Assembly (NCBI GenBank): GCA_916610825.1
Contig: OU744449.1
Location: 13,213,520-13,277,519, forward strand
DNA from: Haliclystus octoradiatus
Taxonomy: Eukaryota > Cnidaria > Staurozoa > Stauromedusae > Haliclystidae
DNA: 64,000 nucleotides
Direction: 5' to 3'
Positions 1 through 64,000 of the stretch are shown here, in pieces. The stretch's first letter is position 1, and each line of letters opens with the position of its first letter. The notes beneath the pieces are model-generated. The model did no database searches and had not been told where the DNA came from. It saw only the letters and a list, made by a program, of their open reading frames with translations. The position numbers and the translations under genes are program-made.

Positions 1-3000
1 CGAAACGTTTTCGCAAATGCTTGTTTAAATTTTGGTCGCCTAAGATTCACTTCGATATGTTTTACAAGTGAACTGTTAAATCATTTTATTGATTAACTAT
101 ACATCTAATTAGCATACTGCCATTTTTATTCAAGTTCAATCAAAATGTATAGCAAAGAAGAAATTATAAAACAATTTACGTTTCACGAGCTTATTAGGTC
201 CTATAAAGCCTACAAAAGCAGAACAATGAAATAATATGTTAATCATTTGATGTGTACCGAATAATATATGATGAAAACCAGCCTTAACCTCCCTACACCA
301 TATCATCGGTTGCAGCCTCTTTTTGATCAGTAATCGAGTCTGAAAACGAAATTTCATAACAATGCTATGACGTCACAATCATTATGTCTATACCTATTTC
401 CTTCAAATTGCACATAAAAGAATTTACAGTTGGAGAGTCTATCATAAGTATATACTGATAAAACAAGTTTGATTGTTGAGTTCGTAAGACGAACAAGTAG
501 AATCATGTTAGTGCAGATAATAATATTGTCGACTTGCTACAGTGGATTGGATTACTTGAATTGCTAAGCTATTAATTTGAACCTTTCCTCGTTAAATGTT
601 AGACCAGATGCGAAATATGAAGAAAGAGGGAAATAGAAAAGTTCTGACGATTGATAGGAAAAAAGGCATTTTATAAAATGTTGTAGAAAAGATACAAGGA
701 AAAATTGAAGATAAAGAAATACCAAAAAGAAGAACCGGAAGAAAAATGAACCTTTTAATGATTTCACTAAAGTGAATTTAGTTTAGATTCGCGCAATTTC
801 GATTCAATTCAATTCAATAACTTTATTTGAGTGTCAATGACAAAAACGAAAGAGAATGAAATACCAAGAATAAAAGCAACAACAAATAAAGAGATAGGTT
901 GAGTTGGAAAGAAGATTTGGAAAGTATGAACGTAAACAGGAAAGTAGAGGAAGAAGAAAAGGGAGAAATGTGGAGAATTTCAAAAACCAAAAAGAGATGG
1001 AAGACCTGTGCAGATAAAAATGACATAATAATTAATTAAAATAAAACTTGAAAAACAGGGGTAAGTCGATTGAGAAGGATGGTCAATATTAGACGACTTT
1101 GGTAGGATATTTTATTCCATGGGAAATGCAACAAAGTACCATAAGAAAAGTAGTTGAGTAAATTTCTTTGAAAACAGTAAAAACGAACAACAACTGAAGA
1201 TGATCGACCCAAAATACTTAGTCTTTCAAAACCAATAAATGAATATCAAATACATCAATGAAAATAGCGACAGTGGACAGCTAGTTTAAGGTAGGTTGGA
1301 ATTGTAGCGGAGAAGTTCTGTAAGAAGAGAAATCATAAACGATGATAAGGTAAGTCTTATTAGAATGCTTTAAAGAATGAGATATTTAAATACCAAATAT
1401 AAAGAAGAGAAACTACAGGTGATTGGTATGAAAACGGATCATTGTAAGAACATAAAACTCTGACGATAATAAAACAAGATCGGAGGTTTTACTGTTCATA
1501 ATTTGTAACTTGAAATTGCAAACCTTTGTAGATCATATAAAACCAAATCAAATTATGCAACAAAATAAACAAAGCAGTAGGGATTGTCTAACGACAATTT
1601 TTCTGCAATCAAGTAAAAAAACTGCACTGCTCTTAGCCAATAAGGATCTGGTAATTACTTTCCTGTATAATTCCCAATGTTTTCAATGACGGTTAGCGAC
1701 ACAACGTACTGTATAGTGATTGGCGAAAACATTTTTATGTCATTTATGATATCATCCTCGGATCTACAAGATGATCTTTGATAAATGATGATGAATAACC
1801 GAAACGTTTTCGCAAATGCTTGTTTAAATTTTGGTCGCCTAAGATTCACTTCGATATGTTATACAAGTGAACTGTTAAATCATTTTATTAATTAACTATA
1901 CATCTAATTAGCATACTGTCATTTTTATTCAAGTTCAATCAAAATGTATCGCAAAGAAGAAATTATAAAAGAATTTACATTTCACGAGCTTATTAGGTCC
2001 TATAAAGCCTACAAAGGCAGAACCATGAAATAATATGCTAATCATTTGATGTGTACCGAATAATATATGATGAAAACCAGCCCTAACTTCCCTACATCAT
2101 ATCATCGGTTGCAGCCTCTTTTTGATCAGTAATCGAGTCTGAAAACGAAATCTCATAACAATGCTATGACGTCACAATCATTATGTCTATGCCTATTTCG
2201 TTCAAATTGCACATAAAAGAATTTACAGTTGGAGAGTCTATCATAAGTATATACTGATAAAACAAGTTTGATTGTTGAGTTCGTAAGACGAACAAGTACA
2301 ATCATGTTAGTGTAGATAATAATGTTGTCGACTTGCTACAGTGGATTGGATTACTTGAATTGGTAAGCTGCTAATTTGAACAATTCTTCGTTAAATGTGA
2401 GACCAGATGCAAAATATGAAGAAAGAGGGAAATAGAAAAGTTCTGACGATTGATAGGAAAAAAGGCATTTTATAAATTGTTGTAGAAAAGATACAAGGAA
2501 AAATTGAAGATAAAGAAATACCAAAAAGAAGAACAGGAAGAAGAATGAACGTTTTTATGATTTCACTAAAGTGAATTTAGTTTAGATTCGCGCAATTTCA
2601 ATTCAATTCAATTCAATAACTTTATTTGAGTGTCAATGACAAAAACGAAAGAGAATGAAATACCAAGAATAAAAGCAACAACAAATAAAGAGATAGGTTG
2701 AGTTGGAAAGAATATGGGGAAAGTATGAACGTAAACGGGAAAGTAGAGGAAGAAGAAAAGGGAGAAATGTGGAGAATTTCAGAAAAGTAAGCAGAGATGG
2801 AAGACGTTTGCATATAAAAATGGCATAATAATTAATTAAATATAACTTGAAAGACAGGGGTAAGTCGATTGAGAAGGATGGTCAATATTAGACGACTTTG
2901 GTAGGATATTTTATTCCATGGGAAATGCAACAAAGTACCATAAGAAAAGTAGTTGAGTAAATTTCTTTGAAAACAGTAAAAACGAACAACAACTGAAGAT

Positions 3001-6000
3001 GATCGACCCAAAATACTTAGTCTTTCAAAACCAATAAATGAATATCAAATACATCAATGAAAATAGCGACAGTGGACAGCTAGTTTAAGGTAGGTTGGAA
3101 TTGTAGCGGAGAAGTTCTGTAAGAAGAGAAATCATAAACGATGATAAGGTAATTCTCATTAGAATGCTTTAAAGAATGAGATATTTAAATACCAAATATA
3201 AAGAAGAGAAACTACAGGTGATTGGTATGAAAACGGATCATTGTAAGAACATAAAACTCTGACGATAATAAAACAAGATCGGAGGTTTTACTGTTCATAA
3301 TTTGTAACTTGAAGTTGCAAACCTTTGTAGATCATATAAAACCAAATCAAATTATGCAACAAAATGAACAAAGCAGTAGGGATTGTCTAACGACAATTTT
3401 TCTGCAATCAAGTAAAAAAACTGCACTGCTCTTAGCCAATAAGAATCTGGTAATTACTTTCCTGTATAATTCCCAATGTTTTCAATGACGGTTAGCGACA
3501 CAACGTACTGTATAGTGATTGGCGAAAACATTTTTATGTCATTTATGATATCATCCTCGGATCTACAAGATGATCTTTGATAAATGATGATGAATAACCG
3601 AAACGTTTTCGCAAATGCTTGTTTAAATTTTGGTTGCCTAAGATTCACTTCGATATGTTTTACAAGTGAACTGTTAAATCATTTTATTAATTAACTATAC
3701 ATCTAATTAGCATACTGCCATTTTTATTCAAGTTCAATCAAAATGTATAGCAAAGAAGAAATTATAAAAGAATTTACATTTCACGAGCTTATTAGGTCCT
3801 ATAAAGCCTACAAACGCAGAACCATGAAATAATATGCTAATCATTCGATGTGTACCGAATAATATATGATGAAAACCAGCCCTAACTTCCCTACATCATA
3901 TCATCGGCTGCAGCCTCTTTTTGATCAGTAATCGAGTCTGAAAACGAAATCTCATAACAATGCTATGACGTCACAATCATTATGTCTATGCCTATTTCGT
4001 TCAAATTGCACATAAAAGAATTTACAGTTGGAGAGTCTATCATAAGTATATACTGATAAAAGAAGTTTGATTGTTGAGTTCGTAAGACGAACAAGTTGAA
4101 TCATGTTAGTGTAGATAATAATGTTGTCGACTTGCTACAGTGGATTGGATTACTTGAATTGGTAAGCTGCTAATTTGAACAATTCTTCGTTAAATGTGAG
4201 ACCAGATGCAAAATATGAAGAAAGAGGGAAATAGAAAAGTTCTGACGATTGATAGGAAAAAAGGCATTTTATAAATTGTTGTAGAAAAGATACAAGGAAA
4301 AATTGAAGATAAAGAAATACCAAAAAGAAGAACCGGAAGAAGAATGAACGTTTTTATGATTTCACTAAAGTGAATTTAGTTTAGATTCGCGCAATTTCAA
4401 TTCAATTCAATTCAATAACTTTATTTGAGTGTCAATGACAAAAACGAAAGAGAATGAAATACCAAGAATAAAAGCAACAACAAACAAAGAGATAGATTGA
4501 GTTGGAAAGAAGATTTGGAAAGTATGAACGTAAACAGGAAAGTAGAGGAAGAAGAAAAGGGAGAAATGTGGAGAATTTCAAAAACCAAAAAGAGATGGAA
4601 GACCTGTGCAGATAAAAATGACATAATAATTAATTAAAATAAAACTTGAAAAACAGGGGTAAGTCGATTGAGAAGGATGGTCAATATTAGACGACTTTGG
4701 TAGGATATTTTATTCCATGGGAAATGCAACAAAGTACCATAAGAAAAGTAGTTGAGTAAATTTCTTTGAAAACAGTAAAAACGAACAACAACTGAAGATG
4801 ATCGACCCAAAATACTTAGTCTTTCAAAACCAATAAATGAATATCAAATACATCAATGAAAATAGCGACAGTGGACAGCTAGTTTAAGGTAGGTTGGAAT
4901 TGTAGCGGAGAAGTTCTGTAAGAAGAGAAATCATAAACGATGATAAGGTAAGTCTTATTAGAATGCTTTAAAGAATGAGATATTTAAATACCAAATATAA
5001 AGAAGAGAAACTAGAGGTGATTGGTATGAAAACGGATCATTGTAAGAACATAAAACTCTGACGATAATAAAACAAGATCGGAGTTTTTACTGTTCATAAT
5101 GGGTAACTTGAAATTGCAAACCTTTGTAGATCATATAAAACCAAATCAAATTATGCAACAAAATAAACAAAGCAGTAGGGATTGTCTAACGACAATTTTT
5201 CTGCAATCAAGTAAAAAACTGCACTGCTCTTAGCCAATAAGGATCTGGTAATTACTTTCCTGTATAATTCCCAATGTTTTCAATGACGGTTAGCGACACA
5301 ACGTACTGTATAGTGATTGGCGAAAACATTTTTATGTCATTTATGATATCATCCTCGGATCTATAAGATGATCTTTGATAAATGATGATGAATAACCGAA
5401 ACGTTTTCGCAAATGCTTGTTTAAATTTTGGTCGCCTAAGATTCACTCTGATATGTTTTACAAGTGAACTGTTAAATCATTTTATTGATTAACTATACAT
5501 CTAATTAGCATACTGCCATTTTTATTCAAGTTCAATCAAAATGTATAGCAAAGAAGAAATTATAAAACAATTTACGTTTCACGAGCTTATTAGGTCCTAT
5601 AAAGCCTACAAAAGCAGAACAATGAAATAATATGTTAATCATTTGATGTGTACCGAATAATATATGATGAAAACCAGCCTTAACCTCCCTACACCATATC
5701 ATCGGTTGCAGCCTCTTTTTGATCAGTAATCGAGTCTGAAAACGAAATTTCATAACAATGCTATGACGTCACAATCATTATGTCTATACCTATTTCCTTC
5801 AAATTGCACATAAAAGAATTTACAGTTGGAGAGTCTATCATAAGTATATACTGATAAAACAAGTTTGATTGTTGAGTTCGTAAGACGAACAAGTAGAATC
5901 ATGTTAGTGCAGATAATAATATTGTCGACTTGCTACAGTGGATTGGATTACTTGAATTGCTAAGCTATTAATTTGAACCTTTCCTCGTTAAATGTTAGAC

Positions 6001-9000
6001 CAGATGCGAAATATGAAGAAAGAGGGAAATAGAAAAGTTCTGACGATTGATAGGAAAAAAGGCATTTTATAAAATGTTGTAGAAAAGATACAAGGAAAAA
6101 TTGAAGATAAAGAAATACCAAAAAGAAGAACCGGAAGAAGAATGAACCTTTTAATGATTTCACTAAAGTGAATTTAGTTTAGATTCGCGCAATTTCGATT
6201 CAATTCAATTCAATAACTTTATTTGAGTGTCAATGACAAAAACGAAAGAGAATGAAATACCAAGAATAAAAGCAACAACAAATAAAGAGATAGGTTGAGT
6301 TGGAAAGAAGATTTGGAAAGTATGAACGTAAACAGGAAAGTAGAGGAAGAAGAAAAGGGAGAAATGTGGAGAATTTCAAAAACCAAAAAGAGATGGAAGA
6401 CCTGTGCAGATAAAAATGACATAATAATTAATTAAAATAAAACTTGAAAAACAGGGGTAAGTCGATTGAGAAGGATGGTCAATATTAGACGACTTTGGTA
6501 GGATATTTTATTCCATGGGAAATGCAACAAAGTACCATAAGAAAAGTAGTTGAGTAAATTTCTTTGAAAACAGTAAAAACGAACAACAACTGAAGATGAT
6601 CGACCCAAAATACTTAGTCTTTCAAAACCAATAAATGAATATCAAATACATCAATGAAAATAGCGACAGTGGACAGCTAGTTTAAGGTAGGTTGGAATTG
6701 TAGCGGAGAAGTTCTGTAAGAAGAGAAATCATAAACGATGATAAGGTAAGTCTTATTAGAATGCTTTAAAGAATGAGATATTTAAATACCAAATATAAAG
6801 AAGAGAAACTACAGGTGATTGGTATGAAAACGGATCATTGTAAGAACATAAAACTCTGACGATAATAAAACAAGATCGGAGGTTTTACTGTTCATAATTT
6901 GTAACTTGAAATTGCAAACCTTTGTAGATCATATAAAACCAAATCAAATTATGCAACAAAATAAACAAAGCAGTAGGGATTGTCTAACGACAATTTTTCT
7001 GCAATCAAGTAAAAAAACTGCACTGCTCTTAGCCAATAAGGATCTGGTAATTACTTTCCTGTATAATTCCCAATGTTTTCAATGACGGTTAGCGACACAA
7101 CGTACTGTATAGTGATTGGCGAAAACATTTTTATGTCATTTATGATATCATCCTCGGATCTACAAGATGATCTTTGATAAATGATGATGAATAACCGAAA
7201 CGTTTTCGCAAATGCTTGTTTAAATTTTGGTCGCCTAAGATTCCATTCGATATGTTATACAAGTGAACTGTTAAATCATTTTATTAATTAACTATACATC
7301 TAATTAGCATACTGTCATTTTTATTCAAGTTCAATCAAAATGTATCGCAAAGAAGAAATTATAAAAGAATTTACATTTCACGAGCTTATTAGGTCCTATA
7401 AAGCCTACAAAGGCAGAACCATGAAATAATATGCTAATCATTTGATGTGTACCGAATAATATATGATGAAAACCAGCCCTAACTTCCCTACACCATATCA
7501 TCGGTTGCAGCCTCTTTTTGATCAGTAATCGAGTCAGAAAACGAAATCTTATAACAATGCTATGACGTCACAATCATTATGTCTATGCCTATTTCCTTCA
7601 AATTGCACATAAAAGAATTTACAGTTGGAGAGTCTATCATAAGTATATACTGATAAAACAAGTTTGATTGTTGAGTTCGTAAGACGAACAAGTAGAAACA
7701 TGTTAGTGTAGATAATAATGTTGTCGACTTGCTACAGCGGATTGGATTACTTGAATTGGTAAGCTGCTAATTTGAACAATTCTTCGTTAAATGTGATACC
7801 AGATGCAAAATATGAAGAAAGAGGGAAATAAAAAAAGTTTTGACGGTTGATAGGAAAAAAGGCATTTTATAAATTGTTGTAGAAAAGATACAAGGAAAAA
7901 TTGAAGATAAAGAAATACCAAAAAGAAGAACCGGAAGAAGAATGAACCTCTTTATGATTTCACTGAAGTGAATTTAGTTTAGATTCGCGCAATTTCAATT
8001 CAATTCAATTCAATAACTTTTTTTGAGTGTCAATGACAAAAACGAAAGAGAATGAAATACCAAGAATAAAAGCAACAACAAATAAAGAGATAGGTTGAGT
8101 TGGAAAGAACATGGGGAAAGTATGAACGTAAACGGGAAAGTAGAGGAAGAAGAAAAGGGAGAAATGTGGAGAATTTCAAAAACCAAAAAGAGATGGAACA
8201 CCTGTGCAGATAAAAATGACATAATAATTAATTAAAATAAAACTTGAAAAACAGGGGTAAGTCGATTGAGAAGGATGGTCAATATTACACGACTTTGGTA
8301 GGATATTTTATTCCATGGGAAATGCAACAAAGTACCATAAGAAAAGTAGTTGAGTAAATTTCTTTGAAAACAGTAAAAACGAACAACAACTGAAGATGAT
8401 CGACCCAAAATACTTAGTCTTTCAAAACCAATAAATGAAGATCAAATACATCAATGAAAATAGCGACAGTGGACAGCTAGTTTAAGGTAGGTTGGAATTG
8501 TTGCGGAGAAGTTCTGTAAGAAGAGAAATCATAAACGATGATAAGGTAAGTCTCATTAGAATGCTTTAAAGAATGAGATAATTAAATACCAAATATAAAG
8601 AAGAGAAACTAGAGGTGATTGGTATGAAAACGGATCATTGTAAGAACATAAAACTCTGACGATAATAAAACAAGATCGGAGGTTTTACTGTTCATAATTT
8701 GTAACTTGAAGTTGCAAACCTTTGTAGATCATATAAAACCAAATCAAATTATGCAACAAAATAAACAAAGCAGTAGGGATTGTCTAACGACAGTTTTTCT
8801 GCAATCAAGTAAAAAAACTGCACTGCTCTTAGCCAATAAGAATCTGGTAATTACTTTCCTGTATAATTCCCAATGTTTTCAATGACGGTTAGCGACACAA
8901 CGTACTGTATAGTGATTGGCAAAAACATTTTTATGTCATTTATGATATCATCCTCGGATCTACAAGATGATCTTTGATAAAAGATGATGAATAACCGAAA

Positions 9001-12000
9001 CGTTTTCGCAAATGCTTGTTTAAATTTTGGTCGCCTAAGATTCACTTCGATATGTTTTACAAGTGAACTGTTAAATCATTTTATTGATTAACTATACATC
9101 TAATTAGCATACTGCCATTTTTATTCAAGTTCAATCAAAATGTATAGCAAAGAAGAAATTATAAAACAATTTACGTTTCACGAGCTTATTAGGTCCTATA
9201 AAGCCTACAAAAGCAGAACAATGAAATAATATGTTAATCATTTGATGTGTACCGAATAATATATGATGAAAACCAGCCTTAACCTCCCTACACCATATCA
9301 TCGGTTGCAGCCTCTTTTTGATCAGTAATCGAGTCTGAAAACGAAATTTCATAACAATGCTATGACGTCACAATCATTATGTCTATACCTATTTCCTTCA
9401 AATTGCACATAAAAGAATTTACAGTTGGAGAGTCTATCATAAGTATATACTGATAAAACAAGTTTGATTGTTGAGTTCGTAAGACGAACAAGTAGAATCA
9501 TGTTAGTGCAGATAATAATATTGTCGACTTGCTACAGTGGATTGGATTACTTGAATTGCTAAGCTATTAATTTGAACCTTTCCTCGTTAAATGTTAGACC
9601 AGATGCGAAATATGAAGAAAGAGGGAAATAGAAAAGTTCTGACGATTGATAGGAAAAAAGGCATTTTATAAAATGTTGTAGAAAAGATACAAGGAAAAAT
9701 TGAAGATAAAGAAATACCAAAAAGAAGAACCGGAAGAAGAATGAACCTTTTAATGATTTCACTAAAGTGAATTTAGTTTAGATTCGCGCAATTTCGATTC
9801 AATTCAATTCAATAACTTTATTTGAGTGTCAATGACAAAAACGAAAGAGAATGAAATACCAAGAATAAAAGCAACAACAAATAAATAGATAGGTTGAGTT
9901 GGAAAGAAGATTTGGAAAGTATGAACGTAAACAGGAAAGTAGAGGAAGAAGAAAAGGGAGAAATGTGGAGAACTTCAAAAACCAAAAAGAGATGGAAGAC
10001 CTGTGCAGATAAAAATGACATAATAATTAATTAAAATAAAACTTGAAAAACAGGGGTAAGTCGATTGAGAAGGATGGTCAATATTAGACGACTTTGGTAG
10101 GATATTTTATTCCATGGGAAATGCAACAAAGTACCATAAGAAAAGTAGTTGAGTAAATTTCTTTGAAAACAGTAAAAACGAACAACAACTGAAGATGATC
10201 GACCCAAAATACTTAGTCTTTCAAAACCAATAAATGAATATCAAATACATCAATGAAAATAGCGACAGTGGACAGCTAGTTTAAGGTAGGTTGGAATTGT
10301 AGCGGAGAAGTTCTGTAAGAAGAGAAATCATAAACGATGATAAGGTAAGTCTTATTAGAATGCTTTAAAGAATGAGATATTTAAATACCAAATATAAAGA
10401 AGAGAAACTACAGGTGATTGGTATGAAAACGGATCATTGTAAGAACATAAAACTCTGACGATAATAAAACAAGATCGGAGGTTTTACTGTTCATAATTTG
10501 TAACTTGAAATTGCAAACCTTTGTAGATCATATAAAACCAAATCAAATTATGCAACAAAATAAACAAAGCAGTAGGGATTGTCTAACGACAATTTTTCTG
10601 CAATCAAGTAAAAAAACTGCACTGCTCTTAGCCAATAAGGATCTGGTAATTACTTTCCTGTATAATTCCCAATGTTTTCAATGACGGTTAGCGACACAAC
10701 GTACTGTATAGTGATTGGCGAAAACATTTTTATGTCATTTATGATATCATCCTCGGATCTACAAGATGATCTTTGATAAATGATGATGAATAACCGAAAC
10801 GTTTTCGCAAATGCTTGTTTAAATTTTGGTTGCCTAAGATTCACTTCGATATGTTTTACAAGTGAACTGTTAAATCATTTTATTAATTAACTATACATCT
10901 AATTAGCATACTGTCATTTTTATTCAAGTTCAATCAAAATGTATCGCAAAGAAGAAATTATAAAAGAATTTACATTTCACGAGCTTATTAGGTCCTATAA
11001 AGCCTACAAAGGCAGAACCATGAAATAATATGCTAATCATTTGATGTGTACCGAATAATATATGATGAAAACCAGCCCTAACTTCCCTACATCATATCAT
11101 CGGTTGCAGCCTCTTTTTGATCAGTAATCGAGTCTGAAAACGAAATCTCATAACAATGCTATGACGTCACAATCATTATGTCTATGCCTATTTCGTTCAA
11201 ATTGCACATAAAAGAATTTACAGTTGGAGAGTCTATCATAAGTATATACTGATAAAACAAGTTTGATTGTTGAGTTCGTAAGACGAACAAGTACAATCAT
11301 GTTAGTGTAGATAATAATGTTGTCGACTTGCTACAGTGGATTGGATTACTTGAATTGGTAAGCTGCTAATTTGAACAATTCTTCGTTAAATGTGAGACCA
11401 GATGCAAAATATGAAGAAAGAGGGAAATAGAAAAGTTCTGACGATTGATAGGAAAAAAGGCATTTTATAAATTGTTGTAGAAAAGATACAAGGAAAAATT
11501 GAAGATAAAGAAATACCAAAAAGAAGAACAGGAAGAAGAATGAACGTTTTTATGATTTCACTAAAGTGAATTTAGTTTAGATTCGCGCAATTTCAATTCA
11601 ATTCAATTCAATAACTTTATTTGAGTGTCAATGACAAAAACGAAAGAGAATGAAATACCAAGAATAAAAGCAACAACAAATAAAGAGATAGGTTGAGTTG
11701 GAAAGAATATGGGGAAAGTATGAACGTAAACGGGAAAGTAGAGGAAGAAGAAAAGGGAGAAATGTGGAGAATTTCAGAAAAGTAAGCAGAGATGGAAGAC
11801 GTTTGCATATAAAAATGGCATAATAATTAATTAAATATAACTTGAAAGACAGGGGTAAGTCGATTGAGAAGGATGGTCAATATTAGACGACTTTGGTAGG
11901 ATATTTTATTCCATGGGAAATGCAACAAAGTACCATAAGAAAAGTAGTTGAGTAAATTTCTTTGAAAACAGTAAAAACGAACAACAACTGAAGATGATCG

Positions 12001-12428
12001 ACCCAAAATACTTAGTCTTTCAAAACCAATAAATGAATATCAAATACATCAATGAAAATAGCGACAGTGGACAGCTAGTTTAAGGTAGGTTGGAATTGTA
12101 GCGGAGAAGTTCTGTAAGAAGAGAAATCATAAACGATGATAAGGTAATTCTCATTAGAATGCTTTAAAGAATGAGATATTTAAATACCAAATATAAAGAA
12201 GAGAAACTACAGGTGATTGGTATGAAAACGGATCATTGTAAGAACATAAAACTCTGACGATAATAAAACAAGATCGGAGGTTTTACTGTTCATAATTTGT
12301 AACTTGAAGTTGCAAACCTTTGTAGATCATATAAAACCAAATCAAATTATGCAACAAAATGAACAAAGCAGTAGGGATTGTCTAACGACAATTTTTCTGC
12401 AATCAAGTAAAAAAACTGCACTGCTCTT
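1..12428. repeat. Tandem satellite array, left segment (~1.8-kb monomer)
   Basis: Head-to-tail copies of a ~1,799-bp monomer. Using the motif CGAAACGTTTTCGC as phase mark, copies start at 1, 1800, 3599, 5397, 7196, 8996 and 10795; the last is split by the retrotransposon that follows. Copies differ by scattered substitutions and single-base indels. No long ORF is conserved: the short minus-strand frames of 60–73 codons recur only because the DNA recurs, and several copies lose them. The plus strand is purine-rich. Each monomer has a perfect CRE-like palindrome TGACGTCA (368–375 in the first copy), a small hairpin (480–494) and an AATTC-rich run near 806–820. Copy types in order are a, b, c, a, d, a, b. 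The array runs off the left edge of the window, so its full size is unknown. Confidence 0.97.
12424..12428. repeat. Target-site duplication, left copy (CTCTT)
   Basis: The five bases CTCTT lie directly before the 5' LTR and recur directly after the 3' LTR at 19067–19071. Removing the element plus one TSD copy restores an exact 1,799-bp satellite monomer (10795–12428 joined to 19072–19236). Duplications of 4–6 bp are usual for BEL/Pao elements. Confidence 0.95.
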
Positions 12429-12794
12429 TGATCGATTAATCTTATATCCGCCATTTTTTTAATATAAACGTCATGTTATTTGTGTTGATTTACGTCATTA
12501 TGTTATTTTTATAGCTTGCGAAATATTTTAAAATAATTTTGATTATGTAAGCAAAATATACCTTTAGAAAAGCCTAGACTAATTCAGAAACTTCAGTATG
12601 AGAAGCTACATTCGAAACGAAATCATACAACATTTTAGAAATTATATATATTGAAACATGAGATGATTACGAAATAAATTGTTATGAACTTATGAATCGT
12701 CCGTGTGTTTGTATTCGACCCCGTATTCGAACCCTCATACTCAAATAAGAAGTCAATTAATATGTGAATAAGGATTTTCAAAATTGGCAAAACA
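12429..12794 (+). repeat. 5' LTR of BEL/Pao element
   Basis: 366 bp, beginning TGATCGATTA and ending GGCAAAACA, identical by eye to 18701–19066. It contains an AATAAA polyadenylation-type hexamer at 12673–12678 and TATA-like runs upstream of it. The sequence directly after it (12795 onward, GTTTCGAATC) does not start with the TGG expected of a primer-binding site matching a tRNA 3' CCA end. Confidence 0.96.
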
Positions 12795-12861
12795 GTTTCG
12801 AATCATAGTTCGAATTAAAGTCTCGATAAAGAAATTAGAAATAAAAAGAAATTAATCAAGA
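12795..12861 (+). other. BEL/Pao untranslated leader
   Basis: A 67-bp segment between the 5' LTR and the Gag-Pol start codon. It contains two TTCGAA motifs in its first 25 bases. The primer-binding site should be here, but no TGG-initial tRNA complement is evident. The ATG at 12862 has a favourable context (AGAATGGCC). Confidence 0.6.
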
Positions 12862-15800
12862 ATGGCCGACGACGCTGAAGCGATTCGGAGGAGATTTGAG
12901 AGGAGATCAAAGGCTTATAATAGAGAAATAGAAGAATTTACAACGATAAAAGAACAAGAATTTGTAGCAATAGGCACTTGGAAGTCAATACTATTCAAGG
13001 TAACTGAAGCTAGAAAACAAGTAGAAGAAACAGCGTCGACTTACCTAGACGTGCTCGATGAAAATAACGCTTTAAATGGCCAATTAGAATTGGAAATAGA
13101 TCACAGAGTTGATGAATGCAGAAAACTTCACTTTGAAATCAGAGCAGAAACTACGAAGATGATCCATGAACTTGAAGAAAATGAAGCAGAAAAAACTCAC
13201 AAACGCGCGTTAGAGATCGCCGCCGCAACGCAAAATAATCAAGTAAACATTAATGAAGAAAACGCAGGAGGTGAAAGCAGCCATCATGAATCAGCCTCTT
13301 TCGAACAAAATGATCAAAATGACGTCACCGATGTAAACAACGACGGAGACGACGCAGACTCTGTTGTAGAAAGAGAAAGACCAACAGAAAATAACAAAGA
13401 AAAAGAAATCACAGCAGGAAATCAAAGACATCAGGATGAACTCACCCATGAAGAGGGGCAACAAAGCAAAGAAAACGAAAGTGGAAATGCAACCAAAAGA
13501 GATGACAACATAATCACAATAGAATTACTCAAAGATTTATCAAAAACAGCAGCTGAAGCTGCTGCAGTTGCAGCCATCAGAGCAATTAACATAGAGGGCA
13601 AGGCAACACACTCAAACAAAACATCTATTCGTTTAGCTGGATTCACCCCCAATTCATGGAATGGAGAATTTAAAGGATTTCCAACCTTCCAAAAGCGATT
13701 TACTTCAGCAATGAACAATGCCGGAGTTTTGGATGATGATGTCAAGCTACAATGGCTTGAAAAATCAATACCACAGTCTTACCATACAACTATTGAAGGA
13801 CGCTCAACATTAGTCGAAGCATGGAAAGCGTTAAAGTTAGTTGTAACTGACAAAAAAATATCTGATGAACTGATGTGGAATTTCCGAAAATTAAAACCTA
13901 TACAAGATAAAGACCAAAACGTAATCCAAACATTTGTCACAACAATACGTACGCATATGATGTACCTAAAAGATTTTGGGAAAGGAAACCGTACAGAAGA
14001 TGAGGAATTCATCAAAGATTTGAAGAGAAAGACAGGAGCGGAATTCGAAGATCAAATTGAAGACCAGTTGGCACAAGAAAACAGAATCGCAAGAAAAATG
14101 AACATGAAAGAAGAAGAACTCTCAGCCGACTATATTTTAGAATTCTTGGAAAGAAGACTGTTATCATCAAATTCTTACAGAACAGAAAAGAAACAGCAAA
14201 CATTATCAAAGAAAGAGTCAAGGAACTTCAAAGAAGCAAAAGTCAACGTCTTGCAAACAACCAATGACCTCAATTGTCAACTGTGTAACAATGGAAAACA
14301 TGGATTAGAAGATTGTAACAAGTTCAAAGAATTTGAAGTAGCAGAGAGATCTGAATACTGTAAAAGCAAAGGCCATTGCTTTGGATGTCTTGGAAAGGGT
14401 CACATTAGACCACAATGCAAATCAGAAGTAACATGTCAACATTGTAGAAAGAAACATCACAGTTTACTGCACAGAAGTACATATTCAAATCAAGAAGCCT
14501 CAACAGCCAATATCACACAGAGGACAGCATCAACTAACACAACAACGAAACGTCTCAACAGTTCACAAGAATCTACAGCAACAAGACTACCTGTACTAAA
14601 GATCTGGATAAAAACTGGTTATAAAAATGCTGATGGTACAACACAAATTAGAGCTGCAACATGTTTGATGGATGGAGGTGCTGATACAACTCTGGTTCGA
14701 AGAAACTTTGTAGAATCATTAGGCCTTCAAGGTGAAGACACTACTATTCATTATGAAGTCGTTGGAGGAAGCCATCATAAAGAAGTCACACAGAAGTATG
14801 AACTCACTGTAGGACGTTTGGAGCCCATGGCAGAGAAAGGAAGAATTACAGCTTATGCAATGAAAAGACCATGTGGCGCAGCAGCATCACTTCACAAAGA
14901 ATTCTTTGCAAAAAATGAACATTTGAATCAAATCAAGGAAGTTGTAGACACAGATGGTGGTGAGATTGATGTTATCATTGGGAGAGATGCTCAAGAGTTA
15001 CACACAGAATTACAAAGAATGACGAAAGAGAGCAGCAAATCAGCCCCAATTGGAATCGAGTTTCCATTAGGATGGACAATCGTTGGTGGAACAACTCATG
15101 TCAGTAAGAAGTCAGGAGCAACAAGAAAAGTCACATCAGTCACACTAGCAGAAGAAACAGACATATCATCTACTGAAAATATGAGCACACTAATGATGTC
15201 AGATTTGGTTGGTGTTAACACAACGCAACGCTGTGTTTGTACAGATAAGGAAATCGAAGAAGCTAGATTTATAAAGATAGCAAAAGAAAACACGACAATC
15301 AATGAAGATGGGAGAATAGAAGTCAGATTACCTTGGAAACCTGGCTATCCAGAAGGACTACCAAATAATTACAAAGAAGTTTCAACCAATCTTAAGAGGA
15401 AAGTAAAACGACTGCAAGAAACAAACAAATTGGAGGACTACCAAAGAGCAATTCAAGAAGTAATAGAATCTGGATTTGTGAAAAAGGTAGAACTCAAAGA
15501 AGGAGAAATGGCCCATTACTTAGAACACCATCTAGTTGAAAGAGATGATAGTGCATCAACTCCCAAAAGAGTAGTTTGGAACTCTGCAAAGATCTACCGT
15601 GGACAATCAGTAGCTAAAGCATTGGAAAAGGGGCCAGATTTACTAAACTCATTGTTCAAGGTCTTCATTGGTTTCAGAGAGCAACAGATTGGATTCACAG
15701 GAGACATAAGAAAAATGTTCAATATGATCAGCATTTCTGAAGAAGATCGAAAGTATCATCGATTCCTATGGATTGAAGAAGGAAATGAAAACCCAACTGC

Positions 15801-18630
15801 TTATGAATGGCAAAGACTTGTTTTTGGTGACCCTCCAAGTCCTGATTTGTCACAGGAAAGTCTTCACTATTTGGCAACAAAATTTGGAAAGGACTATCCA
15901 ATTGGATCAAGCATCGTAAAGAATCACATCTATATGGACGATGTTGCCAGCTCCAGAAATCAACCTAGAGAAGCAGAACAAGTCATCAAAGAAACAACTC
16001 AACTGTTATCAAAAGCAAAGTTTGAAATAAAGAAATGGCATTCCAATTCCATTGAATTAGAAGAAAAAATGAACAAGAAGATTGAAGACAGTAATAACCT
16101 ATCAGAAAATCGTGATACAACCATTTTGGGTCACTACTGGGAGAAAGACATAGATACAATCTCACTGAAATTGAAAAAACTACCAAAGATTGAAATTGAT
16201 GCATCTTCAAAGACCCAAGAACATAAACTGTCAAAAAGAATCATTTTAAGCATGATAGCCAAAGTTTGGGACCCTCTCGGAATTCTGTCACCAGCATTGG
16301 TAAACTTGAGAATTCCTTTACAACAACTGTGGAGAAAAAAATATGATTGGGACACAGCCATAGTGGGAGAAGATGCTGATGACTGGGTGGATAGATTCAA
16401 ACAATTAGAAGGAAAGCTGTCAACCAAAATTGAGCGCTGCATCACTGAAGAAAACAACACCGAATTGCCTGAGCTGCATGCATTTTCCGACGGCGGAGAT
16501 AAAGCTTTTGGCACATGCGTTTACCTACGACAGAAAAGAGAAGATGGCACATTTAATGTACACTTTGTAGCAGCCAAATCTTTTGTAACACCAGTCAAAG
16601 GTTGGACAATACCTCGAACGGAATTAGTTGCTACACTAGTAATGTCTCGACTAGTAAAGAACATTGTCTCAGCATTAATGATCAAACCAAGCACAATTTC
16701 ATACTGGGTTGATTCTAAAGTGGTATTGCATTGGATTAGATCAAGAACTCCTCAGATGAAGGCATTTGTTGAAGCGAGAATTAACGAGATTCAAGAAACA
16801 ACCAAGATTGAAGATTTCCATTATGTTCCTTCTAAAGAGAATGCTGCAGATGCACTGACAAAACCGAACAATGTAGACTTAGAGCAATGGCACCAAGGAC
16901 CGAAATTCTTACAAGAAAAGATTATTCCAGAATTTGAAACAGCAAATATCACTAAAGAAATTGAGCTAAGAAAAGATTTGACTGAAATAAAACCTGAAAG
17001 AAAAAAGCGCAAAAAGAAGACCTGTATAGCAAAGAAGGTGAATGCTTACTTCTCGGTTGCAAACACAATTACAAAGATGAGTGATGAAGAATGTAAACAA
17101 ATACTACAAATTGCAGCAGATAGCAACTCAATGGAAGAAGCAATTAACAAAATTTCAGAAAAATCAAACAAGACTGATCACAAAGGAGGTAAAATGAAGA
17201 TATATCAAGCTCTGCAAAGAAATACTAACTTTGACGATAAGAATTTCAAGAAACTCTGTCCTTTCATTGATGACGAAGACAAAATTTACAGATTAGGTGG
17301 AAGATTAGAACACCTTAAAGATTTCAAGCCCGACTTAGCAGCACCAATAATCATTCCGAAATGTAAAAGGAACAAAGAAAATGACCATTATACTAATCAC
17401 AAAAAAGTCATCAACATGGTTACGAAAGAATTTCATGAACAAACAGGACACTGCGGAGTCAACCGAACACGATCTGCGATTGAACAATCAGGACTCTGGA
17501 TAATTGGAGTCAACAGAATATTGAAAACAATTGGAAAGAACTGTCTATACTGCAGAAGAAGGAAACGTCCTCTGTTGGAACAAAAGATGGGTCAACTCCC
17601 AAGTTTTCGACTGGACTGTGACAAACCTGCCTTCTGGTCATCTGCTGTCGACTTCTTTGGTCCACTTAAAACGAAGCTATACCGTGGAACTGTGAAAGAT
17701 GCTCATGTAGCCTTATTTGTATGCACCGTCACAAGGGCAATACACCTTGAGTTCTGTTACGACCAGGAAGGTGGGGAAGGTCTTTCAACTGAAAAATTTC
17801 TAATGGCTCTTAGGAGATTCGTCAGCTTGAAAGGAATTCAGCCTGTACAACTGTACAGCGATAATGGACCAAATTTAATTGGAGCATCTCCAAAAGTAGA
17901 AAAGTTAGTAAAAGAATGGGATATAAAAGTGCTAGAAAACGGAATTAAAGGAAATGGTTTCCAATGGTTATGGAATTGTCCTACTGCGTCCCATCACAAT
18001 GGAGTTGTTGAGACATTTGTCAACTTGGTCAGAAAAGCATTGGACGCCATGGCAGATTGCTATAACAACACTTTAAAGCCTGATGAATGGATGACTGCTC
18101 TTGCTGAAGTAGCTTATCTTATAAATTCAAGACCACTTTGGCCAAACTCAAGTGCGGATCCTATTGATATGAACGAAATTATAACACCAAATTCCTTGCT
18201 GTATGGACATCATCTGACTCTTCCACAGCCACAAGATGAAAATAAAATACATCCAAAAGATCGTATGGCATCAATTCAGAAGCGTATTCAAATTTTCTGG
18301 AATTATTGGTCATCGAATATGCCAAATCGTCTATTATGTCGAAATAAGTGGTTTTCACAAAGAAGAAACCTGGAAGTTGGAGATATTGTTTTGGAAAAAA
18401 AGAACAACTTAAATGGAATTACCCCGAGAGCAATATGGCCAGTCGCTATGGTAACTGAAACGTTCCCTGGTACAGATGGACTTGTCAGGAAGGTGAAGAT
18501 TCAAAACAAAGCTGGAAGTTATGATAGACCTATTGCAAAGCTTATTCTATTGGCAACAAAAGAAGAAATAGATGCAAAAGCCATCAACGGTACAGAAGAA
18601 ATCCTGGCTGGTATAAAAAGAATAAGATAA
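12862..18630 (+). CDS. BEL/Pao Gag-Pol polyprotein
   Basis: A 1,922-residue uninterrupted ORF. Residues 1–110 are charged and helical (coiled-coil-like Gag start), followed by an acidic linker. About 255–400 resemble the DUF1759 retrotransposon Gag domain. About 470–540 carry Cys/His knuckles (CQLC, CFGC, CQHC…HH). An aspartic protease of DUF1758 type has its putative catalytic Asp at 604 in MDGGADTTL. The reverse transcriptase has YMDD at about 1024–1027. A Pao/A17-type region follows, then RNase H (SDGG, Asp ~1210; VDSK later). The integrase has an HHCC zinc module near 1520–1560 (GHCG, CLYC) and a core with D1597, D1667 and E1717. The C-terminus matches the DUF5641 tail of BEL integrases. 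All catalytic blocks I can recognise are present, so the copy may be autonomous. The encoded enzymes copy element RNA into DNA and integrate it. Confidence 0.96.
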   Translation: MADDAEAIRRRFERRSKAYNREIEEFTTIKEQEFVAIGTWKSILFKVTEARKQVEETASTYLDVLDENNALNGQLELEIDHRVDECRKLHFEIRAETTKMIHELEENEAEKTHKRALEIAAATQNNQVNINEENAGGESSHHESASFEQNDQNDVTDVNNDGDDADSVVERERPTENNKEKEITAGNQRHQDELTHEEGQQSKENESGNATKRDDNIITIELLKDLSKTAAEAAAVAAIRAINIEGKATHSNKTSIRLAGFTPNSWNGEFKGFPTFQKRFTSAMNNAGVLDDDVKLQWLEKSIPQSYHTTIEGRSTLVEAWKALKLVVTDKKISDELMWNFRKLKPIQDKDQNVIQTFVTTIRTHMMYLKDFGKGNRTEDEEFIKDLKRKTGAEFEDQIEDQLAQENRIARKMNMKEEELSADYILEFLERRLLSSNSYRTEKKQQTLSKKESRNFKEAKVNVLQTTNDLNCQLCNNGKHGLEDCNKFKEFEVAERSEYCKSKGHCFGCLGKGHIRPQCKSEVTCQHCRKKHHSLLHRSTYSNQEASTANITQRTASTNTTTKRLNSSQESTATRLPVLKIWIKTGYKNADGTTQIRAATCLMDGGADTTLVRRNFVESLGLQGEDTTIHYEVVGGSHHKEVTQKYELTVGRLEPMAEKGRITAYAMKRPCGAAASLHKEFFAKNEHLNQIKEVVDTDGGEIDVIIGRDAQELHTELQRMTKESSKSAPIGIEFPLGWTIVGGTTHVSKKSGATRKVTSVTLAEETDISSTENMSTLMMSDLVGVNTTQRCVCTDKEIEEARFIKIAKENTTINEDGRIEVRLPWKPGYPEGLPNNYKEVSTNLKRKVKRLQETNKLEDYQRAIQEVIESGFVKKVELKEGEMAHYLEHHLVERDDSASTPKRVVWNSAKIYRGQSVAKALEKGPDLLNSLFKVFIGFREQQIGFTGDIRKMFNMISISEEDRKYHRFLWIEEGNENPTAYEWQRLVFGDPPSPDLSQESLHYLATKFGKDYPIGSSIVKNHIYMDDVASSRNQPREAEQVIKETTQLLSKAKFEIKKWHSNSIELEEKMNKKIEDSNNLSENRDTTILGHYWEKDIDTISLKLKKLPKIEIDASSKTQEHKLSKRIILSMIAKVWDPLGILSPALVNLRIPLQQLWRKKYDWDTAIVGEDADDWVDRFKQLEGKLSTKIERCITEENNTELPELHAFSDGGDKAFGTCVYLRQKREDGTFNVHFVAAKSFVTPVKGWTIPRTELVATLVMSRLVKNIVSALMIKPSTISYWVDSKVVLHWIRSRTPQMKAFVEARINEIQETTKIEDFHYVPSKENAADALTKPNNVDLEQWHQGPKFLQEKIIPEFETANITKEIELRKDLTEIKPERKKRKKKTCIAKKVNAYFSVANTITKMSDEECKQILQIAADSNSMEEAINKISEKSNKTDHKGGKMKIYQALQRNTNFDDKNFKKLCPFIDDEDKIYRLGGRLEHLKDFKPDLAAPIIIPKCKRNKENDHYTNHKKVINMVTKEFHEQTGHCGVNRTRSAIEQSGLWIIGVNRILKTIGKNCLYCRRRKRPLLEQKMGQLPSFRLDCDKPAFWSSAVDFFGPLKTKLYRGTVKDAHVALFVCTVTRAIHLEFCYDQEGGEGLSTEKFLMALRRFVSLKGIQPVQLYSDNGPNLIGASPKVEKLVKEWDIKVLENGIKGNGFQWLWNCPTASHHNGVVETFVNLVRKALDAMADCYNNTLKPDEWMTALAEVAYLINSRPLWPNSSADPIDMNEIITPNSLLYGHHLTLPQPQDENKIHPKDRMASIQKRIQIFWNYWSSNMPNRLLCRNKWFSQRRNLEVGDIVLEKKNNLNGITPRAIWPVAMVTETFPGTDGLVRKVKIQNKAGSYDRPIAKLILLATKEEIDAKAINGTEEILAGIKRIR

Positions 18631-18690
18631 TTATATGAATAAAGATTGATCTCATCTATCGTTCAAAATTTGTTAAATTAAACTTCTCAC

Positions 18691-18700
18691 TAAGGGGGAG
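18691..18700 (+). other. Polypurine tract of BEL/Pao element
   Basis: The purine run AAGGGGGAG directly abuts the TG of the 3' LTR. This is the expected position and composition of the primer for plus-strand DNA synthesis. Confidence 0.8.
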
Positions 18701-19066
18701 TGATCGATTAATCTTATATCCGCCATTTTTTTAATATAAACGTCATGTTATTTGTGTTGATTTACGTCATTATGTTATTTTTATAGCTTGCGAAATATTT
18801 TAAAATAATTTTGATTATGTAAGCAAAATATACCTTTAGAAAAGCCTAGACTAATTCAGAAACTTCAGTATGAGAAGCTACATTCGAAACGAAATCATAC
18901 AACATTTTAGAAATTATATATATTGAAACATGAGATGATTACGAAATAAATTGTTATGAACTTATGAATCGTCCGTGTGTTTGTATTCGACCCCGTATTC
19001 GAACCCTCATACTCAAATAAGAAGTCAATTAATATGTGAATAAGGATTTTCAAAATTGGCAAAACA
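18701..19066 (+). repeat. 3' LTR of BEL/Pao element
   Basis: 366 bp with the same ends and sequence as the 5' LTR, followed directly by the CTCTT target duplication (19067–19071) and the continuing satellite monomer. Confidence 0.96.
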
Positions 19067-22000
19067 CTCTTAGCCAATAAGAATCTGGTAATTACTTTCC
19101 TGTATAATTCCCAATGTTTTCAATGACGGTTAGCGACACAACGTACTGTATAGTGATTGGCGAAAACATTTTTATGTCATTTATGATATCATCCTCGGAT
19201 CTACAAGATGATCTTTGATAAATGATGATGAATAACCGAAACGTTTTCGCAAATGCTTGTTTAAATTTTGGTTGCCTAAGATTCACTTCGATATGTTTTA
19301 CAAGTGAACTGTTAAATCATTTTATTAATTAACTATACATCTAATTAGCATACTGCCATTTTTATTCAAGTTCAATCAAAATGTATAGCAAAGAAGAAAT
19401 TATAAAAGAATTTACATTTCACGAGCTTATTAGGTCCTATAAAGCCTACAAACGCAGAACCATGAAATAATATGCTAATCATTCGATGTGTACCGAATAA
19501 TATATGATGAAAACCAGCCCTAACTTCCCTACATCATATCATCGGCTGCAGCCTCTTTTTGATCAGTAATCGAGTCTGAAAACGAAATCTCATAACAATG
19601 CTATGACGTCACAATCATTATGTCTATGCCTATTTCGTTCAAATTGCACATAAAAGAATTTACAGTTGGAGAGTCTATCATAAGTATATACTGATAAAAG
19701 AAGTTTGATTGTTGAGTTCGTAAGACGAACAAGTTGAATCATGTTAGTGTAGATAATAATGTTGTCGACTTGCTACAGTGGATTGGATTACTTGAATTGG
19801 TAAGCTGCTAATTTGAACAATTCTTCGTTAAATGTGAGACCAGATGCAAAATATGAAGAAAGAGGGAAATAGAAAAGTTCTGACGATTGATAGGAAAAAA
19901 GGCATTTTATAAATTGTTGTAGAAAAGATACAAGGAAAAATTGAAGATAAAGAAATACCAAAAAGAAGAACCGGAAGAAGAATGAACGTTTTTATGATTT
20001 CACTAAAGTGAATTTAGTTTAGATTCGCGCAATTTCAATTCAATTCAATTCAATAACTTTATTCGAGTGTCAATGACAAAAACGAAAGAGAATGAAATAC
20101 CAAGAATAAAAGCAACAACAAACAAAGAGATAGATTGAGTTGGAAAGAAGATTTGGAAAGTATGAACGTAAACAGGAAAGTAGAGGAAGAAGAAAAGGGA
20201 GAAATGTGGAGAATTTCAAAAACCAAAAAGAGATGGAAGACCTGTGCAGATAAAAATGACATAATAATTAATTAAAATAAAACTTGAAAAACAGGGGTAA
20301 GTCGATTGAGAAGGATGGTCAATATTAGACGACTTTGGTAGGATATTTTATTCCATGGGAAATGCAACAAAGTACCATAAGAAAAGTAGTTGAGTAAATT
20401 TCTTTGAAAACAGTAAAAACGAACAACAACTGAAGATGATCGACCCAAAATACTTAGTCTTTCAAAACCAATAAATGAATATCAAATACATCAATGAAAA
20501 TAGCGACAGTGGACAGCTAGTTTAAGGTAGGTTGGAATTGTAGCGGAGAAGTTCTGTAAGAAGAGAAATCATAAACGATGATAAGGTAAGTCTTATTAGA
20601 ATGCTTTAAAGAATGAGATATTTAAATACCAAATATAAAGAAGAGAAACTAGAGGTGATTGGTATGAAAACGGATCATTGTAAGAACATAAAACTCTGAC
20701 GATAATAAAACAAGATCGGAGTTTTTACTGTTCATAATGGGTAACTTGAAATTGCAAACCTTTGTAGATCATATAAAACCAAATCAAATTATGCAACAAA
20801 ATAAACAAAGCAGTAGGGATTGTCTAACGACAATTTTTCTGCAATCAAGTAAAAAACTGCACTGCTCTTAGCCAATAAGGATCTGGTAATTACTTTCCTG
20901 TATAATTCCCAATGTTTTCAATGACGGTTAGCGACACAACGTACTGTATAGTGATTGGCGAAAACATTTTTATGTCATTTATGATATCATCCTCGGATCT
21001 ATAAGATGATCTTTGATAAATGATGATGAATAACCGAAACGTTTTCGCAAATGCTTGTTTAAATTTTGGTCGCCTAAGATTCACTCTGATATGTTTTACA
21101 AGTGAACTGTTAAATCATTTTATTGATTAACTATACATCTAATTAGCATACTGCCATTTTTATTCAAGTTCAATCAAAATGTATAGCAAAGAAGAAATTA
21201 TAAAACAATTTACGTTTCACGAGCTTATTAGGTCCTATAAAGCCTACAAAAGCAGAACAATGAAATAATATGTTAATCATTTGATGTGTACCGAATAATA
21301 TATGATGAAAACCAGCCTTAACCTCCCTACACCATATCATCGGTTGCAGCCTCTTTTTGATCAGTAATCGAGTCTGAAAACGAAATTTCATAACAATGCT
21401 ATGACGTCACAATCATTATGTCTATACCTATTTCCTTCAAATTGCACATAAAAGAATTTACAGTTGGAGAGTCTATCATAAGTATATACTGATAAAACAA
21501 GTTTGATTGTTGAGTTCGTAAGACGAACAAGTAGAATCATGTTAGTGCAGATAATAATATTGTCGACTTGCTACAGTGGATTGGATTACTTGAATTGCTA
21601 AGCTATTAATTTGAACCTTTCCTCGTTAAATGTTAGACCAGATGCGAAATATGAAGAAAGAGGGAAATAGAAAAGTTCTGACGATTGATAGGAAAAAAGG
21701 CATTTTATAAAATGTTGTAGAAAAGATACAAGGAAAAATTGAAGATAAAGAAATACCAAAAAGAAGAACCGGAAGAAGAATGAACCTTTTAATGATTTCA
21801 CTAAAGTGAATTTAGTTTAGATTCGCGCAATTTCGATTCAATTCAATTCAATAACTTTATTTGAGTGTCAATGACAAAAACGAAAGAGAATGAAATACCA
21901 AGAATAAAAGCAACAACAAATAAAGAGATAGGTTGAGTTGGAAAGAAGATTTGGAAAGTATGAACGTAAACAGGAAAGTAGAGGAAGAAGAAAAGGGAGA

Positions 22001-25000
22001 AATGTGGAGAATTTCAAAAACCAAAAAGAGATGGAAGACCTGTGCAGATAAAAATGACATAATAATTAATTAAAATAAAACTTGAAAAACAGGGGTAAGT
22101 CGATTGAGAAGGATGGTCAATATTAGACGACTTTGGTAGGATATTTTATTCCATGGGAAATGCAACAAAGTACCATAAGAAAAGTAGTTGAGTAAATTTC
22201 TTTGAAAACAGTAAAAACGAACAACAACTGAAGATGATCGACCCAAAATACTTAGTCTTTCAAAACCAATAAATGAATATCAAATACATCAATGAAAATA
22301 GCGACAGTGGACAGCTAGTTTAAGGTAGGTTGGAATTGTAGCGGAGAAGTTCTGTAAGAAGAGAAATCATAAACGATGATAAGGTAAGTCTCATTAGAAT
22401 GCTTTAAAGAATGAGATATTTAAATACCAAATATAAAGAAGAGAAACTACAGGTGATTGGTATGAAAACGGATCATTGTAAGAACATAAAACTCTGACGA
22501 TAATAAAACAAGATCGGAGGTTTTACTGTTCATAATTTGTAACTTGAAATTGCAAACCTTTGTAGATCATATAAAACCAAATCAAATTATGCAACAAAAT
22601 AAACAAAGCAGTAGGGATTGTCTAACGACAATTTTTCTGCAATCAAGTAAAAAAACTGCACTGCTCTTAGCCAATAAGGATCTGGTAATTACTTTCCTGT
22701 ATAATTCCCAATGTTTTCAATGACGGTTAGCGACACAACGTACTGTATAGTGATTGGCGAAAACATTTTTATGTCATTTATGATATCATCCTCGGATCTA
22801 CAAGATGATCTTTGATAAATGATGATGAATAACCGAAACGTTTTCGCAAATGCTTGTTTAAATTTTGGTCGCCTAAGATTCACTTCGATATGTTATACAA
22901 GTGAACTGTTAAATCATTTTATTAATTAACTATACATCTAATTAGCATACTGTCATTTTTATTCAAGTTCAATCAAAATGTATCGCAAAGAAGAAATTAT
23001 AAAAGAATTTACATTTCACGAGCTTATTAGGTCCTATAAAGCCTACAAAGGCAGAACCATGAAATAATATGCTAATCATTTGATGTGTACCGAATAATAT
23101 ATGATGAAAACCAGCCCTAACTTCCCTACATCATATCATCGGTTGCAGCCTCTTTTTGATCAGTAATCGAGTCTGAAAACGAAATCTCATAACAATGCTA
23201 TGACGTCACAATCATTATGTCTATGCCTATTTCGTTCAAATTGCACATAAAAGAATTTACAGTTGGAGAGTCTATCATAAGTATATACTGATAAAACAAG
23301 TTTGATTGTTGAGTTCGTAAGACGAACAAGTACAATCATGTTAGTGTAGATAATAATGTTGTCGACTTGCTACAGTGGATTGGATTACTTGAATTGGTAA
23401 GCTGCTAATTTGAACAATTCTTCGTTAAATGTGAGACCAGATGCAAAATATGAAGAAAGAGGGAAATAGAAAAGTTCTGACGATTGATAGGAAAAAAGGC
23501 ATTTTATAAATTGTTGTAGAAAAGATACAAGGAAAAATTGAAGATAAAGAAATACCAAAAAGAAGAACAGGAAGAAGAATGAACGTTTTTATGATTTCAC
23601 TAAAGTGAATTTAGTTTAGATTCGCGCAATTTCAATTCAATTCAATTCAATAACTTTATTTGAGTGTCAATGACAAAAACGAAAGAGAATGAAATACCAA
23701 GAATAAAAGCAACAACAAATAAAGAGATAGGTTGAGTTGGAAAGAATATGGGGAAAGTATGAACGTAAACGGGAAAGTAGAGGAAGAAGAAAAGGGAGAA
23801 ATGTGGAGAATTTCAGAAAAGTAAGCAGAGATGGAAGACGTTTGCATATAAAAATGGCATAATAATTAATTAAATATAACTTGAAAGACAGGGGTAAGTC
23901 GATTGAGAAGGATGGTCAATATTAGACGACTTTGGTAGGATATTTTATTCCATGGGAAATGCAACAAAGTACCATAAGAAAAGTAGTTGAGTAAATTTCT
24001 TTGAAAACAGTAAAAACGAACAACAACTGAAGATGATCGACCCAAAATACTTAGTCTTTCAAAACCAATAAATGAATATCAAATACATCAATGAAAATAG
24101 CGACAGTGGACAGCTAGTTTAAGGTAGGTTGGAATTGTAGCGGAGAAGTTCTGTAAGAAGAGAAATCATAAACGATGATAAGGTAATTCTCATTAGAATG
24201 CTTTAAAGAATGAGATATTTAAATACCAAATATAAAGAAGAGAAACTACAGGTGATTGGTATGAAAACGGATCATTGTAAGAACATAAAACTCTGACGAT
24301 AATAAAACAAGATCGGAGGTTTTACTGTTCATAATTTGTAACTTGAAGTTGCAAACCTTTGTAGATCATATAAAACCAAATCAAATTATGCAACAAAATG
24401 AACAAAGCAGTAGGGATTGTCTAACGACAATTTTTCTGCAATCAAGTAAAAAAACTGCACTGCTCTTAGCCAATAAGAATCTGGTAATTACTTTCCTGTA
24501 TAATTCCCAATGTTTTCAATGACGGTTAGCGACACAACGTACTGTATAGTGATTGGCGAAAACATTTTTATGTCATTTATGATATCATCCTCGGATCTAC
24601 AAGATGATCTTTGATAAATGATGATGAATAACCGAAACGTTTTCGCAAATGCTTGTTTAAATTTTGGTTGCCTAAGATTCACTTCGATATGTTTTACAAG
24701 TGAACTGTTAAATCATTTTATTAATTAACTATACATCTAATTAGCATACTGCCATTTTTATTCAAGTTCAATCAAAATGTATAGCAAAGAAGAAATTATA
24801 AAAGAATTTACATTTCACGAGCTTATTAGGTCCTATAAAGCCTACAAACGCAGAACCATGAAATAATATGCTAATCATTCGATGTGTACCGAATAATATA
24901 TGATGAAAACCAGCCCTAACTTCCCTACATCATATCATCGGCTGCAGCCTCTTTTTGATCAGTAATCGAGTCTGAAAACGAAATCTCATAACAATGCTAT

Positions 25001-26430
25001 GACGTCACAATCATTATGTCTATGCCTATTTCGTTCAAATTGCACATAAAAGAATTTACAGTTGGAGAGTCTATCATAAGTATATACTGATAAAAGAAGT
25101 TTGATTGTTGAGTTCGTAAGACGAACAAGTTGAATCATGTTAGTGTAGATAATAATGTTGTCGACTTGCTACAGTGGATTGGATTACTTGAATTGGTAAG
25201 CTGCTAATTTGAACAATTCTTCGTTAAATGTGAGACCAGATGCAAAATATGAAGAAAGAGGGAAATAGAAAAGTTCTGACGATTGATAGGAAAAAAGGCA
25301 TTTTATAAATTGTTGTAGAAAAGATACTAGGAAAAATTGAAGATAAAGAAATACCAAAAAGAAGAACCGGAAGAAGAATGAACGTTTTTATGATTTCACT
25401 AAAGTGAATTTAGTTTAGATTCGCGCAATTTCAATTCAATTCAATTCAATAACTTTATTTGAGTGTCAATGACAAAAACGAAAGAGAATGAAATACCAAG
25501 AATAAAAGCAACAACAAACAAAGAGATAGATTGAGTTGGAAAGAAGATTTGGAAAGTATGAACGTAAACAGGAAAGTAGAGGAAGAAGAAAAGGGAGAAA
25601 TGTGGAGAATTTCAAAAACCAAAAAGAGATGGAAGACCTGTGCAGATAAAAATGACATAATAATTAATTAAAATAAAACTTGAAAAACAGGGGTAAGTCG
25701 ATTGAGAAGGATGGTCAATATTAGACGACTTTGGTAGGATATTTTATTCCATGGGAAATGCAACAAAGTACCATAAGAAAAGTAGTTGAGTAAATTTCTT
25801 TGAAAACAGTAAAAACGAACAACAACTGAAGATGATCGACCCAAAATACTTAGTCTTTCAAAACCAATAAATGAATATCAAATACATCAATGAAAATAGC
25901 GACAGTGGACAGCTAGTTTAAGGTAGGTTGGAATTGTAGCGGAGAAGTTCTGTAAGAAGAGAAATCATAAACGATGATAAGGTAAGTCTTATTAGAATGC
26001 TTTAAAGAATGAGATATTTAAATACCAAATATAAAGAAGAGAAACTAGAGGTGATTGGTATGAAAACGGATCATTGTAAGAACATAAAACTCTGACGATA
26101 ATAAAACAAGATCGGAGTTTTTACTGTTCATAATGGGTAACTTGAAATTGCAAACCTTTGTAGATCATATAAAACCAAATCAAATTATGCAACAAAATAA
26201 ACAAAGCAGTAGGGATTGTCTAACGACAATTTTTCTGCAACCAAGTAAAAAACTGCACTGCTCTTAGCCAATAAGGATCTGGTAATTACTTTCCTGTATA
26301 ATTCCCAATGTTTTCAATGACGGTTAGCGACACAACGTACTGTATAGTGATTGGCGAAAACATTTTTATGTCATTTATGATATCATCCTCGGATCTATAA
26401 GATGATCTTTGATAAATGATGATGAATAAC

Positions 26431-29400
26431 CGAAACGTTTTCGCAAATGCTTGTTTAAATTTTGGTCGCCTAAGATTCACTCTGATATGTTTTACAAGTG
26501 AACTGTTAAATCATTTTATTAATTAACTATACATCTAATTAGCATGCTGCCATTTTTATTCAAGTTCAATCAAAATGTATAGCAAAGAGGAAATTATAAA
26601 AGAATTTACATTTCACGAGCTTATTAGGTCCTATAAAGCCTATAAAGGCAGAACCATGAAATAATATGCTAATCATTCGATGTGTACCGAATAATATATG
26701 ATGAAAACCAGCCCTGACTTTCCTACACCATATCATCGGTTGCAGCCTCTTTTTGATCAGTAATCGAGTCTGAAAACGAAATCTCATAACAATGCTATGA
26801 CGTCACAATCATTATGTCTATGCCTATTTCCTTCAAATTGCACATAAAAGAATTTACAGTTGGAGAGTCTATCATAAGTATATACTGATAAAACAAGTTT
26901 GATTGTTGAGTTCGTAAGACGAACAAGTAGAATCATGTTAGTGTAGATAATAATGTTGTCGACTTGCTACAGCGGATTGGATTACTTGAATTGGTAAGCT
27001 GCTAATTTGAACAATTCTTCGTTAAATGTGATACCAGATGCAAAATATGAAGAAAGAGGGAAATAAAAAAGTTTTGACGGTTGATAGGAAAAAAGGCATT
27101 TTATAAATTGTTGTAGAAAAGATACAAGGAAAAATTGAAGATAAAGAAATACCAAAAAGAAGAACCGGAAGAAGAATGAACCTCTTTATGATTTCACTGA
27201 AGTGAATTTAGTTTAGATTCGCGCAATTTCAATTCAATTCAATTCAATAACTTTTTTTGAGTGTCAATGACAAAAACGAAAGAGAATGAAATACCAAGAA
27301 TAAAAGCAACAACAAATAAAGAGATAGGTTGAGTTGGAAAGAACATGGGGAAAGTATGAACGTAAACGGGAAAGTAGAGGAAGAAGAAAAGGGAGAAATG
27401 TGGAGAATTTCAAAAACCAAAAAGAGATGGAACACCTGTGCAGATAAAAATGACATAATAATTAATTAAAATAAAACTTGAAAAACAGGGGTAAGTCGAT
27501 TGAGAAGGATGGTCAATATTAGACGACTTTGGTAGGATATTTTATTCCATGGGAAATGCAACAAAGTACCATAAGAAAAGTAGTTGAGTAAATTTCTTTG
27601 AAAACAGTAAAAACGAACAACAACTGAAGATGATCGACCCAAAATACTTAGTCTTTCAAAACCAATAAATGAAGATCAAATACATCAATGAAAATAGCGA
27701 CAGTGGACAGCTACAGCTAGTTTAAGGTAGGTTGGAATTGTTGCGGAGAAGTTCTGTAAGAAGAGAAATCATAAACGATGATAAGGTAAGTCTCATTAGA
27801 ATGCTTTAAAGAATGAGATAATTAAATACCAAATATAAAGAAGAGAAACTAGAGGTGATTGGTATGAAAACGGATCATTGTAAGAACATAAAACTCTGAC
27901 GATAATAAAACAAGATCGGAGGTTTTACTGTTCATAATTTGTAACTTGAAGTTGCAAACCTTTGTAGATCATATAAAACCAAATCAAATTATGCAACAAA
28001 ATAAACAAAGCAGTAGGGATTGTCTAACGACAATTTTTCTGCAATCAAGTAAAAAAACTGCACTGCTCTTAGCCAATAAGAATCTGGTAATTACTTTCCT
28101 GTATAATTCCCAATGTTTTCAATGACGGTTAGCGACACAACGTACTGTATAGTGATTGGCAAAAACATTTTTATGTCATTTATGATATCATCCTCGGATC
28201 TACAAGATGATCTTTGATAAAAGATGATGAATAACCGAAACGTTTTCGCAAATGCTTGTTTAAATTTTGGTCGCCTAAGATTCACTTCGATATGTTTTAC
28301 AAGTGAACTGTTAAATCATTTTATTGATTAACTATACATCTAATTAGCATACTGCCATTTTTATTCAAGTTCAATCAAAATGTATAGCAAAGAAGAAATT
28401 ATAAAACAATTTACGTTTCACGAGCTTATTAGGTCCTATAAAGCCTACAAAAGCAGAACAATGAAATAATATGTTAATCATTTGATGTGTACCGAATAAT
28501 ATATGATGAAAACCAGCCTTAACCTCCCTACACCATATCATCGGTTGCAGCCTCTTTTTGATCAGTAATCGAGTCTGAATACGAAAATTCATAACAATGC
28601 TATGACGTCACAATCATTATGTCTATGCCTATTTCGTTCAAATTGCACATAAAAGAATTTACAGTTGGAGAGTCTATCATAAGTATATACTGATAAAACA
28701 AGTTTGATTGTTGAGTTCGTAAGACGAACAAGTACAATCATGTTAGTGTAGATAATAATGTTGTCGACTTGCTACAGTGGATTGGATTACTTGAATTGGT
28801 AAGCTGCTAATTTGAACAATTCTTCGTTAAATGTGAGACCAGATGCAAAATATGAAGAAAGAGGGAAATAGAAAAGTTCTGACGATTGATAGGAAAAAAG
28901 GCATTTTATAAATTGTTGTAGAAAAGATACAAGGAAAAATTGAAGATAAAGAAATACCAAAAAGAAGAACAGGAAGAAGAATGAACGTTTTTATGATTTC
29001 ACTAAAGTGAATTTAGTTTAGATTCGCGCAATTTCAATTCAATTCAATTCAATAACTTTATTTGAGTGTCAATGACAAAAACGAAAGAGAATGAAATACC
29101 AAGAATAAAAGCAACAACAAATAAAGAGATAGGTTGAGTTGGAAAGAATATGGGGAAAGTATTAACGTAAACGGGAAAGTAGAGGAAGAAGAAAAGGGAG
29201 AAATGTGGAGAATTTCAGAAAAGTAAGCAGAGATGGAAGACGTTTGCATATAAAAATGGCATAATAATTAATTAAATATAACTTGAAAGACAGGGGTAAG
29301 TCGATTGAGAAGGATGGTCAATATTAGACGACTTTGGTAGGATATTTTATTCCATGGGAAATGCAACAAAGTACCATAAGAAAAGTAGTTGAGTAAATTT

Positions 29401-31832
29401 CTTTGAAAACAGTAAAAACGAACAACAACTGAAGATGATCGACCCAAAATACTTAGTCTTTCAAAACCAATAAATGAATATCAAATACATCAATGAAAAT
29501 AGCGACAGTGGACAGCTAGTTTAAGGTAGGTTGGAATTGTAGCGGAGAAGTTCTGTAAGAAGAGAAATCATAAACGATGATAAGGTAATTCTCATTAGAA
29601 TGCTTTAAAGAATGAGATATTTAAATACCAAATATAAAGAAGAGAAACTACAGGTGATTGGTATGAAAACGGATCATTGTAAGAACATAAAACTCTGACG
29701 ATAATAAAACAAGATCGGAGGTTTTACTGTTCATAATTTGTAACTTGAAGTTGCAAACCTTTGTAGATCATATAAAACCAAATCAAATTATGCAACAAAA
29801 TGAACAAAGCAGTAGGGATTGTCTAACGACAATTTTTCTGCAATCAAGTAAAAAAACTGCACTGCTCTTAGCCAATAAGAATCTGGTAATTACTTTCCTG
29901 TATAATTCCCAATGTTTTCAATGACGGTTAGCGACACAACGTACTGTATAGTGATTGGCGAAAACATTTTTATGTCATTTATGATATCATCCTCGGATCT
30001 ACAAGATGATCTTTGATAAATGATGATGAATAACCGAAACGTTTTCGCAAATGCTTGTTTAAATTTTGGTTGCCTAAGATTCACTTCGATATGTTTTACA
30101 AGTGAACTGTTAAATCATTTTATTAATTAACTATACATCTAATTAGCATACTGCCATTTTTATTCAAGTTCAATCAAAATGTATAGCAAAGAAGAAATTA
30201 TAAAAGAATTTACATTTCACGAGCTTATTAGGTCCTATAAAGCCTACAAACGCAGAACCATGAAATAATATGCTAATCATTCGATGTGTACCGAATAATA
30301 TATGATGAAAACCAGCCCTAACTTCCCTACATCATATCATCGGCTGCAGCCTCTTTTTGATCAGTAATCGAGTCTGAAAACGAAATCTCATAACAATGCT
30401 ATGACGTCACAATCATTATGTCTATGCCTATTTCGTTCAAATTGCACATAAAAGAATTTACAGTTGGAGAGTCTATCATAAGTATATACTGATAAAAGAA
30501 GTTTGATTGTTGAGTTCGTAAGACGAACAAGTTGAATCATGTTAGTGTAGATAATAATGTTGTCGACTTGCTACAGTGGATTGGATTACTTGAATTGGTA
30601 AGCTGCTAATTTGAACAATTCTTCGTTAAATGTGAGACCAGATGCAAAATATGAAGAAAGAGGGAAATAGAAAAGTTCTGACGATTGATAGGAAAAAAGG
30701 CATTTTATAAATTGTTGTAGAAAAGATACTAGGAAAAATTGAAGATAAAGAAATACCAAAAAGAAGAACCGGAAGAAGAATGAACGTTTTTATGATTTCA
30801 CTAAAGTGAATTTAGTTTAGATTCGCGCAATTTCAATTCAATTCAATTCAATAACTTTATTTGAGTGTCAATGACAAAAACGAAAGAGAATGAAATACCA
30901 AGAATAAAAGCAACAACAAACAAAGAGATAGATTGAGTTGGAAAGAAGATTTGGAAAGTATGAACGTAAACAGGAAAGTAGAGGAAGAAGAAAAGGGAGA
31001 AATGTGGAGAATTTCAAAAACCAAAAAGAGATGGAAGACCTGTGCAGATAAAAATGACATAATAATTAATTAAAATAAAACTTGAAAAACAGGGGTAAGT
31101 CGATTGAGAAGGATGGTCAATATTAGACGACTTTGGTAGGATATTTTATTCCATGGGAAATGCAACAAAGTACCATAAGAAAAGTAGTTGAGTAAATTTC
31201 TTTGAAAACAGTAAAAACGAACAACAACTGAAGATGATCGACCCAAAATACTTAGTCTTTCAAAACCAATAAATGAATATCAAATACATCAATGAAAATA
31301 GCGACAGTGGACAGCTAGTTTAAGGTAGGTTGGAATTGTAGCGGAGAAGTTCTGTAAGAAGAGAAATCATAAACGATGATAAGGTAAGTCTTATTAGAAT
31401 GCTTTAAAGAATGAGATATTTAAATACCAAATATAAAGAAGAGAAACTAGAGGTGATTGGTATGAAAACGGATCATTGTAAGAACATAAAACTCTGACGA
31501 TAATAAAACAAGATCGGAGTTTTTACTGTTCATAATGGGTAACTTGAAATTGCAAACCTTTGTAGATCATATAAAACCAAATCAAATTATGCAACAAAAT
31601 AAACAAAGCAGTAGGGATTGTCTAACGACAATTTTTCTGCAATCAAGTAAAAAACTGCACTGCTCTCAGCCAATAAGGATCTGGTAATTACTTTCCTGTA
31701 TAATTCCCAATGTTTTCAATGACGGTTAGCGACACAACGTACTGTATAGTGATTGGAGAAAACATTTTTATGTCATTTATGATATCATCCTCGGATCTAT
31801 AAGATGATCTTTGATAAATGATGATGAATAAC
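26431..31832. repeat. Higher-order repeat block d–b'–c, copy 1
   Basis: A three-monomer unit of ~5.4 kb. Monomer d (26431) has AACTTTTTTTGAG and GAAGATC variants. Monomer b' (28236) begins as type a and continues as type b. Monomer c (30035) has the shortened poly-A. The same three variants in the same order recur in the next block, so the trimer was amplified as a unit. Confidence 0.85.
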
Positions 31833-34800
31833 CGAAACGTTTTCGCAAATGCTTGTTTAAATTTTGGTCGCCTAAGATTCACTCTGATATGTTTTACAAG
31901 TGAACTGTTAAATCATTTTATTAATTAACTATACATCTAATTAGCATGCTGCCATTTTTATTCAAGTTCAATCAAAATGTATAGCAAAGAGGAAATTATA
32001 AAAGAATTTACATTTCACGAGCTTATTAGGTCCTATAAAGCCTATAAAGGCAGAACCATGAAATAATATGCTAATCATTCGATGTGTACCGAATAATATA
32101 TGATGAAAACCAGCCCTGACTTCCCTACACCATATCATCGGTTGCAGCCTCTTTTTGATCAGTAATCGAGTCTGAAAACGAAATCTCATAACAATGCTAT
32201 GACGTCACAATCATTATGTCTATGCCTATTTCCTTCAAATTGCACATAAAAGAATTTACAGTTGGAGAGTCTATCATAAGTATATACTGATAAAACAAGT
32301 TTGATTGTTGAGTTCGTAAGACGAACAAGTAGAATCATGTTAGTGTAGATAATAATGTTGTCGACTTGCTACAGCGGATTGGATTACTTGAATTGGTAAG
32401 CTGCTAATTTGAACAATTCTTCGTTAAATGTGATACCAGATGCAAAATATGAAGAAAGAGGGAAATAAAAAAGTTTTGACGGTTGATAGGAAAAAAGGCA
32501 TTTTATAAATTGTTGTAGAAAAGATACAAGGAAAAATTGAAGATAAAGAAATACCAAAAAGAAGAACCGGAAGAAGAATGAACCTCTTTATGATTTCACT
32601 GAAGTGAATTTAGTTTAGATTCGCGCAATTTCAATTCAATTCAATTCAATAACTTTTTTTGAGTGTCAATGACAAAAACGAAAGAGAATGAAATACCAAG
32701 AATAAAAGCAACAACAAATAAAGAGATAGGTTGAGTTGGAAAGAACATGGGGAAAGTATGAACGTAAACGGGAAAGTAGAGGAAGAAGAAAAGGGAGAAA
32801 TGTGGAGAATTTCAAAAACCAAAAAGAGATGGAACACCTGTGCAGATAAAAATGACATAATAATTAATTAAAATAAAACTTGAAAAACAGGGGTAAGTCG
32901 ATTGAGAAGGATGGTCAATATTACACGACTTTGGTAGGATATTTTATTCCATGGGAAATGCAACAAAGTACCATAAGAAAAGTAGTTGAGTAAATTTCTT
33001 TGAAAACAGTAAAAACGAACAACAACTGAAGATGATCGACCCAAAATACTTAGTCTTTCAAAACCAATAAATGAAGATCAAATACATCAATGAAAATAGC
33101 GACAGTGGACAGCTAGTTTAAGGTAGGTTGGAATTGTTGCGGAGAAGTTCTGTAAGAAGAGAAATCATAAACGATGATAAGGTAAGTCTCATTAGAATGC
33201 TTTAAAGAATGAGATAATTAAATACCAAATATAAAGAAGAGAAACTAGAGGTGATTGGTATGAAAACGGATCATTGTAAGAACATAAAACTCTGACGATA
33301 ATAAAACAAGATCGGAGGTTTTACTGTTCATAATTTGTAACTTGAAGTTGCAAACCTTTGTAGATCATATAAAACCAAATCAAATTATGCAACAAAATAA
33401 ACAAAGCAGTAGGGATTGTCTAACGACAATTTTTCTGCAATCAAGTAAAAAAACTGCACTGCTCTTAGCCAATAAGAATCTGGTAATTACTTTCCTGTAT
33501 AATTCCCAATGTTTTCAATGACGGTTAGCGACACAACGTACTGTATAGTGATTGGCAAAAACATTTTTATGTCATTTATGATATCATCCTCGGATCTACA
33601 AGATGATCTTTGATAAAAGATGATGAATAACCGAAACGTTTTCGCAAATGCTTGTTTAAATTTTGGTCGCCTAAGATTCACTTCGATATGTTTTACAAGT
33701 GAACTGTTAAATCATTTTATTGATTAACTATACATCTAATTAGCATACTGCCATTTTTATTCAAGTTCAATCAAAATGTATAGCAAAGAAGAAATTATAA
33801 AACAATTTACGTTTCACGAGCTTATTAGGTCCTATAAAGCCTACAAAAGCAGAACAATGAAATAATATGTTAATCATTTGATGTGTACCGAATAATATAT
33901 GATGAAAACCAGCCTTAACCTCCCTACACCATATCATCGGTTGCAGCCTCTTTTTGATCAGTAATCGAGTCTGAATACGAAAATTCATAACAATGCTATG
34001 ACGTCACAATCATTATGTCTATGCCTATTTCGTTCAAATTGCACATAAAAGAATTTACAGTTGGAGAGTCTATCATAAGTATATACTGATAAAACAAGTT
34101 TGATTGTTGAGTTCGTAAGACGAACAAGTACAATCATGTTAGTGTAGATAATAATGTTGTCGACTTGCTACAGTGGATTGGATTACTTGAATTGGTAAGC
34201 TGCTAATTTGAACAATTCTTCGTTAAATGTGAGACCAGATGCAAAATATGAAGAAAGAGGGAAATAGAAAAGTTCTGACGATTGATAGGAAAAAAGGCAT
34301 TTTATAAATTGTTGTAGAAAAGATACAAGGAAAAATTGAAGATAAAGAAATACCAAAAAGAAGAACAGGAAGAAGAATGAACGTTTTTATGATTTCACTA
34401 AAGTGAATTTAGTTTAGATTCGCGCAATTTCAATTCAATTCAATTCAATAACTTTATTTGAGTGTCAATGACAAAAACGAAAGAGAATGAAATACCAAGA
34501 ATAAAAGCAACAACAAATAAAGAGATAGGTTGAGTTGGAAAGAATATGGGGAAAGTATTAACGTAAACGGGAAAGTAGAGGAAGAAGAAAAGGGAGAAAT
34601 GTGGAGAATTTCAGAAAAGTAAGCAGAGATGGAAGACGTTTGCATATAAAAATGGCATAATAATTAATTAAATATAACTTGAAAGACAGGGGTAAGTCGA
34701 TTGAGAAGGATGGTCAATATTAGACGACTTTGGTAGGATATTTTATTCCATGGGAAATGCAACAAAGTACCATAAGAAAAGTAGTTGAGTAAATTTCTTT

Positions 34801-37228
34801 GAAAACAGTAAAAACGAACAACAACTGAAGATGATCGACCCAAAATACTTAGTCTTTCAAAACCAATAAATGAATATCAAATACATCAATGAAAATAGCG
34901 ACAGTGGACAGCTAGTTTAAGGTAGGTTGGAATTGTAGCGGAGAAGTTCTGTAAGAAGAGAAATCATAAACGATGATAAGGTAATTCTCATTAGAATGCT
35001 TTAAAGAATGAGATATTTAAATACCAAATATAAAGAAGAGAAACTACAGGTGATTGGTATGAAAACGGATCATTGTAAGAACATAAAACTCTGACGATAA
35101 TAAAACAAGATCGGAGGTTTTACTGTTCATAATTTGTAACTTGAAGTTGCAAACCTTTGTAGATCATATAAAACCAAATCAAATTATGCAACAAAATGAA
35201 CAAAGCAGTAGGGATTGTCTAACGACAATTTTTCTGCAATCAAGTAAAAAAACTGCACTGCTCTTAGCCAATAAGAATCTGGTAATTACTTTCCTGTATA
35301 ATTCCCAATGTTTTCAATGACGGTTAGCGACACAACGTACTGTATAGTGATTGGCGAAAACATTTTTATGTCATTTATGATATCATCCTCGGATCTACAA
35401 GATGATCTTTGATAAATGATGATGAATAACCGAAACGTTTTCGCAAATGCTTGTTTAAATTTTGGTTGCCTAAGATTCACTTCGATATGTTTTACAAGTG
35501 AACTGTTAAATCATTTTATTAATTAACTATACATCTAATTAGCATACTGCCATTTTTATTCAAGTTCAATCAAAATGTATAGCAAAGAAGAAATTATAAA
35601 AGAATTTACATTTCACGAGCTTATTAGGTCCTATAAAGCCTACAAACTCAGAACCATGAAATAATATGCTAATCATTCGATGTGTACCGAATAATATATG
35701 ATGAAAACCAGCCCTAACTTCCCTACATCATATCATCGGCTGCAGCCTCTTTTTGATCAGTAATCGAGTCTGAAAACGAAATCTCATAACAATGCTATGA
35801 CGTCACAATCATTATGTCTATGCCTATTTCGTTCAAATTGCACATAAAAGAATTTACAGTTGGAGAGTCTATCATAAGTATATACTGATAAAAGAAGTTT
35901 GATTGTTGAGTTCGTAAGACGAACAAGTTGAATCATGTTAGTGTAGATAATAATGTTGTCGACTTGCTACAGTGGATTGGATTACTTGAATTGGTAAGCT
36001 GCTAATTTGAACAATTCTTCGTTAAATGTGAGACCAGATGCAAAATATGAAGAAAGAGGGAAATAGAAAAGTTCTGACGATTGATAGGAAAAAAGGCATT
36101 TTATAAATTGTTGTAGAAAAGATACAAGGAAAAATTGAAGATAAAGAAATACCAAAAAGAAGAACCGGAAGAAGAATGAACGTTTTTATGATTTCACTAA
36201 AGTGAATTTAGTTTAGATTCGCGCAATTTCAATTCAATTCAATTCAATAACTTTATTTGAGTGTCAATGACAAAAACGAAAGAGAATGAAATACCAAGAA
36301 TAAAAGCAACAACAAACAAAGAGATAGATTGAGTTGGAAAGAAGATTTGGAAAGTATGAACGTAAACAGGAAAGTAGAGGAAGAAGAAAAGGGAGAAATG
36401 TGGAGAATTTCAAAAACCAAAAAGAGATGGAAGACCTGTGCAGATAAAAATGACATAATAATTAATTAAAATAAAACTTGAAAAACAGGGGTAAGTCGAT
36501 TGAGAAGGATGGTCAATATTAGACGACTTTGGTAGGATATTTTATTCCATGGGAAATGCAACAAAGTACCATAAGAAAAGTAGTTGAGTAAATTTCTTTG
36601 AAAACAGTAAAAACGAACAACAACTGAAGATGATCGACCCAAAATACTTAGTCTTTCAAAACCAATAAATGAATATCAAATACATCAATGAAAATAGCGA
36701 CAGTGGACAGCTAGTTTAAGGTAGGTTGGAATTGTAGCGGAGAAGTTCTGTAAGAAGAGAAATCATAAACGATGATAAGGTAAGTCTTATTAGAATGCTT
36801 TAAAGAATGAGATATTTAAATACCAAATATAAAGAAGAGAAACTAGAGGTGATTGGTATGAAAACGGATCATTGTAAGAACATAAAACTCTGACGATAAT
36901 AAAACAAGATCGGAGTTTTTACTGTTCATAATGGGTAACTTGAAATTGCAAACCTTTGTAGATCATATAAAACCAAATCAAATTATGCAACAAAATAAAC
37001 AAAGCAGTAGGGATTGTCTAACGACAATTTTTCTGCAATCAAGTAAAAAACTGCACTGCTATTAGCCAATAAGGATCTGGTAATTACTTTCCTGTATAAT
37101 TCCCAATGTTTTCAATGACGGTTAGCGACACAACGTACTGTATAGTGATTGGCGAAAACATTTTTATGTCATTTATGATATCATCCTCGGATCTATAAGA
37201 TGATCTTTGATAAATGATGATGAATAAC
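31833..37228. repeat. Higher-order repeat block d–b'–c, copy 2
   Basis: A second copy of the 5.4-kb trimer. It shares the chimeric b' monomer, including its private variant near 33974 (GAATACGAAAATTC) also found at 28577. It lacks the 6-bp duplication of copy 1 and differs at a few bases, so the two blocks have begun to diverge. Confidence 0.85.
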
Positions 37229-40200
37229 CGAAACGTTTTCGCAAATGCTTGTTTAAATTTTGGTCGCCTAAGATTCACTCTGATATGTTTTACAAGTGAA
37301 CTGTTAAATCATTTTATTAATTAACTATACATCTAATTAGCATGCTGCCATTTTTATTCAAGTTCAATCAAAATGTATAGCAAAGAGGAAATTATAAAAG
37401 AATTTACATTTCACGAGCTTATTAGGTCCTATAAAGCCTATAAAGGCAGAACCATGAAATAATATGCTAATCATTCGATGTGTACCGAATAATATATGAT
37501 GAAAACCAGCCCTAACTTCCCTACACCATATCATCGGTTGCAGCCTCTTTTTGATCAGTAATCGAGTCTGAAAACGAAATCTCATAACAATGCTATGACG
37601 TCACAATCATTATGTCTATGCCTATTTCCTTCAAATTGCACATAAAAGAATTTACAGTTGGAGAGTCTATCATAAGTATATACTGATAAAACAAGTTTGA
37701 TTGTTGAGTTCGTAAGACGAACAAGTAGAATCATGTTAGTGTAGATAATAATGTTGTCGACTTGCTACAGCGGATTGGATTACTTGAATTGGTAAGCTGC
37801 TAATTTGAACAATTCTTCGTTAAATGTGATACCAGATGCAAAATATGAAGAAAGAGGGAAATAAAAAAGTTTTGACGGTTGATAGGAAAAAAGGCATTTT
37901 ATAAATTGTTGTAGAAAAGATACAAGGAAAAATTGAAGATAAAGAAATACCAAAAAGAAGAACCGGAAGAAGAATGAACCTCTTTATGATTTCACTGAAG
38001 TGAATTTAGTTTAGATTCGCGCAATTTCAATTCAATTCAATTCAATAACTTTATTTGAGTGTCAATGACAAAAACGAAAGAGAATGAAATACCAAGAATA
38101 AAAGCAACAACAAATAAAGAGATAGGTTGAGTTGGAAAGAACATGGGGAAAGTATGAACGTAAACGGGAAAGTAGAGGAAGAAGAAAAGGGAGAAATGTG
38201 GAGAATTTCAAAAACCAAAAAGAGATGGAACACCTGTGCAGATAAAAATGACATAATAATTAATTAAAATAAAACTTGAAAAACAGGGGTAAGTCGATTG
38301 AGAAGGATGGTCAATATTACACGACTTTGGTAGGATATTTTATTCCATGGGAAATGCAACAAAGTACCATAAGAAAAGTAGTTGAGTAAATTTCTTTGAA
38401 AACAGTAAAAACGAACAACAACTGAAGATGATCGACCCAAAATACTTAGTCTTTCAAAACCAATAAATGAATATCAAATACATCAATGAAAATAGCGACA
38501 GTGGACAGCTAGTTTAAGGTAGGTTGGAATTGTAGCGGAGAAGTTCTGTAAGAAGAGAAATCATAAACGATGATAAGGTAAGTCTTATTAGAATGCTTTA
38601 AAGAATGAGATATTTAAATACCAAATATAAAGAAGAGAAACTACAGGTGATTGGTATGAAAACGGATCATTGTAAGAACATAAAACTCTGACGATAATAA
38701 AACAAGATCGGAGGTTTTACTGTTCATAATTTGTAACTTGAAATTGCAAACCTTTGTAGATCATATAAAACCAAATCAAATTATGCAACAAAATAAACAA
38801 AGCAGTAGGGATTGTCTAACGACAATTTTTCTGCAATCAAGTAAAAAAACTGCACTGCTCTTAGCCAATAAGGATCTGGTAATTACTTTCCTGTATAATT
38901 CCCAATGTTTTCAATGACGGTTAGCGACACAACGTACTGTATAGTGATTGGCGAAAACATTTTTATGTCATTTATGATATCATCCTCGGATCTACAAGAT
39001 GATCTTTGATAAATGATGATGAATAACCGAAACGTTTTCGCAAATGCTTGTTTAAATTTTGGTCGCCTAAGATTCACTTCGATATGTTATACAAGTGAAC
39101 TGTTAAATCATTTTATTAATTAACTATACATCTAATTAGCATACTGTCATTTTTATTCAAGTTCAATCAAAATGTATCGCAAAGAAGAAATTATAAAAGA
39201 ATTTACATTTCACGAGCTTATTAGGTCCTATAAAGCCTACAAAGGCAGAACCATGAAATAATATGCTAATCATTTGATGTGTACCGAATAATATATGATG
39301 AAAACCAGCCCTAACTTCCCTACATCATATCATCGGTTGCAGCCTCTTTTTGATCAGTAATCGAGTCTGAAAACGAAATCTCATAACAATGCTATGACGT
39401 CACAATCATTATGTCTATGCCTATTTCGTTCAAATTGCACATAAAAGAATTTACAGTTGGAGAGTCTATCATAAGTATATACTGATAAAACAAGTTTGAT
39501 TGTTGAGTTCGTAAGACGAACAAGTACAATCATGTTAGTGTAGATAATAATGTTGTCGACTTGCTACAGTGGATTGGATTACTTGAATTGGTAAGCTGCT
39601 AATTTGAACAATTCTTCGTTAAATGTGAGACCAGATGCAAAATATGAAGAAAGAGGGAAATAGAAAAGTTCTGACGATTGATAGGAAAAAAGGCATTTTA
39701 TAAATTGTTGTAGAAAAGATACAAGGAAAAATTGAAGATAAAGAAATACCAAAAAGAAGAACAGGAAGAAGAATGAACGTTTTTATGATTTCACTAAAGT
39801 GAATTTAGTTTAGATTCGCGCAATTTCAATTCAATTCAATTCAATAACTTTATTTGAGTGTCAATGACAAAAACGAAAGAGAATGAAATACCAAGAATAA
39901 AAGCAACAACAAATAAAGAGATAGGTTGAGTTGGAAAGAATATGGGGAAAGTATGAACGTAAACGGGAAAGTAGAGGAAGAAGAAAAGGGAGAAATGTGG
40001 AGAATTTCAGAAAAGTAAGCAGAGATGGAAGACGTTTGCATATAAAAATGGCATAATAATTAATTAAATATAACTTGAAAGACAGGGGTAAGTCGATTGA
40101 GAAGGATGGTCAATATTACACGACTTTGGTAGGATATTTTATTCCATGGGAAATGCAACAAAGTACCATAAGAAAAGTAGTTGAGTAAATTTCTTTGAAA

Positions 40201-40826
40201 ACAGTAAAAACGAACAACAACTGAAGATGATCGACCCAAAATACTTAGTCTTTCAAAACCAATAAATGAATATCAAATACATCAATGAAAATAGCGACAG
40301 TGGACAGTTGGTTTAAGATAGGTTGGAAATGTAGCGGAGAAGTTCTGTAACAAGAGAAATCATAAACGATGATAAGGTAAGTCTCATTAGAATGATTTAA
40401 AGAATGAGATAATTAAATACCAAATATAAAGAAGAGAAACTAGAGGTGATTGGTATGAAAACGGATCGTTGTAAGAACATAAAACTGTGACGATAATTAA
40501 ACAATATCGGAGGTTTTACTGTTTATAATTTGTAACTTGAAGTTGCAAATCTTTGTAGATGATATAAAACCATATAAAATTATGCAACAAAATAAACAAA
40601 GCAGTAGGGATTGTCTAACGACAATTTTTCTGCAATCAAGTAAAAAAACTGCACTGCTCTTAGCCAATAAGAATCTGGTAATTTCTTTCCTGTATAATTC
40701 CCAATGTTTTCAATGACGGTTATCGACACAACCTACTTTATAGTGATTGGCGAAAACATTTTTATGTCATTTATGATATCATCCTCGGATCTACAAGATG
40801 TTCTTTGATAAATGATGATGAATAAC

Positions 40827-41730
40827 CGAAACGTTTTCGCAAATGCTTGTTTAAATTTTGGTCGCCTAAGATTCACTTCGATATGTTTTACAAGTGAACT
40901 GTTAAATCATTTTATTAATTAACTATATATCTAATTAGCATACTGCCATTTTTATTCAAGTTCAATCAAAATGTATAGCAAGGAAGAAATTATAAAAGAA
41001 TTTACATTTCACGAGCTTATTAGGTCCTATAAAGCCTACAAAGGCAGAACCATGAAATAATATGCTAATCATTTGATGTGTACCGAATAATATATGATGA
41101 AAACCAGCCTTAACCTCCCTACACCATATCATCGGTTGCAGCCTCTTTTTGATCAGTAATCGAGTCTGAAAACGAAATTTCATAACAATGCTATGACGTC
41201 ACAATCATTATGTCTATGCCTATTTCGTTCAAATTGCACATAAAAGAATTTACAGTTGGATAGTCTATCATAAGTATATACTGATAAAACAAGTTTGATT
41301 GTTGATTTCGTAAGACGAACAAGTAGAATCATGTTAGTGTATATAATAATGTTGTCGACTTGCTACAGTGGATTGGATTACTTGAATTGGTAAGCTATTT
41401 TTAACAATTCTTCGTTAATCGTTTCACAAACGTAAAGTCAGTTTAGAATAGTGCAGACAAAAAAAGGACGGAGCAAGAATACCCAGAATAATAGCAACAC
41501 CAAATAAAAAGGTAGGTTGAGTTGGAAAAATAGACTATATATAAAATGTTGTAGAAAGAATACAAAGAAAAAAATGAAGATAAAGAAATACGAAAGAGAA
41601 GAACAGGAAGAAGAATGAACCTTATAATGATTTAACCAACGTAAACTTAGTTTAGAATCGCGAAGAGACAAAACCACGGAGCAATAAATGCCTGGAACAA
41701 AAGTAAATAAAAAGTTAGGTTAGGTTGCAG
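40827..41730. repeat. Decayed array edge with rearranged subrepeats
   Basis: From about 40300 the monomer sequence becomes more divergent, and after about 41400 regular periodicity stops. A segment like monomer positions 780–910 (41420–41525) is followed by one like positions 660–750 (41535–41620) and then a second, more degenerate copy of the first kind (41628–41730). In a regular monomer these segments occur once each and in the other order. Divergence at an edge is expected where unequal exchange homogenises only the interior. Confidence 0.75.
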
Positions 41731-42303
41731 AGAGGCTGCCAAAATCCATTGTTGAGTTATATTTGATAGAAAAAGGCCAATATTTGGATCAATGAATCAA
41801 TCAATTACTCGACAAGCAGTTCGAAATCGGACAAAAGATCTATAATCAGCCAGACATGATGGGAAACAGAACATGAGGAACAAAATAGTTGCGAATTAAA
41901 TAAACTATCAAAACTCATAAGATAAAATAAGATATATTTGTTAACATTATTTAAATAAGAGAGAATTGACATGTTATTAATAGAAGGATTGAAATTCCAC
42001 TTAAATTATAACCATTATTATTGTTTATATAGTTTATATGATAATTAACTTGGTTACAATAGTGATTATTTTGTGCTATTTATTAACATCTGCTTTTTGC
42101 AATACGGATATATAATAATGTCTGGAAACCTATTGTTAAATTGAGTATTTGTTCTGGATGTTACTACATTATCAGGCATAATTGAAGTTCCATATATTAA
42201 AAACACGGTTACAAACAACGGAACCAACAGTAATATGTCTACATCTTACTGGAGCTAACATCAAAGAATGAATCTTAAATCATATTTTGTTGTTGATTTT
42301 ATT
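41731..42303. other. Unassigned AT-rich sequence
   Basis: Between the satellite edge and the LINE fragment. I see no ORF of note, RNA gene, or clear repeat structure. Confidence 0.5.
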
Positions 42304-43140
42304 TTAAATAGTGTGATCAACATCACCGTCTACAATTCTATTCAGCATTTTGTACACCATTCTCAGATCGGACCATACTCGACGCAATTCTAATGATTGT
42401 AGATGAAGGGCATGCGCGCGATCAACATAATTAGAAAACGTAATATGTGCTAATACGCATAGTCGTTTAGTAAATCGGTTATGTACTCTTTCACTAATGA
42501 TAATGATATATTTTACACAATTTGGATTCCAAACTTCTGTGGCACGTTTTGACTCGGTGACTACCTGAGTAAGGCTATTGGTCGAAATAAGATCGATAAA
42601 ACACTCATGGGATTTCACTTGCGGACTATAAACAGATAGTACTGGCCAGTCAATATAAGTTAAAATCTCCAACAATAAAACTTGGATAATCAGAGATCAG
42701 TAATTCTTTAAGACGTAAAATACTGTCGTAGTCATGAGTAATGGAAGTTGGAGGTGGATAATAAATATTTACAATACGGTAACGAGCACTAGATAATAAA
42801 ATATCAACAATAATTAAAGCCATATCATCCAATTCAGTTAGATAACTAATACTTAGATAATTAATAGATTAATATGGCCCTAATATTTGATTTAACCAGT
42901 AACGCAACGCCCCCGCCAGACAAAGAAGGTTTACGTTCTTTACGAAATAATTGATAAGGACTGTTTTGAATAATTATATCATTGGGTATTTTTGTGTGTA
43001 AAACATGCTTCTGTAACAGCTATATATCATAAAGTTCACTATCCAAAACAACTTGCAGTTCCGTGAGCTTGTTCACAAGAGAACGAGAATTAAAATAAAG
43101 GTATTTTAAGCTGCTAAATTCTGAAGTTGTATTTTTAGTT
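42304..43140 (-). pseudogene. Degenerate non-LTR retrotransposon (CR1/jockey-like LINE) fragment
   Basis: Reading leftward on the minus strand, three pieces of LINE ORF2 appear in order. Near 43120–42860 there is an endonuclease start with YFNSRSLVNKL and YQLFRKERK…GGGVALLV. Near 42832–42653 there is endonuclease sequence ending IVGDFNL. Near 42660–42304 comes IDWP, then FIDLISTNSLTQVVTESKR, then ATEVWNPN…RFTKRL…LRRVWSDLRMVYKMLN, the last being typical of the end of LINE ORF2. Stops and frameshifts break the frame. Nearly all of the reverse transcriptase is missing between TESKR and ATEVW (junction near 42545), so this is a dead, internally deleted copy. Confidence 0.85.
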
Positions 43141-44326
43141 TTTTTCCCAGCTTTTATTAACTAAATTAGGGTCTGTTGCAGATGCTGTTGGTTAATCATG
43201 ATTCAATTAGTTAATGCTGATAGCGATGTTAAAATAATTATCTCAATTTGACACGATGGTTCCCACACTGCCATTAAGTGTGAATCCTAGAGACTAGAAC
43301 AACTAAAAATAGAATAGAAAATTAGAATTTTTTGAGAGTTCTGGTTTGAAATTGGCACCCTCTGTCCCTTCACTTTCTGGATTAACCCCTAGGACTAAGA
43401 AGCACTTGCGTGATTTTATGCCGTGATTATATTCAAAATTGCCAACAAGAAATGATTGTTAAAAGATACATATCAAGTAAAACATCATCAACAGTTTTTA
43501 TCGTGACATTATAACATTTCTATAATGTACATACAAAGCGGGAATAAATTAGTAAATTACACACATTCTTATTTAAAATCAGTACCTTTTTCATACAACC
43601 CTTTTAGCTCTTACCCATTTACAGATATTCCATCTATTTATACTCATTTACATAATATGCATATATATATATATATATATTAATTTATCTTGTTACATCA
43701 TCTATTTTATATTTTATTACTTAAACTACTGTATTTATAAAGACATTGGTTCTGGCAAGACAACTTGTAAGAATATATCAATTCAGGGTTTGTTTTTTTC
43801 ATTGTGATGAGCTACACAATTCATCTTCATTTCTATCTCTCAAGCTATTGAAAGCTGGACGTAAGCAATGATGATATATGTGTTATTTTGTTTACTCAAA
43901 ACAATGGCCTTTGATTTTATACAGAAGACTTGCAAGATGCCTTGGTAGAATCAAGTCTGCCATTGTATACTACATCAGTAAAAAATTAAAATTGCTTTCC
44001 TTTAGCCAGCCAGCAGCTATACTCAATAAAACCAGGTAATCTCTCTGAGTCAATTAAATACATCGTTTAGATAATCCAGTCACAACTTGAAGAAGTTTAA
44101 ATGGGTTTACATCAAAACTGATCACGTCAAGAGCGATTTCCATATATTTTTTACGTAATGCTCAAATATTCTTTTTCTTCGTCGCATCGTGAATTAGTGA
44201 TATTTGGCATTATCAAACTCATGCTGGTTTAAATTTTTCTCCAGATATTCAACTGTATTTATATCTATGTCTAGATTAGTTGCATAGTAACGAATCACAG
44301 CTTTCGTGTCATGTGAATTGACCTTG
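43141..44326. other. Non-coding 3' flank of hedgehog
   Basis: AT-rich sequence downstream of the hedgehog stop codon, which may include its 3' UTR. The part nearest the LINE fragment (43141–43260) may be its further upstream remnant, but stops dominate. A (TA)n microsatellite lies at about 43660–43681. No other gene is visible. Confidence 0.5.
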
Positions 44327-47300
44327 TCAGAGGATCCCAAGTAACAAGGCCATATACTTTAATGAGCCAGGATACCAGTGAATTCCTTCTATTCTAGCTC
44401 TAAGATCCATTAACATGGGCGGTGGTAATACCCTTGCTAATAACCTCCATGGACCAAGACTAAAATGAGCCAGTTTATGGCTTGATAATGCAGCATAACA
44501 CGATGTCACTACCCCATTGACTATAATAGTCCCGTCTGCTGTCAGGGGTGCAAATGCTCCCACTCCCTTAACATAGTCTCTGCCAGTTACTTTCGATAAT
44601 ATTATCATAGTGTTGTTACTTGACAATGTCTGTACCCAATGACCAACTTGCACATCATCAGCGAATATTGAACTTAATTCATAAGCATTATATCCCGCAA
44701 AGATCAAATGATCACGTGTTAAAACGAGGCGCTGTTTCATTTCAGTTTCTATAGCAACAAAGTCAGGTACAATATCATACGGCTTACGATCCATGAACAT
44801 TATAATTTCACTTGATACCAAATCCCCATTCGATGACTGTGCTAAAACGAAGTCACCAATTTTTAGATTCTCCATAGCAACAGTTTTTCCATTGTCAAGG
44901 GTCACAATACTGTCACCAGGAAAGCATCGGTTAGCCCACGTGTCATCTGACGCATCTGGAACAAAACGAATTTAAGCATCATTTATGAGCGAATTAATCA
45001 GATAACAGAGAGATTGCTACTAGATATGGGATATTAAGGCGGGAGGTCTAGTTAATGTGGTCAAACTTGTGTTTTTTATTCAGTGGTTTTAAGATCGTTA
45101 CAGATAAATTGCTAGCGGACACCTTTAAGGCAAAATCATTTTACATATAACATCGAATACATTTCATATGATGGAAAAATAATTTATTAGCTAATCAGTC
45201 ACGTAAATAAGTTTACGGATAATGGATGGGTTGCAATGAGAGGAGCATGTTTCATTTAATTATATGATGCTTTTTATATTGATGAGCGTTTACAGCCCCA
45301 TTGCAATCTTCTAATGGGAAATGCTAAATAATGTATATATAGCTAAATGATCAGAAATGAAGTAGGCAGTTCAGTATTTTCTGAGAAAAGGAGAATTGAT
45401 ATTATTATCTTTATTAACTTTAATTGTTACTTAAAATTTTGTCCTCGTTTTAATGGCCATGTAATCATGTATAATATATGTTTTATTAAAAACAAAATGG
45501 GGGTATCTTTTTCATAATATGAAACTCGTTATAATCACTCTGTCAAATCTCAATTTGAAAAACCGAATCGTTCTATTTGCGAAGCGCAATGTAAGTTACC
45601 CCCTTGGGGAACATACTGAAGACGTCATAGTATTCTAACATAATCACGAATATCGTTGTAGCATTACAGCTGCAAGGTTACACATATTTTTTATTTTCTA
45701 GTCTCTTGTAATAACTTTGTTTATCTTATAGACACATGATGATGACGATGATGATGATGTTTGTTTGTTTCATTTATTGTCAATATATCCAAAATAAAGA
45801 TGATGATGATGATAATGGTTCTATTTTGGGAAAAAGCAGTATACTGTATTGAGTATGAAGCACACTTGCAAATACTCACGTGAGATTCACATCCCATTAT
45901 AGACTCTACATGTATCAAAATACGCGTTTCTCTTGTCTCACTAAGTACGCTTCGTATACTATTTCTCCATAAAGATATTAGGCCTGTGTTATATTTGATA
46001 AATATTAGACGCTATATGACCGTTAATTATAAGTCTTGAAATAAATTGCTCTGAATCAACGAATTTAGCTAAACATAAAGGATACCCGAGGGCATCTTTC
46101 TTTGCGATTCAACGAGGTTATTCAAATAGAACTTTGGCTGGATGACCATAAAAAAGTTCCAGATACTGAAAAAGATACTCCAAACATTTTTTCAAAAATG
46201 AAATATTAACCAAAAATAATGACAAAAAGTTTGAGTGAAAATAAGAATTTTTATAAGAAAAGTTAACAAATTGGCCAAAAGGCACAAGTTTTCATGGTAG
46301 AGAATACCACAATTATTTTTCTTCTGGACATTGATAAAGGTTATCCTTTAATATTTGAACGTCCCCGTATATCAGAAGTATGAAAGCTACCCCCCTGTGT
46401 CTGTCAGTAATAATTATTATCAAATATCTCAACCCATTAATCAACTCTCTACTATATCTACTCGATAGATATTTCGAGAACAAATACGTCATATAAAAAT
46501 TATTTTAATCACATTATATTCCCTTGTGGAACTCTTTCGTTGAAGATATTGTTTCAAGCAAAACATTACAAGCATTTAAATTTCAAATAGAAAAAACAGT
46601 CTACCAAACTTTACAAATAGTTTAAGCAGTACTATCTCACTTTTCAAATTTTAGAGAAGCTTATATCATCAAAGGTTTGTAAATTACTGTAACTTTTTGT
46701 TTGCTTGTTTTAAATCTTGTAAATTTAAGCTCATTTAGTGGCCCCCCTGTATTTAGGCACTTCATAGGTGATAATTATTTTAAACTAACTACCCTGATTA
46801 ATTTTTGACCATCAAGATAGCAAAGTTATTCCAACATTCAAAGTGGTAGTTTATATACATACAATCATCAAATTTCTAGTAGAAGCCCATACCGAAGGAT
46901 ATATAACATTTGGAAGCCGCGGGAGTAAGAGTCAGAAAGATTGCATGCAAACTTAAAAAAGGTTTAACTTGCAATTCATAATAACTAGCTATATGAGTTA
47001 ATATAAAATCTATTCTCTTGCCTGTGAAATCATTACTTCTAATTCCACACTTTCAAACAAACTAAAACTGAGCTGAACACGCGTAATTTTCTAATCTTTT
47101 CTAAAAATATTTTGATAAACAGGAAATCAATTATATGGAAGCATGCAGCCTGCTATGTAATATATAATTACGTGGTTTCTATATTTCCATATTTCCATGG
47201 CTTAAATCAGAGGAATCTTTTAATCTTTAAAGAAATATTGTACCAAGCATGGCAATTATAATGGGCGGATTTAAAAAATAATCAACATTTTTGAGATTCA

Positions 47301-50300
47301 AAAGAATTCCTCCAGCCTATCATCATAAATAATAAGTACTCATTCTAAGCTTAATTTAATGCTAATATATGTTATACGTACATAATTATAATAATGATGT
47401 GTATAACTTAAATCGTTAAACCCTTTAAGTAGCATAAAAAAGGTGCCGTCATTGAAGTATTTTCAATTCTTATATTTCTATCATGTTCTGTTCGCAAACC
47501 TACAAGCTCTGTAGTATACAGTCCCATAAAAATAACCAATCATAGAGACACTTTGACTATTATATTGCTATTGCAAATAGTCTAGAATATTCCACCGTGG
47601 TATTCTAACCAATTGGACTCGTCAAATAATAATTTGCACCGGAACTAGTTTCACGATCTTTTCGTTAATTCAGATACAAATGAAAAGAGCCTGGAACTAG
47701 CTCTGGCGCACATTTTGAAATATGTTTTTTTTTAGTCAAATTAGTTCAGAGTATCATTGTGAATAATTCCCGACTACTTCCAAAACCGATGTAATAATCA
47801 AAGTGTCCCTATGATGGGTTGATTTTTTATGGGTCTACTACACAGATTCTAGATTTGTTGTTCTGCTCTGTTATTGAGGATTCTATACCATTCAAAATGC
47901 ACCCAGGACACAAATGGAGTATTTTCTGATTGGATGAATAAGTGATAACGGAAGCATTCTCGTTCCTCCCACAAAGATACACCCATGTCTCCATCCACCT
48001 ATGACGGTTTGAGCCTTTTCGGGGGAGATGTTTTGTGAATCTGATAGGCTAACTTGCCCAATTAATAATTCGTCTATTACATATCTGTTCTCAGCTTATC
48101 AACATATAATTCGTTGGATTGCTATGAACTTTTCTACTGTTTTTAAAATTTATATAAATTGACAATGAAATTTCAAACATTTTAATAACCAAGGAAACAT
48201 GACCGTTCCCAATTACGGAGGAATCAAGCCTATAGCTTAGTAACAAATGAGGCGCTATTGAAGATTCCCTTGTTTGTAATTATTTGGATCCAACAGAAGA
48301 TCTCGATAAAATCGCTAAAATCATTGCACAATTTCAAATTATTTGTCAAATTATGTCAAAAGATAGGTGAAGTTCGAAGGATTACATCAATTTTTTATAA
48401 CTATTTCTATTTGAATAAAAGCCAAATGACGTTCTGAAATCATTAAAATGTATAGATTTGTGTTAGATCGAGGAAGGAAGTTTTGAAAAGAGTATAAGTT
48501 TCTTGTCTGCTATTTCCAAGCGTATATATCACACGGCCCCCCAAGTCATATTAGTTGTCTTCCGCTCTGGGAAAATGAAAGTTATTCAAAGAACGTTATC
48601 AATTTTACGCATTGCCAGAATTACTTATCGCCAGTAAATCTATTATTGTATAAATATTGTGGTCCATTGTCTTGCTTCCCCTCCTTTTCTGTGCCAACTG
48701 AAACTTATCGATTCAACCCATGATGATGCTAAATGTTTTGCATACGATTTCTATATAGCATAGAAGAGTCTGGAATCCTTTACCGTTAAATCCACTAAGG
48801 AAGCAAAGGAAGGCAAAAATTCATTAATATTTGACCCTTCTTTTAACATCTTGTAATCTTGTTTAAAGCTTGGAAGTTTTCAATTTACTTGAATTTAATC
48901 ATGATTTAATCTGTGGTCGATTTTAAACTATCAACTCCCGTCGTACTGTAATAGTTATAACATTGATATTTAAAACTAAAGTTTGTTTAATTTGATCGAA
49001 TTAAAATGGTAAATAATTGTTTAAACATATGAATGAAATTTATAGTTGGGTTTTTATAATTAACTTACCTGCTTTGCATGAAACGTGGACGTGAGCGTCC
49101 ACATACGCCGTGAAATCAAAGCCAGCTCTATAATAAGCCAATGCAGCAAGTTTACCATAACGTGATTTATCGCGATCTGACGTCGTAACATCTATGGCGC
49201 GTCCTTCGTAATGAAGCGAAGTGCGCTCATGCTCGCCATTTTCATCCCAAGCTTCAATAACTCTAAGTTTTACTTCACCATCCCATTCAATTTTAACTGC
49301 TTGAGCTAACGTTTGCAGCATTGATTTACATCGCTGTAAAATCCGAAAATAAACAAGAATAGATATATAAACCACAATGAAACAACACAATTATCAATAT
49401 TTAAAATATAAAAACCTTGGCCTTTTATTTAAGCGCTCCTCTCTGCTCAGCCGCAAAGAAAAAAGTTTCGCGTCATCGATTATAAGTTGCTACGATCAAT
49501 TCGTAAGTCCCAATTGCCAAGTATCCATTTCTAAGCCATGGATCAAGACATCTCCGTTTTATTGTTAAACTTTCATACATTCAAGTGGTTATTATTGTAT
49601 TATATTTGCAAAGGTTTTTTATTAATGAAAACTGTGATTACTATATATTAAATGAATACGACTCTGCGCTGTTTTGAAATCGTTCTACAGACATCAATAA
49701 CATTCCATGACATTTTGTGTCTATTTTGACTCAAAACAAATATAAATCATAACAGATCCTATTCTCATGTCTCACAGCATAGATTTATATTACTTGCTAC
49801 CAGTTATAAAAAAATTGAACATTTTTAACATGCCTTAATTAACAAAAAGAGTAATACTTCAGATGATTGAAGAAATTCTTAAATCCAGCCCAACCATTTA
49901 ATTAGTATAATTTTAATATAATGACTGATGATTTCTTGATAATATTATGTTACTCACCCTAGTCATGTATCTATCTGCGCCAGTTCTCTCGTCATCCTTG
50001 AATAATATATCAGTGGATACAACACGAACAAGTTCTTTTTTAAATCGTTTCGATCCTCTGCGAATTCGCCCTTTAATCGGTCCGCTAGCCTTTTCAGACC
50101 ATTCTTTGATGCCATGTGGTTTTAATTCGTCCAGTTGAAATGGTAGATGTTTTAAATCTTGTCGATATACACGTCGACCAGGTCCACAACCATTTACACA
50201 ATGAAATATCAATAAACTAAGAAATAAGACCAAGGCTATTCTAGAGTAATTGATGAGTTTGTAAACTACCAAGTCAACCATAGAGAATATTGAAGTGTAG

Positions 50301-50332
50301 AAATCAAGAGACCTATATCCAGTCGTAAACAT
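44327..50332 (-). CDS. hh: Hedgehog signalling protein (three exons)
   Basis: Exons: 50332–49958, 49333–49069 and 44955–44327, joined at AGG|GTGAGT…ACAG, G|GTAAGT and CCAG|AT, giving 422 aa. Residues 1–48 hold a hydrophobic signal sequence; Met18 is an equally plausible start. The mature N-terminus is CGPGRR (C49), the palmitoylation site of the family. The signalling domain keeps the zinc ligands (LHYEGRA His, AIDVTTSD Asp, AHVHVSC His) and the calcium-binding acidic stretches ([19 protein letters not shown]). The Hint domain starts at C224-F-P-G, with TRDH (T293, H296) and SCY (C366), followed by a short sterol-addition region ending near GIHWYP. Family role: a secreted, autoprocessed, cholesterol- and palmitate-modified morphogen that acts through Patched. 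Odd points: Arg rather than Gly precedes the cleavage Cys, and the C-terminal tail is short. Exon junctions fall at the usual hedgehog positions (MTR|RCK and SCKA|D). Confidence 0.96.
44956..49068 (-). other. Hedgehog intron 2
   Basis: A 4.1-kb intron with GTAAGT donor and TTCCAG acceptor. It holds (GAT)n-type microsatellites at 45737–45760 and 45799–45814 and the foldback element at 47507–47845. No other gene is visible. In other animals hedgehog introns often hold enhancers; nothing in this sequence identifies one directly. Confidence 0.7.
47507..47845. mobile_element. Foldback / long-TIR MITE-like element
   Basis: A ~339-bp segment that is an imperfect palindrome over nearly its whole length. 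The left arm begins CTCTGTAGTATACAGTCCCA; the reverse complement of the right end begins CTGTGTAGTAGACCCATAAA. Both arms then share (T)CATAG[AG]GACACTTTGA, a TATTC-rich stretch and a GGAACTAG / CTAGTTCC pair flanking the centre near 47676. It is non-coding. I cannot define a target duplication with certainty, so the superfamily is open. Confidence 0.75.
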
Positions 50333-53300
50333 TACTATCTATATAATAAGTATCTTGTTAAACGTAACTTTAGCCACTCAGCCGTTCAATTGAATGAAGC
50401 TTTCAAAACACATTCACGTATAGGTTAAAGTATATATAATTTTATTCTTTATCATATTATTATCTTTTATCATTATTTTTCTTCTTGTTTTCTTTTCTAT
50501 AATTTTCAAATTCCTTTCGTTAAACTTTTTTTGCTAAGGTATTTTTTTCTACTATTGTCTGTTGTCAGTAGAAGCCACAACTTGTGTCTTTGTTCTATAT
50601 AAATCTTACATTAATGGCTAGATATGATGTCCCTCATGCGTCTCGCATGCCAGCTATATGGTACGATATATACAGATTATCTATACATGCATAGTATGTT
50701 AGCCTACCGAAGTCAAGCCGCTTAATGTAGTTGAATTTCGCTACACTAACAATTACAGAAATATATAATAATGGTGTTATCTTTCTACCAAGAATATGTC
50801 TATTCTAATCAGTACAACTTACAATGAATTGAATTACGTCTAAAATATTAACAGAGTAGCTTCCCATTATCTGTAACTGTCCAAAATATGTTCCTTTCTC
50901 AAATAGTATCGCTCTCGTTGATCGCGCTTGCATAAATAAAACCCCTTCGTATATAGGAAGGGTCATCTGTCCACCCAATTCAAAATACCTGTAATCACAC
51001 TTGATAGCCACAATAGTAATTTTACATGTAAAAGCAACTTTATGATTGTCCCTTCTACAATAGATTTATAAAAGAACAGTACTGACTTCGCAACTGTTTA
51101 AATCAAATAATCTTAAAATCGGCATCCCATATTTCTACCAGGTAAAAAATGTTTGAGGTTGTCAGTTTAAGTTTTCTATTATAGAATATACCTATTGTTT
51201 GCCAATTGGCTAGCGCCTCGATTATGTTACTAAATTGTAGACTTTATTGATCTAATGCCTTACTGCTGTTTTCAATTTACCGTCAAGATCAAAGCAAATA
51301 GGATGATACATCGCATACTAACGGTGTTAATGTCCCATTAGGCATGTCTCTGTTTGTTATGAACTATTGATTGAGAGATCAATGATGACAAGTAAAATGT
51401 CAACGAAAATCCGAATGAGGATCAGTCAAATAGGGAATACTTGCATTGCCGACATAATATTGATTCCGGTTGCTTGATACCGAAGGATCTATACGCGATT
51501 TAGGTGGACATTTGAGTATTTTAATTTCAATAACATCAAAGTAAACGAAAGGTTTGTCCATCTTTTTGAATAAATCACGATGACTGCAGAGATGACAACG
51601 ACTATATATTTATCTGAATATTGATTAATAATAATTTAATAGCATCTTAAATTTGTTTGTCAACCTAGAAACATACCAAACATTTAAATTAGTGTTAATA
51701 AGTATATGGTCTAGCCTCAATTTATCTATACTGTGATACGTCGGATATTCTAGCTGGAAAGACTATTAAATAATAGTCAGTGCATTACAAGTCCATGCAT
51801 GGCTATGGCGTGTAGACTGTTAACGATTTCTTCTAAATTTAAGAATTTCAATTTGAATATTCCAAATTAACACGAAAACTTTTTTTGAATTTTTTTAGCA
51901 TTTGAGTCTCAGCGTTCTTGTAAATAAAAAGGTGTAACATAGCGACTACTTATAAATAATTTCTCATAAAATACGTGTGTGACATTTTGAGAAAAACATG
52001 GAATATGCTTGTGATATGAAAGAAAGAAAAACATTCTAGTCACTGATTTCTTTAGACCATTGTAAAGCTAGTGGAAAAGAATAATATCATATCCGCCCAT
52101 ATCAAGAAATTCTCCCTCGTATACACAAGTAGTATCCCCGGTAGTACCACACAGATGGCACGCTCATTGAATTGGATAATAGAACTGAAAATGGACGTAG
52201 TCAATAAATTCGCTAAATAAATCTATAAATAATCACCACGCTTTCCATAATTAAAAATACGATTTAAATCTGTTTTGCTGCTGTAAATTTTACATGCAAA
52301 GTGTTGCGTGGGGTTTATTGATTTCGCTACATTTTCAAAAAATGTCAATCTTGTAAACATTCGTCTGGGAAATAGTCAAAACAAATATTGTATAATTCTC
52401 ATCAAGGGGGTGTGACATTGCTCCAAGTGAAAATGGTGTTAGAGCTTGCTACTATGTGTGGGCACATGACGTAATCGAGGATCGAAATTCAGATATCGGA
52501 TGCTGATTTTGTGATTACTAACACCGCCGCACGCAGTGTAATAAAACGAACAAAGGATTCCATTAATAAGAAAATATGAATGGATTAGATTATTCGTGAT
52601 AATTCTCCTTACTACTTTTGCCCGTGATAGCTCTGTAAAAAAGGCAGACGTATAGCTAACTTCAAGTTAATCTATAGATAACAAATAGTTATAATCTGCA
52701 CACATTCATAGTGTGGGTGGCTTACGTGTAGACAGTGGACATTGGTACGATCACTTATAGCCAGCCTAATAGTTACACATTTTGATTATCATCATGTTTT
52801 TTATACTTTAACGGTGATTATATAGTTATGTCTCATTATGATGAAAATCGTATCATTCCTATACTAACGTGTATTTTATGTTATGATTTGTGTCGCATAA
52901 ATATATAGTAATGCAGGCAGCCCAAAACATTGACTGCTGAAATCTTCGTCTCAAATTTGTGTATGGATTATCAGGCTAGATAAAACATTGTGTTCGTTTT
53001 AACCGACAATGTAGACAATGATGGACATGTCTATCGTATCCACCAGGCGTTGGGGCTTCATCGACAGTACTCCTTGTCTCGTTTCGATAGTATTCCAGAC
53101 ATCTAGCCATCAAGGGCGTCAATCTATCTCCTATCTAATCCAAACATAGATCAGAAGTAACAATGAATTCACAGAGATGAGATTTCACAGACCACCACTA
53201 TTTTGATAACAGCTCACGTGAATCATAACAGTTATCTTGAATGATAACACAGCTATTCATAGTTATACAGATTATCAGTTAAAAACGAACCAAAGACCAA

Positions 53301-53891
53301 TTCACATTGACGCGCGTAAAATATACTATATAGATTTGTTGGCTTTGAGGTAGTCTCAAACTCACGCTGCGTTTTCAATAATCCGCCGAATAGATAGCTT
53401 TTATAAAAACCAAACCCTCAGACAAATAAGAGATCAAGGAAGGTAAAATAAAATACACAGGTACATAAAATGGAAATAGACAGTTATATAGTTTGCTTTT
53501 ATTCACGACAGTATGTCAAAATTAAGTTACGTTGAAAATGAGCAAACAGTTTTCAGCCTTAATTTTTGTCGCAATTGACATGCTTTTAATGCTCAATGTT
53601 AATATTAAATACTGCGTTATGATAAGTCATCAATCCGATTAATAAAAAACCTGATCAATAATTTTGATCTGATTATAAAGTGGATTGTGTTTGGTTTTGT
53701 TAATACAATCATTGCTGGACTGAACAGAAACATGTTAACATTTTAGGGGAAATCAATAAGAAGCTATATACAGATATTTATCATAGATTGAGTATTGATT
53801 GCTCTGATGGAAATTGGAGACCTATTATTCATATATCAGGATATCTAAAGTCCGATAAGCATTAAGCAAACAGGATAACATTGTACCTTGA
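50333..53891. other. Intergenic region between hedgehog and NHEJ1
   Basis: 3.6 kb separating the hedgehog start from the NHEJ1 stop. It must hold the hedgehog promoter and any 5' UTR. No other gene is clear apart from one weak exon candidate (50823–50988). No obvious repeat family was recognised. Confidence 0.6.
50823..50988 (-). other. Candidate orphan exon, function unknown
   Basis: A 166-bp stretch open on the minus strand, flanked by a good acceptor (GATTACAG) and a consensus donor (ATT|GTAAGT). The translation (YFELGGQMTLPIYEG…SVNILDVIQFI) is protein-like, but I do not recognise it and no partner exon is visible. It could be a 5' exon of hedgehog, an exon of an unseen transcript, or chance. 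Confidence 0.25.
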
Positions 53892-56800
53892 TTATAATTT
53901 AAACTTTGATGCTTTCTGCTTGGTTTTTAATTGTGCCTTTTTAGCTAATTTTTTTTGAAGTTCATTTCGTCTTTTTAATTCAAGCTAAAAGAGAATTTTG
54001 TTAAATAATAAAGTAATCGAGGATAACAATGTATAATGAAAATGAGACTGCTACATTGTAAAATGAGTTCACAACCTGCTTGCAGATGCAGACACAATGC
54101 AGTTGCTTCGGTAGTCAACTTGAGTTAATCTTAAATAATAGGACATTGGCAGTGATAGTGGCAATTAAAAGTAAATCTAGACATCAATAACCATCCCATA
54201 CTTTTGCTGCTGTATTTTAATATCCATATCCATGTATCAAGTAATATCGAATTTGATAAATGAAAAGCTATTCTTCAGACGTTTTGATAGAAAGTTTCTT
54301 AACTTTTTTCTCCTTATTTAGCCAATGTAAAAAAACAAGAGATTGTATGCTTACATCTAGCTCTTCTGAATTATCATGCTTCCGTTTTTCACCGGATACA
54401 GGTAGAGCCTCCTCTGAATGGGCAGAGGCTGGTAGCATGAGTGTTGGTTCTGGATTTTGTGTTAGCAGTACAGTTGCTTCCAATGATTGGGCGTCATCTG
54501 AGATGGTAACATAAACTATATAAGTATAGGATATACATAATAGCATAGTGGCATTAGCAGGACATAATCAATAAAAAATAATGCGGAATGCCGTAGTAGA
54601 GCGTAAAGAGGGTGGAGACGGGAGGGTGAGGGCTACAAAGAAACGTAGATACTTCTGTAAGAATAACGAGCTGCTGAGCTCAATCTAGTAAAAATTGTGA
54701 ATGCTGTATTAGAAAATGGTACCAAGAAGAAATCACAGCACAAATACGTTATCTCAAACGAAAGTACTGTACTACAAGATAATTGTAAATGTAAATTATG
54801 GCATTATAACTATGGCCACAAAAATATATGTTTGTTTGATTTATACTTCTATTATATTTTCATTATGGTTTATGAACCACTAAGTAAGAAGTAACACAGT
54901 AAGTCTAGCTACATAGCATTAATGTTCAAACTGAAATAAACGAGCAGCAATAGGAAAGTAAGTATTTTAGATCGTACCATCGACGGTATAGCAACAATAT
55001 AGAATCGCTTTGATCAAAGGAATATAGCACCATTTCATATGTGCCCAATGACCCATTGAGAATTATTAAAATAAAAGATTGATAAGCCTGGTGGTGTATA
55101 TACCTTTAGGCTTTTGAGAATTTGATGCATTCATTGCATTTTGAAAGAATGCTTTGTTTTCGTTGCTGCTAAAGAAATTGTAAAGGTGTTCTTTCTTCTG
55201 TTGTGTTGACTGTGAAAGTAAAGAGAGAAAAAAATGTAATTACATACATAAAAAAATATTTATACCCATTTAATTAGAGCAATCAAATAACAGTAACAAT
55301 GATATTAAACTACATTAATGATTATTAGTTACTTGTATAAAATGGTTAGATGCACTTCATAACGTTTCAAGGTTATCTATAATTGCCAAATTTATCTGAT
55401 ACTTTCAAATTAACTAATAACAAATGCAGTACAATAATACATCTAAGAGGTTCAAACTGCTTATTGTAATTCGTAGTTACAGTGAAACCTGTATATAACA
55501 GCCAGCTAGAATATGTAGATAAATTGACCACTATATGCTGGTGGCCTTTATATACAGGGTTGATTCAATAGAAAATATTATTTTAGACATTGCAATAGTG
55601 ACCAACTATAGATCGGTGGCCGCTATATAGAGGTGATCATTATTACAGGTTTGACTGAAGATATATATATATATACTATATAGGCCTCCTAATAGATGAT
55701 AGATCGATACTTACCAGTTCTTCTAAGCTGGTTGCAATAAATGTATTTTTGTTGAATTCTACTGTCTCTAATGAATCTGTGGAATGACAAAAAGAAAAAT
55801 TATCTATCGCTGTTTTAAAGTCCACAAGTTTGTGAATATGCAGTTCTCAAAAGAGCATTGAATAGCACTGAGCATCATAATAGTGTAATATTCTGCCGAT
55901 ACTGTATCATACTTGCTAAAATTTGATCATATGTTGGTTGTTCTCTTACTTAAAAATGGCAAACCAAATAGTCTGCTAATATTGATTTAGCTATGTCGAA
56001 GATGTTTCATTGGAATTATAGGATTAATAATTATATTCTTTTATACTCTTTCATTATCAAATATTATTATCAAGTATGAGTTACCTTGTTTGTTTAACTT
56101 GTTTTATAATAAGGTAAACACCTTGTGTATTGATATTATTTGATCTCTATGTGAGATTCAAAACAAAGGGGGAACCGCGTAATATATTAGAATCAATGAT
56201 TTTAAAACATGCAAAATGTTTTATTGAACAAACAAATACTATATATTTATATACAAATATTGTTCATTGTTTGAATGTAGACATTTTTGTAGGCTTACTT
56301 CTGCTTACACTGACACCATGTGATTTCAAGTCAGCAATTTTTGCATCTTTTCTTTCAAGAAGAGAAAATAGTGTTTTCTGTTGCCTCTTTAATTCAGTTG
56401 TGATAATAAGAAAAGGTTCAACAAGAAGGTCATGAATCTAAAACAAAAACGATAACGTAAATACTAATTAAATTTAGTAATGTTCTTTCGAAATTATTTT
56501 CTTTTAAATCTCCTCCAAGTGAAACATCTACTCTGTGAAACAGTTCATAAAAAAGTCCAATCAAGTTTCAAATCTGTTCATGAAAGGTTGCTGTGAGAAG
56601 AAGCCATTTGTCGGCGATGTTCACAAACCATCCATTTGCTCATTTTTGCAGAGGAAGTCTTAAACAATTAACATATATGGTCAAAGTTAATGAAATATCC
56701 TATTTTGCCTACCCATTTTGTTGGTGCTTGCTTCAAATGAAATTTCCATACAAATGGGATGCCTTCACTTAGTGTAGTAGAGCATTGCAAAAACGCTTTG

Positions 56801-59800
56801 TCCACTGAAATCTAATAGTAGAATTACAAACATAAATTTTGTTCAAGTGCTGTGATTGTCATAGAATAAAAATTGATCAATTTTCACAAAGCTTACGCAG
56901 GTTATAGCCCACATTATTTTATTTAGATTTAAGTCACCTGAACAAATAATTGATCTATCATCTTCTTAACTGTGGACAGATAATTGTTCATGAAATTGTG
57001 CTAGAAAGGCTAAGTAGGACTAAGTATAAGGCTAATTTGAGCATCTTTTACATGATGCATTCAACCATTGCTGCACTGCTACACGATATGATCTCTAGCA
57101 ACCATTGTTTACTAAAAGGTTGAATTTACATCAACACAATACAAATATTTAGACCTAACAACCTCAAACATTTAGAGTAATCTAACTTAAAATATTAAAA
57201 GTCAAAATTCAAAAAGAAAAAGTTTGTTTTATAATCTAGCCCCTGGCATTTTCACTGCATGCCACACAGGAAATCTAAATAAAATAAACAAATAAACAAA
57301 TATAGGTTAGTCTACATATTACACAATACTTTATCATTTTGTTAAAATTGTTGAAACCTGAGTTAAAGAAGATATTTTGTTAATAATGTTACCGTAACTG
57401 CACTTTAATTCATTGACTTACACAATATTCTACAACATTCTTCTTTAATACAGTTAAGAAATCAATTTTAACTTCCACTGTCTACTCTCTACTGCCAAGG
57501 CATAATAGAATACAAGCTACTAGGGATTCGAATTGACAATTTGACATACAGAGGCATAATAGAAAGAAATAGAATATTCTATCACTATCTAATTTGAATT
57601 GAATATTGATTGATATATTTATCTATGGTGACCCAGTCCAGACCATATATTAAGCATCAATTTTACAAGTTTACATCGATTCGAATATCAGGAAATTAAG
57701 ATGCAACAGTCTGTTTGTTTTTACATTCTCTTTGAAATTCATTCATTCAACAAAATATTATAAGCATTTCATGTGCACCATAGATTGTCATAGTCCCTAT
57801 GACAACAGATCATGCACTTTGTTTCAATTTTCATCGATGTGTTGATTACTAGTAACAGTAAATTAAATGTTGTTGAACAGTTCATGAACAGATCATGAAA
57901 GGTTATGAGATTATGTTAATCAAGAAAATTATATTCCTATATATGCAACTCACTTGAAATGTTATATCAATATTGGGAGAACCATCCACAAAGGTTTCCA
58001 GTTTAGTAAGGACAAACTTGCTGTCTGCTTCAACATTTGGATTCTGAATCTAAATCAAAATAAACAATCTGGCCCACAGTTAGTACAATAGGTCTATCAA
58101 GTCAATGAATGTAAAATTGCCCAAGTTTATATGAACTTATTTTTAAACAGTTCATAAAATGTTCATAAAATGTTCATAAAATATTCATGAAGTGATCATG
58201 AAGGTCATCAACTCATGAACAATTTTTCAATTGTAAGTAAGTATATGGTCAAATAATAGGAAAACGTTCATCATATTTCAAAAACATAATTGGGAAGTGG
58301 ACTTCTAATTTATCCTTATTATAATTACCGTAACAAGTATAGTTGATATAGGCTACAATTCACAAATTTTAAAAATTATTGTATACCAGTAGGGCTAAGT
58401 ATTAGAAAATTTGAAATGATTAGTCTACACGTATTCTAAATGTTTACGTCTTTCTAAATCTACCATTGATTAGCAAATGTAAAGAGTCCAAACTGTCAAT
58501 AGAATATGATGGTAGGACGGTGTTGTGTGGATTAATAAAATTGAAGGTCCATGTTGAAAAGCTCTAGATTTGTTATCTTGTCCCGAGCAATTGGGGTCCA
58601 AATCTAGCTTTTCCAGTAATTGTTTGGTGGGGGAGCGGCGTTCCTCCAATACTTTATCCGGGAGGACGGCGTCTCCTCACTATTTTTATTTGAAGTAAAG
58701 TTTTATATGTTCGTTTTCATCAATATTAACAGTAATACATAAAAGTATTACCATAGTAATCATATTCGACAAGAGCTTGTAAATAAAGTAATTTTAATTA
58801 GAGTAAATCATTTAATCTCTTAATGTCTTTCACAATAGATTATTACATACTGCATAAGTCCCTTAAAACGCACTACATATTTTTTATAGAGGGGCCTCCC
58901 ATGAATGGATGCCCTAGAAAAAGGGACCTCAACCCCTACAGGATTTACGAGCCGTTCCCTGGCTATATTATTCACAAAACATCACTGAGCTGTTCTAGCA
59001 AATAGCAACGTAAACAAATGGAGATTGTATAGTCCAACACAAGGCAATGTAGGCCCTACCACCTTTCTATTGCTGCAGCCCTCGTATTTTGGCTGTGAAA
59101 TCCAAGTGCATTCTTCATGAAAACCTATGTTTCTGAATTCATACTACGGGTGGGTCTTGATATTGTTTAATTCCTGATGTCAAGATGGCTTTTATTATAA
59201 TATTTGTTAATTTGTTTTCATAGTATGCTGGATATGTGCAAGTTATTTAGTGATAGACAAACAGGACTTGAAGTTATAATGATAATATATATATTTAGAG
59301 ACACATGTTTACAAGACGAAGGACAGAGACATAAGAGAAGTAACAAGGTGTGGCATTACAATTTACAGTTCTACAAACGGATATGACAAGTTGACTTCCG
59401 CGCTAACCACCACATATAAGATGGATCAGGCCCTAAAAAGTTCACACTTATGTTTCTGGTCTATGTCTAGTCTTGTAGCTCACTGTGAATTTAAAAGTAA
59501 CGGAAAAGTGGTAATAAAGTAGGCCCACTGGCGTTTTAGGTACACTTTCAGCACATGTTTAGCTCCTTTTCAGAATATTGAAGTCCATAACTTGTTTATT
59601 GCCTTGAGCAAAGAAGCTGAGCTCCTTAGTGATAAATTGGTCATCAGTGAATCTGAAATCACAATGGGCCACGCAAGCAATCAAGCACGACACCGAACTA
59701 TTGGTACTAAAGCACGACATCAGGAAAATGAAACAGGTGATTTCTATGAAAGGAAATATCGCAAAACTGACATGCGTGAAGAGTGAATTTCAAAAAATTT

Positions 59801-60641
59801 CCCTTTTGATCAGAGAAAATTGCTATGAACTCAAGTCTTGAACTTAATATCATTTTTAAGATTCTAAGCCATATCAACCTTTTTATTAATAGCATTCATA
59901 TCTCTAATAATAATACCCAACCGACTTGGTCAACAAACAAAATGGACTACATTCTCATGGAACTCCTTCTCCGCGCGCACTGCACTTTTTAAACTTCTAA
60001 TTCTCTTCTGGGGCATCTATACGCCTTCGATTAGGCAAGTTTTTTGTGTTTAAGAAGTTTCTATTGTATTGAGGAATCCTGCCACCACGTCTTGATTAAC
60101 ATGTGCTTTGTCAAGGGCTATTTCCGGTTCTTTGATATAATTATTTTTTCTTCACAAGTTTCACTACCAGGCTACTTCAAGGAGCAAAGCCATCTTTAAT
60201 TTGGGGGAAGCTGAACGTTTGTTATGATAATAATAACATCTAGTTATCTAGTTTTTACATGAAAAGAGTAGGCCTATACACCGTGTATAATACAAGGTTT
60301 GATATTATCTGAATTTTGAAGGACAGTTGTACTGGATATCGTTATATATAGCCTATTTATCAATTAGAAATAAAGTATGCCTAATTATTTGCAATTACAA
60401 GTAGCAACGATTAACGAACAACTACCTCACATGAAGATTTGAATTCCTCTTCGTCAAGTGTCTCATACCATAAAGTATCTTGATCGTAGATAAGTACAGT
60501 GTAGCAGTAACTATTTTGAAGTTGAGACGGCCTGACAAAGTCACCTTTGACAAGAAGTCTACTTGTACTACTGGTGCTGTTAATAGTGATATCTCTCCAT
60601 GTGCGATTTAAAAGTGAAGCTGACAAATTACTTATCTCCAT
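53892..60641 (-). CDS. NHEJ1: NHEJ1/XLF-like non-homologous end-joining factor (eight exons)
   Basis: Exons: 60641–60426, 58043–57954, 56811–56713, 56437–56299, 55776–55715, 55209–55104, 54497–54304 and 53984–53892. All junctions keep frame and total 999 nt (332 aa; human XLF is 299). Residues 1–135 align with the XLF head domain: LLNRTWRDITI, VLIYDQDTLWYE (human LLVSDLQQVWHE), EGIPFVWKFHL (human SGLPFYWNFHC). Residues 136–180 match the coiled-coil stalk: LLVEPFLIITTELKRQQ (human LIRPLMGMSLALQCQVREL) and SHGVSVSR. The human XRCC4-contact Leu115 corresponds to Ile120. The tail is low-complexity and ends KQKASKFKL, a basic stretch like the Ku-binding end of XLF. Family role: a nuclear protein that bridges DNA ends with XRCC4–LIG4. 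The exon 7 donor (GTTAAG) is weak, so that boundary is least certain. The alignment is from memory, without a search. Confidence 0.87.
55480..55657. mobile_element. Small inverted-repeat (MITE-like) element in NHEJ1 intron 5
   Basis: 178 bp starting CAGTGAAACCTGTATATAAC; its end reads, in reverse complement, CAGTCAAACCTGTAATAATG, giving terminal inverted repeats of about 20 bp with a few mismatches. Inside are related GGTGGCC…TATATA motifs. It is non-coding. The ends resemble Tc1/mariner–pogo-type MITEs, but a TA target duplication is clear only on the left. A (TA)n run follows at 55661–55675. Confidence 0.55.
56812..57953 (-). other. NHEJ1 intron 2
   Basis: 1.1 kb, GTGAGT donor and ATTAG acceptor. 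It contains dispersed GTTCATGAA-type motifs (near 56985 and 57878) but no gene. Confidence 0.7.
58044..60425 (-). other. NHEJ1 intron 1
   Basis: 2.4 kb, GTAGTT donor and GATTCAG acceptor. It includes a short tandem repeat of TTCATAAAATG units (58147–58190), a hairpin with arms at about 58555–58572 and 58601–58617, and two GC-richer hairpin-like motifs (58630–58678). The plus-strand frames at 59592–59841 have no recognisable domain. By position it is a candidate place for regulatory DNA, but nothing proves this. Confidence 0.6.
58147..58190. repeat. Short tandem repeat (TTCATAAAATG)n
   Basis: About four 11-bp units, the last ones degenerate (TTCATGAAGTG), in NHEJ1 intron 1. Confidence 0.8.
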
Positions 60642-60669
60642 TTTTACCAGCTTTGCGTGCTTTTCTGGA

Positions 60670-60676
60670 CTAAAAT
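60670..60676. repeat. Target-site duplication of hAT element (CTAAAAT)
   Basis: CTAAAAT directly precedes the left end of the hAT element and recurs directly after its right end (63891–63897). It is 7 bp; hAT elements usually make 8-bp duplications. Confidence 0.85.
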
Positions 60677-63600
60677 CAGGGCTTCCAACCCTCCCGATTT
60701 AATCGGGAGTCTCCCTATTTTCACACATTTCTCCCGCTCTCCCGACTTTTTAAAATTCAATACAAATCTCCCGATTTTGTTGCCTTTTTTGCTACTTTTC
60801 AATATAAAAAATCCTGAAGCTGTTGAGCGTATCAAAGTCTTGTAAAGATTTTATTACCGTCGTAGACAGTGACTGTTTATGTTCCCGACGAGTCTATTCG
60901 CTAACCTCTTTTCGCCATTTTTGAATTGCCTCTGTTCCACCTTTTCTGAAGATGATGTAATCTCTATTTTGGTACCAATCTCACTATCAAAACATTCATT
61001 GCACTACTTCTGGTTGCGTAGCAGCACGATCAAACAAAATATTGCAAGATGGCTGATTATTTATCCGAAAATGATTCTATTGACGCTAATTATTCTGAAG
61101 TCGAAAGTTCTGACGTAGACGATGTCATTGACAATGAGGAAAGTTCGTCCAGCTCTAAAGAACCACTTGCAAAGAAGAAAAAATACTTAACACGATTTAG
61201 CAGCGATTGGTGTTCTAAATATCAATTTGTTCAGCCTTGTTCAAAGCAAGCTGTTGTTAGTGCTGAGTACAAGTTTCACTGCACTTATTGTAACACTGTG
61301 CTTTCATGTTCTCGGGGAGGGATCAATGACATAGAGAAGCATGCAGGTAAATTACAATTAAATTAAATTTTTAGTTATTTAGAATGTACACCGTAATCTT
61401 TGTTTTCGAACCTAATGAAGCCACAATATTTGGCTCCAATATCGAAGCAATATTGCTTCTCTATCTTTTCTTTGTCTTGCGTTCTTGTCAATGTTTTTGT
61501 TTGTATGAATATTCAAAGCAAATAAATTCTCAAATTCAGATATTAACTATAATGTCATTGTTTGAAATACATTTTTACTTGAATTATATTTTACTCTTGA
61601 CTTTTGCAGAAACTCCAAAACACAAGAACAATGAAAAGCATGCAAAGGGCTCAAGGATTTCTGCATTCTTCAGTAAAAGTCGACCGCGAGTTGAGAAAAC
61701 TGTGTCTTCTCATCCTTCAATTCTAGCAGAAGTGAGAATGGCAATGATGATAGTGCAGCATAATACATTTTTTAGCCTTGCTGATCATTTAACAATGTTT
61801 ATCAAGCAGGAATTCAAAGGCTCTAAGGCAGCTGAAAAATTTTCCTGCGCAAAAACAAAGACGTCTGCAATTGTAAATTGTGTAGGGGCAGCATTGAAAG
61901 AGGATGTTATCATTCAAATGAAGCAGAATCCTTTTAGTTTCATGATTGATGGAACAAATGACTCTAGTATTGATAAAATGTACCCCATTACCGTTCGTAT
62001 TTTTGATGTAAATTACAACCGAATTATGACAAAGTTTGTCGATATCAACCTTATAAGTGGAAAATCATCAGCAACTGCAGAAAGTATTTTTTCAAGTGTA
62101 GACAAACTTTTTGCTGAGCATGACATTTCTTGGAAAAATGTCACCGCACTTGGGGTGGACAATACAAACGCCAACATTGGGGAGCACAACTCGGTAAAGA
62201 GCAGGGTGTTGCAAAAGAACAATAATGTATTCATTGCTGGATGTCATTGCCACATTATTCACAATGCTTCACTAAAAGGTGCTACCCAATTTTCCAAAAT
62301 TTGTCAATTTGATGTGGAAGACCACCTTGTTGACCTGTATTTCTGGTTCGACAAGTCGACTAAAAGAAAAAACAGCTTGAAGGAGTATTTTGAGTTTTGT
62401 GATTCTGATTATGAATCAATACTTAAGCATGTTTCTGTCAGATGGCTGAGTTTAGAGCAGTGTGTTGATAGAGAACTGAAAAAGTACGAAGGATTAAAGT
62501 CATACTTTGCATCAGAGGATCATCCTCAAGCACGATTCCAGAGGCTAGCAAAGGCTTTCAGTAATCCAATGACGGAATTATATTTATGGTTTTTCAATTC
62601 GTGCCTAACAGGATTTTGTGTGTTCAATAAATTTTTACAGAGGGAGGATCCGCTTCTGCATCTATTGAAAGAACAAATGGACAAGTTTATGGAGAAACTG
62701 ATTCTAAAATTTGTAAATCCCGATAAACTGACAGAAGAGAAGCAGAAAGGTGGCTCTTATCAAACGCTATCTTTGGAACTGGGTAATCAGAAAGAAGATG
62801 AATTCTTAGCAATCGGCTTTAAAACAAAGCAACGGTTGAGAGAGCTGTTTGAAAATGGAGATATCACAGAAAACGAAGTTGATACCTTTTATTCAAGCGT
62901 TAGAGCTTTTTACTTGAACTCATTTCAGTATTGTAAGAAGTGGCTCCCGTTAGAAAATATGCTTATCAACAATTGCAAATTTGTTGACTTCCAATTCAGA
63001 GGTGCTGCATCGTTTGACAATGTCACAACAGCAATGGAACAGCTCCCTCAAATCCACGGTAACAGTTTGGTTGACCCCAAAATCATGGATGTGTTGGAGG
63101 AAGAGTTCCTTGCTTATAAGGTTCTTGAAAAAGAGTGTATACCAACATCTACGTGGGATGACGCTCTTGTAAAAGTAGAGGTAGATGCAAACGATCAAGT
63201 GATCACACAATATCATAGGATGGATATATTGTGGGCTTATTTACAAAATGTGTACCCCAATCTAGCAAAAGTTGCGTTGTCCATTTTAACAATCCCTCAC
63301 AGTAATGCTGGTGAAGAGCGTGTCTTTTCGTTGGTTGGGAGAAACAAAACGGATTTCCGGCCATCATTGGACACTGGCAAAACCCTAGCTTCGATTATGC
63401 TCATCAAAATGAATATACCAGAAAACTTAACACCATGCTATCAATGGAAGCCTTCTAAAGAACTTCTGGAGAAGTGTAAAAAGGCAACCCGTGATTACAA
63501 TGAAAAGCATGGTAGCTACAGAAAGAAGAAATAAATTACAGTAACTGTAAAGTTAAAATTAAAAAATCCATAAATTGATCTTATGTTACGATTGATTGAT

Positions 63601-63890
63601 TTATATGTACTGTACAGTATTACTTCATTTGCGTTGAGTAGACTATCTATCAATGATATTACTTATATTCAATTGTTACATGGGTATCCTACTATATTGT
63701 GCCTTTGAGCTTTCTTGCAACTTTCAACTCTTTTAAGTACTACTTTTAGTTCTTTGACAATTTATTAAGGTAGAAATTTCACCAAGCCTTGGTTCGCGAT
63801 AAAAATACAAATAGTATAGTAATCACGCAAAATTTGTCAGGAAAATTTGGTGTCCTCTCTCTTTTAAAAAATTCCAGGTTGGAAGCTCTG
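60677..63890 (+). mobile_element. hAT DNA transposon, complete
   Basis: A 3,214-bp element with 14-bp terminal inverted repeats (CAGGGCTTCCAACC at the left; CAGAGCTTCCAACC as reverse complement of the right end; 13/14 match), a 7-bp direct flanking duplication and an intact transposase gene. The left subterminal region is rich in CTCCCG motifs, including the near-perfect palindrome CTCCCGATTTAATCGGGAG (60691–60709), possible transposase-binding sites. Its left end lies 35 bp from the NHEJ1 start codon, so the element splits that gene from its previous upstream DNA. Confidence 0.92.
61049..63534 (+). CDS. hAT transposase (two exons, BED-type zinc finger)
   Basis: Exon 1 is 61049–61346 and exon 2 is 61610–63534, joined at GCAG|GTAAAT…TTTTGCAG|AA, giving 740 aa in frame. 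The N-terminus is acidic and Ser-rich with a basic AKKKK patch. A BED-like zinc finger follows (FHCTYC…EKHA–ETPKH), whose last His pair is completed by the splice. Candidate catalytic and core residues are visible: Asp in FMIDGTND, Asp in LGVDNTNAN, CHCH…H, the RWLS motif, and the C-terminal dimerisation block with Glu in NAGEERVFS (hATC). It binds the inverted repeats and carries out cut-and-paste transposition in the nucleus. There are no stops or frameshifts, so it could be active. The upstream extension within the intron (from 61384) is a reading-frame artefact. Confidence 0.93.
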
Positions 63891-63897
63891 CTAAAAT

Positions 63898-64000
63898 AGG
63901 ATTACATCAAATACTGCAATAGATTTAAACATTTGAATTAAGAGTAGTAGGCTATGAAATACGTAGCCTATATGACAACATTTTTTAAACAAAATACAGT
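63898..64000. other. Former upstream flank of NHEJ1
   Basis: Sequence beyond the right target duplication. Before the hAT insertion it would have lain directly upstream of the NHEJ1 start. Too little is in the window to see promoter elements. Confidence 0.5.

Follow-up and report, generated by a model that had tools for sequence, protein, structure and literature searches.

A predicted medusozoan hedgehog gene directly downstream of XLF/NHEJ1, ordered and oriented like vertebrate IHH–NHEJ1

Gene models and features of the locus

The window (the whole 64,000-nucleotide stretch analysed) was annotated with hand-built gene models, which place hedgehog at 44327–50281 and XLF/NHEJ1 at 53892–60641, both on the minus strand, in tandem with XLF upstream. 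Hedgehog was modelled with three coding exons (405 aa) and XLF with eight (315 aa). Both coding frames were open to the stop, and all nine introns of the two models were GT-AG. The features are as follows.

1–41400 (end approximate), plus strand: 1.8-kb units repeated in tandem, lying 3' of hedgehog, 20 copies
12856–18630: open reading frame with BEL/Pao domains, from a BEL/Pao retrotransposon interrupting the array
44327–44955, minus strand: hedgehog exon 3, encoding the autoprocessing module (frame matched by Pfam Hint at 1.1e-49); stop codon 44327–44329
44956–49068, minus strand: hedgehog intron 2, 4,113 bp, phase 1
49069–49333, minus strand: hedgehog exon 2, second half of the signalling domain
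49334–49957, minus strand: hedgehog intron 1, 624 bp, phase 0
49958–50281, minus strand: hedgehog exon 1, encoding the signal-peptide region and then the Hedge domain, opening with CGPGRR; start codon ATG at 50281
50282–53891: spacer from XLF stop to hedgehog ATG, 3,610 bp
53892–53984, minus strand: XLF/NHEJ1 exon 8, basic C-terminal tail and stop
54355–54497, minus strand: XLF/NHEJ1 exon 7, placed by splice sites and open frame
55104–55209, minus strand: XLF/NHEJ1 exon 6, placed by splice sites and open frame
55210–55714, minus strand: XLF intron 5, 505 bp, counterpart of the human NHEJ1 c.588 intron holding Ihh enhancer i8
55715–55776, minus strand: XLF/NHEJ1 exon 5, placed by splice sites and open frame
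56299–56437, minus strand: XLF/NHEJ1 exon 4, coiled-coil stalk
56713–56811, minus strand: XLF/NHEJ1 exon 3, end of the head domain
56812–57953, minus strand: XLF intron 2
57954–58043, minus strand: XLF/NHEJ1 exon 2, head domain
58044–60425, minus strand: XLF intron 1
60426–60641, minus strand: XLF/NHEJ1 exon 1, start of the head domain (XLF Pfam 1.5e-06 on the frame alone); ATG at 60641

The models bear out the arrangement given in the preliminary description, with both genes on the minus strand, hedgehog 3' and 3.6 kb between them, and the two stretches named there as NHEJ1 introns (58044–60425 and 56812–57953) are XLF introns 1 and 2.

Identity of the two genes

The spliced hedgehog protein matched Pfam HH_signal (2e-52, residues 32–193) followed by Hint (1.8e-49, residues 195–398), so that a single model carries the N-terminal Hedge signalling domain and Hint module of a hedgehog ligand. 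The mature N terminus reads CGPGRR, containing the CGPGR motif, and the autocleavage cysteine is present in NRCFPGDS; in the PDB alignment the residue before this cysteine is R here versus G in fly Hh and human SHH. All 27 distinct matches at E≤0.001 in a PDB sequence search were hedgehogs (best, fly Hh, 4.8e-79). A tree of 23 sequences, comprising the window protein and 22 of 48 homologues, was rooted at the midpoint; the window protein clustered with two EukProt proteins (support 100/99), and the hedgehog of the jellyfish Rhopilema fell outside this cluster on a very long branch, a placement compatible with a cnidarian clade and equally with none.

Profile searches of the 262-Mb assembly matched no second hedgehog ligand. 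One candidate on another contig (C10) was rejected: HH_signal in two frames is followed by same-strand VWA and cadherin frames, and the locus was read as one gene of the Hedgling type.

The XLF protein matched the head domain PF09302 at 54.9 bits (1.4e-14), above the cut-off of 24.6. The coiled-coil family PF21928 scored 18.8 bits (0.0015), below its cut-off of 27; the PDB alignment extends to residue 198. The C terminus is basic and ends KQKASKFKL. The eight-exon gene had been named as XLF/NHEJ1, an assignment exposed to a profile search that might have placed it elsewhere; that search did not do so, and in the PDB all five distinct matches at E≤1 were NHEJ1 (best 2.1e-10). A second XLF was not found in the 262-Mb assembly, exon 1 being the sole PF09302 match in the genome. 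Counting against the identification, a protein database search, which requires shared exact words and was run with a divergent protein, examined 1,473 candidates and left none as a homologue at E≤1e-3.

Intron positions were compared through the PDB alignment and the exon ends of the model, for three human NHEJ1 introns with positions found in published papers. The introns at c.178-1 (PMC7335369) and c.530-2 (PMC12031859) are matched exactly in position and phase, and that at c.588+ (PMC10425348) corresponds to XLF intron 5 within one codon and in the same phase. With counterparts for all three, the comparison supports orthology of the window gene with NHEJ1.

Host genome and chromosome

Medusozoan mitochondrial DNA typically carries polB, has cox1 on the strand opposite to most genes, and encodes only tRNA-Trp and tRNA-Met. 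In the first 9.5 of the 18.3 kb of the mitochondrial contig, DNA_pol_B_2 (2.9e-15) and COX1 (6.2e-161) were found on one strand; the opposite strand carries ATP synthase A and a NADH dehydrogenase subunit. Two tRNAs were found in the same 9.5 kb, with anticodons CAT and TCA; the TCA one, called SeC under the bacterial code, was read as Trp. On this half of the contig, the arrangement appears to be that of a medusozoan cnidarian.

Scanning parts of the 100 kb to the right of the pair identified LEO1, TRNT1 and a bZIP gene, and no recognisable vertebrate IHH neighbour other than NHEJ1. To the left lies satellite, the 1.8-kb array extending beyond the window. In a database search with TRNT1, in which scoring was limited to the candidates sharing most words, 11 of the best 120 of 7,613 matches were named by organism, and all were non-bilaterian (9 cnidarians, 1 sponge and 1 placozoan). 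A tunicate host, considered at first, was rejected on these matches and the mitochondrial contig, both of which indicate Cnidaria. The earlier comparisons and their proposed refutation assumed an invertebrate deuterostome as host, an assumption that the mitochondrial layout speaks against. The proposal that the linkage predates vertebrates has support in outline, outside the deuterostome frame in which it was made: with a cnidarian host, the pair, if inherited, is older than the cnidarian–bilaterian split.

Five genes that we take to lie in human 2q35 (ARPC2, DNPEP, ATG9A, CNOT9 and BCS1L) were placed in the assembly. Three of the five (ARPC2, DNPEP and ATG9A) were on the window's contig, for which P(≥3 of 5) = 0.011 if placement is in proportion to contig size; CNOT9 and BCS1L matched other contigs. 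SLC23, a family with several members, was excluded from this count; three of its four loci are on the window's contig. The count makes common chromosomal ancestry of this contig and human 2q35 plausible. SLC23, ATG9 and DNPEP, presumably neighbours of the human IHH–NHEJ1 locus, matched ~1.5 to 8 Mb from the pair. The CNPPD1 Pfam family had no match in the assembly, nor in any of 14 control genomes, and is uninformative here.

Origin of the pair

As modelled, a medusozoan hedgehog gene is found directly downstream of XLF/NHEJ1, and the two are ordered and oriented as IHH and NHEJ1 are in vertebrates. The deletion of chicken Creeper begins in NHEJ1 intron 4 and extends past the IHH 3' UTR, which puts chicken NHEJ1 and IHH in tandem and in the same direction (PMC7096424). 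Adjacency in one orientation is thereby seen in two distant lineages, the staurozoan window and, from the literature, vertebrates (PMC10425348; PMC7096424). The available portions of PMC2954159, PMC13317027, PMC10735318 and PMC9363661, from a literature search made without cnidarian terms, contained nothing on a hedgehog–NHEJ1 pair.

The most likely history, which we hold to be somewhat probable, is that the two genes have been neighbours since the cnidarian–bilaterian ancestor. The main rival is that both were residents of the same ancestral linkage group and were brought together by separate local shuffling here and in the vertebrate ancestor. Several matches to human 2q35 genes on the window's contig agree with mere long residence on one chromosome, the match was chosen after being noticed and concerns a single neighbouring gene, and sea anemones keep local gene order poorly (PMC10719294). 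Assuming 15,000–25,000 genes, the chance that the one visible neighbour is any of 1–18 genes flanking hedgehog in vertebrates, with side and strand also agreeing, was estimated at ~2e-5 to 6e-4 genome-wide; it rises to 2e-4 to 5e-3 given both genes already on one chromosome, which still weighs against coincidence. We regard coincidence as a real possibility on the doubtful side. Old gene neighbourhoods do have precedent, since planulozoan microsynteny exceeds that of shuffled genomes (162 new blocks of ≥3 genes versus 17–25; PMC8851819). Counted against an old pair were the extent of the shared block, two genes only, and the location of CNOT9 and BCS1L off the window's contig.

The preliminary description suggested that the pair is older than vertebrates and was retained on account of hedgehog regulatory DNA within the introns of NHEJ1. 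Its vertebrate comparison was correct: besides the tandem order, an Ihh enhancer within the neighbouring NHEJ1 has been demonstrated in mouse, human and chicken, in an intron in human (PMC10425348), and a mouse deletion beginning within Nhej1 misregulates Ihh (PMC2428104). Bystander introns that control a neighbour have also been proposed as the cause of old gene pairs such as wnt7–atxn10 (PMC8851819). The counterpart of the enhancer-bearing intron measures 505 bp here, against at least 18 kb for the human intron after c.588 with enhancer i8 (PMC10425348), and ~200 bp of it (55475–55673) is a dispersed repeat with four further copies in the right flank. A cluster of TTCATGAA sites in the XLF introns, with 5 of the 31 copies present across 122 kb, was dropped, as the sites are common in the flank as well and cluster elsewhere too. 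The regulatory claim is unsupported by the window, and locking by intronic enhancers appears very unlikely. Nor is long-range regulatory locking expected by analogy with sea anemones, which are reported to show poor microsynteny and to lack both CTCF and clear TADs (PMC10719294).

A third explanation, in which co-transcription as an operon resolved by trans-splicing, or shared expression, holds the genes together, agrees with their head-to-tail order on one strand. The 3.6-kb spacer is long for an operon and contains four AATAAA signals on the strand of both genes, and the functions of hedgehog and XLF are unrelated; we consider this explanation most improbable.

For an ancestral pair, a short-range cause can be proposed. 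Hedgehog and XLF would have been adjacent in the cnidarian–bilaterian ancestor, on a chromosome ancestral to human 2q35 and the window's contig, and would have stayed joined while the surrounding genes were reshuffled. The spacer (50282–53891) is most likely the site of the hedgehog promoter and proximal regulatory DNA, which may reach into the XLF 3' end or its larger introns; a break in the spacer would then harm hedgehog, and the pair would be retained. The vertebrate enhancer cluster in NHEJ1 introns would be a later elaboration in an already adjacent bystander and no part of the inheritance. This fuller account, with local regulatory DNA joining the genes before TADs and CTCF and vertebrates later adding an IHH enhancer cluster within the adjacent gene, is tentative and rather unlikely to hold as a whole.

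If ancestral, the pair would be a very old neighbourhood of a signalling ligand gene, notable in a phylum whose sea anemones reportedly keep little local gene order and lack CTCF and clear TADs. It would open the question of whether an enhancer-filled bystander developed around a short-range linkage that was already in place, and would provide a testable outgroup for the human NHEJ1/IHH disease locus.

Comparison with known loci

In human 2q35, in the orientation that we take IHH–NHEJ1 to have, and at the chicken Creeper locus, NHEJ1 lies directly upstream of the hedgehog gene on one strand, as in the window. Unlike at the human locus, where these genes are neighbours, SLC23, ATG9 and DNPEP matches are megabases away in this genome. 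The counterpart of the enhancer-bearing human intron also differs, in its length of 505 bp, whereas each of the three human introns compared corresponds to one of the window XLF in phase and in position, one of them within a codon. Shh–Lmbr1 and Dhh–Lmbr1l (PMC4280113) likewise set a hedgehog gene beside a bystander; here, in contrast, the sole LMBR1-family match on the window's contig is one weak exon, below the cut-off and ~4.5 Mb off, the other matches (8 of 9) being on contig C2. Like pairs of the wnt7–atxn10 type and genomic regulatory blocks (PMC8851819), the window pair joins a developmental signalling gene to an unrelated gene; it differs in that its regulatory DNA is putative and the comparison covers two lineages.

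Gene models

Both genes were modelled by hand, at the following coordinates of the window.

60641 to 53892, minus strand: XLF/NHEJ1 coding sequence, 8 exons
50281 to 44327, minus strand: hedgehog coding sequence, 3 exons

All nine introns of the two models are GT-AG, and both reading frames are open up to the stop. The hedgehog protein matched the Hedge domain (2e-52) and Hint module (1.8e-49) profiles, and its best solved chain in a PDB search by sequence was fly hedgehog (4.8e-79). The XLF protein matched the head domain (1.4e-14), with coiled coil scores under the cut-off, and all five distinct PDB sequences matched were NHEJ1. Against the protein database it gave no match at E<=1e-3 among 1,473 candidates and is therefore strongly divergent. 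The tandem pair is real, and the preliminary description had it right in gene identities, coordinates, orientation (minus-strand XLF, then hedgehog) and spacing (3,610 bp).

The hedgehog autocleavage site (44912-44932) was read as NRCFPGD. The residue before the catalytic cysteine is R, whereas fly and human SHH have G; it is S in P0001 and E in P0007, two retrieved proteins compared at this site.

In the PDB alignment, window XLF residues 72 and 181 correspond to human residues 59 and 176. Codon 72 is the last of exon 1 (phase 0), and the boundary closing exon 4 lies past codon 181, in phase 1. Human NHEJ1 has introns before c.178 (PMC7335369), before c.530 (PMC12031859) and after c.588 (PMC10425348). 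On these positions, the introns after window exons 1 and 4 coincide exactly with the first two, and intron 5, placed by counting onward from where the alignment stops, is one codon off the third with equal phase. Each of the three human introns looked up is therefore matched in the window gene. A fourth, which we take to lie after c.390, would likewise fit. Window XLF has extra introns, e.g. after codon 102, for which we know of no human counterpart.

Probable cnidarian placement

The pair sits in a phylum that had not been suspected, the earlier comparisons having presupposed an invertebrate deuterostome. The assembly comprises 262 Mb in 33 contigs, with the window on C5. The mitochondrial contig (C33, 18.3 kb) was read for genes over its first 9.5 kb, which carry COX1 and a family-B DNA polymerase of organellar type on one strand, genes for ATP synthase A and for a subunit of NADH dehydrogenase on the opposite one, and two tRNAs with anticodons CAT and TCA (the latter labelled SeC under the bacterial code and interpreted as Trp). 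On this contig cox2, cox3 and nad5 were identified by eye. We take this layout to be of the medusozoan cnidarian type, and the portion read is indicative of a medusozoan. For the neighbouring TRNT1, all 11 organism-named entries among the 120 matches listed were non-bilaterian. The only other Hedge domain found in the genome-wide profile search lies on contig C10 (20331000-20340999), in two frames followed on the same strand by VWA and cadherin, presumably the Hedgling architecture known from non-bilaterians. In a hedgehog tree of 23 rows, the window protein was not joined with the long-branched Rhopilema hedgehog, which speaks mildly against a cnidarian placement and decides nothing.

Flanking sequence

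The pair is flanked by the following elements.

61375-63534, opposite strand to XLF: hAT-type transposase frame just past the XLF 5' end (Dimer_Tnp_hAT, 3.1e-09)
1-41400 (end approximate), one orientation: tandem array of 1.8-kb units, 20 copies, continuing left on C5
12856-18630, within the array: BEL/Pao retrotransposon, one long open frame with Pao protease, RT and integrase zinc-binding matches

To the right, the transposase is followed by retroelements (by eye) and then by LEO1, TRNT1 and a bZIP gene, among which lie an RRM frame slightly under the Pfam cut-off (NIFK by eye) and a PHYH-like frame (by eye, no Pfam match). No vertebrate IHH neighbour was recognised in a scan of 100 kb to the right, in which 260 frames of at least 60 residues were kept outside retroelement spans, low-complexity frames and masked frames, 70 of these were listed, and five flank frames were run against Pfam.

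To the left, the array takes up most of the 100-kb flank. Compared along the first 300-nt reference, its 20 window copies agree at 95-100%, apart from one segment of one copy (86%). It was found in five of ten spot checks further left, the outermost at C5:13.0235 Mb, and was absent from all four at or below C5:13.0035 Mb. With interruptions it extends over ~230 kb close to the middle of the 29-Mb contig and, lying immediately next to hedgehog, is a candidate for a satellite of centromeric or pericentromeric type.

Age of the pair

The NHEJ1-IHH pairing is on record for vertebrates (PMC10425348). In a literature search using no cnidarian terms, NHEJ1 and amphioxus co-occurred in one paper only, through a line of a repair-gene table. 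PMC4280113, whose main text does not mention NHEJ1, puts forward an ancestral grouping of hedgehog with LMBR, RHEBL and MLL genes.

Hedgehog and XLF each gave a single match in a six-frame profile search of the genome; exons are scored singly and XLF was found by exon 1 only, so a divergent second copy could escape. Assuming 1-18 neighbour families of vertebrate hedgehog genes, and assumed gene numbers, the probability that the sole visible neighbour would be a vertebrate hedgehog neighbour, with side and strand also agreeing, comes to ~2e-5 to 6e-4, or ~2e-4 to 5e-3 if both genes were already on one chromosome.

ARPC2, DNPEP, ATG9A, CNOT9 and BCS1L were taken as genes of human 2q35. Matches to the first three lie on C5, with CNOT9 on C4 and BCS1L on C1 (three of five on C5, P = 0.011 for placement proportional to contig size), the comparison being of family matches rather than established orthologues. 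SLC23, with three of four loci on C5, was omitted from the count for its several family members, and the CNPPD1 family had no match in this genome or in the control genomes. A common ancestry of C5 and human 2q35 is probable, and the presence of both genes on one chromosome is then unsurprising. Coincidence, the two having been brought together on a conserved chromosome, is a serious if less favoured explanation; their direct adjacency is surprising even there. We modestly favour inheritance from an ancestor shared by cnidarians and bilaterians.

Proposed regulatory explanation

A cluster of TTCATGAA in the XLF introns was dropped, TTCATGAA being common in the flank too. Hedgehog regulatory DNA could reside in XLF intron 1 (2,382 bp), in intron 2 (1,142 bp) or in the spacer. 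Sea anemones are described as having poor microsynteny, no clear TADs and regulatory elements near genes (PMC10719294), so that, were the pair old, hedgehog and XLF would more plausibly be held together by a short-range cause.

The proposal that the pair was kept for enhancers in NHEJ1 introns found no support, the counterpart intron being short and in part a dispersed repeat.

55475-55673, inside XLF intron 5: dispersed repeat with 4 other matches in 264 kb searched (78-85% identity), all in the 100-kb right flank

A cluster of enhancers, if inherited, would have little space in this intron. The Ihh enhancer i8, studied in mouse and chicken, sits in the NHEJ1 intron that follows c.588, at a depth of 18 kb or more (PMC10425348), whereas the corresponding XLF intron 5 of the window measures 505 bp in total.
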